In this document: positions 1 through 33,811 of the stretch, piece after piece | Layout: each line of letters begins with the position of its first letter | Position numbering within the stretch: position 1 is the first letter of the stretch | From: a virus | Virus record (IMG/VR): IMGVR_UViG_3300031772_001877 | Location: 1-33,811 of that record | Strand: one strand, 5' to 3' | DNA: 33,811 nucleotides | The notes under the pieces: model-generated | Seen by the model: only the letters and a program-made list of their open reading frames with translations | Told to the model about the DNA's origin: nothing | Databases searched by the model: none | Made by a program: the position numbers and the translations under genes

Positions 1-1690
1 GAAGAAACGTATCCAGATAGTATAAGGGGTACAATCGAACCCGAAGCTACTGTCCCCGATAGAATTGATCCGCTAGATATATGGTAGGGTCCGATTTGAC
101 CGCTTGCTATGTGCCCGCTCGTAACCCGGCCCGATTGCAAAACAAGAGCCGGAATATTGGTAATAAAATTAGAGTCTAAATGTCCACTCGCCACTATTCC
201 AGCGGCAATATCTCCGCTTGTAATTGCTCCGTTAGCAAGAGCCCCAGTCCCAATAGAGCCACTAGAAATGTGTCCAGATTGAATTGCACCACTTCCAATT
301 TTATCCCAAGAGACAATCCCGGAAGCTAAATGGTAATTTCCTATTTGACCGCTAGCGATATGGCCCGAAGTTACACGTCCAGATTGCAGTACAACTTGAT
401 AAATATTTGTAGTATACGAAGAATGAATTTCTCCGGAGCCAATTGATCCGGGGGAATAATGGTATCCGCCAATCTGACCGGATGCTATCATTCCGGAAAG
501 AATGGCTCCGCTTGTCAAGACTACATCTTTAATATTTGTAGTATAGGATGAATGAATATGCCCGCTTGCAATGGCTCCTGCCGCTATATCTCCGCTTGTA
601 ACGGCTCCATCGGCTAAAGCTCCAGTTCCTACGGAACCGCTGGAGATATGACCGCTTTGTATCGCTCCACTCCCGATCAAATTCCAAGTAACACTTCCAG
701 ATTGTAAAGAGAAACTGGGAGCCGCCCAGTTGAAATCATCTCTAAGATATTTAGTTCCATCCGGAGTTCCAGTTACTCCAAGTCTACCCGAAGTAACGGA
801 ACCACTAGAGATTGCAATATTACCAACTTGTCCGCTTGCTATATGACCAGAAAGAACACTCCCGGAAGTCAATACAACGTCTTTAATATTATTGATAAAG
901 TTAGAATCAATATGACCGCTCGCCACACTGGTAGCGGCAATATCTCCGGAAGTTACGGAAGCATCCGCGAGATGTACAGAGCCTATAATCCCCGAAGCAA
1001 TCAAACCGGAGATTATCAATGCCGCCACAAGATGCCCGCTTTTTACGGCACCCGCCGCAATATGCTTATCCCCGATTTGACCAGATGCTATGGCCCCGCT
1101 CAATATAGCTCCTGATCCGATATCATTAGGGCCTAGAGTCCCGGAAGCAATATGAGGCGTCGATCCAAGAGAACCTTGAACGGCTCCTGAAGCGACATGG
1201 CCCGATTGAACGGCTCCCGAAGTTAATCCTCCTCCGGTAGTTTGCCAAGTATAATCATCCCGAAGGAATTTACTTCCGTCCGGAGTTCCGGTTACGGCAA
1301 TTCTTCCGGAGGATATAGCTCCGCTTCCGATAGACCAATTATTTACTTGACCGCTCCCGATATGGCCAGACAAAACGGAACCGCTTCCCAATTTATGCCA
1401 GAGAACGGAACCGGAAGCAATCGCGCTCCCGCCCACGCTCCCGCTAGAGATATTTCCAGACTGAACCGCGCCACTTCCGATTTTATCCCAAGTAACAATA
1501 CCGGATGCAAGATGATATGAACCAATTTGACCACTGGATATTTGTCCAGATAGAACAGCCCCGCTACCAAGATTTGACCAGACCAATCTACCGGATGCAA
1601 GGTGATATTGCCCGACAACTCCGGATGCAATATTCCCGGAGCGAACGGCTCCGCTACCAAGTTGCCCGGTTAGAACGCTTCCGGAGGAAA
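1..1690 (-). repeat. Degenerate SGxIxSGxIG coding repeats
   Basis: The minus frame encodes dozens of short units such as SGHIASGQIG, SGAIQSGHIS and SGSVGTGALA. Longer super-repeats are visible: the stretch at nt about 181-340 and the stretch at about 555-710 encode nearly the same protein order (SGDIAAG, GTGALA, SGHISSGS) with many third-position differences. The protein repeats are therefore conserved while the DNA has drifted. The regular alternation suits a beta-helical or triple-stranded fibre shaft. A smaller block of the same kind lies at 2230-2390. Confidence 0.85.
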
Positions 1691-4256
1691 GATCGCTAGG
1701 AGTCTCAATATTTACGAATATAACTCCAGCCGTAGAATCTACAAATACGCAAGTCGCTATCTGTTGTGCATACGCGGGAGAAGCGGGCTTAACATTGGTA
1801 ATAGCTCCTGCTGTTGCGCTGAGATAAAGTTTATCTCCTCTAGTGAAAGAGGAAGTATCAATTCCGTGAATAAGACCTTTCCGCATCACCCTTACATATC
1901 CATAATCTCCGCACGCTTCCAGCGTTATGCCGAAGCACGGCATATAACTGTCTACGTCTGCATCCGCAAGATAAACCTCCGGAACGGCTCCGGAATATAA
2001 AGTCCCATAAAGATAAACGGCCTTCCCCTTGGCCATCGCATTGTAATTATTTTTACAACTAATAACTTCATCTTGGAAATGCTGAAGAACCGGACTTCCG
2101 GAATAGATGTTCTCTCGAATTACTGGGAAAGGGCTATCATAGTCTATCGTCCCATATTCCCGTATCAATCCGGAACCCGGAAGCGGCCTATCTCCGGACA
2201 TCCCCTTGAAGTCAACCCAATCATTGATAATAGGAGCCCGATAGTCCAGGCCGCTCGCTATTTTTCCGGATACGATTGCATCAGGATATATATGGGTATT
2301 CCCAATCTGACCCGAACCTATATTGCCCGAAAGGACGGCATTATTACCAATATATCCGGAAACGATACATCCGGAGGACAAAGAGGAGCCGCCCATTGTC
2401 GCCCATATCAAACCGTCCCAATAATATTTTGCTCCGTCAACGTGAGTAGCATCATCCCACTTGAAGAATTCCTCTCCTACAAAATTCCCCGATCCAGGGA
2501 GATTCTCTCCGGAGCGCATCTTGACAATATCGCTCCATGTAGTGCCGTCTCTGAATTGAAGTTTAAGCGGACCATTGGTAACGTCGGCCCCTACCGCTAT
2601 AAACATCCCCGGATATAGATTAACTTCATTTGGATTTGGTAATGTTACATCAACGAAAGGCTCCCTATGCTGCCGATGCAGAGCCTTTATCGCACTTATC
2701 GGCTCAAAGAATTTCTCCTCAAGCTCTTCGGTCAAATCATGGGAATGAATCCCAAGATATATTTCCGCCCTTAGTATTCTCTGATCTTTATCATCTCCCT
2801 TTGGCGCATGAATTTCTCTGACGATAGGCTTTCTGAAACCTCCCTTGGTATAATGAATTTTGGTAATATCAAGGTCTTCAAATTCGTTCGATACGTCCTT
2901 ACCATAAACGCGAACCATCCCAAGAGAGGAATCCGGATGATTCCTTTCAAGGCGTTTATCAATCTGATTCCAGGCAAGAGTTTTCCAGGAAGATTTTGCC
3001 TTCTTAAAAGCTATCTGATTATTCGCCCACGTCGAAGCGTCATAATCATGCTCGATCCAAGGAACAATAATAGGTTTCTCAAATAATCCATAGGCCGTTA
3101 TATCCGTAGCATCCGCAACGATCTTAACGTTTTCGTGATGCCCCCACTCCTTCATCCCAATCTTCAGTTGATTGGTTTTATCAATTCCTTTTCCGCCGTC
3201 TATGATATTAACAATATCTCTCTCCACAAAGAGAGAGTCAACAAAAGCTGTGGCCTTCTGGCGGAAATAGAATCTCCTCCCGGAATCAATGCCAAACTCT
3301 CTGCTCCCCTGCAATTCGGCAAGGAACTTAATTGCCTTTAGCGCACTCGTCTCGAAATGCAACGGACCCTGAGTAGTGTAAGTTGAAGAACTTACTCCAT
3401 TATCATCGTTTGTTACGTCTAGATCGCTCGGCCTAACGATACGGCTATTTGGCTTGACATAATTATCAATAATATCGTTAATGATTTGATCGACGCGGAG
3501 CCCCTTCGGATATCTCCGTTGTACCATGATATGAGCAAGCTGCTCAAGGTATCCCTGGCACCTTATATTTACGAGATAATCATTCCCATCCTGATGTTTT
3601 TCAACTCCCCGAATTACCCCCCGATACCATGTTGAATGAGTCTCTTCTCCATCCAGCATGATACGGGCATGGATTTCCCATCCGTATTTTAGAGCGACAT
3701 CGGCCTCCGGGAATGGATCGCGGATTGACAATATCGCGTTTCCGCATCCACCATTCCGATAATACCACCATTCCATAGCCTGATAGGTTTTGGATAGGAC
3801 TCTTACATCCTCGAATATAAATCCCGCCGCCGTCTTCGTCGGTCTAACAAGGAATATTTGTTCCGATACGGCCTCATACGGGACAAGATTTCCGGTTATT
3901 TCTCCAGGAATAGTTCCCGGAGGATTGCATTCTTCATTCAGTCTGGTTACGGGGCCCGTAGTGGAGACAATAGCCCCATCACAAGTGATAGCGGCAGAAT
4001 AATAATACGTTCCGTCTTTTACTATATTATGTTGGAATTGTAAATTTTGAGATGCCGGGCCCGTAGGAAGAGTTACTGTTGCTTCTATTTCTGTAAATAA
4101 GAATTGTGGCGCACCGCCATACTTAGCATAGATATGAGCTTTATATCCCGACGATCCGCACGGGATTGTTATCGGGACCACAACGACGTTGACACACTTA
4201 CCGGGAGTTGCTATTTCCAGTGTGCCAAATGTGGGAGAAGGTCCGGAACATGGCAT
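1..4256 (-). CDS. Tail hub / fibre protein with SG-repeat stalk (3' end cut by window)
   Basis: One open frame runs from an ATG just after the preceding TGA stop to the left edge, about 1418 codons, with no stop in the window. Residues about 1-620 are non-repetitive and look like a siphophage baseplate hub: an Ig-like start, then a mixed alpha/beta part (QGYLEQLAHIM, YPKGLRVDQIINDII, FETSALKAIKFLAELQGSRE). A short SG block (nt 2230-2390) is followed by a domain at nt about 1710-2230 with motifs typical of phage fibre proteins (HGIDTSSFTRGDKLYLS). The remainder is SGxIxSGxIG repeats. Two near-identical TPDG(S/T)K(F/Y)LRDD inserts, seen in many phage fibres, lie near nt 1230-1290 and 730-790. 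Its place after the distal tail gene fits a tip or adsorption protein. The hub role is inferred from order and style; the receptor is unknown. Confidence 0.8.
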   Translation of the reverse strand, partial: MPCSGPSPTFGTLEIATPGKCVNVVVVPITIPCGSSGYKAHIYAKYGGAPQFLFTEIEATVTLPTGPASQNLQFQHNIVKDGTYYYSAAITCDGAIVSTTGPVTRLNEECNPPGTIPGEITGNLVPYEAVSEQIFLVRPTKTAAGFIFEDVRVLSKTYQAMEWWYYRNGGCGNAILSIRDPFPEADVALKYGWEIHARIMLDGEETHSTWYRGVIRGVEKHQDGNDYLVNIRCQGYLEQLAHIMVQRRYPKGLRVDQIINDIIDNYVKPNSRIVRPSDLDVTNDDNGVSSSTYTTQGPLHFETSALKAIKFLAELQGSREFGIDSGRRFYFRQKATAFVDSLFVERDIVNIIDGGKGIDKTNQLKIGMKEWGHHENVKIVADATDITAYGLFEKPIIVPWIEHDYDASTWANNQIAFKKAKSSWKTLAWNQIDKRLERNHPDSSLGMVRVYGKDVSNEFEDLDITKIHYTKGGFRKPIVREIHAPKGDDKDQRILRAEIYLGIHSHDLTEELEEKFFEPISAIKALHRQHREPFVDVTLPNPNEVNLYPGMFIAVGADVTNGPLKLQFRDGTTWSDIVKMRSGENLPGSGNFVGEEFFKWDDATHVDGAKYYWDGLIWATMGGSSLSSGCIVSGYIGNNAVLSGNIGSGQIGNTHIYPDAIVSGKIASGLDYRAPIINDWVDFKGMSGDRPLPGSGLIREYGTIDYDSPFPVIRENIYSGSPVLQHFQDEVISCKNNYNAMAKGKAVYLYGTLYSGAVPEVYLADADVDSYMPCFGITLEACGDYGYVRVMRKGLIHGIDTSSFTRGDKLYLSATAGAITNVKPASPAYAQQIATCVFVDSTAGVIFVNIETPSDLSSGSVLTGQLGSGAVRSGNIASGVVGQYHLASGRLVWSNLGSGAVLSGQISSGQIGSYHLASGIVTWDKIGSGAVQSGNISSGSVGGSAIASGSVLWHKLGSGSVLSGHIGSGQVNNWSIGSGAISSGRIAVTGTPDGSKFLRDDYTWQTTGGGLTSGAVQSGHVASGAVQGSLGSTPHIASGTLGPNDIGSGAILSGAIASGQIGDKHIAAGAVKSGHLVAALIISGLIASGIIGSVHLADASVTSGDIAATSVASGHIDSNFINNIKDVVLTSGSVLSGHIASGQVGNIAISSGSVTSGRLGVTGTPDGTKYLRDDFNWAAPSFSLQSGSVTWNLIGSGAIQSGHISSGSVGTGALADGAVTSGDIAAGAIASGHIHSSYTTNIKDVVLTSGAILSGMIASGQIGGYHYSPGSIGSGEIHSSYTTNIYQVVLQSGRVTSGHIASGQIGNYHLASGIVSWDKIGSGAIQSGHISSGSIGTGALANGAITSGDIAAGIVASGHLDSNFITNIPALVLQSGRVTSGHIASGQIGPYHISSGSILSGTVASGSIVPLILSGYVS

Positions 4257-4257
4257 A

Positions 4258-4962
4258 TCAATTCACCATCAACCTATCGCCAAAATCAGAAAACCGTAGC
4301 CTCGATTTCAAGGCAAAGCGATAGATTTCCATCGTCTGTTCTATGCCCACAAATGCGGCCACAAGCGCAAGCAACGCTTCTCCGGGATAATGAAAATTGG
4401 TTAAAAGTCCATTGACCATTTTAAATTTATGTCCAGGGATTATCAATAAGTCCGAATACCCTTGATTTAGCCCCAGCTTATCTTGTGCATACGTTTCAAG
4501 AGATTTAACAACCGTCGTCCCGATAGCAAAGGAAGGGACCAACGGAACCATATCGAATCTGTAATATTCGGTATTCGATATTCCACGCTCATAGAAATCA
4601 TCTTCGGAAAGTCTTCCATTTCTAGGAGCCTCCAAAGTAACATACTGAATATTCAGTCTCTCAAGTATTTCTTTTGTTATTGGTAATCCCGCCGATGGTA
4701 CGGCCCACGTTCTTCCCGCCTGTGCATATATAGGCTCATGCCCGAACAGATGCCTACACGCGGGATCGAGTTTTGCGTTATTCGCGTAGCACAGTTCCTT
4801 CCCAATGATCGAGGGGAAATCCGCAAATTTGTGCATACGGATAAGCCCTGTCTTGCGCGTGAAGACCAATAGCTTTACATCAAATTCCCAATCCTTCCGA
4901 TAAGACGGGATAAGATCGTTCGGAAGATCAAATGAAATCAATTTTTTATCAAAGACTGGCAT
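4258..4962 (-). CDS. queA-like: Miniature QueA-like protein (S-adenosylmethionine:tRNA ribosyltransferase-isomerase family)
   Basis: The 234-aa product aligns by eye with both ends of QueA, which transfers the ribosyl group of S-adenosylmethionine to preQ1 in tRNA. FDLPNDLIPSYR matches the QueA N-terminus. AVPSAGLPITKEILERL matches the PTAGLHF region, and IGTTVVKSLET, IIPGHKFKMVNGLLTNFHYP and RLRFSDFGDRLMV match the C-terminal core. Bacterial QueA is about 340-356 aa; here about 90 residues between the NNTRVIPARLFG-like segment and the PTAGLHF-like segment are missing, which is the inserted second domain. The His of TAGLHF is Pro, HVGAGTF is absent, and MHSEY is SNTEY. Catalysis as QueA is therefore doubtful. 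The ATG shares an A with the TGA of the distal tail gene (TGATG) and the next gene starts 2 nt after this stop, so it is co-translated with tail genes. Family membership is confident; function is not. Confidence 0.8.
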   Translation of the reverse strand: MPVFDKKLISFDLPNDLIPSYRKDWEFDVKLLVFTRKTGLIRMHKFADFPSIIGKELCYANNAKLDPACRHLFGHEPIYAQAGRTWAVPSAGLPITKEILERLNIQYVTLEAPRNGRLSEDDFYERGISNTEYYRFDMVPLVPSFAIGTTVVKSLETYAQDKLGLNQGYSDLLIIPGHKFKMVNGLLTNFHYPGEALLALVAAFVGIEQTMEIYRFALKSRLRFSDFGDRLMVN

Positions 4963-5735
4963 CAATATCTTTCTTTGTATGTGAATGTATATTGTGCGGG
5001 GGCCCCCTCAACTTCAATCGTATTATTCCCGGCATCAAGCCAAAGGAACGTACCATAGAAATAAGTCAACTTATCTACGGTATCGACCTTAACAGTATAA
5101 CCAAGATTATCAATAACAAGCGTACTTCCATTCAGCACAGTCGTCATATACTTCTGAAGATACCCTGTAGTTAAATTCCGGATTACAACGTAAAGAGAAG
5201 GGTAGCCTCCGTTTACCAAAACAGAAGTTGAAAAGAAAACATATGATCCCCCACCATTGGCAACGACAAACTGTTTCTTGTAGATATGATTGGTAATATC
5301 TACGGGAGTATCGCCAGAAGTAAGACTTTCTACCTCCGGAGTAGGATCGGTTTCGGCATATTCAAACGGATCGGGACACGCGAAGCTGATTTCTATAGCC
5401 GCCGCCAACATGGCCGATCCGGGTATCCATGCCCACGAAAAATTTTCTTTAATCGCGTTGTAATACCTATCATTAAAATAATAAAGTTTCTTCTGCTCAT
5501 ATCCTAAAGCAGCTTCAAGCTCTCTTATTTTATCCCTAGTATCTTCGTCGCTCGTCCCGTATATCACTCCCTGTAATCTGATTCTCCTTATGTCAAGAAC
5601 GGGTTGAGATGCGGAGACTGCCCCATGCCGTTTCGGCATTCCCCTGAAATCAAGGCGATTCGGCATCGACTCATTCTGTAATTCGATATAATCGGTTATA
5701 TCTAGATCGCCAAATTTAATTAAATGAGTCGCCAT
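4962..5735 (-). CDS. Distal tail protein (Dit-like)
   Basis: The 257-aa protein starts at an ATG 8 nt after the tape measure stop, behind a clear AAGGAGAG site. The N-terminal half has the layout of siphophage distal tail proteins: a beta-rich start (MATHLIKFGDLDITDYIEL), then IRLQGVIYGTSDEDTRDKIRELEAAL followed by KKLYYFNDRYYNA, the usual helix and strand before the ring-closing strands. The C-terminal half (residues about 130-257) is beta-rich and may be a galectin-like or carbohydrate-binding-like lobe. Dit proteins form the hexameric ring joining the tail tube to the hub. Its position directly after the tape measure supports the call. Confidence 0.8.
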   Translation of the reverse strand: MATHLIKFGDLDITDYIELQNESMPNRLDFRGMPKRHGAVSASQPVLDIRRIRLQGVIYGTSDEDTRDKIRELEAALGYEQKKLYYFNDRYYNAIKENFSWAWIPGSAMLAAAIEISFACPDPFEYAETDPTPEVESLTSGDTPVDITNHIYKKQFVVANGGGSYVFFSTSVLVNGGYPSLYVVIRNLTTGYLQKYMTTVLNGSTLVIDNLGYTVKVDTVDKLTYFYGTFLWLDAGNNTIEVEGAPAQYTFTYKERY

Positions 5736-5743
5736 AACTCTCC

Positions 5744-8260
5744 TTATGGATTACTCGCCGCCGCGTCATTAATCGTCGCCACAATCTGATTACCAATATC
5801 CTTGCCTATCTGTTGCGCGTCCAAGGCACTATTTAACTGGGCAACGTTGACCGTAACATTTGTGGGACCAACCGTAACCGTTTGAGTCCCGCCTTCGGGC
5901 TCGACAAGTTGGCCCTGAGAAACCGCTCCTCCAAGGAAATTAGGATTCTTCGCTATATCTTCCACGTCGCCATAATTAAATCCGCCGCTAAAGGCTTGGC
6001 CTATTTCTGCCGCCGCTTCCGGAGTAGCCATCCCGCCGCCATATGATGCAATAATGGATTTCCTGAGAGAATCAGCGACCTCTTGCTTCTGCCTCTCTAA
6101 CTCCTGTTGAGCTAGATAGGCGGCATATTCATCTTCTTCCTTTTGCTTCTCTTGCTTCTTTTTATTTGCAGCCGCCATGATCCCGCCAAAGGCCATACCG
6201 AAAGGCCCCAGGAATACCCCGCCTAAAACGCCAACTCCGATATTTCCCTTTTTAACTTCCTGTGCATATTTAGACCATCCTGCAATCGCTCCTCCAGCGG
6301 CAAGAGCAAATATTCCGCCAGCGGCCATACCGCCAAGACCTCCGGTAGTAGTCGCCGTTCCGGTTGTCGTCGCCGCCCCTCCCCCCATTCCGAACATAGA
6401 GCCAACGTTTGAAAACATCCCTCCTGCCGCACTAGCCGCCGAAGTTCCGGCAGAAGCGGGGGCCCCAGGAGATGCAGCCTGAGCCCCTCCCCCAAACATA
6501 CCAAATAATTGATTGGTAATCTGACTCATCATTTGCTTGGCAATCATATCACTGAGCATCTGAATGAATGATTGCTTGATACTACGGAACATTTCCTTTA
6601 GGGCATCCTTGACCTTCATCGTCCCGGAGATAACATTTGCCAATGCATTAGACAATGAACTCTCAATAGTTTTTGCCGCATCAATCCAGAATTGCTTGAA
6701 GCTAAAAGTATCCTTTACCAACTCTTTCAAGGCCATTTGCAATCCGATAAACGGATCGGCTTCCGATGCCCTATGTATGGCATCGAGCATTTCTCCAAAT
6801 TCATAATCCCCTTGGGCTAGAGCCTTTGATAATTCCTCTACCTGTTGTTTGGTTAATTCAAGGCCCGTAGACTTCTGAAAAGAAGTTGCCGTCTGAAATA
6901 ATCTAGCTTTCTGTTTGTCTTTTTCGGCCATAGACTCCCGGCCTTGACGAAGATAGTCCCCTTCCTCTTTTACTGCAAGCCTTCTCTTTCTTAATTTTTC
7001 TTCTATCTCATTGCCAACCGGAGCCCCAAGAATATCGGGCATTCCCAATCTAGCCGCTTCTGCCAGAAGATCGAGCCCTTTTGTAAGAAGAGCGGCTTCT
7101 TTCTCTGCCGCATCTATGGGATCGGTCAACCCGGATGCAACAGCTACCCCAAGTTTGGTAAGTTCATCCCCTATATTACCCCATTCTTCTTCTATCTTTT
7201 CTTTCTCTACAGTCCTTTTCAATTCTTCTCTATTCGCTATGATAGATTTCTGAAGTTTATCTGCCTCTTCTCTAGCTCTTTTAAGATCAACGGCATACTT
7301 GGTAAGAGCAGCATCGTCGGCAAGCTCTTGTTTTAATTCGTCAACCTTCTCTCTTAATTTAGTTAATATCGCTACATCTTCATTCCCGGCTTCTCCAATT
7401 TGCGTTCTTTGTCTTAGAGACTCTTCATTAAAAGCCTTTTGTGCAACGTCAAGTTCTTTCGTCGAAGTTTCTTTTGTCTTTGGTAATCTTGGAGTAGGAA
7501 GCTCTTGATATTTTCTATAAAGTTCTCCCTGTGCTAGAGTCATTCTCTCTATAGATATAAGAGTCTTTTTATAAGCGTCTTCCTGTCCCTCAAGAGCTAT
7601 CTTCTCTTTTTCCGAAGCCTGAACCGCGAGATTAGACGCCATCGCTCTTTCTGCACGATGCTCGATAAGAACTTTTAGATTCTTTTCCATCTCATCCCGT
7701 AACTTTAGCTCCTTCTCTCTTGCTTCAGCCAATTGATCGTAATATCCTTTGATAACTATAGCGAGAGCCGAAAAAGCTCCAATCGCAATTCCTAAAACTC
7801 CGTGCAAAAGCATTGTGGCCGAACCGTAAGCCATCAATGCGTGACTGCCCGTTTGTATAGCCTTTGATGCTTTATCGGAGCCATCGCTTAACGAGCCGAA
7901 CATATAGCCAACTGCGGATAGTCTTCCCCCCATCCTGCCCATACCCTTGAAGAATCTATTGGACACTATTTCCGTATTCCATATAGACTTACCAAGTTTA
8001 GCAGTTTCTTCTCCTTGATCTTTTAATCCTCTAGTATAAGCCCTTGATCCGGTAAGAGCCCCCATTAATGCGCTTCCGAAACCGCCGAATCCGCCTTTAA
8101 GATCGTTAAATCCCTTAGCCGCTTGTTTTGTGGTATTTGGAATTAGACCAAGCTCTTTTTTTAGATTTTCAACACTCTGTTTAATCTGTTCGGCGTCTCG
8201 ACGGAATACCTCTTCCCCTTCCGTCGTTAGCTTTAGCCCTACTTCAATCTGTTCGTCCAT
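5744..8260 (-). CDS. Tail tape measure protein
   Basis: This is the longest complete non-fused frame of the tail block (838 aa). It begins with MDEQIEVGLKLTTEGEEVF and has long charged coiled-coil segments (about residues 175-350 and 400-560), a hydrophobic stretch at about 140-172 and a second Gly/Ala-rich hydrophobic region at about 645-710. This alternation is characteristic of tape measure proteins, which fill the tail tube, set its length and can insert into the host membrane. By the usual rule of about 1.5 angstrom per residue it would imply a tail near 125 nm (inference). It follows the chaperone frames by 6 nt, as in most siphophages. Confidence 0.9.
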   Translation of the reverse strand: MDEQIEVGLKLTTEGEEVFRRDAEQIKQSVENLKKELGLIPNTTKQAAKGFNDLKGGFGGFGSALMGALTGSRAYTRGLKDQGEETAKLGKSIWNTEIVSNRFFKGMGRMGGRLSAVGYMFGSLSDGSDKASKAIQTGSHALMAYGSATMLLHGVLGIAIGAFSALAIVIKGYYDQLAEAREKELKLRDEMEKNLKVLIEHRAERAMASNLAVQASEKEKIALEGQEDAYKKTLISIERMTLAQGELYRKYQELPTPRLPKTKETSTKELDVAQKAFNEESLRQRTQIGEAGNEDVAILTKLREKVDELKQELADDAALTKYAVDLKRAREEADKLQKSIIANREELKRTVEKEKIEEEWGNIGDELTKLGVAVASGLTDPIDAAEKEAALLTKGLDLLAEAARLGMPDILGAPVGNEIEEKLRKRRLAVKEEGDYLRQGRESMAEKDKQKARLFQTATSFQKSTGLELTKQQVEELSKALAQGDYEFGEMLDAIHRASEADPFIGLQMALKELVKDTFSFKQFWIDAAKTIESSLSNALANVISGTMKVKDALKEMFRSIKQSFIQMLSDMIAKQMMSQITNQLFGMFGGGAQAASPGAPASAGTSAASAAGGMFSNVGSMFGMGGGAATTTGTATTTGGLGGMAAGGIFALAAGGAIAGWSKYAQEVKKGNIGVGVLGGVFLGPFGMAFGGIMAAANKKKQEKQKEEDEYAAYLAQQELERQKQEVADSLRKSIIASYGGGMATPEAAAEIGQAFSGGFNYGDVEDIAKNPNFLGGAVSQGQLVEPEGGTQTVTVGPTNVTVNVAQLNSALDAQQIGKDIGNQIVATINDAAASNP

Positions 8261-8266
8261 TGGTAA

Positions 8267-8554
8267 TTACCTATTTTTATTCAGTCGTCTATTCATATTT
8301 TCGGTATCGGCGTTTTCCTTAATTTTCCTAGAAAATAAATTTATCTGACGAAGCGTAAGATTACCAAAGTCACTAGGACTTCTGATGAATCCTTCGTCAA
8401 GGAAAGCCCACATTAGGCCGAACCAGTCTACGCCTTCCCTGGCCCTTCGACGGGCATTGTATCCTTTTGGACTGTCGGCTCCGGAGGGTTTCCTTTTCCA
8501 AATCCACTGATTGACAATATATCGGTGAATAATCCAGTAGCCATAGGCATGAAT
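8267..8554 (-). CDS. -1 frame extension of the tail assembly chaperone (probable frameshift product)
   Basis: In the -1 frame relative to the chaperone gene, the DNA is open from nt 8554 to a TAA at 8267-8269, 6 nt before the tape measure ATG. Past the chaperone stop it encodes DWFGLMWAFLDEGF, then SPSDFGNLTLRQINLFSRK. This resembles the second part of siphophage chaperone fusions and has no ribosome site of its own. In such phages a small fraction of ribosomes shift -1 to make the longer protein. No perfect X XXY YYZ heptamer is present. The best candidates on the coding strand are CCAAAAG (8464-8470) and TGGAAAA (8494-8500), both imperfect. An internal ATG (LMWAFL) could also start a separate small protein. 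Confidence 0.6.
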   Translation of the reverse strand: MHAYGYWIIHRYIVNQWIWKRKPSGADSPKGYNARRRAREGVDWFGLMWAFLDEGFIRSPSDFGNLTLRQINLFSRKIKENADTENMNRRLNKNR

Positions 8555-8880
8555 TTAAGATCAAACATATCTTGGACTTGACGCTCTGTATACTTATACT
8601 TCCGCCTGTCAAGGTCTTCCTTATTACATCCTTCCTTGCGAAGGGAGAGATAAAGAAGATAAACGATATGTTTGAATTTCAGGCTGATATTCGGAATCTC
8701 ATAAATCGAGTTTCCGATAGCGTCCTCGAAATCTATCATGTCTCCCATCGTAATAGGAGACAGCCGATGCTCTACTCCATTCTTATCTTTAACAAATATC
8801 TTCTTCTCGGTTCCCTCGATAACAATCCTCAACTCATCATTAGTAATGTTCGATACGGAATCCGATTTCTCTTCCGCCAT
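8428..8880 (-). CDS. Tail assembly chaperone (gpG-like)
   Basis: The 150-aa protein starts behind a strong AGGAGG site 6 nt from the ATG, in a 42-nt gap after the tail tube gene. It has an acidic beta-strand start (ELRIVIEGTEKKIFVKDKNG) and a helical remainder, with a disordered Pro/Gly/Lys tail near the stop. It lies between tail tube and tape measure, the place of the chaperone that coats the tape measure while the tube polymerises. An overlapping -1 frame (8267-8554) continues past its stop. The call rests on position, size and that overlapping frame rather than on a strong motif. Confidence 0.75.
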   Translation of the reverse strand: MAEEKSDSVSNITNDELRIVIEGTEKKIFVKDKNGVEHRLSPITMGDMIDFEDAIGNSIYEIPNISLKFKHIVYLLYLSLRKEGCNKEDLDRRKYKYTERQVQDMFDLKFMPMATGLFTDILSISGFGKGNPPEPTVQKDTMPVEGPGKA

Positions 8881-8922
8881 AAAAAACCTCCTGAGTTATC
8901 ATAAAACATTTCCAATTATTGC

Positions 8923-9906
8923 CTAGCCCGCAAGACTCGCCGTAGTGATGTTCCGCATCACAACCGTAAGCTCATTGGCCGAATCCGTCCGATAAGCCTT
9001 GAAGTTTACCTCCATTATCAATCTTCCGGGACTATTCAACACAACTTTATGACTCACGATTTTTGCCACAGGAAGATTGAAAGTAATCTGATTATAATAC
9101 GTTCCTCCGATTACATCTCCGATGAACTGAGCATTAAAGACTCTTTCTGTAGCAGCGCGGAAATCATCATATTCGGCCCAGCTAGTAAATTCGGCTTGGA
9201 ACGTCCCGCTAACCGTCAACTTCCCGGAGCGTTTCGGTTGCCTCGTATAGCGAGAGCCCAACTTCGGCCTTCCCTCAAGAGTATTGGCAATATCAATTGT
9301 AAAATTAGAAACTTCTACGTCATTGGCATTCCACTTTATAATGCCCTGATGATAGACCGCCAATTTACTCGTATTATAGCTGGGAGTAGACTTCGATCCC
9401 CGCGCTTCGTTATGGCCTATCACCGTGAAACGACACTTCAGGAGATCATCAACCCCGCAAGAGAAGGAGCCCGCCGAAATCAGGCAACCGTCATAAATAA
9501 AACTCTTGCTAGGCTCCGTAACAAAATCTTCTGTTGCTCTGTAAACTTCAAGGGTAAGGCCAGTAGGAAGCGAATTCGCAATATCAAACGTATGGTCCCA
9601 TACCGTAGGATAACTGGTAACGTCAGGACGCGAAGACGAGATAGAGCCCATGAGATGCTTCAGGAGTCTTTCCCACCCTGCATATTGAGCGTCGAATCCA
9701 AAGTCTCCCGCTACACTTACTCCACCCTGAACGCTCTTTGTATTCCGGATTCCGACAGCCGCGAGAGCCCCGCTTTCAATCTGTGGCTCCTCGACGCCTA
9801 TAGATTCTTCGTTGATTTCAAGGAAGTTGGTTCTTGCGATAGGAGTCCCGTAAACGCTTTCCTGTCCATATCCAAGAAACCCGACAAGCCCTAGTCCGAC
9901 TCCCAT
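8923..9906 (-). CDS. Major tail tube protein
   Basis: The 327-aa protein has a strong AGGAAGGAG site. It begins MGVGLGLVGFLGYGQESVYGTP, the usual start of tail tube proteins ('GYG.Es.yGT'), followed by beta-rich sequence with a late motif pattern (SNFTIDIANTLEGR, LTVSGTFQAEF, LIMEVNFKAYRT) typical of the TTP fold. Hexameric rings of this protein stack to form the tube. It sits between the tail terminator-like gene and the chaperone, and good expression is suggested by the strong ribosome site. Confidence 0.85.
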   Translation of the reverse strand: MGVGLGLVGFLGYGQESVYGTPIARTNFLEINEESIGVEEPQIESGALAAVGIRNTKSVQGGVSVAGDFGFDAQYAGWERLLKHLMGSISSSRPDVTSYPTVWDHTFDIANSLPTGLTLEVYRATEDFVTEPSKSFIYDGCLISAGSFSCGVDDLLKCRFTVIGHNEARGSKSTPSYNTSKLAVYHQGIIKWNANDVEVSNFTIDIANTLEGRPKLGSRYTRQPKRSGKLTVSGTFQAEFTSWAEYDDFRAATERVFNAQFIGDVIGGTYYNQITFNLPVAKIVSHKVVLNSPGRLIMEVNFKAYRTDSANELTVVMRNITTASLAG

Positions 9907-9919
9907 TTTAATCTCCTTC

Positions 9920-10405
9920 CTATATTTTCGTTCTTACCTTGACTTCAATTTCGGTAGCGCAAGCAAGCAAATCGGCACTTATCGAAGAAACGTAATTATC
10001 CTCCATCGGCTCTATCTCTATACTCTTAGGAAAGGCCCAAAGAACTTGCCCGTTTGATAATGTAAGAGTAGCAAGTCTAAAATTATCATAGATCATTTCC
10101 GCTATCGAGTTTATATCCGCGATTTTAGATTCAAGAACGTTGTTTGAAAGATCGACTTTTCTGATGTATACAATTCTAATCGGATAAGTAATTATCTGAT
10201 TCTTTGGTAATTCGGATGCTCCGATCCCAATTGTATTTTTAATAGTAACCCAAACGCCATTAACCATATTGGTAATATCTTCGGGAGGCAGCCAATTCAT
10301 ATCCCCCCGATATATGCCAACAAGATTTAGAGATGTTTTAAGATTCGTCTCAATCAATTCCATGATATGAGCTAGGATTTCGTTGGTATGGATTCTTTGA
10401 GTCAT
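9920..10405 (-). CDS. Tail terminator-like protein
   Basis: The 161-aa protein starts one base-step after the preceding stop (TAAATG), with GGGAAAG upstream. It opens with a helix (TNEILAHIMELIETNL), then alternating beta strands and one helix (IADINSIAEMIYDNFRL), the size and pattern of tail terminator / tail completion proteins that cap the finished tail tube. The position just before the tail tube gene supports this. There is no diagnostic motif, so the call is by context. Confidence 0.6.
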   Translation of the reverse strand: MTQRIHTNEILAHIMELIETNLKTSLNLVGIYRGDMNWLPPEDITNMVNGVWVTIKNTIGIGASELPKNQIITYPIRIVYIRKVDLSNNVLESKIADINSIAEMIYDNFRLATLTLSNGQVLWAFPKSIEIEPMEDNYVSSISADLLACATEIEVKVRTKI

Positions 10406-10681
10406 TTACTTTCCCTGCACCCCAACCTTATATCCCCTGAAAACCATCGTTGCCCAAAGTCCATACTGAACCCCGGCTTTAATCACGGAAGAAATCCCGC
10501 CATTATTAACAAGATAGCTCAACAAGCCTCCCACAACAAAAGGGATCAATGGATAGAATCTTGAAAGAAGTTTATCGAGATTCGATTCTATCAATTTGCT
10601 TTTTACCCAATTCGTTCCCTCAATAGTGGATGTTATGAGCCAAGCATCCATCCCGAAAGCGGCGGGATCAATTCCGTCCAT
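10406..10681 (-). CDS. Small membrane protein, holin-like
   Basis: The 91-aa protein has two likely membrane segments at about residues 44-62 (PLIPFVVGGLLSYLV) and 66-84 (SSVIKAGVQYGLWATMVF), with a basic C-terminus (RGYKVGVQGK). TAGGTGAAAT precedes the ATG. It is the last of three consecutive membrane or exported small proteins placed between the head-closure and tail terminator genes. A holin role is possible, but no endolysin is seen in the window and the location is unusual for a lysis cassette. Function unknown. Confidence 0.55.
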   Translation of the reverse strand: MDGIDPAAFGMDAWLITSTIEGTNWVKSKLIESNLDKLLSRFYPLIPFVVGGLLSYLVNNGGISSVIKAGVQYGLWATMVFRGYKVGVQGK

Positions 10682-10688
10682 ATTTCAC

Positions 10689-11252
10689 CTATACGCTTGG
10701 ACCCGGAGGAATCGGGACGCCTCCTCCCGTCGTCTTCGCCAATTTAGAAGCGGCCATCTTCGATCCCTTACCAAGCACACTTAAACCAAGCAAAGCCGCG
10801 ATTGATAATCCTACACTTTTTCCCGTCTGCCCCGCCGTAGAGGCATCAATCTCTCCCTTCGCTACGCGCTTTGCCAATTCGACGGCAACAAATTGAGTAA
10901 CTGAGGCGAGTTCAGCGGGTTCAAGACTCCCCGAATTATCTTTATCAAATATCTTCCACGTCGCCTTATTCTCGACTCCAGTAATAGAGTCTTTTTGCGC
11001 AAACTGGGAAAGCTCGATATCCAATTCCGCCAGCTTTTTTTGTTCCGCCTCCTTCAACTTCGCTTCGACAAGAGGCAATATTTTATTAGTTACCAACTCT
11101 CCGATCTTTGGCAATTGGGAGACAAGATATTCCTTCCCTGCCCCCATAGCTTCATCGAGTAATTCCTTTCTCTGTCCCGCCGTGCATCCGTAGTTAAAGA
11201 AAGTCAATAAGGCCAAGAGGATCGGAACCGCCGCCTTCTTCAGAATCTCCAT
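10689..11252 (-). CDS. Putative lipoprotein with an EF-hand calcium loop
   Basis: The start is taken at the ATG at 11252 because GGAGG lies 6 nt upstream; a longer frame exists but has no better site. The 187-aa product begins MEILKKAAVPILLALLTFF, a lysine-rich hydrophobic signal segment ending at NYGC (Cys23), a weak lipobox. After a helical, charged region comes a perfect EF-hand loop at residues 103-114 (DKDNSGSLEPAE) with ligands at positions 1, 3, 5, 7, 9 and 12. A Gly/Ala hydrophobic stretch (about 146-162) and a Pro-rich tail follow. It overlaps the previous gene by 59 nt. A spanin-like or calcium-dependent surface role is speculation. Confidence 0.6.
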   Translation of the reverse strand: MEILKKAAVPILLALLTFFNYGCTAGQRKELLDEAMGAGKEYLVSQLPKIGELVTNKILPLVEAKLKEAEQKKLAELDIELSQFAQKDSITGVENKATWKIFDKDNSGSLEPAELASVTQFVAVELAKRVAKGEIDASTAGQTGKSVGLSIAALLGLSVLGKGSKMAASKLAKTTGGGVPIPPGPSV

Positions 11253-11430
11253 TGCTTTCCTCCGTCCCGCAAGTTTTAGAAAATCCAACAAACGCCTTAA
11301 ACTTTACATCCGCAACATAGCCAATTATTCCGCCTAGCCCAAATTCTATGCCCGCTCCGAATTTGTCGCTTCGGCCCGCTATCGCGCATGAGCATATGCA
11401 TAGGATCGGGAGCAGCTTAAACAGCCGCAT
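11194..11430 (-). CDS. Small exported protein with signal peptide
   Basis: The 78-aa frame starts inside the end of the head-closure gene (14-nt overlap) with GGAAAAG upstream. It opens MRLFKLLPILCICSCAIAG, a classical signal sequence with either a signal peptidase I site (AIA/G) or a lipobox-like ICSC. The mature part is Gly- and acid-rich. The 3' end overlaps the next exported protein by 59 nt in another frame, an arrangement reminiscent of nested spanin genes but without the required coiled coil. No family recognised. Confidence 0.5.
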   Translation of the reverse strand: MRLFKLLPILCICSCAIAGRSDKFGAGIEFGLGGIIGYVADVKFKAFVGFSKTCGTEESNGDSEEGGGSDPLGLIDFL

Positions 11431-11770
11431 ATTTCTTTTCCGTTACTTGGGCGACTTTATGAAATCCTTGTTTAGAATTATCAATGACGCCTTCTACTAG
11501 ATAATAAACTCCGTCCTTCAGAAGTCTATCTCCCTCCGTTACGTTCGCTTCCGGAAGAAAATGCACAGTGAAATTTCTAACCGGAACTTGCCCCAATTGA
11601 TCGCTATTATTATAGCTTGTGTTGTTTTGCTCAAACCAGCATCTAACGGAAGATGCTATCGTATCGTATTTAGCTATCCTTCTATCCCGCGTTGTAGACG
11701 TATTTACTTGTATGTCCGGTCTTTGGACCGAACAAATTTGCGGCAAAAGGAATCTATGGGCCCATTTCAT
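11417..11770 (-). CDS. Head closure / head-tail joining protein
   Basis: The 117-aa protein overlaps the connector gene by ATGA. The C-terminal half (ANVTEGDRLLKDGVYYLVEGV, then HKVAQV) is the pattern of small beta-barrel head-closure proteins ('V..GDrl..dg..Y.V.gv.....h....v'). Such proteins form the ring under the connector that keeps DNA in the head. Supported by size, motif style and position directly after the connector. Confidence 0.65.
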   Translation of the reverse strand: MKWAHRFLLPQICSVQRPDIQVNTSTTRDRRIAKYDTIASSVRCWFEQNNTSYNNSDQLGQVPVRNFTVHFLPEANVTEGDRLLKDGVYYLVEGVIDNSKQGFHKVAQVTEKKYAAV

Positions 11771-12345
11771 ACCGAACGTTTCCTGTAAGGCTCCAGTAAC
11801 GTTTTTACCGCAAGCGGAATTTGAGTCATATCAAAAGACTTTGATAATCCTCCAAGACTCATCGAAAGATGCCCTTCCGCCCCAGCCTTCTGAAGGATAT
11901 GTGAAACGTGCATGATACACGCGAGGGCAAGGTCATTCGGTATAGCTGCATATCCAGCCGTATAAGTTATTTTTATATTCTGAATTCCATGAGCGAAAAT
12001 CGTCTCATCGTTCAGTAATCTGATAGTCCCCTGTTTCGCGTATATAACATAATCCGCCACGGCTATAAGCGTATCAGCCGCGAAATCCCTTGCCGAATCC
12101 ATATACAGAGAGTCAACAGAGATGATTGGATAATTATCAAGAATAAGGATATCCTGTCCATCCCCGTCATAATATTCGGTATAACTCGCGCTTAGAATGG
12201 CCTTTCCGATATGAGCCTCAAGAGCTTTATAAGACCGATTGATAAGATTATCAATCAAATCGTCCTTATCCGTCTCTGACGCGGCAAGCTGTAGATATTC
12301 TCTGACAGCTACTCTAGAAGTCCATGCGGCGGCATCTACGCTCAT
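11767..12345 (-). CDS. Head-tail connector (gp6-like)
   Basis: The 192-aa protein starts in an ATGA overlap behind AAGGGGAATCC. The N-terminal helices (SRVAVREYLQLAASETDKDDLIDNLI) lead to YTEYYDGDGQDILILDNYPI and SVDSLYMDS, then IQNIKITYTAGYAAIPNDL and a C-terminal helical segment. This is the usual order of gp6-like / head completion adaptor proteins, which form the ring beneath the portal. The YDG...L.L..yPI and ITYTAGY...P.DL features are strong family marks. Confidence 0.8.
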   Translation of the reverse strand: MSVDAAAWTSRVAVREYLQLAASETDKDDLIDNLINRSYKALEAHIGKAILSASYTEYYDGDGQDILILDNYPIISVDSLYMDSARDFAADTLIAVADYVIYAKQGTIRLLNDETIFAHGIQNIKITYTAGYAAIPNDLALACIMHVSHILQKAGAEGHLSMSLGGLSKSFDMTQIPLAVKTLLEPYRKRSV

Positions 12346-12863
12346 GGATTCCCCTTAATCTTTTTTTGTATCAAAGCCTTTACAGCCCTAACAAGTCTAG
12401 GCTGCATCCCTTTTATTGTGGGCCTCAAAAATGGATAACTTCTATGACCCGGATGATTTACCAGTTTTGCCCATGTAAATATCAACCCCATCTCTTTCTC
12501 TGTAACCGGATCGTAAAGCCTCATCTTTGGCCTTGAATATGTATACCAAAAGAGAGCTTTCCTTCTTATAGGTTTAATTATATGCGGTTTTGATCCGTAT
12601 TCTATTGGCCTCGCATATCTACGCGAAGAGCCGATTACCATATCTATTTCATTTGTTCCAAATCCTCTGACCTCTCCTATAACTCTCGAAAGATTTCTAG
12701 TTTCTCCCTTCCTCGCCAGCCTTCCAGCGATATCTTCCATCCGGAGGACAACAGTATCGGCAAGCAATTTCATTTCTTGAGATTTGATAAGATCGGCAAG
12801 GCCATTTATTTTTATAGTGGCCTTCTCTTCTCCCTTGATAATAACTTGAAATTTGAAATTCAT
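12342..12863 (-). CDS. HK97 gp10-like tail completion / neck protein
   Basis: The 173-aa protein carries the family signature: RRYARPIEYGSKPHIIKP, then VNHPGHRSYPFLRPTI near the end, matching 'yA.~vEyGt.ph.i.p ... h~PG..~~PFlrPA~'. It has helices at the N-terminus (LADLIKSQEMKLLADTVVLRM). It overlaps both neighbours by ATGA. In most related phages this gene follows the connector and head closure; here it precedes them. Confidence 0.8.
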   Translation of the reverse strand: MNFKFQVIIKGEEKATIKINGLADLIKSQEMKLLADTVVLRMEDIAGRLARKGETRNLSRVIGEVRGFGTNEIDMVIGSSRRYARPIEYGSKPHIIKPIRRKALFWYTYSRPKMRLYDPVTEKEMGLIFTWAKLVNHPGHRSYPFLRPTIKGMQPRLVRAVKALIQKKIKGNP

Positions 12864-13579
12864 AACCCGTATTGAGTCCTGAACGCCGCCTCTTCCTGTC
12901 CGGTAAGATGTCGATAATAAGCGCCCTTCGCAAGAGCCCGCATCGGATCGCGCTTTATCCGTATAACGTGCGCGTGCGCGAGCTTTGCCCCTGGCAAATT
13001 ATCTACGTTCTTTGCCCTTTGGAGAATATCATTGATAAAGATTGCATGATGGGCCCCGGCATAATGAATCCCCGGAGAATGCTTGAAAATCCGAAGGATC
13101 GGATAGGGAACCGTATTATCATCCCTCTCGATCATGACGTTATAGGCATCCTTCTGGAGACTATCCATTTCGATTCTATTAACGAGTCTTTCATCCGCGT
13201 CAATGACAAAATAATAATCTCCATCTTTACCAACTAGATATTTATTTCGTTTGATGTATTCGTGATCCCAAGGTTTGAAATCTCCCGTCGATTCGTCAAA
13301 CTCTGTAGGCTCGATTACCTCCGCTCCCGCGCTCTTCAGGATTTCAACCGTCTTATCTGGAGAACGTACAACCGTAAAACGCATTAATTGGTCCGCTATC
13401 GTTTTCTCGCCTCTCTCTATGCACAAAGCAATCTGCTTTTTATTTTCTTCGATAAAAGATTTATAGGCCCCATCCACGGCTACAACCCTAGCTTCCGGAT
13501 TATTCTTCTTTATGGACTCCAGACATTCCGGAAGCATATATTCCTCTTGGTATACGTTCAGGCAGAAGATTAATCCCAT
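12860..13579 (-). CDS. Glycosyltransferase, GT2-like
   Basis: The ATG at 13579 is preferred over an upstream TTG. The 239-aa protein opens MGLIFCLNVYQEEYMLPECLESI, the standard GT-A start, followed by VVAVDGAYKSF and the metal-binding-like VIDADERLVN. The acceptor half has GIHYAGAHHAIF and a His-rich KLAHAHVIRIK. Such enzymes transfer sugar from a nucleotide sugar. It is the first gene after the major capsid gene and is read together with neck genes, which suggests a virion protein or host surface glycan as target (inference). The ribosome site is weak, and a strong hairpin lies just upstream. Confidence 0.75.
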   Translation of the reverse strand: MGLIFCLNVYQEEYMLPECLESIKKNNPEARVVAVDGAYKSFIEENKKQIALCIERGEKTIADQLMRFTVVRSPDKTVEILKSAGAEVIEPTEFDESTGDFKPWDHEYIKRNKYLVGKDGDYYFVIDADERLVNRIEMDSLQKDAYNVMIERDDNTVPYPILRIFKHSPGIHYAGAHHAIFINDILQRAKNVDNLPGAKLAHAHVIRIKRDPMRALAKGAYYRHLTGQEEAAFRTQYGL

Positions 13580-13605
13580 GATTATCAATCCATCAATAGC
13601 ATGAT

Positions 13606-13638
13606 GGGGAGGGGCGCAAATTGAATGCGCCCCTCCCC
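13606..13638 (-). terminator. Strong GC hairpin after the major capsid gene
   Basis: A perfect 12-bp stem (GGGGAGGGGCGC with its complement) encloses the 9-nt loop 13618-13626. It lies in the 91-nt gap between the capsid stop and the glycosyltransferase ATG. No run of T follows on either strand, so it is not a standard intrinsic terminator. It could be a partial terminator, a 3' stabiliser of capsid mRNA or a processing site. Confidence 0.6.
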
Positions 13639-13670
13639 CTAAATCGTCCTAAGAAATAGGACTCTTCTCG

Positions 13671-15017
13671 CTACGCGGCATCAACGTTATAGCCCACGTT
13701 GACGATAGCATTCGACGCAACGTTATACGGATTGCCGAATGCAGCGCGGAGCGTCGTAACAAGGATAGTCTGGTCCGTCTGAATGTCCTCGAAGGTCTTC
13801 ATGGTGATCTTCCGCCGATCCCCGAACATGAATCCGGGAATCCAGACAAGGATAAGCACGGTGTTATCGGTAGTAGTGGAATCATAGATTCCAGCCGCGT
13901 TCAGATTCTCGCGGATATGTTCCGAAACGATGATCGGAATTCCATCCAGCTTCGCCAGTTCACCGGAGAGAATCGTAGCAGCGGGACCGTACTTATCGAC
14001 GGTGGTAACTTCGGTGAGATTAAGAAGCTGAGAATAACCCTTGGGCCCGGTTATCCAGCACAAATCACGGGGGTTGATACCATACTTCCCCATGGCCGTC
14101 TTCATCGAGCGGACGGTATCTTTGCTAAACGTACCAAGGTTCTTTTGCCGCCCGCCAGTAGCAGCGAGCTTACGAAGCCCTTCATACGCCTTCCGGCAAT
14201 CCTTTCCGGAAGTAACGTCCAGATCGCGGTGCCCAAGGTGATTGGTATCGCCGTCCAACGTGGCCTTCTCCATCGCGTCTCCGTTCGCAATGGCAAGATT
14301 GTCCTTAACCCAAGGCAGGATAGGGATGATCGAATCCTCATTGACCTCTTCGGAGAAGAGGACGCGAGCCGCCAACTTCTTCGCCGTAAGCGTGAAGTTA
14401 GTCGTTCCGGGAGTAGAAGCGTCAATCTTGCTCTCAGTATCGGAAGTCGCTTCCGAAATCAGATACGCAGTAGAATCCGACGCCACGGCCGGGAACGTGT
14501 AGGGATTGCTAGGCATCTGAATGCGGCGGAAGAGAGCCGCAACCTTCAGAGAGAGCCTAAACTTATCAATCAAGTCCGCGCTAAACTCCGTAGGAATCCA
14601 GTCCGCGCCTTGACTGGCCGTAGCAGCCGCGAGAGCCTTGCGAAGCTCAGTCGCCTGATTCTGATTCTGCCTCCAAATCTTCGTCTGCGTAGGATGGCAG
14701 CGGAGAATCTTCGACACGATATAGACATCATCGTTGAAACTCTGCCACTCCCTAACCTTCGGATCGGCAGACTTCCTCACAAGCAACTCGGCGGGAGGAA
14801 CCTTCTCGTCGTCAAGAGGCTCAAGATGCTCACCCTTACGGAAACGGGTGATAAGGTCCGTCCTCATAACCTCTTCGCGCTTCTGCATGAGATCGGTGAG
14901 TTTCTTGTCGGCTTCATCACTCCACTTGGAATGAGAATCCTTCAATCCCTTCACCGTGTCGCTCAAACCCTTCACAAGGGTCATGAGCCCTTCCAGCTTT
15001 TCCTTGTTATCGGACAT
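13671..15017 (-). CDS. Major capsid protein, HK97 fold
   Basis: The 448-aa protein has AAGGAAT before the ATG. Residues 1-130 are charged and helical (coiled-coil delta-like domain), then come TASQGADWIPTEFSADLI, LSLKVAALFRRIQMPS and YTFPAVASDSTAYLISEA, the hallmark start of the HK97 N-arm and E-loop. KLAARVLFSEEVNEDS, ATLDGDTNHLGH and a C-terminal A-domain (LDGIPIIVSEHI, GDRRKITMKTFEDIQTDQTILVTTLRAAFG) follow. The protease and scaffold lie just upstream, as usual. The N-terminal region is probably cleaved by the upstream protease (inference). Confidence 0.95.
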   Translation of the reverse strand: MSDNKEKLEGLMTLVKGLSDTVKGLKDSHSKWSDEADKKLTDLMQKREEVMRTDLITRFRKGEHLEPLDDEKVPPAELLVRKSADPKVREWQSFNDDVYIVSKILRCHPTQTKIWRQNQNQATELRKALAAATASQGADWIPTEFSADLIDKFRLSLKVAALFRRIQMPSNPYTFPAVASDSTAYLISEATSDTESKIDASTPGTTNFTLTAKKLAARVLFSEEVNEDSIIPILPWVKDNLAIANGDAMEKATLDGDTNHLGHRDLDVTSGKDCRKAYEGLRKLAATGGRQKNLGTFSKDTVRSMKTAMGKYGINPRDLCWITGPKGYSQLLNLTEVTTVDKYGPAATILSGELAKLDGIPIIVSEHIRENLNAAGIYDSTTTDNTVLILVWIPGFMFGDRRKITMKTFEDIQTDQTILVTTLRAAFGNPYNVASNAIVNVGYNVDAA

Positions 15018-15052
15018 TCCGATATTCCTTTTATGTGTCGCCTATTCCCTGG

Positions 15053-15078
15053 ATGCAGTAAGAGATTACTTACTGCAT
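15053..15078 (-). promoter_or_regulatory. Hairpin spanning the scaffold stop codon
   Basis: A perfect 10-bp inverted repeat (ATGCAGTAAG) with a 6-nt loop; the loop contains the TAA stop of the scaffold gene (15066-15068). It lies 36 nt before the capsid ATG on the minus strand. No T-run follows. With the hairpin after the capsid gene, it brackets the capsid coding region and may define a processed or stabilised capsid transcript. Confidence 0.5.
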
Positions 15079-15707
15079 TTATCCTTGAGTTCAGTGGCTT
15101 CCTTGATTGTATCGCCAGCGGTCTTCGTTATTTCATCAATGAGCTTCTGCTCCTCCTCCGAAAATTCCTCTTCGGTCTTTTCGACGGGAGGATTGATAAT
15201 CTCGTCCTTCTTATCCTCCTTTTTTATATCCTCGCTCTTCTTCGTATCTTTAACATCCTCTTTAGTTTCCTTAGTCTCTTCCTCTTCTTCGTCCTCAACT
15301 TCCTCCTCTTCATCGTCCTCTTCATCGCTCTCTTCGTCGGCCTTCTTATCAAGGAAAAGAACCTCAAAACCATGATTCATTTTATCCTTGATAAGACTAT
15401 ATTCCTCGCGCTTCTCAATGAGAAATTTCTTCTGTTCCTCTGTAATTTCCTTACCCTGGAGAATAGAATCGAACGCCTTATCAAAGGCGATAAGATTCGC
15501 GTCGATTCCATCCAGAGAATCAATCGCTTCCTTGTGCCCCTTAAAAATCTTCAACAGTTCCAAGCTCTCGCCTCCTTTCGTTTCATCTTCACTTGTATCT
15601 CTTTTCATAAACAGGAACTTCCTCTTATTGGCAGCACGATCAACATAAGACACTTCATCAACATCAATATCCGCCAACCGCGCCTTCTCAATCTTTTTTG
15701 TAGTCAT
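15066..15707 (-). CDS. Scaffold-like acidic protein
   Basis: The ATG at 15707 is chosen because AGGA sits 6 nt before it; an in-frame ATG 15 nt earlier abuts the upstream stop. The 213-aa product starts MTTKKIEKARLADIDVDEVSYVDRAANKRKFLFMKR, a start seen in phage proteins that accompany XkdF-type proteases. Helical segments and an extremely Glu/Asp/Lys-rich region (about residues 120-180) follow. Position between protease and capsid genes, helical content and charge suit a scaffold. Function is inferred from context. Confidence 0.65.
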   Translation of the reverse strand: MTTKKIEKARLADIDVDEVSYVDRAANKRKFLFMKRDTSEDETKGGESLELLKIFKGHKEAIDSLDGIDANLIAFDKAFDSILQGKEITEEQKKFLIEKREEYSLIKDKMNHGFEVLFLDKKADEESDEEDDEEEEVEDEEEEETKETKEDVKDTKKSEDIKKEDKKDEIINPPVEKTEEEFSEEEQKLIDEITKTAGDTIKEATELKDKCSK

Positions 15708-15722
15708 TGGATTTCCTTCCAT

Positions 15723-17273
15723 CTACTTTTGCTTACCAATAACGGCCTTGACTCCCGGAGCTAACTGAATCGTTCTATAGGAATCATTGCTAAAAGTACC
15801 CGGCTCCTTCTGGCGTAGACGGAAGGAATCCTCCGTCTCCTCCACATTAGAAGAGGCGAATTCATGATCTTTCGCCCAAGTCTTCGCATCCTCCTTTGTA
15901 AATTTAACTTTATCAAAGATTAAACTCTGAATCTTTGTCGGTTCCTTTTTGTAAATGGAAGACCCGAATAGTTTCTTTATGGTAATTTTTCTAATTCCAC
16001 GCTTCTTCATTTCCTTCGCGCAAGGCTTACAAATTTTTTCCACTTCATCCAGATCAATCTTTGTATCCGAAAGATGCTTCGACGTTTTCTGTTTATTCGC
16101 TTCGATTGCCGCCAAATGTCTGAAAGCATCCTCACGATTATCATGGCATCCAAGCACTTTACTCTCGTCATGCGTAAGGACGCACCATTGATTGCCGCGT
16201 CTACGGATAACCTTTTCTATATCAATCTGTGATTTAAGAATTGTAGAGAATATTTTGGTAATTGAAAGCGGATCGAATTCCATTGCATCAGCCTTCGATA
16301 CATCAGATTTACCAAACATCGGAGCCTTGCTTATATCTTTGGCCCTTCCTGCCATTGAAAATCCAGTATACTTCCCGCTCTTAACATCTCTCCAAAGATC
16401 ATCATTTACAATCTTATGCACTTGAACCCATGAGCCTTTACGAACAATTTGAGTCCCTTCTATATAATTGCATGGAGCCAAGAAATTCTCCACAAGAACA
16501 ACGTCCTTCTTCTCCAGTTTCTTCTCATGCATAAGTCCGATAGTCTGACTCTTTACCATGTATCGGTGACAAGCCTTTTCAATTTCATCGGGGCTTGCGG
16601 AATCGTTTTGCGCGTCTACAATATCGGGCTCATAAACTACCCCGCCAACAAGACGCTTTTCAACGTCTATCTTTGTAAATTCAAAAGTAGACTCCCAACC
16701 GCAAGAACCATCAGACTCTTTGTTGGTAACTTTGAAATCTGTGCGCTTCTTTATATTTACTTTGCCGGGATGGTCACTGGTATAATTCCCAATTTCAACA
16801 GGGAGGACAAGAAAATCATCTATGTTATGCGAATGCACAGGATCGCCAGCTTCCTCCGTAGCCCCAACCCCGTCCTCCGATAGATCATTGATCTTATGAA
16901 TATGCTCGTCTTCCAGATCGGGAGGAGTTTCAGCCGTAAGCGTATCTGTAATTTCCTGTTTAACAATATTACCTATGGTTTTTTTGAATGCTTCATGAAG
17001 TTTCTTTAGAATGATTTCTGGAATCTCCACCCCTCTATTATGGAACTCCCGGCGCATGGCAATTTCCGCCTGAAGTCCCTTTACTATTTCGGATGAATGC
17101 TGAGGATTCTCCGGTATGGACTCGAAATCGGAATGCAGAAGATGATATAGATTCTTTAGCGATTCATCCGACAAATCTCCAAGATAATGAGTATCTCCCG
17201 CCAATGTAGCCGATCCAAAAAGATCGGAAGATGATAGGGGCCCTTCTTTTTCAATCATCCCCGGCTTTGACAT
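15723..17273 (-). CDS. Prohead protease, XkdF-like serine protease
   Basis: The 516-aa protein starts behind AGGAGAG. Residues 206-310 match the XkdF-like protease domain: RLVGGVVYEPDIVDAQND, IEKACHRYM, IGLMH (His249, likely catalytic), LAPCNY, KGSWVQVHKIVNDDLWRDVK and TGFSMAGRA (Ser306, likely nucleophile). Extra modules are a HIH...HSH His pair motif (about 124-149), an LGCHDNREDAFRHLAAIEA segment (about 374-392) with QWCVLTHDES before it, and a C-terminal domain (FTKEDAKTWAKDHEF ... APGVKAVIGKQK) common in phage protease-region proteins. It matures the prohead by cleaving capsid and scaffold. It is much longer than simple prohead proteases because of these added modules. Confidence 0.85.
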   Translation of the reverse strand: MSKPGMIEKEGPLSSSDLFGSATLAGDTHYLGDLSDESLKNLYHLLHSDFESIPENPQHSSEIVKGLQAEIAMRREFHNRGVEIPEIILKKLHEAFKKTIGNIVKQEITDTLTAETPPDLEDEHIHKINDLSEDGVGATEEAGDPVHSHNIDDFLVLPVEIGNYTSDHPGKVNIKKRTDFKVTNKESDGSCGWESTFEFTKIDVEKRLVGGVVYEPDIVDAQNDSASPDEIEKACHRYMVKSQTIGLMHEKKLEKKDVVLVENFLAPCNYIEGTQIVRKGSWVQVHKIVNDDLWRDVKSGKYTGFSMAGRAKDISKAPMFGKSDVSKADAMEFDPLSITKIFSTILKSQIDIEKVIRRRGNQWCVLTHDESKVLGCHDNREDAFRHLAAIEANKQKTSKHLSDTKIDLDEVEKICKPCAKEMKKRGIRKITIKKLFGSSIYKKEPTKIQSLIFDKVKFTKEDAKTWAKDHEFASSNVEETEDSFRLRQKEPGTFSNDSYRTIQLAPGVKAVIGKQK

Positions 17274-17292
17274 ATTTCTCTCCTATACAATT

Positions 17293-17736
17293 TTATAGAC
17301 GCGGAGGCTCCGTTACAAAGGTTACAGAAACGGGAATTAATTTATGCCTTATTGAAACTAGATAATTTATGGATTTCTCTACAGAGTTTATCAATTCTAC
17401 AAGCGTCGTCTTATGGCAGTCTATATCAAACCAGAATGCCGCCTTTACCATTGTCCTATACGGCCTTATCTTATAGCAGCCGTTATATCCTATAGGAGCT
17501 TGAATAATCTCCTCTCCATGTTTATGCAATGGGCATCTTCCGCAAATCCCTTTGCATCCCACCCTATCCGTAGTCTTCCTATAATTCCGGCAGTATGCAC
17601 ATTGAAAATATTCAGTTAGCTTTATCGCCTCTACTCTTGCCTCTTCCATAGCTCCGCAAGTCAAAGCGGATTTGAGTCCGTCTCTGACTGCGGTTAATTT
17701 TGTCAGAGCCTCAAGGAATATTTCACCGGGATTCAT
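17293..17736 (-). CDS. Cys-rich protein, possible zinc binder
   Basis: The 147-aa protein overlaps the end of the spermidine synthase gene by 14 nt. It has a helical start and a Cys cluster at residues about 46-69 (CAYCRNY ... GCKGICGRCPLHKH) that could hold one or two zinc ions, plus a second helix near the end. No family recognised. Because it is coupled to the polyamine pair and precedes the protease gene, either a metabolic partner or a structural accessory role is possible. Confidence 0.55.
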   Translation of the reverse strand: MNPGEIFLEALTKLTAVRDGLKSALTCGAMEEARVEAIKLTEYFQCAYCRNYRKTTDRVGCKGICGRCPLHKHGEEIIQAPIGYNGCYKIRPYRTMVKAAFWFDIDCHKTTLVELINSVEKSINYLVSIRHKLIPVSVTFVTEPPRL

Positions 17737-18544
17737 ATTCGATAGCCTCTATATGCTCGAAGAGTTCATAGTATTCCAGTTCTTCCGGCCCTACCTCTGT
17801 AGCTTTACCAAAAGCTGTTTTGATATGGCGCTCCGTTGCGTATCGACAAGCCGCCGGGATATCTCTTTGTTGCGAAAGATTTGTCTTGCTCGAAATCATG
17901 AAACTATCATGAGCCCCACGCCTGTCATAATAGACATCATAATTCCAAAGATAATATCCGAACTCAAGCATATTCCTGGCATATCTCGCCAGATACTCCG
18001 TATGCACACTGGTTTGAGCGGAGAGAATGCCATTAGGCTTCAGCCTCGAAACAAATAGATTGATAATATCTGGAGAAAATAAATCGTCATATTTCTTGGC
18101 CGCATTCGCTCCGGAAGGAGAAGGAAAATCTAAGATTACCAAATCGTATTCTTCTTTTGATTCCTTCGCAAAATCTATGGCGTTCTTTATATGGACTTTA
18201 CATTTTTCGTCTAAAAGCGATTTACAATTCTGTCCCACAAGCATCTTATCTTCACTGAAGAGATTAATCATCTCTCCATCTATTTCTACCAGATCAATCT
18301 CAACGTTACCAAATCTTAATATTTCCCTTGCCGCCAATCCATCCCCCCCGCCCGCGATAAGCACGCGGTCAAGGCCCGCGCACGCGCAAGCGGGGATCGT
18401 CGCTATAGACTCATGGTAGCGATACTCAAACGCGGATGCATATTGCCATGTCGTATCCAGATAGAGGATATGCTCTCCTCTATAAATTGGATCATTGGCA
18501 ATAGTGATTCTTTGAAATTTACTTTGTTTATCAATGATATTCAT
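17723..18544 (-). CDS. speE: Spermidine synthase-like aminopropyltransferase
   Basis: The ATG at 18544 overlaps the decarboxylase stop (ATGA) with AAGG just upstream; longer starts would lie deep inside that gene. The 273-aa product has the family order: LYLDTTWQYASAFEYRYHE (Q34, Y43, H44, E45), LIAGGGDG (63-69), DLVEID (84-89) for the nucleotide part of decarboxylated S-adenosylmethionine, NAID (D123), and LDFPSPSG (138-145) in place of DS(S/T)DPxG. The first Asp of that motif (D139) is kept but the second, used for polyamine contact, is Ser. The C-terminal part differs from standard SpeE. The expected reaction moves an aminopropyl group to putrescine or another amine; the changed motif leaves the acceptor uncertain. 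Confidence 0.85.
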   Translation of the reverse strand: MNIIDKQSKFQRITIANDPIYRGEHILYLDTTWQYASAFEYRYHESIATIPACACAGLDRVLIAGGGDGLAAREILRFGNVEIDLVEIDGEMINLFSEDKMLVGQNCKSLLDEKCKVHIKNAIDFAKESKEEYDLVILDFPSPSGANAAKKYDDLFSPDIINLFVSRLKPNGILSAQTSVHTEYLARYARNMLEFGYYLWNYDVYYDRRGAHDSFMISSKTNLSQQRDIPAACRYATERHIKTAFGKATEVGPEELEYYELFEHIEAIEYESR

Positions 18545-18918
18545 ATATTCCTTAGTCCTGTCCAGTTTCCTAGAGCGTCCTTTTCCATGGCGAAATATCG
18601 CATCTCCGTAACCTGTTGCTTTTCCCTGAGCCATATGCATAGGGCTTCGTAATTGAAGTTTTTGCATCCAGCTATTTCAAGCTCTATGGTTTTATTCTCC
18701 GGATATGTGGTAACGATTGCATGGCTCTCATTGAGGAAAGCCACAAGCGTTTTCGCGCCCTTTGGTTTCCTGTAGTCTTCCTCCACGATCCTCCGTATGC
18801 GGAACCCCGCGATATCGCAAGCGGTCCTGAGAAGCTCCGTCATGGCGTATTTATTTCTGACGATATCCTTGCAACAGAAACGGAGAGTAGCGTTAAATAC
18901 GACAACATTACCAATCAT
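18541..18918 (-). CDS. speD: S-adenosylmethionine decarboxylase-like proenzyme
   Basis: The 125-aa protein has the size of the short bacterial class of AdoMet decarboxylase. LVAFLNESH contains the self-cleavage pair Glu64-Ser65 that would produce the pyruvoyl group, and TTYPE and Cys85 follow at the right spacing (20 residues from the Ser, as in Thermotoga SpeD). The processing His of the family (His68 in Thermotoga, in IHTWPE) is Thr70 here, and the Ser55 equivalent is Thr57. The adjacent spermidine synthase gene, joined by ATGA, strongly supports the assignment. Some SpeD-family members decarboxylate arginine or ornithine instead, so the altered residue makes substrate identity an open question. 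Confidence 0.85.
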   Translation of the reverse strand: MIGNVVVFNATLRFCCKDIVRNKYAMTELLRTACDIAGFRIRRIVEEDYRKPKGAKTLVAFLNESHAIVTTYPENKTIELEIAGCKNFNYEALCIWLREKQQVTEMRYFAMEKDALGNWTGLRNI

Positions 18919-20888
18919 AGTCTATCAAGCTCCTCTATACCCAGGATCAAGGCTTCCTCTTCCTGCTCTAGGAGCAGCCAATCCTTCCTAGTCCAAGAAA
19001 CGCCGCCCTCCCTTCCGACTATGCGAGCGTCTGAACTAAGACCTATTCTTTTCTTGGCTACCAAAGATATATAGGCGTCTGAATACTTTGATAATTCTTG
19101 GGTATACAGAATCCTCGAATCAGAATACTGATTCAGGATCATTGAGCGGAGGATTCTTGCCAATGAATCTTTAGTAAAGCTCTGTGTTACGAATACCCTC
19201 GAATCAGAAGTCTTGCTCGATTCCTGAGTCTTCAGGATTCTTGAATCAGACAGCCTACTTATTTCCTGAGTCTTGAATATCCTTGAGTCTGATGTTTGGT
19301 AGATATCGTATGTCGTAGCACCGGATATTTTGGCGTCAGAGTAAATATCTACAGCCTGAGTCTTTAATATTCTCGAATTAGATAGTTTGGTAATCTCCTG
19401 AGTCTTTAGGATTCTCGCATCTGACGTTTTATAGATTTCATAAACGCTAGATGTATATATCTTGGCATCTGAATATATTGATAACGATTGAGTTTTCAGG
19501 ATTCTGGCGTCAGATAGTTTATCAATAGACTGAGTTTTCAGGATTCTGGCGTCGGATAGTTTGCTAGTGCTTTGAGTCTTGAATATCCTCGAATCGGAAA
19601 GCCGATCAATAGATTGAGTCTTCAGAATCCTCGCATCCGAAAGCCGATCTATAGACTGGGTTTTTAGAATTCTGGCATCGGATGTTTTAAAGATTTCATA
19701 AACATTCGTGAAGTACGTCCTGGCATCTGAATATATTGATAACGATTGAGTCTTTAGGATTCTTGCGTCTGATAATTGATTCGCGCTTTGAGTCTTGAAT
19801 GCCCTTGCGTCAGACGGCCTATCAATGCTCTGAGTCTTGAATACCCTCGCGTCAGAAGTCTTCGATAGACTACTGAGCAGATATATCAGGGCATCCGAAA
19901 GTTTATCTATACTCTGTGTCTTTAGTATTCTGGCATCAGAGTATTGGCTTGTGCTTTGAGTCTTGAATACTCTTGCATCTGACAGCTTGCTATCAGCCTG
20001 AGTCTTGAAGATTCTGGTATCTGATAGTTTACTTGTCTCCTGAGTCTTGAATATCCTAGCATCGGATGTTTGGTATATATCGTAAGTAGTCGCTCCGAAT
20101 ATCTTTGCATCGGAGTATAGATACGTCTCTTGAGTCTTGAATACCCTGGAGTCTGAAGCCTTGCTTGCCTCCTGTGTCTTGAATGCTCTAGCGTCAGACA
20201 GTTTGCTTATGCTCTGAGTCTTCAGGATTCTCGCGTCAGATGTTTTGGTAATTTCATAGTAATACTTTGGACGGAGAGCCACTAGATAGCAGTTATTGAG
20301 CCTACCCGTATTCAGGGTACAAGTCTGATTGCTTGTCGCCCCGGCAGGAGTCTTTGAATAATCTCCTATACCCTGACTTGGATAGTTATTGGAATATGCG
20401 CTTTCATATTCCTCTGCCATACTGCTCGACCAACTGCTAAACGTAGCGCGGTTTTCCGTCCCGACAAACATTACCACTTTTGCGGTATCTGTTGCCGTTG
20501 TCAACCCTGTTGCCGTCGCCGTAGTGCTGGAAGCATTCGCCAGAGCCGTTGTAGTGGTATCTTCGGGAGTATATGTGCTGACGTTATACCACGCAGCAAT
20601 GACAGCCCTGATAGCCCCGCCGCCAGAATGGGTAACGGTAGGAGTACTATCTCCAGTTTGTAATACTCTCCTAAATAAAGTAGTCCTGAATCCGGTCCCG
20701 TTATTCAGCCCACTATTGATAACGGTCCAGTCTGCCGACATTGTTGCGGAGACGTTATCGCGGGAGGAAATAAAGCAATAAGCAACGTCTCCAGGTTCCC
20801 ATCCGCTAGGCAAGGCTGGAGCGACATTGCCGCTTGTGGCAGCGGCAGGAGTACCGTAACCCCTAAATTGTATGGTTTGGATTGCCAT
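18915..20888 (-). CDS. Putative head decoration / fibre protein with SDAR-KTQ repeats
   Basis: The 657-aa protein starts in a TAATG overlap. Residues 1-207 form a beta-sandwich-like domain (LPSGWEPGDVAYCFISSRDN, ADWTVINSGLNNGTG, TTTALANASSTTATATGL) of a type seen in phage and secreted surface proteins. Residues 211-625 are 29 degenerate units of SIDKLSDARILKTQ type, mostly 14 aa, with occasional 16-aa YDIYQ/YEIYK variants. The last 32 residues (SWTRKDWLLLEQEEEALIL) are a short helix-rich end. A rod or adhesive stalk projecting from the head is plausible given its position between portal and protease genes. No enzymatic motif is present, and the function is unproven. Confidence 0.65.
   Translation of the reverse strand: MAIQTIQFRGYGTPAAATSGNVAPALPSGWEPGDVAYCFISSRDNVSATMSADWTVINSGLNNGTGFRTTLFRRVLQTGDSTPTVTHSGGGAIRAVIAAWYNVSTYTPEDTTTTALANASSTTATATGLTTATDTAKVVMFVGTENRATFSSWSSSMAEEYESAYSNNYPSQGIGDYSKTPAGATSNQTCTLNTGRLNNCYLVALRPKYYYEITKTSDARILKTQSISKLSDARAFKTQEASKASDSRVFKTQETYLYSDAKIFGATTYDIYQTSDARIFKTQETSKLSDTRIFKTQADSKLSDARVFKTQSTSQYSDARILKTQSIDKLSDALIYLLSSLSKTSDARVFKTQSIDRPSDARAFKTQSANQLSDARILKTQSLSIYSDARTYFTNVYEIFKTSDARILKTQSIDRLSDARILKTQSIDRLSDSRIFKTQSTSKLSDARILKTQSIDKLSDARILKTQSLSIYSDAKIYTSSVYEIYKTSDARILKTQEITKLSNSRILKTQAVDIYSDAKISGATTYDIYQTSDSRIFKTQEISRLSDSRILKTQESSKTSDSRVFVTQSFTKDSLARILRSMILNQYSDSRILYTQELSKYSDAYISLVAKKRIGLSSDARIVGREGGVSWTRKDWLLLEQEEEALILGIEELDRL
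19014..20258 (-). repeat. 42-bp coding repeats (SDARILKTQ units)
   Basis: In-frame tandem repeats of mostly 42 bp, about 29 units, encode x-x-x-K/Q/I-x-S-D-A/S-R/K-I/V-L/F-K-T-Q. Three or four longer 30-aa cycles (YSDA(K/R)I...YDIYQTSDARI) punctuate the array. Neighbouring units differ largely at synonymous positions, though several pairs near 19490-19680 are almost identical, suggesting recent duplication or recombination. Confidence 0.9.
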
Positions 20889-21376
20889 TAGGATTTAGCC
20901 GATTCAGGAAGTCCCTCAGTTATCTTCCCGTCTCCATTGAGTACATATCCGCAGTTTATTTTCCTTCCGTCGATTTCCGTTTCCCACCCGATACCATAAT
21001 ACAGGCAATCGAACGCGGCAGTAGACTTATCCAGGGTAAACATCTCCTTTGATAATCTCCTGTACCAGATTAGCCTATACTTGGTATCGGGAGGGAAACT
21101 TGGCCGATATCTTAATTGAGTATTGAAAAAGATCGAGCCATCCCTAAGATCAATCATGATCCTAAGTTCACCGGGCTTATGGTATACCTCAAATATCTCA
21201 ATCAAGTGTTTATTCTTGAAGAGATGCTTTGAAAGTATACCATCTCCCGATTCGATGAGCGGGCCTATCGTCGCCCTCCAATGAGGACTCCACGATTGAG
21301 GCTCCTTCGGTTCAGAATCCACCCTTGAGAGGATGATATTCCCGCTCTCATCTTCCTTCTTCTCGAAGTCTTCCAT
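20888..21376 (-). CDS. Hypothetical beta-rich protein
   Basis: The 162-aa protein has GAGGA 5 nt before the ATG. An acidic N-terminus (MEDFEKKEDESG) leads into mainly beta sequence with Trp/Tyr-rich strands (SPHWRATIGPLIESG, LRIMIDLRDGSIFFNTQLRY, YRLIWYRRL). It precedes the repeat protein with a 1-nt overlap of stop and start, so the two are probably co-translated and may form one structure. No family recognised. Confidence 0.5.
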   Translation of the reverse strand: MEDFEKKEDESGNIILSRVDSEPKEPQSWSPHWRATIGPLIESGDGILSKHLFKNKHLIEIFEVYHKPGELRIMIDLRDGSIFFNTQLRYRPSFPPDTKYRLIWYRRLSKEMFTLDKSTAAFDCLYYGIGWETEIDGRKINCGYVLNGDGKITEGLPESAKS

Positions 21377-21403
21377 GTTATCCTCGTATTCTATGATTGA
21401 TAA

Positions 21404-21904
21404 TTACTGCTCATCGTACTGGATCGTGAATGTTTTCTGAGCCACGTTCCCAACAGGCGTGCCCGCGCCCGTCTGAAGCTGACTCTTCATCCTATCGCTC
21501 ATCCCCGCCACCGTGATCGAGTTCGAAAGCGAGCCTCCAATCCCAAGATTGGCCGTAGTAGGATCGGCAACAGGCATCGTCTGATCGGTGTAGACGGTTT
21601 GAGTAGGAGTAGCAAAAGCGGGCTGAGAATACCCCGAAGTCCGGAGAGAGCATTGTATTCCTTCGTCCGTCCCATAAGCCCCGGCAGACTTCCATATCTG
21701 GATATTATCAATCTTGTTGCTTCCGCCCATGTTGGTAACATTCAGCTTCCAATACTTAGTGAAACTATGCTCCGTCACCCTAATCGGGTAGGAAGCTGGA
21801 GTCAGGTTCGCGGCATCAGTAGCCCCATAGTTCCAATTAGAAACTCCAGTGGTTTCGGTTTCCGAAACAGTGTTGTACTCGTTAATCTGTACAGTCGCGG
21901 CCAT
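21404..21904 (-). CDS. Hypothetical phage structural protein
   Basis: The 166-aa protein has a strong AGGAG site 8 nt before the ATG, 12 nt after the portal stop. It is Thr/Ser/Gly-rich and beta-like (MAATVQINEYNTVSETETTG, YWKLNVTNMGGSNKIDNIQIW) and ends FTIQYDEQ. The composition resembles small phage decoration or accessory structural proteins, but I recognise no defined family. The strong ribosome site suggests abundant product. Confidence 0.5.
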   Translation of the reverse strand: MAATVQINEYNTVSETETTGVSNWNYGATDAANLTPASYPIRVTEHSFTKYWKLNVTNMGGSNKIDNIQIWKSAGAYGTDEGIQCSLRTSGYSQPAFATPTQTVYTDQTMPVADPTTANLGIGGSLSNSITVAGMSDRMKSQLQTGAGTPVGNVAQKTFTIQYDEQ

Positions 21905-21916
21905 TTCTTTTCTCCT

Positions 21917-24775
21917 TTACTTTTTCTTTCCCTTGTTCTTCTCGTCCTCATCATCATCGTCCACGGTTTCCTCAGTTTTTGTAACGCCTGTAACCCGTCC
22001 GGTCCTTTCATCCCTGGAAACTTCAGTCTTCTCCACCCGCTTCGGCATCTTCAGCTTCGCATTAATCTTGATTTCCGGATTGACATTAACAATGATCGGA
22101 GTTTCCTTCTTCTCCACTTCCACCGGAGCGGGAGGCATTTCGATATTAATTTGTGGCTTGACTTCGACCTTCGGAGCTTCAACCGTAGTCTTAACAATCG
22201 GCCTCTCCGGTTTCGGGATCGTTACGTTGACATTGATATCGGGCGGCTTCGATTCGGGGATATTGATAATCGGTTCCACCTTGATCGTATCCGGCTCACG
22301 CGGAGGATTGACCATCTTATCAATATTCAGAATCACTTGCACGGGCGATTTCCTCATATCATCCTCTTCATCACGCTTCTCCCTGCTAATTCCGGCCAGC
22401 CTGAGCTTCTCATCGGCACGGGACATTTCTTCCGCTATACGGCGGGCCTCGTCAACCGTCTCGTCAATGTCCCCGAACTCCTCAACCGTATCGGGGAAGT
22501 CCAGTATGCATACGCAATTAACAATATTCTCCGGACTGGCGACGGGATCGCCGGGACCGTCCATTTCGTCAAAACTGCCATCACGATTGGGGACATCAAA
22601 TTGCTCGTCAATCCCCTTAACAACTCCATGCATATCCCAATGATTTTCTCCTCCGGGACGTTGACGGGTTGTATCAAGCAATTCGCTTACCCAACGCTTC
22701 TTTTTCGCAACCCCCGATTGTTTCGCCCCCTCAAGTCTGGCGAATTGAGTTAGCGTAACGGTTTCGGTTCTAGCAATAGTTCTAGCCCGCATCTCCGCGA
22801 TATCTCCCTTAAATACCCTCTGGATACGTTCCATCATTTCATCGAAGCCTTCTCCGTCCTTGATAGCCTTTGATAATTCATTACCAAGGATGTTACGGGT
22901 TGTCTTTCCGATGTCGTCTATATATTCGCCGCCCATCTTCTTCAGGAATTTCTCTATCCGCTTTTCGCGCATATCAAATACTATCCCTCGGGAAAGGCTT
23001 CCAAGGGTAAAAGTCCCATGCTTTTTGATAATCTTCTTTGCTTCCTTGACTATCACTTCGCCCAGCTTCTTATCCTCCATGATATTGATAATCGTACTCT
23101 CGATATCGGAGGGCATAGACGCCTTGGCCATGTTGAATGGATCGGTATAGGCTTCCTTGACAATCTTCTCCGCAATCGGAACCCTATTCTTTCTGGCCTC
23201 CTTTATAGGGTACCAAGACATTATTGCCGGGAGAATCCTGTTCATTTGTTTGGAAAAATGATCCAGCATTACAGACTTCAATTGCTTGTAATCCGGAGTA
23301 GCAAGACCTTTCCAAACACTCCATGTTTTCCAATCTCTGACTTGAGCAGGATTATTCCAGTCCGGATCGGAGATATCCATTTTCTCAAAATCAGCTTTTG
23401 CTCTTGGCATACTCCCGCCCATTGGAGTAGATTGATTTTGTGTTTTTGTAGCGTCCTGATTTCTCTCCTTTGTATTAAAATCAGGAGTCCCGCCGGGAGG
23501 AGGCATCGCGGCATTAGCCCCCGAACTGGGTTGCGCTAATCCGACAGGGAGCCAAGGTTCTTTACCCCAATCAACGGCCTTCTTATTGTAGAGCTTCTGG
23601 CGCACTTCGTTGATTGTCCAAATACCATGAGATACTAGTGTCATGGCCACTTGAGTAAGAACTGAAATATCTTCTACAATCGCGGTTATCTCTTCGACAA
23701 GGAACTTGATCCGCGTCCCAGCGGGCATCAGATTTTTATTTGCTATCTGTTGTATACGGGCAATCTTCGGGATAATATTGTCCATATAAAACATTTTCTT
23801 CTGTTCGCGTAGATTACCATAGTTGGCGTGTTCCAATAGCCCTACAACCCCCGGAGGCACGCGCCAGCACGCGAGAGAATCTTCCCGTGTCATGCTGTTC
23901 ATTTCGGCCATTTGCATATCACGCTGATTAAATCCAATCGGCTTGTATTTCAATCCCTCTTCAAGGATCGCAAGCTCGAATGCATTGGCCGTGCCCTTGT
24001 GCCTCGCGTGCCATTGTTTCCTCAATCTTTGATAAGTTTGATCCGAAAGACTTCCATCGGTTTCAAGCACGCCTTCGGGAACGGCGGAATTCTTGAAGAA
24101 TGCTTTATTGTAACTGGTAGCATATGAATTCAGAATCAGAGAATTCGCCGCCGCGCACGCGGGCGAGAGCCCGCGATATTCGTCCAGCGGAGAGAAATAT
24201 TTTATATGCGTAACCTCACTGGCCCCAAATATGATTTCTACTCCTGGACGCGGCTCATAGATATATCCCGCAATTTTCACTTTAGGATGGGGAATAATCC
24301 TGATTTTATCGGGACGCATCGGATAGACGGCGATAAGATTGTCTTTGTCGTCATGGACTTCTTCCCAAAAAACTTCTCCCGCAAGCTCAAGATAAATTAT
24401 TGAAGACTCCACAAATTCGTACCAAACTTGATTAGGATTCGGAATCGAAATCACCGTGACGATAGGCTTATCTTTTATTTCCTCATCCTTCAAATCAGTG
24501 ACGCGATATCCTACGGAAGCGATTGCCGTGGCTATTGCTTGGACGCACGAATAGGCCCATGGATTGACTTGATAAACTTTAAGGAAAGACTCTATATCAT
24601 TGGCGGGATTGATCGAATCCGATCCAATCCCGAATCTATCGGATGTCTCCCACCTTTCGTAATCGTCCGGATCGCCCTGGACTCTCCGGATGGTAGATTT
24701 ATTGAAGGGAGAGATTACTCCCGCTTTTCTACGCGAAAATAAATTTTTGACAAATTGAAGCGTCTGCTTAATCAT
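21917..24775 (-). CDS. Portal protein fused to a MuF-type head morphogenesis domain
   Basis: The ATG at 24775 is preferred because GGAG lies 7 nt upstream and it follows the terminase stop directly; an ATG 12 nt earlier is possible. The 952-aa product has an HK97-type portal (residues about 1-420: NPWAYSCVQAIATAIASV, SIIYLELAGEVFWEEV, LDEYRGLSPACAAANS, RVPPGVVGLLEHANYGNLREQ). A linker rich in Pro/Gly/Gln follows, then a MuF domain (about 600-770: ARTIARTETVTLTQFARLEGA, KKRWVSELLDTTR, HWDMHGVV, ENIVNCVCILDFP). The tail (about 790-952) is a Pro/Val/Glu-rich run of short strands (INIPESKPPDINVNV, VEVKPQINIEMPP) ending in a Lys/Asp-rich stretch. Portal forms the DNA gate; MuF is a minor head protein. 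The fusion is intact, with no frameshift. Confidence 0.9.
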   Translation of the reverse strand: MIKQTLQFVKNLFSRRKAGVISPFNKSTIRRVQGDPDDYERWETSDRFGIGSDSINPANDIESFLKVYQVNPWAYSCVQAIATAIASVGYRVTDLKDEEIKDKPIVTVISIPNPNQVWYEFVESSIIYLELAGEVFWEEVHDDKDNLIAVYPMRPDKIRIIPHPKVKIAGYIYEPRPGVEIIFGASEVTHIKYFSPLDEYRGLSPACAAANSLILNSYATSYNKAFFKNSAVPEGVLETDGSLSDQTYQRLRKQWHARHKGTANAFELAILEEGLKYKPIGFNQRDMQMAEMNSMTREDSLACWRVPPGVVGLLEHANYGNLREQKKMFYMDNIIPKIARIQQIANKNLMPAGTRIKFLVEEITAIVEDISVLTQVAMTLVSHGIWTINEVRQKLYNKKAVDWGKEPWLPVGLAQPSSGANAAMPPPGGTPDFNTKERNQDATKTQNQSTPMGGSMPRAKADFEKMDISDPDWNNPAQVRDWKTWSVWKGLATPDYKQLKSVMLDHFSKQMNRILPAIMSWYPIKEARKNRVPIAEKIVKEAYTDPFNMAKASMPSDIESTIINIMEDKKLGEVIVKEAKKIIKKHGTFTLGSLSRGIVFDMREKRIEKFLKKMGGEYIDDIGKTTRNILGNELSKAIKDGEGFDEMMERIQRVFKGDIAEMRARTIARTETVTLTQFARLEGAKQSGVAKKKRWVSELLDTTRQRPGGENHWDMHGVVKGIDEQFDVPNRDGSFDEMDGPGDPVASPENIVNCVCILDFPDTVEEFGDIDETVDEARRIAEEMSRADEKLRLAGISREKRDEEDDMRKSPVQVILNIDKMVNPPREPDTIKVEPIINIPESKPPDINVNVTIPKPERPIVKTTVEAPKVEVKPQINIEMPPAPVEVEKKETPIIVNVNPEIKINAKLKMPKRVEKTEVSRDERTGRVTGVTKTEETVDDDDEDEKNKGKKK

Positions 24776-24776
24776 T

Positions 24777-26477
24777 CTAATCTCCATCCGCTAGAAATTG
24801 GTCTATCTGAGATAATATTCCTTTGGGTTCCTGTTTTACCCCGCCCACTTGAATAGGCTTATCTTCCGAAGTAATCGGAGTATCATCGTCCCCGCTATCT
24901 CCCATTGATAAAGTTCTTATGTTCGGTTCGCCCGTTGAATAATATCTATAGACACAACGATATCGCCAGGGGTCTATAGAATGGTCATCCCCATCCTTAC
25001 AATCGTCCGGATCGGATTGCTTCCTTTTTATATTCTTTATCTCATGACGAAAATTCAGGCAACGCTCATCAATAAATGTATGACGCTTTCCGTCATTATC
25101 GCGGAGCCTACGCTTGCAGATAGCGAGTCCGTCTTTTCTTTCCACCTTACGAACGGGCCTTAGATTATTAAAAAAGTGACTACAAGCTCTGAAGTCCCTT
25201 ATCTGTTGCATTTGAGCAGAATCGCCCATCATTACCAATGGCCGAATCCCCAACTCCCGGCATCTCTGTTCCACTTCCTGAGCAACCGAAGGGGTAGCCC
25301 TATGGTGAAATTTCATTTCCAATATCAAGTAATCATTAGTATCTTCCCGCGTCTGCCAGAATTGAAAAATGCTTGGGTCTTCGCCCCCGCCCGTGAAGTC
25401 AACAAACATATCAACGGAATACTTGGGATCAAACTTATAATCTCCTACATTGAATTTCTCGTCCCAATCATAGAAGAAAAGACTAGTGCGCGGAGGCTCG
25501 ACACATTCCTTTTGAGCAAGCCACTTATCCCGATCTAACTCCGTCCACTTTTTTATTGTATCGCTAATTGGTATAATTCCTTTTGCCCGTTTCAAATCTC
25601 CACGGCAAGACGGAAGAATCGGACAATCACCGCAATATTCCCACGCGGAGATTACTACTTTTTCCCCGTGATGGAATATATCCTCTACTTCGTATATCTG
25701 CCCATTGACCCCCGATCTTTCATCAGGACACGGCTCACTTACATCCTTATAGCACCATATGATAACTCTCGCTGCCTTTCCTCCCGCCTTCTTTGCCTTA
25801 TCCACAAGAGCGGACATGATCCCATCAACAAATTTTCTTGTCGATGTATACAAACTATGTGAAGCCCAGCCTCCATAACTGGATGGAACCATTTTCATCT
25901 CTTCGACAACTTCCTCTTTCATCAATTCCACTTCGTCGGCACGAAGTTTATTGGGGTGAGGAGAATTGACACCGGACATAGAGCCTACCAATTGCTCATA
26001 TCGGCTATGATTGGCGAGGATCGTTTCTTCCATGATATTCTTTATCAATATCCTCATCTCTGCCAGAACAGGATGAAGAAGATATTGACTCGTAAATTTA
26101 TAGCATCTGGTAGCCTGTTTGATAATTGCCCCGATAGATGCTATCTCCACCTTCGGCTTGAGAAGTAATTCAAGAGCGTTCAACTTCGCCGTGGAGAGCG
26201 TCTTGAATCCCTCGCGGGGGCCGATAGCTACTATGTCTTGGCTTCTTTGATCCTCATATCCTGGAAGATCGACGCGATACGATTCCCAAATAATGTGCCA
26301 TGGAGTCAAATGATGAGGGCAGCACGGCTCGAACGGGACTACTTCGCCCGTTAGAGCATTCATAAATTCATAAAGTTTAGACGCCTTAGTTATCATCTTC
26401 CCGGACGAAACGGTATCGAAGACGATTCTAGCGTCTTGCAGAAACTTCTCTTCAGCGTTGTCTTCTTCAGGCCCCAT
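24777..26477 (-). CDS. terL: Large terminase subunit
   Basis: The 566-aa ATPase/nuclease packages DNA into the prohead. Walker A is GPREGFKT (86-93), with a likely Walker B near LRADEVELM (Asp181-Glu182). The nuclease half has VDFTGGGEDPS (Asp360), MMGDSAQ (Asp419) and DGDDHSIDPWRYR (Asp497/498), the usual three acidic sites. A Cys cluster between the halves (Cys242, 250, 282, 285, 291; CGDCPILPSC) could bind a metal. The gene overlaps the upstream zinc-ribbon gene by 11 nt and the portal follows directly. No small terminase is obvious. Confidence 0.93.
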   Translation of the reverse strand: MGPEEDNAEEKFLQDARIVFDTVSSGKMITKASKLYEFMNALTGEVVPFEPCCPHHLTPWHIIWESYRVDLPGYEDQRSQDIVAIGPREGFKTLSTAKLNALELLLKPKVEIASIGAIIKQATRCYKFTSQYLLHPVLAEMRILIKNIMEETILANHSRYEQLVGSMSGVNSPHPNKLRADEVELMKEEVVEEMKMVPSSYGGWASHSLYTSTRKFVDGIMSALVDKAKKAGGKAARVIIWCYKDVSEPCPDERSGVNGQIYEVEDIFHHGEKVVISAWEYCGDCPILPSCRGDLKRAKGIIPISDTIKKWTELDRDKWLAQKECVEPPRTSLFFYDWDEKFNVGDYKFDPKYSVDMFVDFTGGGEDPSIFQFWQTREDTNDYLILEMKFHHRATPSVAQEVEQRCRELGIRPLVMMGDSAQMQQIRDFRACSHFFNNLRPVRKVERKDGLAICKRRLRDNDGKRHTFIDERCLNFRHEIKNIKRKQSDPDDCKDGDDHSIDPWRYRCVYRYYSTGEPNIRTLSMGDSGDDDTPITSEDKPIQVGGVKQEPKGILSQIDQFLADGD

Positions 26478-26754
26478 TCGCCGCCTTTTCCTTTATAGTG
26501 AAATGGCTAACCCGAACAACAGTAAAGGACGCCGCATTCTGCGGAGAGTCCCCCTCCTGCCGTTGCTCCTGTATGCGGAGCCTTGATCCGCACGTTGGGC
26601 AATACTGTTCAAGCTCTCTCTTCAGAAGATTAGAAGTCCCGCAAGGACAAAGCCAAGTCCAGCCATCGGGGACTTCTATCCCCGGAGGCTTCTTTAGAAA
26701 AAGAGAGCTTCGCTTGTAATTACCAAATGTAAAATCAACGGTGTTTGTCGGCAT
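26467..26754 (-). CDS. Zinc-ribbon small protein upstream of terminase
   Basis: The 95-aa protein starts behind AAGGA. It contains WLCPCG and YCPTCG separated by 18 residues, a CxC...CxxC zinc-ribbon pattern, followed by a charged linker and a short beta end. It overlaps the terminase start by 11 nt, so the two are translationally coupled. It sits where a small terminase would be expected, but the fold does not match typical helical small terminases, so that role is only a guess. Confidence 0.6.
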   Translation of the reverse strand: MPTNTVDFTFGNYKRSSLFLKKPPGIEVPDGWTWLCPCGTSNLLKRELEQYCPTCGSRLRIQEQRQEGDSPQNAASFTVVRVSHFTIKEKAANGA

Positions 26755-26768
26755 TTTTTATTCCTTTT

Positions 26769-27143
26769 CTATGACTTTATCTTCGGATACTTAGCGATAT
26801 CTCCCGCACGGGCGAGCATGATATCGTTCGGGAACCATGCCTTTTTAAGATTTTCAATTGTAGTTTCATCGGCTTCACCGATTTGAGTGAAGATGGATGT
26901 ATCAATCATCCCCCCCTCATTTCCTTTACTCATGACGTGCCATTTATGTAGAGAAGTTACCGTCTCCGTTTCGCTCACTTGCTTTAGAATGACGAGAGTA
27001 AGCCTCTTGAACCAAACCCATCTAGGAGGAGCTTCGGCATTAAAATTAAATGCTCCCGCTATGGATTGAAAACAAACAGAGTCTCCGGATTTCCTCAAGG
27101 CACAGTACCACTTCAGTTCAACTTCCTTCGTCTCAGTCTCCAC
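26769..27143 (-). CDS. Hypothetical protein
   Basis: A GTG start at 27143 is chosen because GGAGG lies 5 nt upstream; an in-frame TTG 15 nt earlier has no ribosome site. The 124-aa product has an acidic N-terminus, then beta-like sequence (ELKWYCALRKSGDSVCFQS, PPRWVWFKRLTLVILKQV) and a helical end (ETTIENLKKAWFPNDIML). No family recognised. It is tightly packed between a glycosyltransferase-like gene and the zinc-ribbon gene. Confidence 0.5.
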   Translation of the reverse strand: METETKEVELKWYCALRKSGDSVCFQSIAGAFNFNAEAPPRWVWFKRLTLVILKQVSETETVTSLHKWHVMSKGNEGGMIDTSIFTQIGEADETTIENLKKAWFPNDIMLARAGDIAKYPKIKS

Positions 27144-27154
27144 AGTTTCCTCCG

Positions 27155-27832
27155 TCAATCAAGAATAGGACGTAAACTAAGATCAACAGGAATCTCCCAC
27201 TTTTTCAGATAGGCCAGGGCTAGCTTATCCCATTTCCCCCTCGATATCCCTGTCAAGAAATTCTGGATCGGCCATGGCGTGCGCTCACGCTTGACGGAAT
27301 AGAAAATGGAATCTATTTCTGCCGCTATCCCCGTCCCGCGTATCTCGAAATCCCACGGATCGCCCGTCTTCTCCGCAATAGCCTTCATGATCTTCGGATT
27401 CCAGATCGCGGCGGAACAGGAAACCCGGTAAGGGGCGAACTGATTGATAATCCCCGTTCCCTCGTATGCACAATCCACGTCAGGACCGGGACAAGGCATC
27501 ATCCGCCAGCATCCTATTTTTGGATTTTTCTCCATTTCTCTGACGGCCATATCTATATATTGGAAATCCGGTTCGGCCTGTAGGAAATGGTCTTCCAGCA
27601 TATAAAGCACGGGATTATCAATTATATCCATGGCCGCAACGATCATTTTTGAAAATCCTATATCATTTTCCAGGGACATAACTTCTCCGCGCCAGCCCCA
27701 TGCTTTATCAAACTTATCAGTCAGAAGGATAGGGACGATATCCTTCCTTTTCCAGAATTTATCATAGGTTCCCCAAAAAGGGCCCCATGCGTCCCGGTAT
27801 TTCCAGCACGTTTGCACAAGAAATTTAAGCAT
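27155..27832 (-). CDS. Glycosyltransferase-like protein
   Basis: The 225-aa protein follows a GGGGGA site. It has VMSLENDIGFSKMIVAAMDII, then VLYMLEDHFLQAEPDF, an LEDHF in the position of the DxD metal site of GT-A-type enzymes, and a C-terminal part with SCSAAIWNPKIMKAI and DPWDFEIRGTGIAAE. The layout (central L(D/E)D motif, then an AxWNxxxM-like segment and W-(D/E)FE-GT) resembles the protein at 32410-33135. The two are likely distant paralogues. Sugar donor and acceptor unknown. Confidence 0.6.
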   Translation of the reverse strand: MLKFLVQTCWKYRDAWGPFWGTYDKFWKRKDIVPILLTDKFDKAWGWRGEVMSLENDIGFSKMIVAAMDIIDNPVLYMLEDHFLQAEPDFQYIDMAVREMEKNPKIGCWRMMPCPGPDVDCAYEGTGIINQFAPYRVSCSAAIWNPKIMKAIAEKTGDPWDFEIRGTGIAAEIDSIFYSVKRERTPWPIQNFLTGISRGKWDKLALAYLKKWEIPVDLSLRPILD

Positions 27833-27858
27833 TTATCAGTCCCCCTATCCAGGGCCAT

Positions 27859-28224
27859 CTAGTGACTTTTACCATTTCCCCCGCCACTCGATTCTTTACC
27901 CTGGACAAGCTCCTTTCTTAAATTATCAATTGAAACCCTAAGACATTCCAGCTTTTCCTTGACATCCTTCAATTCTTCCCCGTAAACTCTTTGTCCAGAT
28001 TCAACAGTTACCAATCTCTCAGCTTTCGCCGCCTCGATAGTTTTAACGGTTTCGATTTTGGCATCAATATTATCGGCGCGTCTCTCGATACTATCAATCC
28101 ACTTTCCCATCCCAAGCATGAGGAGACTGATAAGACAGCCGACAAAAATCTTCAGGACCGTATCGGCACTCATACCGCTCCTTCTATCAACGATGTATCT
28201 CCCTTGAGGCCGTTTCTTTGCCAT
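27859..28224 (-). CDS. Membrane-anchored coiled-coil protein
   Basis: The start at 28224 is set by GGAGGG 4 nt upstream. The 121-aa protein has a basic N-terminus (MAKKRPQGRYIVDRR), one membrane segment at about 27-43 (LKIFVGCLISLLMLGMG) and a long heptad-like helix to about residue 108, then a Gly/Ser tail. This layout is shared by inner-membrane spanins and some accessory holin-type proteins. There is no partner lipoprotein adjacent, so function is unassigned. Confidence 0.6.
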   Translation of the reverse strand: MAKKRPQGRYIVDRRSGMSADTVLKIFVGCLISLLMLGMGKWIDSIERRADNIDAKIETVKTIEAAKAERLVTVESGQRVYGEELKDVKEKLECLRVSIDNLRKELVQGKESSGGGNGKSH

Positions 28225-28237
28225 TTTCCCTCCGCAT

Positions 28238-28885
28238 CTATGGTGCATATTTTTCCAAAGTAGGGGAAAGGTCTAGTGCAAAGTCAGAAGCGATAACATA
28301 TCCCGCCGCGCTTTCCTTGTAGCATGGGAACCAAATTTCCTTATAACCTAAGATCATATCTCTATATGTTTTCATGCTGCAAGGCGTATCATTTACTTGC
28401 GTGCGCGGCCCATAGATCGCATCTCCTATAGTCCCTCCTCCTCCGTTTGATCCATAAAAATTTGGCCTTCCAGGGACTTCAAAATCATCAATGATCGTTA
28501 CAACTTTATTCCCTTCAATTCTAAATGCATTGATAATCTTCAGTTCATCCGCCAATGGCCAATAGTCCTGCCAATGGGCATCGAGAAAGAAAAGATAATT
28601 CGGCTTATTATCATATTTGAAAACGTATGGAAGAATCTTATCTGAAGAACCCAAATGATAAAGCACCTTCGGGAAAGACTTACTATTTTCTGTATCCCTC
28701 TCTTCCGCTATCTTACGGAAATCCTCTCGAATCTCAATCGTATGCACAAAAGGAACTATTCTCGACAACTCCCTAGCCGAATCTCCGCAAAATGTCCCCG
28801 TCTCTATCGCCGTTTTTATCGACGCCTGAGAGACTATCTTCCGGATCGCCTCAAGCATATGCATATCATTATGGAAAGCGGCCAT
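28238..28885 (-). CDS. Class I methyltransferase-like protein
   Basis: The ATG at 28885 overlaps the preceding TAA (TAATG) with GGGAG upstream. The 215-aa product shows a Rossmann methyltransferase order: AIETGTFCGDSAREL (27-40, the glycine loop), HTIEIREDF (48-56), LYHLGSSDKIL, and FFLDAHWQDYWPLADEL (99-115, acidic motif and possible metal site), then TIIDDFEVPG. The LDAHW...PLADEL segment recalls sugar or macrolide O-methyltransferases of the TylF/macrocin type. Neighbours (acyltransferase, glycosyltransferase) fit a sugar-tailoring role; this is inference. Confidence 0.7.
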   Translation of the reverse strand: MAAFHNDMHMLEAIRKIVSQASIKTAIETGTFCGDSARELSRIVPFVHTIEIREDFRKIAEERDTENSKSFPKVLYHLGSSDKILPYVFKYDNKPNYLFFLDAHWQDYWPLADELKIINAFRIEGNKVVTIIDDFEVPGRPNFYGSNGGGGTIGDAIYGPRTQVNDTPCSMKTYRDMILGYKEIWFPCYKESAAGYVIASDFALDLSPTLEKYAP

Positions 28886-29292
28886 TATATTTTCTCCCAT
28901 TTCCTAGTAGCATGGTTATATTTTTTGATCGGCCTTGCGGGGTTTCCTTCTGCCATAGTCCAGGGAAGAATATTTTGAGATCGGACAACGGAACCGATTG
29001 CAACAACCGCGCCCTCTCCAATTTCACAATTATATAGAATAGCGAACGATCCGATATAGGCTCCTTTACTAATCTTTATCGGCCTCGATACGACATTGTT
29101 AAACATCCCTTCGGACATATCATGACTCTGCACAACGAATTTTACTTCCCATCCGAAATTGACTGACGCATCTATCTCGATCATCCCTGGAGCCCGTACA
29201 TCAAGGAAGGCATCCCTTCCAAGAAAATAATCTTCTGGCAATCCGATTTTATTTTGCTTAAAGCAATTCCCAAGTATGTGCGGTCCAGTCAT
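28885..29292 (-). CDS. Hexapeptide-repeat acyltransferase
   Basis: The start at 29292 follows the previous stop by 1 nt; a longer frame would overlap that gene heavily. The 135-aa protein shows left-handed beta-helix repeats (IEIDASVNFG, ISKGAYIGSFAILYNCEIGEGAVVAIGSVV) and ends with AEGNPARPIKKY, the common C-terminus of sugar O- or N-acetyltransferases. VVQSHD (His57) is the probable catalytic His. It would move an acetyl group from acetyl-CoA to a sugar. Shorter than free-standing family members, but the core coil is present. Confidence 0.85.
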   Translation of the reverse strand: MTGPHILGNCFKQNKIGLPEDYFLGRDAFLDVRAPGMIEIDASVNFGWEVKFVVQSHDMSEGMFNNVVSRPIKISKGAYIGSFAILYNCEIGEGAVVAIGSVVRSQNILPWTMAEGNPARPIKKYNHATRKWEKI

Positions 29293-29293
29293 A

Positions 29294-29542
29294 TTAATTT
29301 CCAATAGAATCCTTAGTATACATGGCGTCAAGTAACGTGCCCGTCTCCAAATCTCTATTTTCAGATTCCCTTTTCTCATCCGTATAGAGATAAATAAATC
29401 TCATACATGAATTACAAATGAGAGCCCCCGAACTCATGTTCTCCACAAGAATTCTTATCTCTTCTTTTTGCAACACTTTGATAATCTTGCTTAAATGCGG
29501 ACATGGACCATTTGTATAACCGTGACTATTCTTATTGGCCAC
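29294..29542 (-). CDS. Small hypothetical protein with CNSC pair
   Basis: The 82-aa frame uses a GTG start and overlaps the upstream gene by 11 nt. It has NGPCPHLSKIIKVL and later ALICNSCMRFIYLY, so one Cys/His pair and one CxxC pair could bind zinc. The rest is charged. No family recognised; tight packing supports a real gene. Confidence 0.5.
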   Translation of the reverse strand: MANKNSHGYTNGPCPHLSKIIKVLQKEEIRILVENMSSGALICNSCMRFIYLYTDEKRESENRDLETGTLLDAMYTKDSIGN

Positions 29543-29813
29543 TTTGCACCGTCATTATTACTTTCGACGGAACGAAATAATTCTTCTCCTCTTCCATAGG
29601 TACGCTCCCGCCCGCGCTTATGCGCACCCGCGTGCGCGTATGCATATGGAAAATCGTTCCGCAACAGGAGCCAATCCAAAAGCCATCCGGATACTTCGGG
29701 TTATATGTCCGATACCAATACATCTGTTTCCCGCACTTCCCGCAAGCGGAGTTAAACAGGAAATCGTTAAAGTCTCCGCTCAATCCTTCCTTGACTGGGA
29801 TAGCTTCAGGCAT
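29532..29813 (-). CDS. Small zinc-ribbon-like protein
   Basis: The 93-aa protein has GAGG just before the ATG. It contains CGKCGKQMYWYR followed by FWIGSCCG, a CxxC...CC layout suiting one zinc site, with an aromatic segment between. It is packed between two other tiny genes. Function unknown. Confidence 0.55.
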   Translation of the reverse strand: MPEAIPVKEGLSGDFNDFLFNSACGKCGKQMYWYRTYNPKYPDGFWIGSCCGTIFHMHTRTRVRISAGGSVPMEEEKNYFVPSKVIMTVQSGQ

Positions 29814-29815
29814 TG

Positions 29816-30001
29816 CTACCTCAATTGATCCGCTATGGCCCCTACCGGATTCCCTCCGGGAGCTTTGTAATCTTTGGTAAAGTAATATTCTCGCTTCTGC
29901 ACGGCCCCCTTATCGTCTGTCGTTACAACGATGCATTGCGTAGCGTCCTTGGCGTCTACCACCCTGCCCGCATTGTCCATGAAAATCTTCTGCTCTGGCA
30001 T
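29816..30001 (-). CDS. Small hypothetical protein
   Basis: A 61-aa frame with GGAG 6 nt before the ATG, between the metallopeptidase-like and zinc-ribbon genes. The sequence (MPEQKIFMDNAGRVVDAKDATQCIVVTTDDKG) looks like a short beta hairpin protein. No family recognised. Confidence 0.5.
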   Translation of the reverse strand: MPEQKIFMDNAGRVVDAKDATQCIVVTTDDKGAVQKREYYFTKDYKAPGGNPVGAIADQLR

Positions 30002-30009
30002 ATTAGCTC

Positions 30010-31137
30010 CTATGCTACTTTAGCTTTGGGATATTTTATTCTCTTTAGTAATTTTTCCATTTTCAAATATGCTTCCATTGTTTTAGGATATTTAGATTTC
30101 AATTCTTTAAGATTATCTTTCCTTGAGGCTTTCCCGTATATTGTTGTCGGATTATCTTTATTCATTCTATGGTATATCTCTGCAAAATTTTCATTAGCGA
30201 ATCTACTCGATCCCGCCCTACCCTTAATCTCTATTTTATCCCACATTATAGGCGGCTCGTTTAATTCTTTAACGTCATAACGATTCCCGGCTTCAGTCCC
30301 CATATATGATTTTGAATACCATGTTATTCCCCCCTCAAGATTGGACGCCGCTTGAAAATTTGATATAATGTCTTTGATTTTACCAAAAGATTCTAAATAC
30401 AAGACCGCCCTATCTCTTTCCGCTTTAGCCGCAATCGCTTCGGTAGATTCAAACCCGAATTTCACTACAGCATCTCTAACGGCCTCCCTTTTCATATCCG
30501 CAACGCTATAAGCCTTATCCTCCATTGCCCCCATAGACAAGATAGCCGAAAATGCAAAATGGCCAGTTTCATGTTTGATAACTTCTGTAACTCGACTTTC
30601 ATTTCTAAGACCAAAAGCCCCAACCTCTTGTAATGCCGGATTAACACACATTAGTAATTCATTGTTAATTGAATCCGCATGGCCCCATTTTTCAAATGTA
30701 TTGCTCCCGACAGTGAATTTCTCGATAGGTCTTTCGTCTGTGGTAAGTAAAGAAACCTTTATATTATTTTGCCTCATATACTCTCTAGTCCCCTCCGGAA
30801 TAGAGGCCAACTGCTCATTAACATATGTCTTCATAATGTCATTGATATTAGAGGACGCATTAAGTTTAAGTCCATGAAACTTTTCCAAAGCATCGGTATA
30901 TTCTTTATTTTTTGCTCTTTCGGTAAGCCAAAATCCAAATTTAGTTCTATCCGCAATATCCTTTTGTTTTAATTCCTCTCCATTGATAAATACCTTCTCT
31001 CCCCTTGGTACAGCCTCAAACGGGCCCTCATCTCCCTTAGCAGACCCGCCCCTCTGACCCGGAATACTGGAATGGCCATGGTGCCCCGATCCGGGGCCCC
31101 CTTTAAGGAGATTGATAATTGTATCGAGTCTGTGCAT
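30010..31137 (-). CDS. Putative zinc metallopeptidase with Gly-rich N-terminal module
   Basis: The 375-aa protein begins IINLLKGGPGSGHHGH, then SSIPGQRGGS, the module repeated in the next gene upstream. The centre has VIKHETGHFAFSAI, with HETGH at 189-193 matching HExxH, and ENFAEIYHRM at 316-325 could give the third ligand Glu320. This is the pattern of phage-borne peptidases often embedded in large polyvalent or ejected proteins. It may act in the virion or on host targets after injection; this is inference. The ribosome site is weak (AGGCTAAAT). Confidence 0.6.
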   Translation of the reverse strand: MHRLDTIINLLKGGPGSGHHGHSSIPGQRGGSAKGDEGPFEAVPRGEKVFINGEELKQKDIADRTKFGFWLTERAKNKEYTDALEKFHGLKLNASSNINDIMKTYVNEQLASIPEGTREYMRQNNIKVSLLTTDERPIEKFTVGSNTFEKWGHADSINNELLMCVNPALQEVGAFGLRNESRVTEVIKHETGHFAFSAILSMGAMEDKAYSVADMKREAVRDAVVKFGFESTEAIAAKAERDRAVLYLESFGKIKDIISNFQAASNLEGGITWYSKSYMGTEAGNRYDVKELNEPPIMWDKIEIKGRAGSSRFANENFAEIYHRMNKDNPTTIYGKASRKDNLKELKSKYPKTMEAYLKMEKLLKRIKYPKAKVA

Positions 31138-31144
31138 ATTTAGC

Positions 31145-32413
31145 CTATTTAATCTTACTGTAATCCTCTATCGCCGCCTTAACTGCCTGAGAAGGAGTCT
31201 TAAAATATCCTTCTCCGATAGTAGTATGCATTCCTCTTCCGGAAACCTTACCCTTTACATTTTCAAACCTAAGTTTATATCCAAGCATTTTCCCTCTCAT
31301 GCTTGCAACAGGGTCTATCGCATAATTACCATTCTTCAACGTTATCGCATATGCATACTTGCCATAGGGGGCTGAAGAACCACCACCGTAGATATGCCAA
31401 TTATCCGCCTTCTTAGGAATCTCATCAAGTCTTTCCATCCTTTCAACACCCGAAATCTTGGAAGGAGAAGGTTTCTCTCCTATCTCCCTATCAATAGGAT
31501 TTCCCTTCATATCTGTTAAACGATACTTCCCCCCGGCGTCTATATGTAGGACGCTTGCCCCCGGACCCGTTAATTGCGAGCCGGGACCAATTTCTCTTAC
31601 GCTAAAATTCGGGGGGGATATCCCTATATTTCTCATTGAGTTTTTATAATTATAAGACGATTCATCGAAATTAAAAATCTTATCCCCTATCTTAACTGCA
31701 TAACTTTTAGTATCGTCGCCAAAAGAATCGCGTCTATCCCTTTCAGAAAGAATCGTTGCTCCCAATTCGCCCATCTTACTCTTAAAATCAGAATTTTTAA
31801 TATTACTAAAAGTATTTTCCAAATCTTTAGACTCGAATTGCTTGGATTCCTTCCCTCCACCACCCCCCCCGCCTTCTCCTTCGGGAGCGGAACCGCCACG
31901 CTCTCCCGGCCTCCCCTCATGTCCGAAATTACCGGAGCCCTCGCCTCCCTTTAGGAGATTGGTAACTTTAGAGATTCCCTTATCCATATCCTCATCTTCT
32001 CCGAAAGGCTCCGTATCGGGCTGGGGGAAATCGTCAGTATCGAGTATAGACCTCCACTTAGTTTCCCCTTTTAAGCGAAACATTGGATGATTAACATTAC
32101 TCATATCAAGTTCTTCGATTTTACCAAGAATCTCTTTTGCTTTTTCATAACCATCATCCATCGAAATCTGTTCCGCTTGATATGCATATGAAGTTTGTCC
32201 GGGATATCCAAGCTCAAGATAATCGTGTTGAAGTTCCTTTGTAGCCCTTTTGAATTCCGGTGTCCCGCGCTTAATAGAGCTTCCCCTTTGAGTATCGGCA
32301 ACTCCACCCCCTTCAGCCGAACTCCCTCCACGTTCTCCCGGCCTTCCTTCATGACCGTGGAAACCGCTTCCTGGCCCGCCCTTTAGAAGATTGGTAATCT
32401 TTGCTATGCTCAT
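31145..32413 (-). CDS. Protein with two Gly-rich modules, possible gene fusion
   Basis: The 422-aa protein starts in ATGA overlap behind AAGGAG. It has two copies of the Gly-rich module: ITNLLKGGPGSGFHGHEGRP at residues 6-25 and VTNLLKGGEGSGNFGHEGRP at 150-169, each followed by GERGGS. The second copy is preceded by MDKGISK, which resembles the N-terminus of the whole protein (MSIAK), as if two similar genes had fused. After a Gly run the C-terminal domain (about 190-422) ends with YAYAITLKNGNYAIDPV and GYFKTPSQAVKAAIEDYSK. No enzyme motif recognised. Confidence 0.55.
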   Translation of the reverse strand: MSIAKITNLLKGGPGSGFHGHEGRPGERGGSSAEGGGVADTQRGSSIKRGTPEFKRATKELQHDYLELGYPGQTSYAYQAEQISMDDGYEKAKEILGKIEELDMSNVNHPMFRLKGETKWRSILDTDDFPQPDTEPFGEDEDMDKGISKVTNLLKGGEGSGNFGHEGRPGERGGSAPEGEGGGGGGGKESKQFESKDLENTFSNIKNSDFKSKMGELGATILSERDRRDSFGDDTKSYAVKIGDKIFNFDESSYNYKNSMRNIGISPPNFSVREIGPGSQLTGPGASVLHIDAGGKYRLTDMKGNPIDREIGEKPSPSKISGVERMERLDEIPKKADNWHIYGGGSSAPYGKYAYAITLKNGNYAIDPVASMRGKMLGYKLRFENVKGKVSGRGMHTTIGEGYFKTPSQAVKAAIEDYSKIK

Positions 32414-33135
32414 ATCTTCTCCTTATCCCTAGTCAATTGCCAATTCTCCATGTAAGGATCATAACCTTTTTTATATTCTTTCCATCCGTCGAAGCTGGGC
32501 AAATCAACGTCCTTGCGAAGATGTTCTAATACGTCCCTTCTTAACCCTCCCTGCTCGATCAAATTGAAAAAAGAAATAGGCCAAAGCATTTGATCGAGCG
32601 GAGCGTATATCCGATACTTGACGGAAAATTCTCCACCCCACAACTCGAAATTGTAGGCTCCCGTCCATGCTTTATCAAACGGGGGACCCGGCATCCGATC
32701 CAAGACGTATGCACAAAGAGCCCTGAGATACTCCGTCCTCATGAAGCACGGAAGCAATAAGTTTCTCTTGTATTTGGGCTCCTCATCGTTGAACGCGCCC
32801 CATTGTGCATATCCCTGGACGTGAATCTCCGGAGCGTACACCCTGGAGACATAGACGGCCCCGTTATTTTTATCCTTGCCCAGGATTTCAAGAGCTTCTC
32901 CTATACCCTCCGGATCGACGTACTTATTAAGAATATAATCGTCAAGAGTGATATAAACAAACTCGTCATTCATCCCGGATATGGAATAAATCAATCGCCT
33001 AACCCATCCGGTATCGGTAGGAGCATCTAGAGTTATCAATTCCATTCCATGCGCGGGATAATATTTCTCAAAGCACGCCTTATATGCTTTGACTACATCC
33101 TCGCGCCCGGGAGCGGAAAGAATTATATTCTTCAT
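32410..33135 (-). CDS. Glycosyltransferase-like protein
   Basis: The 241-aa protein overlaps both neighbours by ATGA. It opens MKNIILSAPGREDVVKAYKA, then VYITLDDYILNKYVDPEGI with an LDDY in the place of the GT-A metal site, RRLIYSISGMNDEFV before it, and LLPCFMRTEYLRALCAYVLDRMPG plus FELWGGEFSVKY after it. The layout matches the protein at 27155-27832, so the two appear to be paralogues. Probable nucleotide-sugar transferase; donor and acceptor not determined. Confidence 0.6.
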   Translation of the reverse strand: MKNIILSAPGREDVVKAYKACFEKYYPAHGMELITLDAPTDTGWVRRLIYSISGMNDEFVYITLDDYILNKYVDPEGIGEALEILGKDKNNGAVYVSRVYAPEIHVQGYAQWGAFNDEEPKYKRNLLLPCFMRTEYLRALCAYVLDRMPGPPFDKAWTGAYNFELWGGEFSVKYRIYAPLDQMLWPISFFNLIEQGGLRRDVLEHLRKDVDLPSFDGWKEYKKGYDPYMENWQLTRDKEKI

Positions 33136-33317
33136 ATCTCGCCAAGATACAGGAGACTTAATACTTGCCTCATCGTGAATTTATTCCTATGCCTTTTGAT
33201 TCTTGCGTCCATCTTCTTCGCTTCTGACTTGGGATTAATATGGCAACAGGAACACTTCATCCCGCCAGGGCCATCCACGGCCTTAGACTTCTCCTTTTTG
33301 TAAAGTGATTTTTCCAT
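33132..33317 (-). CDS. Small basic Cys-containing protein
   Basis: A 61-aa frame coupled at both ends (TAATG before, ATGA after). It has GGMKCSCCHINPKSEAKKMDAR: three Cys and one His close together, then a basic helix (RIKRHRNKFTMRQVLSLLYL). It could bind zinc or nucleic acid. No family recognised. Confidence 0.5.
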   Translation of the reverse strand: MEKSLYKKEKSKAVDGPGGMKCSCCHINPKSEAKKMDARIKRHRNKFTMRQVLSLLYLGEI

Positions 33318-33811
33318 TAGCCTAACTTTAGTAAATTTATAATCCTCTTTATCAGGCTGGGATTGTTGGGGTCGAACGTTTCATTTCCTATTGCGGATTT
33401 TATCTGAGTCGGCTCGAATGCTATAAAGTGAATCGTTCCCGGATTCATCCCCCGCATCTTCTGACCGATTCTACGTTGAGAACCGAATTTGATATCTACC
33501 GTGGAATCTATAATTCCGTCATACCCGGCAGCTTCAAATGCCGCCCGCATAATTTCTTTACTTACCAGCTTTCCGTTATCATCGGTGTAGTAATTAAATT
33601 CTTCATCTTTAGAAATGATATCGACTAATTTCGATGCCGATATCCCATCCTCCTCTTCAAGTATCTTCGTCACTACATCATCAACTTTTCCGCCACTAAA
33701 ATCCCCATACCGATTCGATATATCCCGCAAGGAAACAATAAAGTCTACCAATTTTCCTTTTTCGTTCCCGTCTTCGTCCACGTCGTAATCAAGATAGGAT
33801 TCCTTCTTCCC
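33317..33811 (-). CDS. C-terminal part of an ADP-ribosyltransferase-like protein (5' end outside window)
   Basis: The frame is open to the right edge; an internal GTG at 33781 is not taken as the start because the upstream sequence is coding-like. The last part reads AGYDGIIDSTVDIKFG, then IHFIAFEPTQIKSAIGNETFDPNNPSL, the pattern 'GYDGI ... vF.p.QIKSa.gN.gtFDP.NP.I' typical of ADP-ribosyltransferase domains in phage polyvalent proteins and of related effector ends. The catalytic N-terminal residues lie outside the window. It ends IINLLKLG, the same start as the Gly-rich module found in the next genes. Confidence 0.6.
   Translation of the reverse strand, partial: GKKESYLDYDVDEDGNEKGKLVDFIVSLRDISNRYGDFSGGKVDDVVTKILEEEDGISASKLVDIISKDEEFNYYTDDNGKLVSKEIMRAAFEAAGYDGIIDSTVDIKFGSQRRIGQKMRGMNPGTIHFIAFEPTQIKSAIGNETFDPNNPSLIKRIINLLKLG

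Follow-up and report, generated by a model that had tools for sequence, protein, structure and literature searches.

QueA is the tRNA preQ1(34) S-adenosylmethionine ribosyltransferase-isomerase, which transfers the ribosyl part of S-adenosylmethionine to preQ1-tRNA and isomerises it, and its core is interrupted by an inserted second domain, a beta-barrel. To our knowledge, QueA is known only for this one step of queuosine synthesis. With respect to viruses, passages of PMC6884629 state that no virus analysed there encodes QueA, QueG or QueH, and the absence of QueA from viruses is repeated in PMC8265664; passages of PMC9837993 and PMC2647930 concern host genes. Searches of open-licence literature listed no article with a QueA-like tail gene as its topic, judged by title or opening lines. 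Here, we describe a shortened QueA homologue, mini-QueA, that lies between tail genes of a virus. The window, meaning the whole stretch of DNA analysed, is a 33,811-base IMG/VR virus record (contig G000), and its mini-QueA protein is called P0001. The following features of the window define the setting of the gene:

24777-26477, minus strand: terminase
21917-24787, minus strand: portal fused to a MuF part
8923-9906, minus strand: tail tube protein (PF18906, E 2.4e-29)
5744-8260, minus strand: tape measure protein (phrog_12798, E 1.4e-11)
4962-5735, minus strand: Dit, the distal tail protein (phrog_33, E 1.3e-19; PF22768, E 7.2e-7)
4258-4962, minus strand: mini-QueA, 234 residues, without the inserted second domain (PF02547, E 5.5e-34; matches to QueA structures in the PDB)
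3-4256, minus strand: putative hub and tail fibre protein, which leaves the window (phrog_196 in the N-terminal part, tail-fibre profiles in the C-terminal part)

The head and tail operon of the window, all on the minus strand, runs from terminase through portal-MuF, protease, capsid, probable connectors, tube, a 150-residue gene, tape measure and Dit to mini-QueA and the hub/fibre gene. An initial annotation had placed at 4258-4962 a reading frame resembling both ends of QueA, and these coordinates are exact: the frame opens with an ATG at 4962, closes with a stop at 4260-4258, and its product matches positions 5-64 and 235-321 of the QueA profile. The annotation had also described the gene as coupled to Dit and followed by the hub at 2 nt. 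The start codon does overlap the Dit stop (TGATG), but the hub ATG comes 1 base after the mini-QueA stop, not 2. Of the broader claim of a QueA-core protein built into a tail operon, the domain loss and the operon setting stand; the downstream gene is a probable hub, on the strength of a weak match to the phrog_196 baseplate-hub profile in its N-terminal part (E 6.5e-4) and of gene order, and a search of solved structures returned no match for it. For Dit, a single solved-structure match pointing to an ADP-ribosyltransferase (E 0.0036) was taken as chance.

The relationship of P0001 to QueA is clear at the sequence level. The protein scores 118.2 bits against PF02547 (Queuosine_synth), with a gathering cut-off of 25, which places it in the superfamily. 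Against the solved QueA structures 1vky, 1wdi and 1yy3, its E-values are 1e-20 to 1e-19, and E-values of this order rule out chance similarity. The possibility that its closest relatives would turn out to be ordinary baseplate proteins was not borne out, as the only significant homologues found were QueAs and other mini-forms. Two of these, L014 and L015, score 103.7 and 81.5 bits against PF02547. P0001 does not, however, qualify as a QueA equivalog: the NCBIfam QueA model NF001140 gives E 2.6e-31 and 108.8 bits against a cut-off of 324, a second NCBIfam QueA model gives 100.7 bits against 267, and L014 likewise stays under these cut-offs. Among phage protein families, phrog_28663, which carries no function label, matches the C-terminal ~90 residues of P0001 (E 2.3e-20), and no other PHROGs family was found; its profile differs in being full-length, with 394 positions. 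Four features of the protein are needed for the comparison with QueA:

4738-4761, minus strand: junction where the inserted domain is missing, residues 68-75 (6 residues versus 92-105 in QueA, by alignment)
4684-4698, minus strand: motif PSAGL (PTAGL in QueA), residues 89-93; P89 and A91 kept, T90 replaced by S in four minis
4513-4521, minus strand: motif GTT, residues 148-150, identical across the aligned QueAs and minis
4390-4401, minus strand: motif TNFH, residues 188-191; T, N and H constant across the aligned QueAs and minis, F190 replaced by W in L102

The segment at the site of the second domain measures 92-105 residues in 22 full-length QueAs but 6 in three minis, so that 86-99 residues are missing, in agreement with the earlier estimate of about 90. 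The alignment also places a loss of about 10 residues around a later helix and one of 5 before 'YVTL'. The mini-form of L102, with 225 residues, aligns with the others and lacks the second domain as well. What the minis share with QueA is both halves of the core domain, together with the motifs P-[TS]-A, GTT, E156, TN[FW]H and GD; what sets them apart is the missing domain, the loss of HVGxGTF and of three near-invariant histidines, a score at about a third of the QueA cut-off, and a place in a tail operon.

Searching for the same mini-form beside Dit in other phages, as the initial annotation had suggested, yielded three further phage contigs, with identities down to 35%. L014 (in contig G001) and L015 (in G002, cut by the contig end) are clear mini-forms found in IMG/VR scans, and both contigs are collinear with the window in portal, protease, capsid, tube and Dit, G001 also in terminase and hub. 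The third, L102, lies in the 93.7-kb contig G010, is 35% identical to P0001 and, judging from coordinates, overlaps both Dit and hub by one base. The gene directly follows Dit in 4/4 mini contigs and is directly followed by the hub in all three in which that position is visible (G000, G001 and G010). A fifth contig, L105 (G013, 73 kb), has a related Dit and hub with no mini-QueA between them and no PF02547 match anywhere along its length, so mini-QueA is present in four of the five contigs with a visible post-Dit region; L103, L104 and G009 end before Dit and are left out of this count. Such a conserved position in the tail operon, beside Dit and hub, is what a siphovirus tail-tip component would show. 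The four minis form one clade (support 100/99), with L102 apart from the other three. Placing this clade within the QueA tree was prevented by long branches, and a parent QueA could not be assigned.

This count of minis is a minimum, since pattern scans need exact short peptides and L102 escaped all three scans run with the protein or its alignments. An IMG/VR scan with the window protein alone gave no match, while an alignment of QueAs plus the window protein gave 73 loci, of which 2 are minis, 67 are QueA reading frames (full or cut by a contig end) and 4 (L078 and L084-L086) have no reading frame of 100 residues. A genome collection contributed one ordinary QueA, and the matches in 19 phage and 61 plasmid records never covered 80% of the query. 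Scans with tube, Dit and hub returned only G001 and G002 again (G001 for the hub); the terminase added G009, and four more distant contigs were reached with a broader alignment of the tube. Among isolate phages, Dit and hub had no match, terminase had one weak record, tube had one virus (two records), and portal and capsid had distant matches only.

The rate of change speaks to how the gene is maintained. Between G001 and G002, mini-QueA has a pN of 0.149 and a pS of 0.648, and Dit has 0.153 and 0.646; the resulting pN/pS for mini-QueA is about 0.23, with synonymous change near saturation. Between the window and G001, identity is 49% for mini-QueA, 41% for Dit and 62% for the tube. In the G001-G002 comparison, mini-QueA changes at the pace of Dit, under purifying selection. 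QueA genes do occur at the ends of many contigs classed as viral, which could suggest a decaying or mis-assembled fragment of a host QueA. That explanation is refuted by the conserved architecture, and we give it practically no weight: four contigs share the arrangement, the frame is intact, selection is purifying, and phage genes flank mini-QueA on either side.

Structure prediction is in line with a QueA core. An AlphaFold model of P0001 built with QueA rows in the alignment has a mean pLDDT of 84 (low at residues 74-89); its superpositions on 1wdi, 1vky and 1yy3 score Z 21.7-23.4, with 1wdi as the best match. The structural entries ranked after QueA reach Z 3.6 at best, so the comparison held no close relative of the fold outside the family; a resemblance to phosphoribosyltransferases, at Z up to 3.6, was judged meaningless, and the BFVD library of viral structures gave no match at E <= 0.001. 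A prediction from three minis alone stopped at pLDDT 30, with no usable model. As the good model drew on QueA rows and the minis-only model failed, the fold is not independently confirmed. The outcome that would have spoken against the initial annotation, a structure with no QueA core, was not seen with QueA rows, where the core is modelled; the minis-only alignment formed no model in which to look for it.

To describe which residues were kept, we used 72 columns that are near-invariant in the 22 full QueAs, 62 of which are present in both P0001 and L014. The QueA residue is kept in both proteins at 29 of these 62 columns, and at 23 also in L102, which falls short of the QueA set. Of these 23, ten are polar QueA residues, found in all three complete minis (N61, E132, T149, T150, E156, T188, N189, H191, Y214 and D229). 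None of the four minis keeps the QueA residue at 33 of the 72 columns; at seven of these columns three or more minis have a gap, and L015 falls short of the last three. The losses include the near-invariant histidines H94 (P in 4/4), H127 (G in 4/4) and H130, and at other positions every mini has the same new residue: T90 became S, R153 became K, T170 became S, S195 became E and M199 became A. The segments TAGLHF, HVGxGTF and MHSEY are all altered, as had been noticed at the outset. HVGxGTF is gone in three minis, and L102, the most distant one, retains HIGG in its place as well as the R26, P22 and Y222 of QueA; since L102 keeps more QueA traits, the loss was stepwise. P0001 and L014 agree with each other at 46/62 near-invariant columns, compared with 65/172 other columns (p 1e-6, a value that serves as a guide only, the rows being related). 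The pattern fits a protein that was redefined and then constrained, and not one that is decaying.

One rival reading is that mini-QueA is purely a structural part of the tail tip, a ligand-free QueA fold that acts as an adaptor or chaperone between Dit and hub. The place in the operon, the overlap with Dit and the Dit-like rate would all suit such a part, as would the loss of the second domain and of 33/72 near-invariant positions. Polar family residues, moreover, are kept no more often (11/27 in P0001 and L014) than nonpolar ones (18/35), which counts against a kept pocket as distinct from a kept fold. Against this reading, the three complete minis, at identities of 35-49%, have all held on to one set of ten polar residues, and the related phage L105 manages without the protein. 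On balance, we consider a purely structural role unlikely.

The retained residues could instead point to a stand-alone accessory enzyme. With S-adenosylmethionine or a comparable nucleoside, it would act on phage DNA, host tRNA or a small molecule, all of them substrates outside the virion, and its gene would simply be carried along in the late operon. In favour of this reading, the ten polar residues persist at 35% identity, as do the GTT and TNxH motifs, the absence of the gene from L105 marks it as accessory, and the structural operon of the window also contains genes for an AdoMet decarboxylase and an aminopropyltransferase. These two genes lie in a trio at 17293-18918 (minus strand), between portal and protease, made up of a SpeD-like AdoMet decarboxylase (PF02675, E 4.4e-10), a spermidine-synthase-like aminopropyltransferase (PF01564, E 1.8e-27) and a 147-residue gene; a similar trio is found at L104:2509-4092. 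Neither enzyme is encoded in G001, G002 or the 21 kb of L102 that were compared, and G009 has no aminopropyltransferase. The SpeD-SpeE genes are a separate insert, and a link with mini-QueA was set aside, as relatives that carry the mini-form do so without them. Also against an enzyme acting elsewhere are the position directly after Dit in 4/4 and directly before the hub in 3/3 contigs, the rate resembling that of Dit, and the loss of three near-invariant histidines in 4/4 minis. We rate the stand-alone enzyme as possible, though doubtful.

The region downstream of mini-QueA suggests a partner. One further feature of the window is relevant here:

3921-4256, minus strand: first ~112 residues of the hub, a stretch with cysteines; the L014 and L102 hubs open with similar domains

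A cysteine-containing domain of about 100-112 residues opens the hubs of the window, G001 and L102, with an apparent repeat of it in the latter two. In L105, the hub has no convincing match to this domain; it opens with other repeats, and its similarity to the window hub begins at residue 125 of the latter. Mini-QueA and the hub N-terminal domain thus occur together in three contigs and are both lacking in one (L105), and this co-occurrence makes the hub a likely partner, although a handful of contigs makes for thin evidence.

Taking these observations together, we tentatively favour, at a little short of an even chance, the reading that mini-QueA is a QueA-fold protein neofunctionalised as an accessory of the tail tip, where it works with the hub. 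A phage ancestor would have acquired a QueA, which would then have shed its second domain along with three histidines retained by full QueAs; new residues would have become fixed, and part of the core site kept. Mini-QueA would be made alongside Dit and hub, with coupled translation as the probable means, and at the tail tip it may serve as an accessory factor of the hub, binding or modifying either the cysteine-containing N-terminal domain of the hub or the Dit-hub junction. The old pocket perhaps holds a nucleoside-like ligand, and the protein would not make queuosine. Because L105 has a related Dit-hub junction without mini-QueA, the protein is not required in all such tails. A QueA core that survives in a tail operon without the second domain and part of the invariant residues would show re-use of the fold, would mark which QueA residues separate from its work on tRNA, and would bear, as a further case, on how enzymes turn into parts of virions. 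A bolder version, which we think quite unlikely, holds that mini-QueA is a virion-borne enzyme at the tail tip that uses S-adenosylmethionine or another nucleoside on the hub N-terminal domain, or on a host surface target or a DNA target as the phage enters; if true, a ribosyltransferase that modifies tRNA would have been recruited into the tail.

Queuosine synthesis itself offers another explanation, in which mini-QueA is a minimal QueA that still works and, during infection, finishes queuosine in the tRNA of host or phage. It belongs to the PF02547 family at the sequence level, and two other viral contigs do carry a full-length QueA. We nevertheless regard this explanation as very improbable, given the 109 bits out of 324 (about a third of the equivalog cut-off), the missing second domain and the 33/72 near-invariant positions at which no mini has the QueA residue; in addition, TGT, QueC and QueH were not found in G000, G001 or G002, all of which are fragments. 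The two contigs with a full-length QueA are large, L082 (162 kb) and L083 (166.6 kb), and their status as phages depends on how IMG/VR classes them and, for L083, on the match to phrog_28663. In L083, the gene lies in a run with QueF, QueC, QueD, QueE and FolE (L083:9362-13560), exceeds two NCBIfam cut-offs and matches phrog_28663 at 4.5e-76, so that this family has a member within a queuosine-biosynthesis run, unlike the mini-forms. QueC is encoded in both contigs, and neither has a TGT or QueH match. Given L082 and L083, the statement in the initial annotation that phage queuosine genes do not involve QueA is not supported in that form, and the mini-form and these full-length QueAs also go against what PMC6884629 and PMC8265664 say.

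Several minor observations concern other QueA genes and the remainder of the window. Between L047 and L077, 26 loci (match at 10001-10279) are viral contigs that end with a QueA gene, and these are perhaps host DNA beside prophages integrated near queA; in L007, a tRNA-Leu lies beside queA. A Streptococcus salivarius plasmid encodes a divergent full-size QueA-like protein (WP_149561065.1, at L010:1452-2498), near genes for thymidylate synthase and an AAA ATPase. Like the minis, it has lost HVGxGTF and MHSE, keeps GTT and TNFH, and scores under the QueA cut-off; unlike them, it keeps the LHF histidine and the second domain (348 residues), its annotated neighbours include no tail gene, and it falls outside the mini group in the tree, though its branch and that of the minis are both long. 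This protein, too, may have taken on a new role with the QueA fold. In the window, a 657-residue protein made up largely of degenerate SDARILKTQS-like repeats (18915-20888, minus strand) adjoins the polyamine genes, and a reading frame at 33317-33781 (minus strand) has a sub-threshold match to a polyvalent-protein ADP-ribosyltransferase (PF18760, E 2.5e-5).

Follow-up and report, generated by a model that had tools for sequence, protein, structure and literature searches.

The 33,811 bases analysed here (the window), a complete linear IMG/VR record, encode translationally coupled homologues of two polyamine enzymes, SpeD and SpeE, among the head genes of a tailed phage. We tentatively interpret them as a phage aminopropyl-transfer pair with a changed acceptor, in which SpeD would still supply dcAdoMet. 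The pair as such is not new, since phage SpeD-SpeE pairs were described and tested in 2023 and make spermidine (PMC9992855). What is new is that the active sites are changed, that a second phage shares the SpeE changes, and that SpeE descends from the 7TM-SpeE lineage. The published pairs, the 7TM-SpeE lineage of DUF350/DUF4178 operons and the loss of Asp39 from SpeE (Phe in its place) were absent from the original prediction.

Gene pair and its genomic context

The minus strand of the window encodes a terminase, a portal, a head maturation protease, a major head protein (MCP), a head-tail adaptor and a tape measure, and the window is a tailed phage. Searches for tRNAs in the window and for close phage relatives, either of which might have pointed to the host, found none. 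Only one other phage of the lineage was found, IMGVR_UViG_3300037264_000969 (L012). Viral sequences scanned with SpeD, SpeE or the terminase as single queries gave no relatives, and scans with two-sequence alignments of SpeE and MCP recovered L012 alone. The genes around the pair are as follows.

18915..20888, minus strand: repeat-rich fibre-like protein, ATGA-coupled to SpeD; family matches only weak (Pfam, PHROG)
18541..18918, minus strand: SpeD-like protein, 125 aa, class 1b AdoMetDC fold; PF02675 4.4e-10
17723..18544, minus strand: SpeE-like aminopropyltransferase, soluble, 273 aa; PF01564 1.8e-27
17293..17736, minus strand: Cys-rich ORF downstream of SpeE, with a 14-base overlap; 38% identical homologue in L012 in the equivalent place
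15723..17273, minus strand: XkdF-type prohead protease; PF14550 3.5e-29, phrog_3017 1.2e-31; 49% identical in L012

The coordinates and the matches to PF02675 and PF01564 agree with the predicted SpeD-SpeE pair inside the head genes. The start of SpeE is an ATG overlapping the SpeD stop codon (ATGA), which gives 17723–18544; the 314-aa ORF listed for SpeE was rejected as an upstream over-extension. A second ATGA overlap joins the fibre-like gene to SpeD. The pair had been described as fused by an ATGA overlap between a head fibre-like gene and the prohead protease; the overlaps are there, but SpeE does not adjoin the protease, because the conserved Cys-rich ORF lies between them. Nor did the head fibre assignment hold for the upstream gene, which encodes a 657-aa protein with many SDARILKTQ-type repeats and no clear family. 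L012 has the same gene order, with SpeE followed by the Cys-rich ORF, the protease and other head genes. The L012 contig ends at SpeE, so SpeD is visible in one phage of the lineage only.

Two other genes of the window were recorded. Among the tail genes, a short homologue of QueA (tRNA preQ1 ribosyltransferase-isomerase; 4258–4965, minus strand, 235 aa, PF02547 5.6e-34) covers the two ends of the profile and little of its middle. A glycosyltransferase-like ORF (12860–13588, minus strand) without a Pfam or NCBIfam match lies between the MCP and neck genes, and L012 has one too.

Active site and ancestry of SpeE

Both proteins of the pair passed the Pfam cut-offs, and neither reached the stricter NCBIfam ones (TIGR03330, 29.9 vs. 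75.65 bits for SpeD; TIGR00417, 93.1 vs. 249.55 bits for SpeE), which counts against the aminopropyl-transfer reading preferred here. The SpeE model (pLDDT 85) resembled spermidine synthases with Z of about 30. His44, Asp68 (GGGDG) and Asp139 are kept and were invariant among the homologues compared. Matched by motif, they are His103, Asp127 and Asp196 of PfSpdS, where these residues contact dcAdoMet at its aminopropyl group (PMC4356361), and Asp139 corresponds to the catalytic base of human SpdSyn. SpeE has the fold, the catalytic Asp and, as judged from these motifs, the dcAdoMet-binding residues of a spermidine synthase.

Two other positions are changed. The motif around the catalytic residue reads Asp139-Phe-Pro-Ser142-Pro, with the codons checked, and position 142 is Asp in 96 of 97 homologues; Phe39 likewise stands at a position that is Asp in 96/97. 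The prediction had read a Ser in place of an acidic residue, and this is not explained by a misplaced Asp in the alignment or by Ser being usual in SpeE. In PfSpdS the distal amine of putrescine is held by the residue equivalent to position 142, Asp199, which is reported to be invariant in spermidine synthases (PMC4356361). SpeE of the window has lost this putrescine-binding Asp. Only the window and L012 carry Ser here, and L012 SpeE, 50% identical to that of the window, has both Ser142 and Phe39. The same two changes in two phages must have been inherited and are neither errors nor single decay events.

Inheritance of Ser142 and Phe39 favours a changed acceptor, and the acceptor of SpeE is probably not plain putrescine, as far as can be read from the residues. 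An ordinary pathway, in which SpeD and SpeE together turn putrescine into spermidine in spite of the substitutions, seems unlikely to us. Characterised phage SpeD-SpeE pairs do work in this way (PMC9992855), and neither the folds nor the donor residues nor the catalytic Asp are disturbed; however, both phages have Ser at a residue reported to be invariant in spermidine synthases, Asp39 is gone too, and SpeE lies nearest to the 7TM family, for which the literature consulted establishes no product. Some other product or target than ordinary spermidine is therefore probable for the pair. To this extent the shared SpeE changes favour the non-standard product of the original prediction.

Changed catalytic positions in both genes and fast evolution could also mean that these are decaying host-derived genes without function. 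This is very improbable, since the frames are intact and tightly overlapping, the donor residues are kept, and SpeE is as conserved between the two phages as the capsid protein (54%).

The best NCBIfam model for SpeE was NF002956, the 7TM form (9e-44), matched over its catalytic part only (244–505 of 522) and with a score below its whole-protein cut-off (149.7 vs. 472 bits); classical models were weaker (9e-34 and 1.7e-26). The closest database proteins are also of the 7TM-SpeE type. A long N-terminal extension was present in 78 of the 80 genomic relatives, and 59/80 had a SpeD within 5 kb. The genomic 7TM-SpeE examples that were checked lie in DUF4178/DUF350 operons, linked by a survey to PSP envelope-stress systems (PMC11237479). 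The SpeE tree places the phage protein on the 7TM-SpeE side with 98% SH-aLRT, but its stem is very long and the classical outgroup consists of only three rows. By these comparisons, SpeE belongs to the 7TM-SpeE (PRK03612) lineage and is its catalytic domain in soluble form. It shares with that family the D-F-P-x-P motif and the frequent proximity to SpeD, but begins at the catalytic domain, without the 7TM part, stands apart from the operon partners, and has lost the second Asp and Asp39.

The published pairs of uncultured Caudovirales are likewise a class 1b SpeD clustered with SpeE in a tailed-phage genome. The published pair has its closest homologues in gammaproteobacteria and restored spermidine (PMC9992855), whereas that of the window has changes in both active sites, a SpeE from the 7TM-SpeE lineage, and a place among head genes. 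Another cluster, in Microcystis phage MaAM05 (L003, 2868–5646), is annotated as two SpeD, SpeE and the agmatinase SpeB.

SpeD without the processing His

SpeD passed the gathering score of PF02675 (40.3 bits, cut-off 25). Its AlphaFold model (pLDDT 88) aligned near end to end with the class 1b AdoMetDC of T. maritima, TM0655 (1tlu_A/1tmi_A; Z 13.7, rmsd 2.5, 115 aligned), at an identity of about 14%; a PDB sequence search gave no match. SpeD has the AdoMetDC fold. It shares with TM0655 the Glu-Ser cleavage site and the catalytic Cys at T. maritima-like spacing (Glu64 GAG, Ser65 AGC, Cys85 TGC), and Thr57 (equivalent to Ser55), Pro73 of the [WY]PE motif and Glu74 are present as well, so that most of the surrounding motif is intact. 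The difference is Thr70 (ACC), at the position of the processing His68. These residues are as originally read. A shifted or realigned processing His was rejected, because the only His of SpeD is His66, the general one of the ESH motif. A sequencing error is an unlikely source of Thr70, since turning ACC into either His codon, CAT or CAC, takes more than one base change.

Thr is not a standard residue at this position either. His was found in 144 of 148 other SpeDs and Asp in two (those of L019 and L020, described below), while the remaining two are distant or partial rows, unaligned or misaligned here. All 80 other viral SpeDs have His, but they come from a scan pattern permitting only His or Thr at position 70 and thus compare His with Thr without giving a frequency of His loss. 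His was also present in 64 of the 68 other aligned SpeDs; the genomic ones were collected through neighbouring SpeE genes and are free of this bias. A viral scan for His-less SpeD found none. The SpeD tree left the protein of the window unplaced, on a very long end branch (8.66). In Bacteroidota genomic SpeDs near 7TM-SpeE (e.g., L024, L037, and L071), Ser was noted at the catalytic Cys83 position.

According to PMC10407285, T. maritima AdoMetDC cannot do without His68 for either self-processing or catalysis, so the phage SpeD may be inactive. On the other hand, a human AdoMetDC mutant in the corresponding His is still processed, only more slowly, and activation of PanD (aspartate decarboxylase) requires Thr57 (PMC3975893); Thr70 is therefore compatible with an active as well as with an inactive SpeD. 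From its residues and fold, SpeD may be an unusually processed AdoMetDC or may serve SpeE as a pseudoenzyme partner.

The original prediction also considered that a different amino acid might be decarboxylated, and some phage SpeDs have indeed turned into arginine or ornithine decarboxylases (PMC9992855). The authors who characterised such substrate-shifted SpeDs expected them to retain the processing His (PMC10407285), and the phage SpeD is coupled to an aminopropyltransferase, which argues for a reaction on AdoMet. Markers of the shifted enzymes are Gln/Thr/Phe/Tyr residues for ornithine decarboxylases and the loss of a Pro for arginine decarboxylases; the phage SpeD has Pro73 of the [WY]PE motif, which may or may not be the Pro concerned. 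An AdoMet-depleting enzyme directed against host methylation is a related possibility, and a phage SAM lyase was among the fold matches (Z 6.9); but this generic match was no better than those to unrelated ferredoxin-like folds, and a function modelled on the viral SAM lyase was rejected. A substrate shift or AdoMet depletion seems improbable.

There are precedents for a dead partner, namely the trypanosome prozyme and the AdoMetDC-like N-terminal domain of human spermine synthase. SpeD of the window could similarly be a pseudoenzyme that forms no pyruvoyl group and assists SpeE, or the host SpeD, in a structural or regulatory role, with SpeE taking dcAdoMet from the host. The loss of the His and the very long branch would suit such a role. 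The SpeD model also resembles the N-terminal domain of human spermine synthase (Z 9.7), a domain that this enzyme needs for activity because it mediates dimerisation (PMC12803844). There the SpeD-like fold and the SpeE domain form one fused chain that has lost AdoMetDC function, whereas the phage has separate genes with Glu-Ser and Cys kept.

Further evidence comes from viral contigs L014–L021, which we take to be hydrothermal from their IMG sample numbers. Their SpeE is soluble, of the 7TM lineage and encoded among virion genes, as in the window, but it has the normal Asp (DYPDP motif) and forms a separate clade. In L019 and L020, SpeD overlaps SpeE, and the processing His is replaced by Asp and ESH by ESY, with Glu-Ser and Cys retained. 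With Thr in the window and Asp in these two, the processing His appears, from the alignment, to have been lost at least twice in SpeE-carrying viruses. The SpeDs of the L016 and L018 records (G004/G006) are located elsewhere and keep the His. The L014 and L021 records have SpeE, and a search for SpeD found none in them.

The independent replacement of the His beside SpeE and the records with SpeE and no SpeD found both agree with a pseudoenzyme, while Glu64, Ser65 and Cys85, kept in the window as in L019/L020, would be needless for a purely structural role. We regard the pseudoenzyme as a possible but less probable explanation.

Proposed function of the pair

We return to the reading that we tentatively prefer, aminopropyl transfer to a changed acceptor with an active SpeD. 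SpeD and SpeE would be expressed along with the head genes. Thr70 would permit a slower or different self-cleavage, as Thr57 of PanD suggests, and SpeD would feed dcAdoMet to SpeE. SpeE would still bind dcAdoMet and, with its catalytic Asp and an altered acceptor pocket, would most likely transfer the aminopropyl group onto something other than plain putrescine. Thr70 may instead leave SpeD unable to mature; slower or different self-cleavage is favoured, as the cleavage motif is otherwise unaltered. A further variant, which we hold to be unlikely, is that of a late-expressed pair in which a SpeD-like pseudoenzyme aids the soluble 7TM-lineage SpeE and the aminopropyl group goes onto something other than a polyamine, for example a virion protein, lipid, or DNA. 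The roles originally suggested for the product, condensing DNA in the capsid or controlling the host, are speculative.

The pair represents a small, testable case of polyamine enzymes switching substrate in phages. Since the SpeE changes are common to two phages and fall on a residue that holds putrescine, the acceptor is open to direct search. A natural AdoMetDC without the processing His would serve as a probe of how pyruvoyl self-cleavage can work, and the ancestry of SpeE links phages to the 7TM-SpeE of envelope-stress operons.
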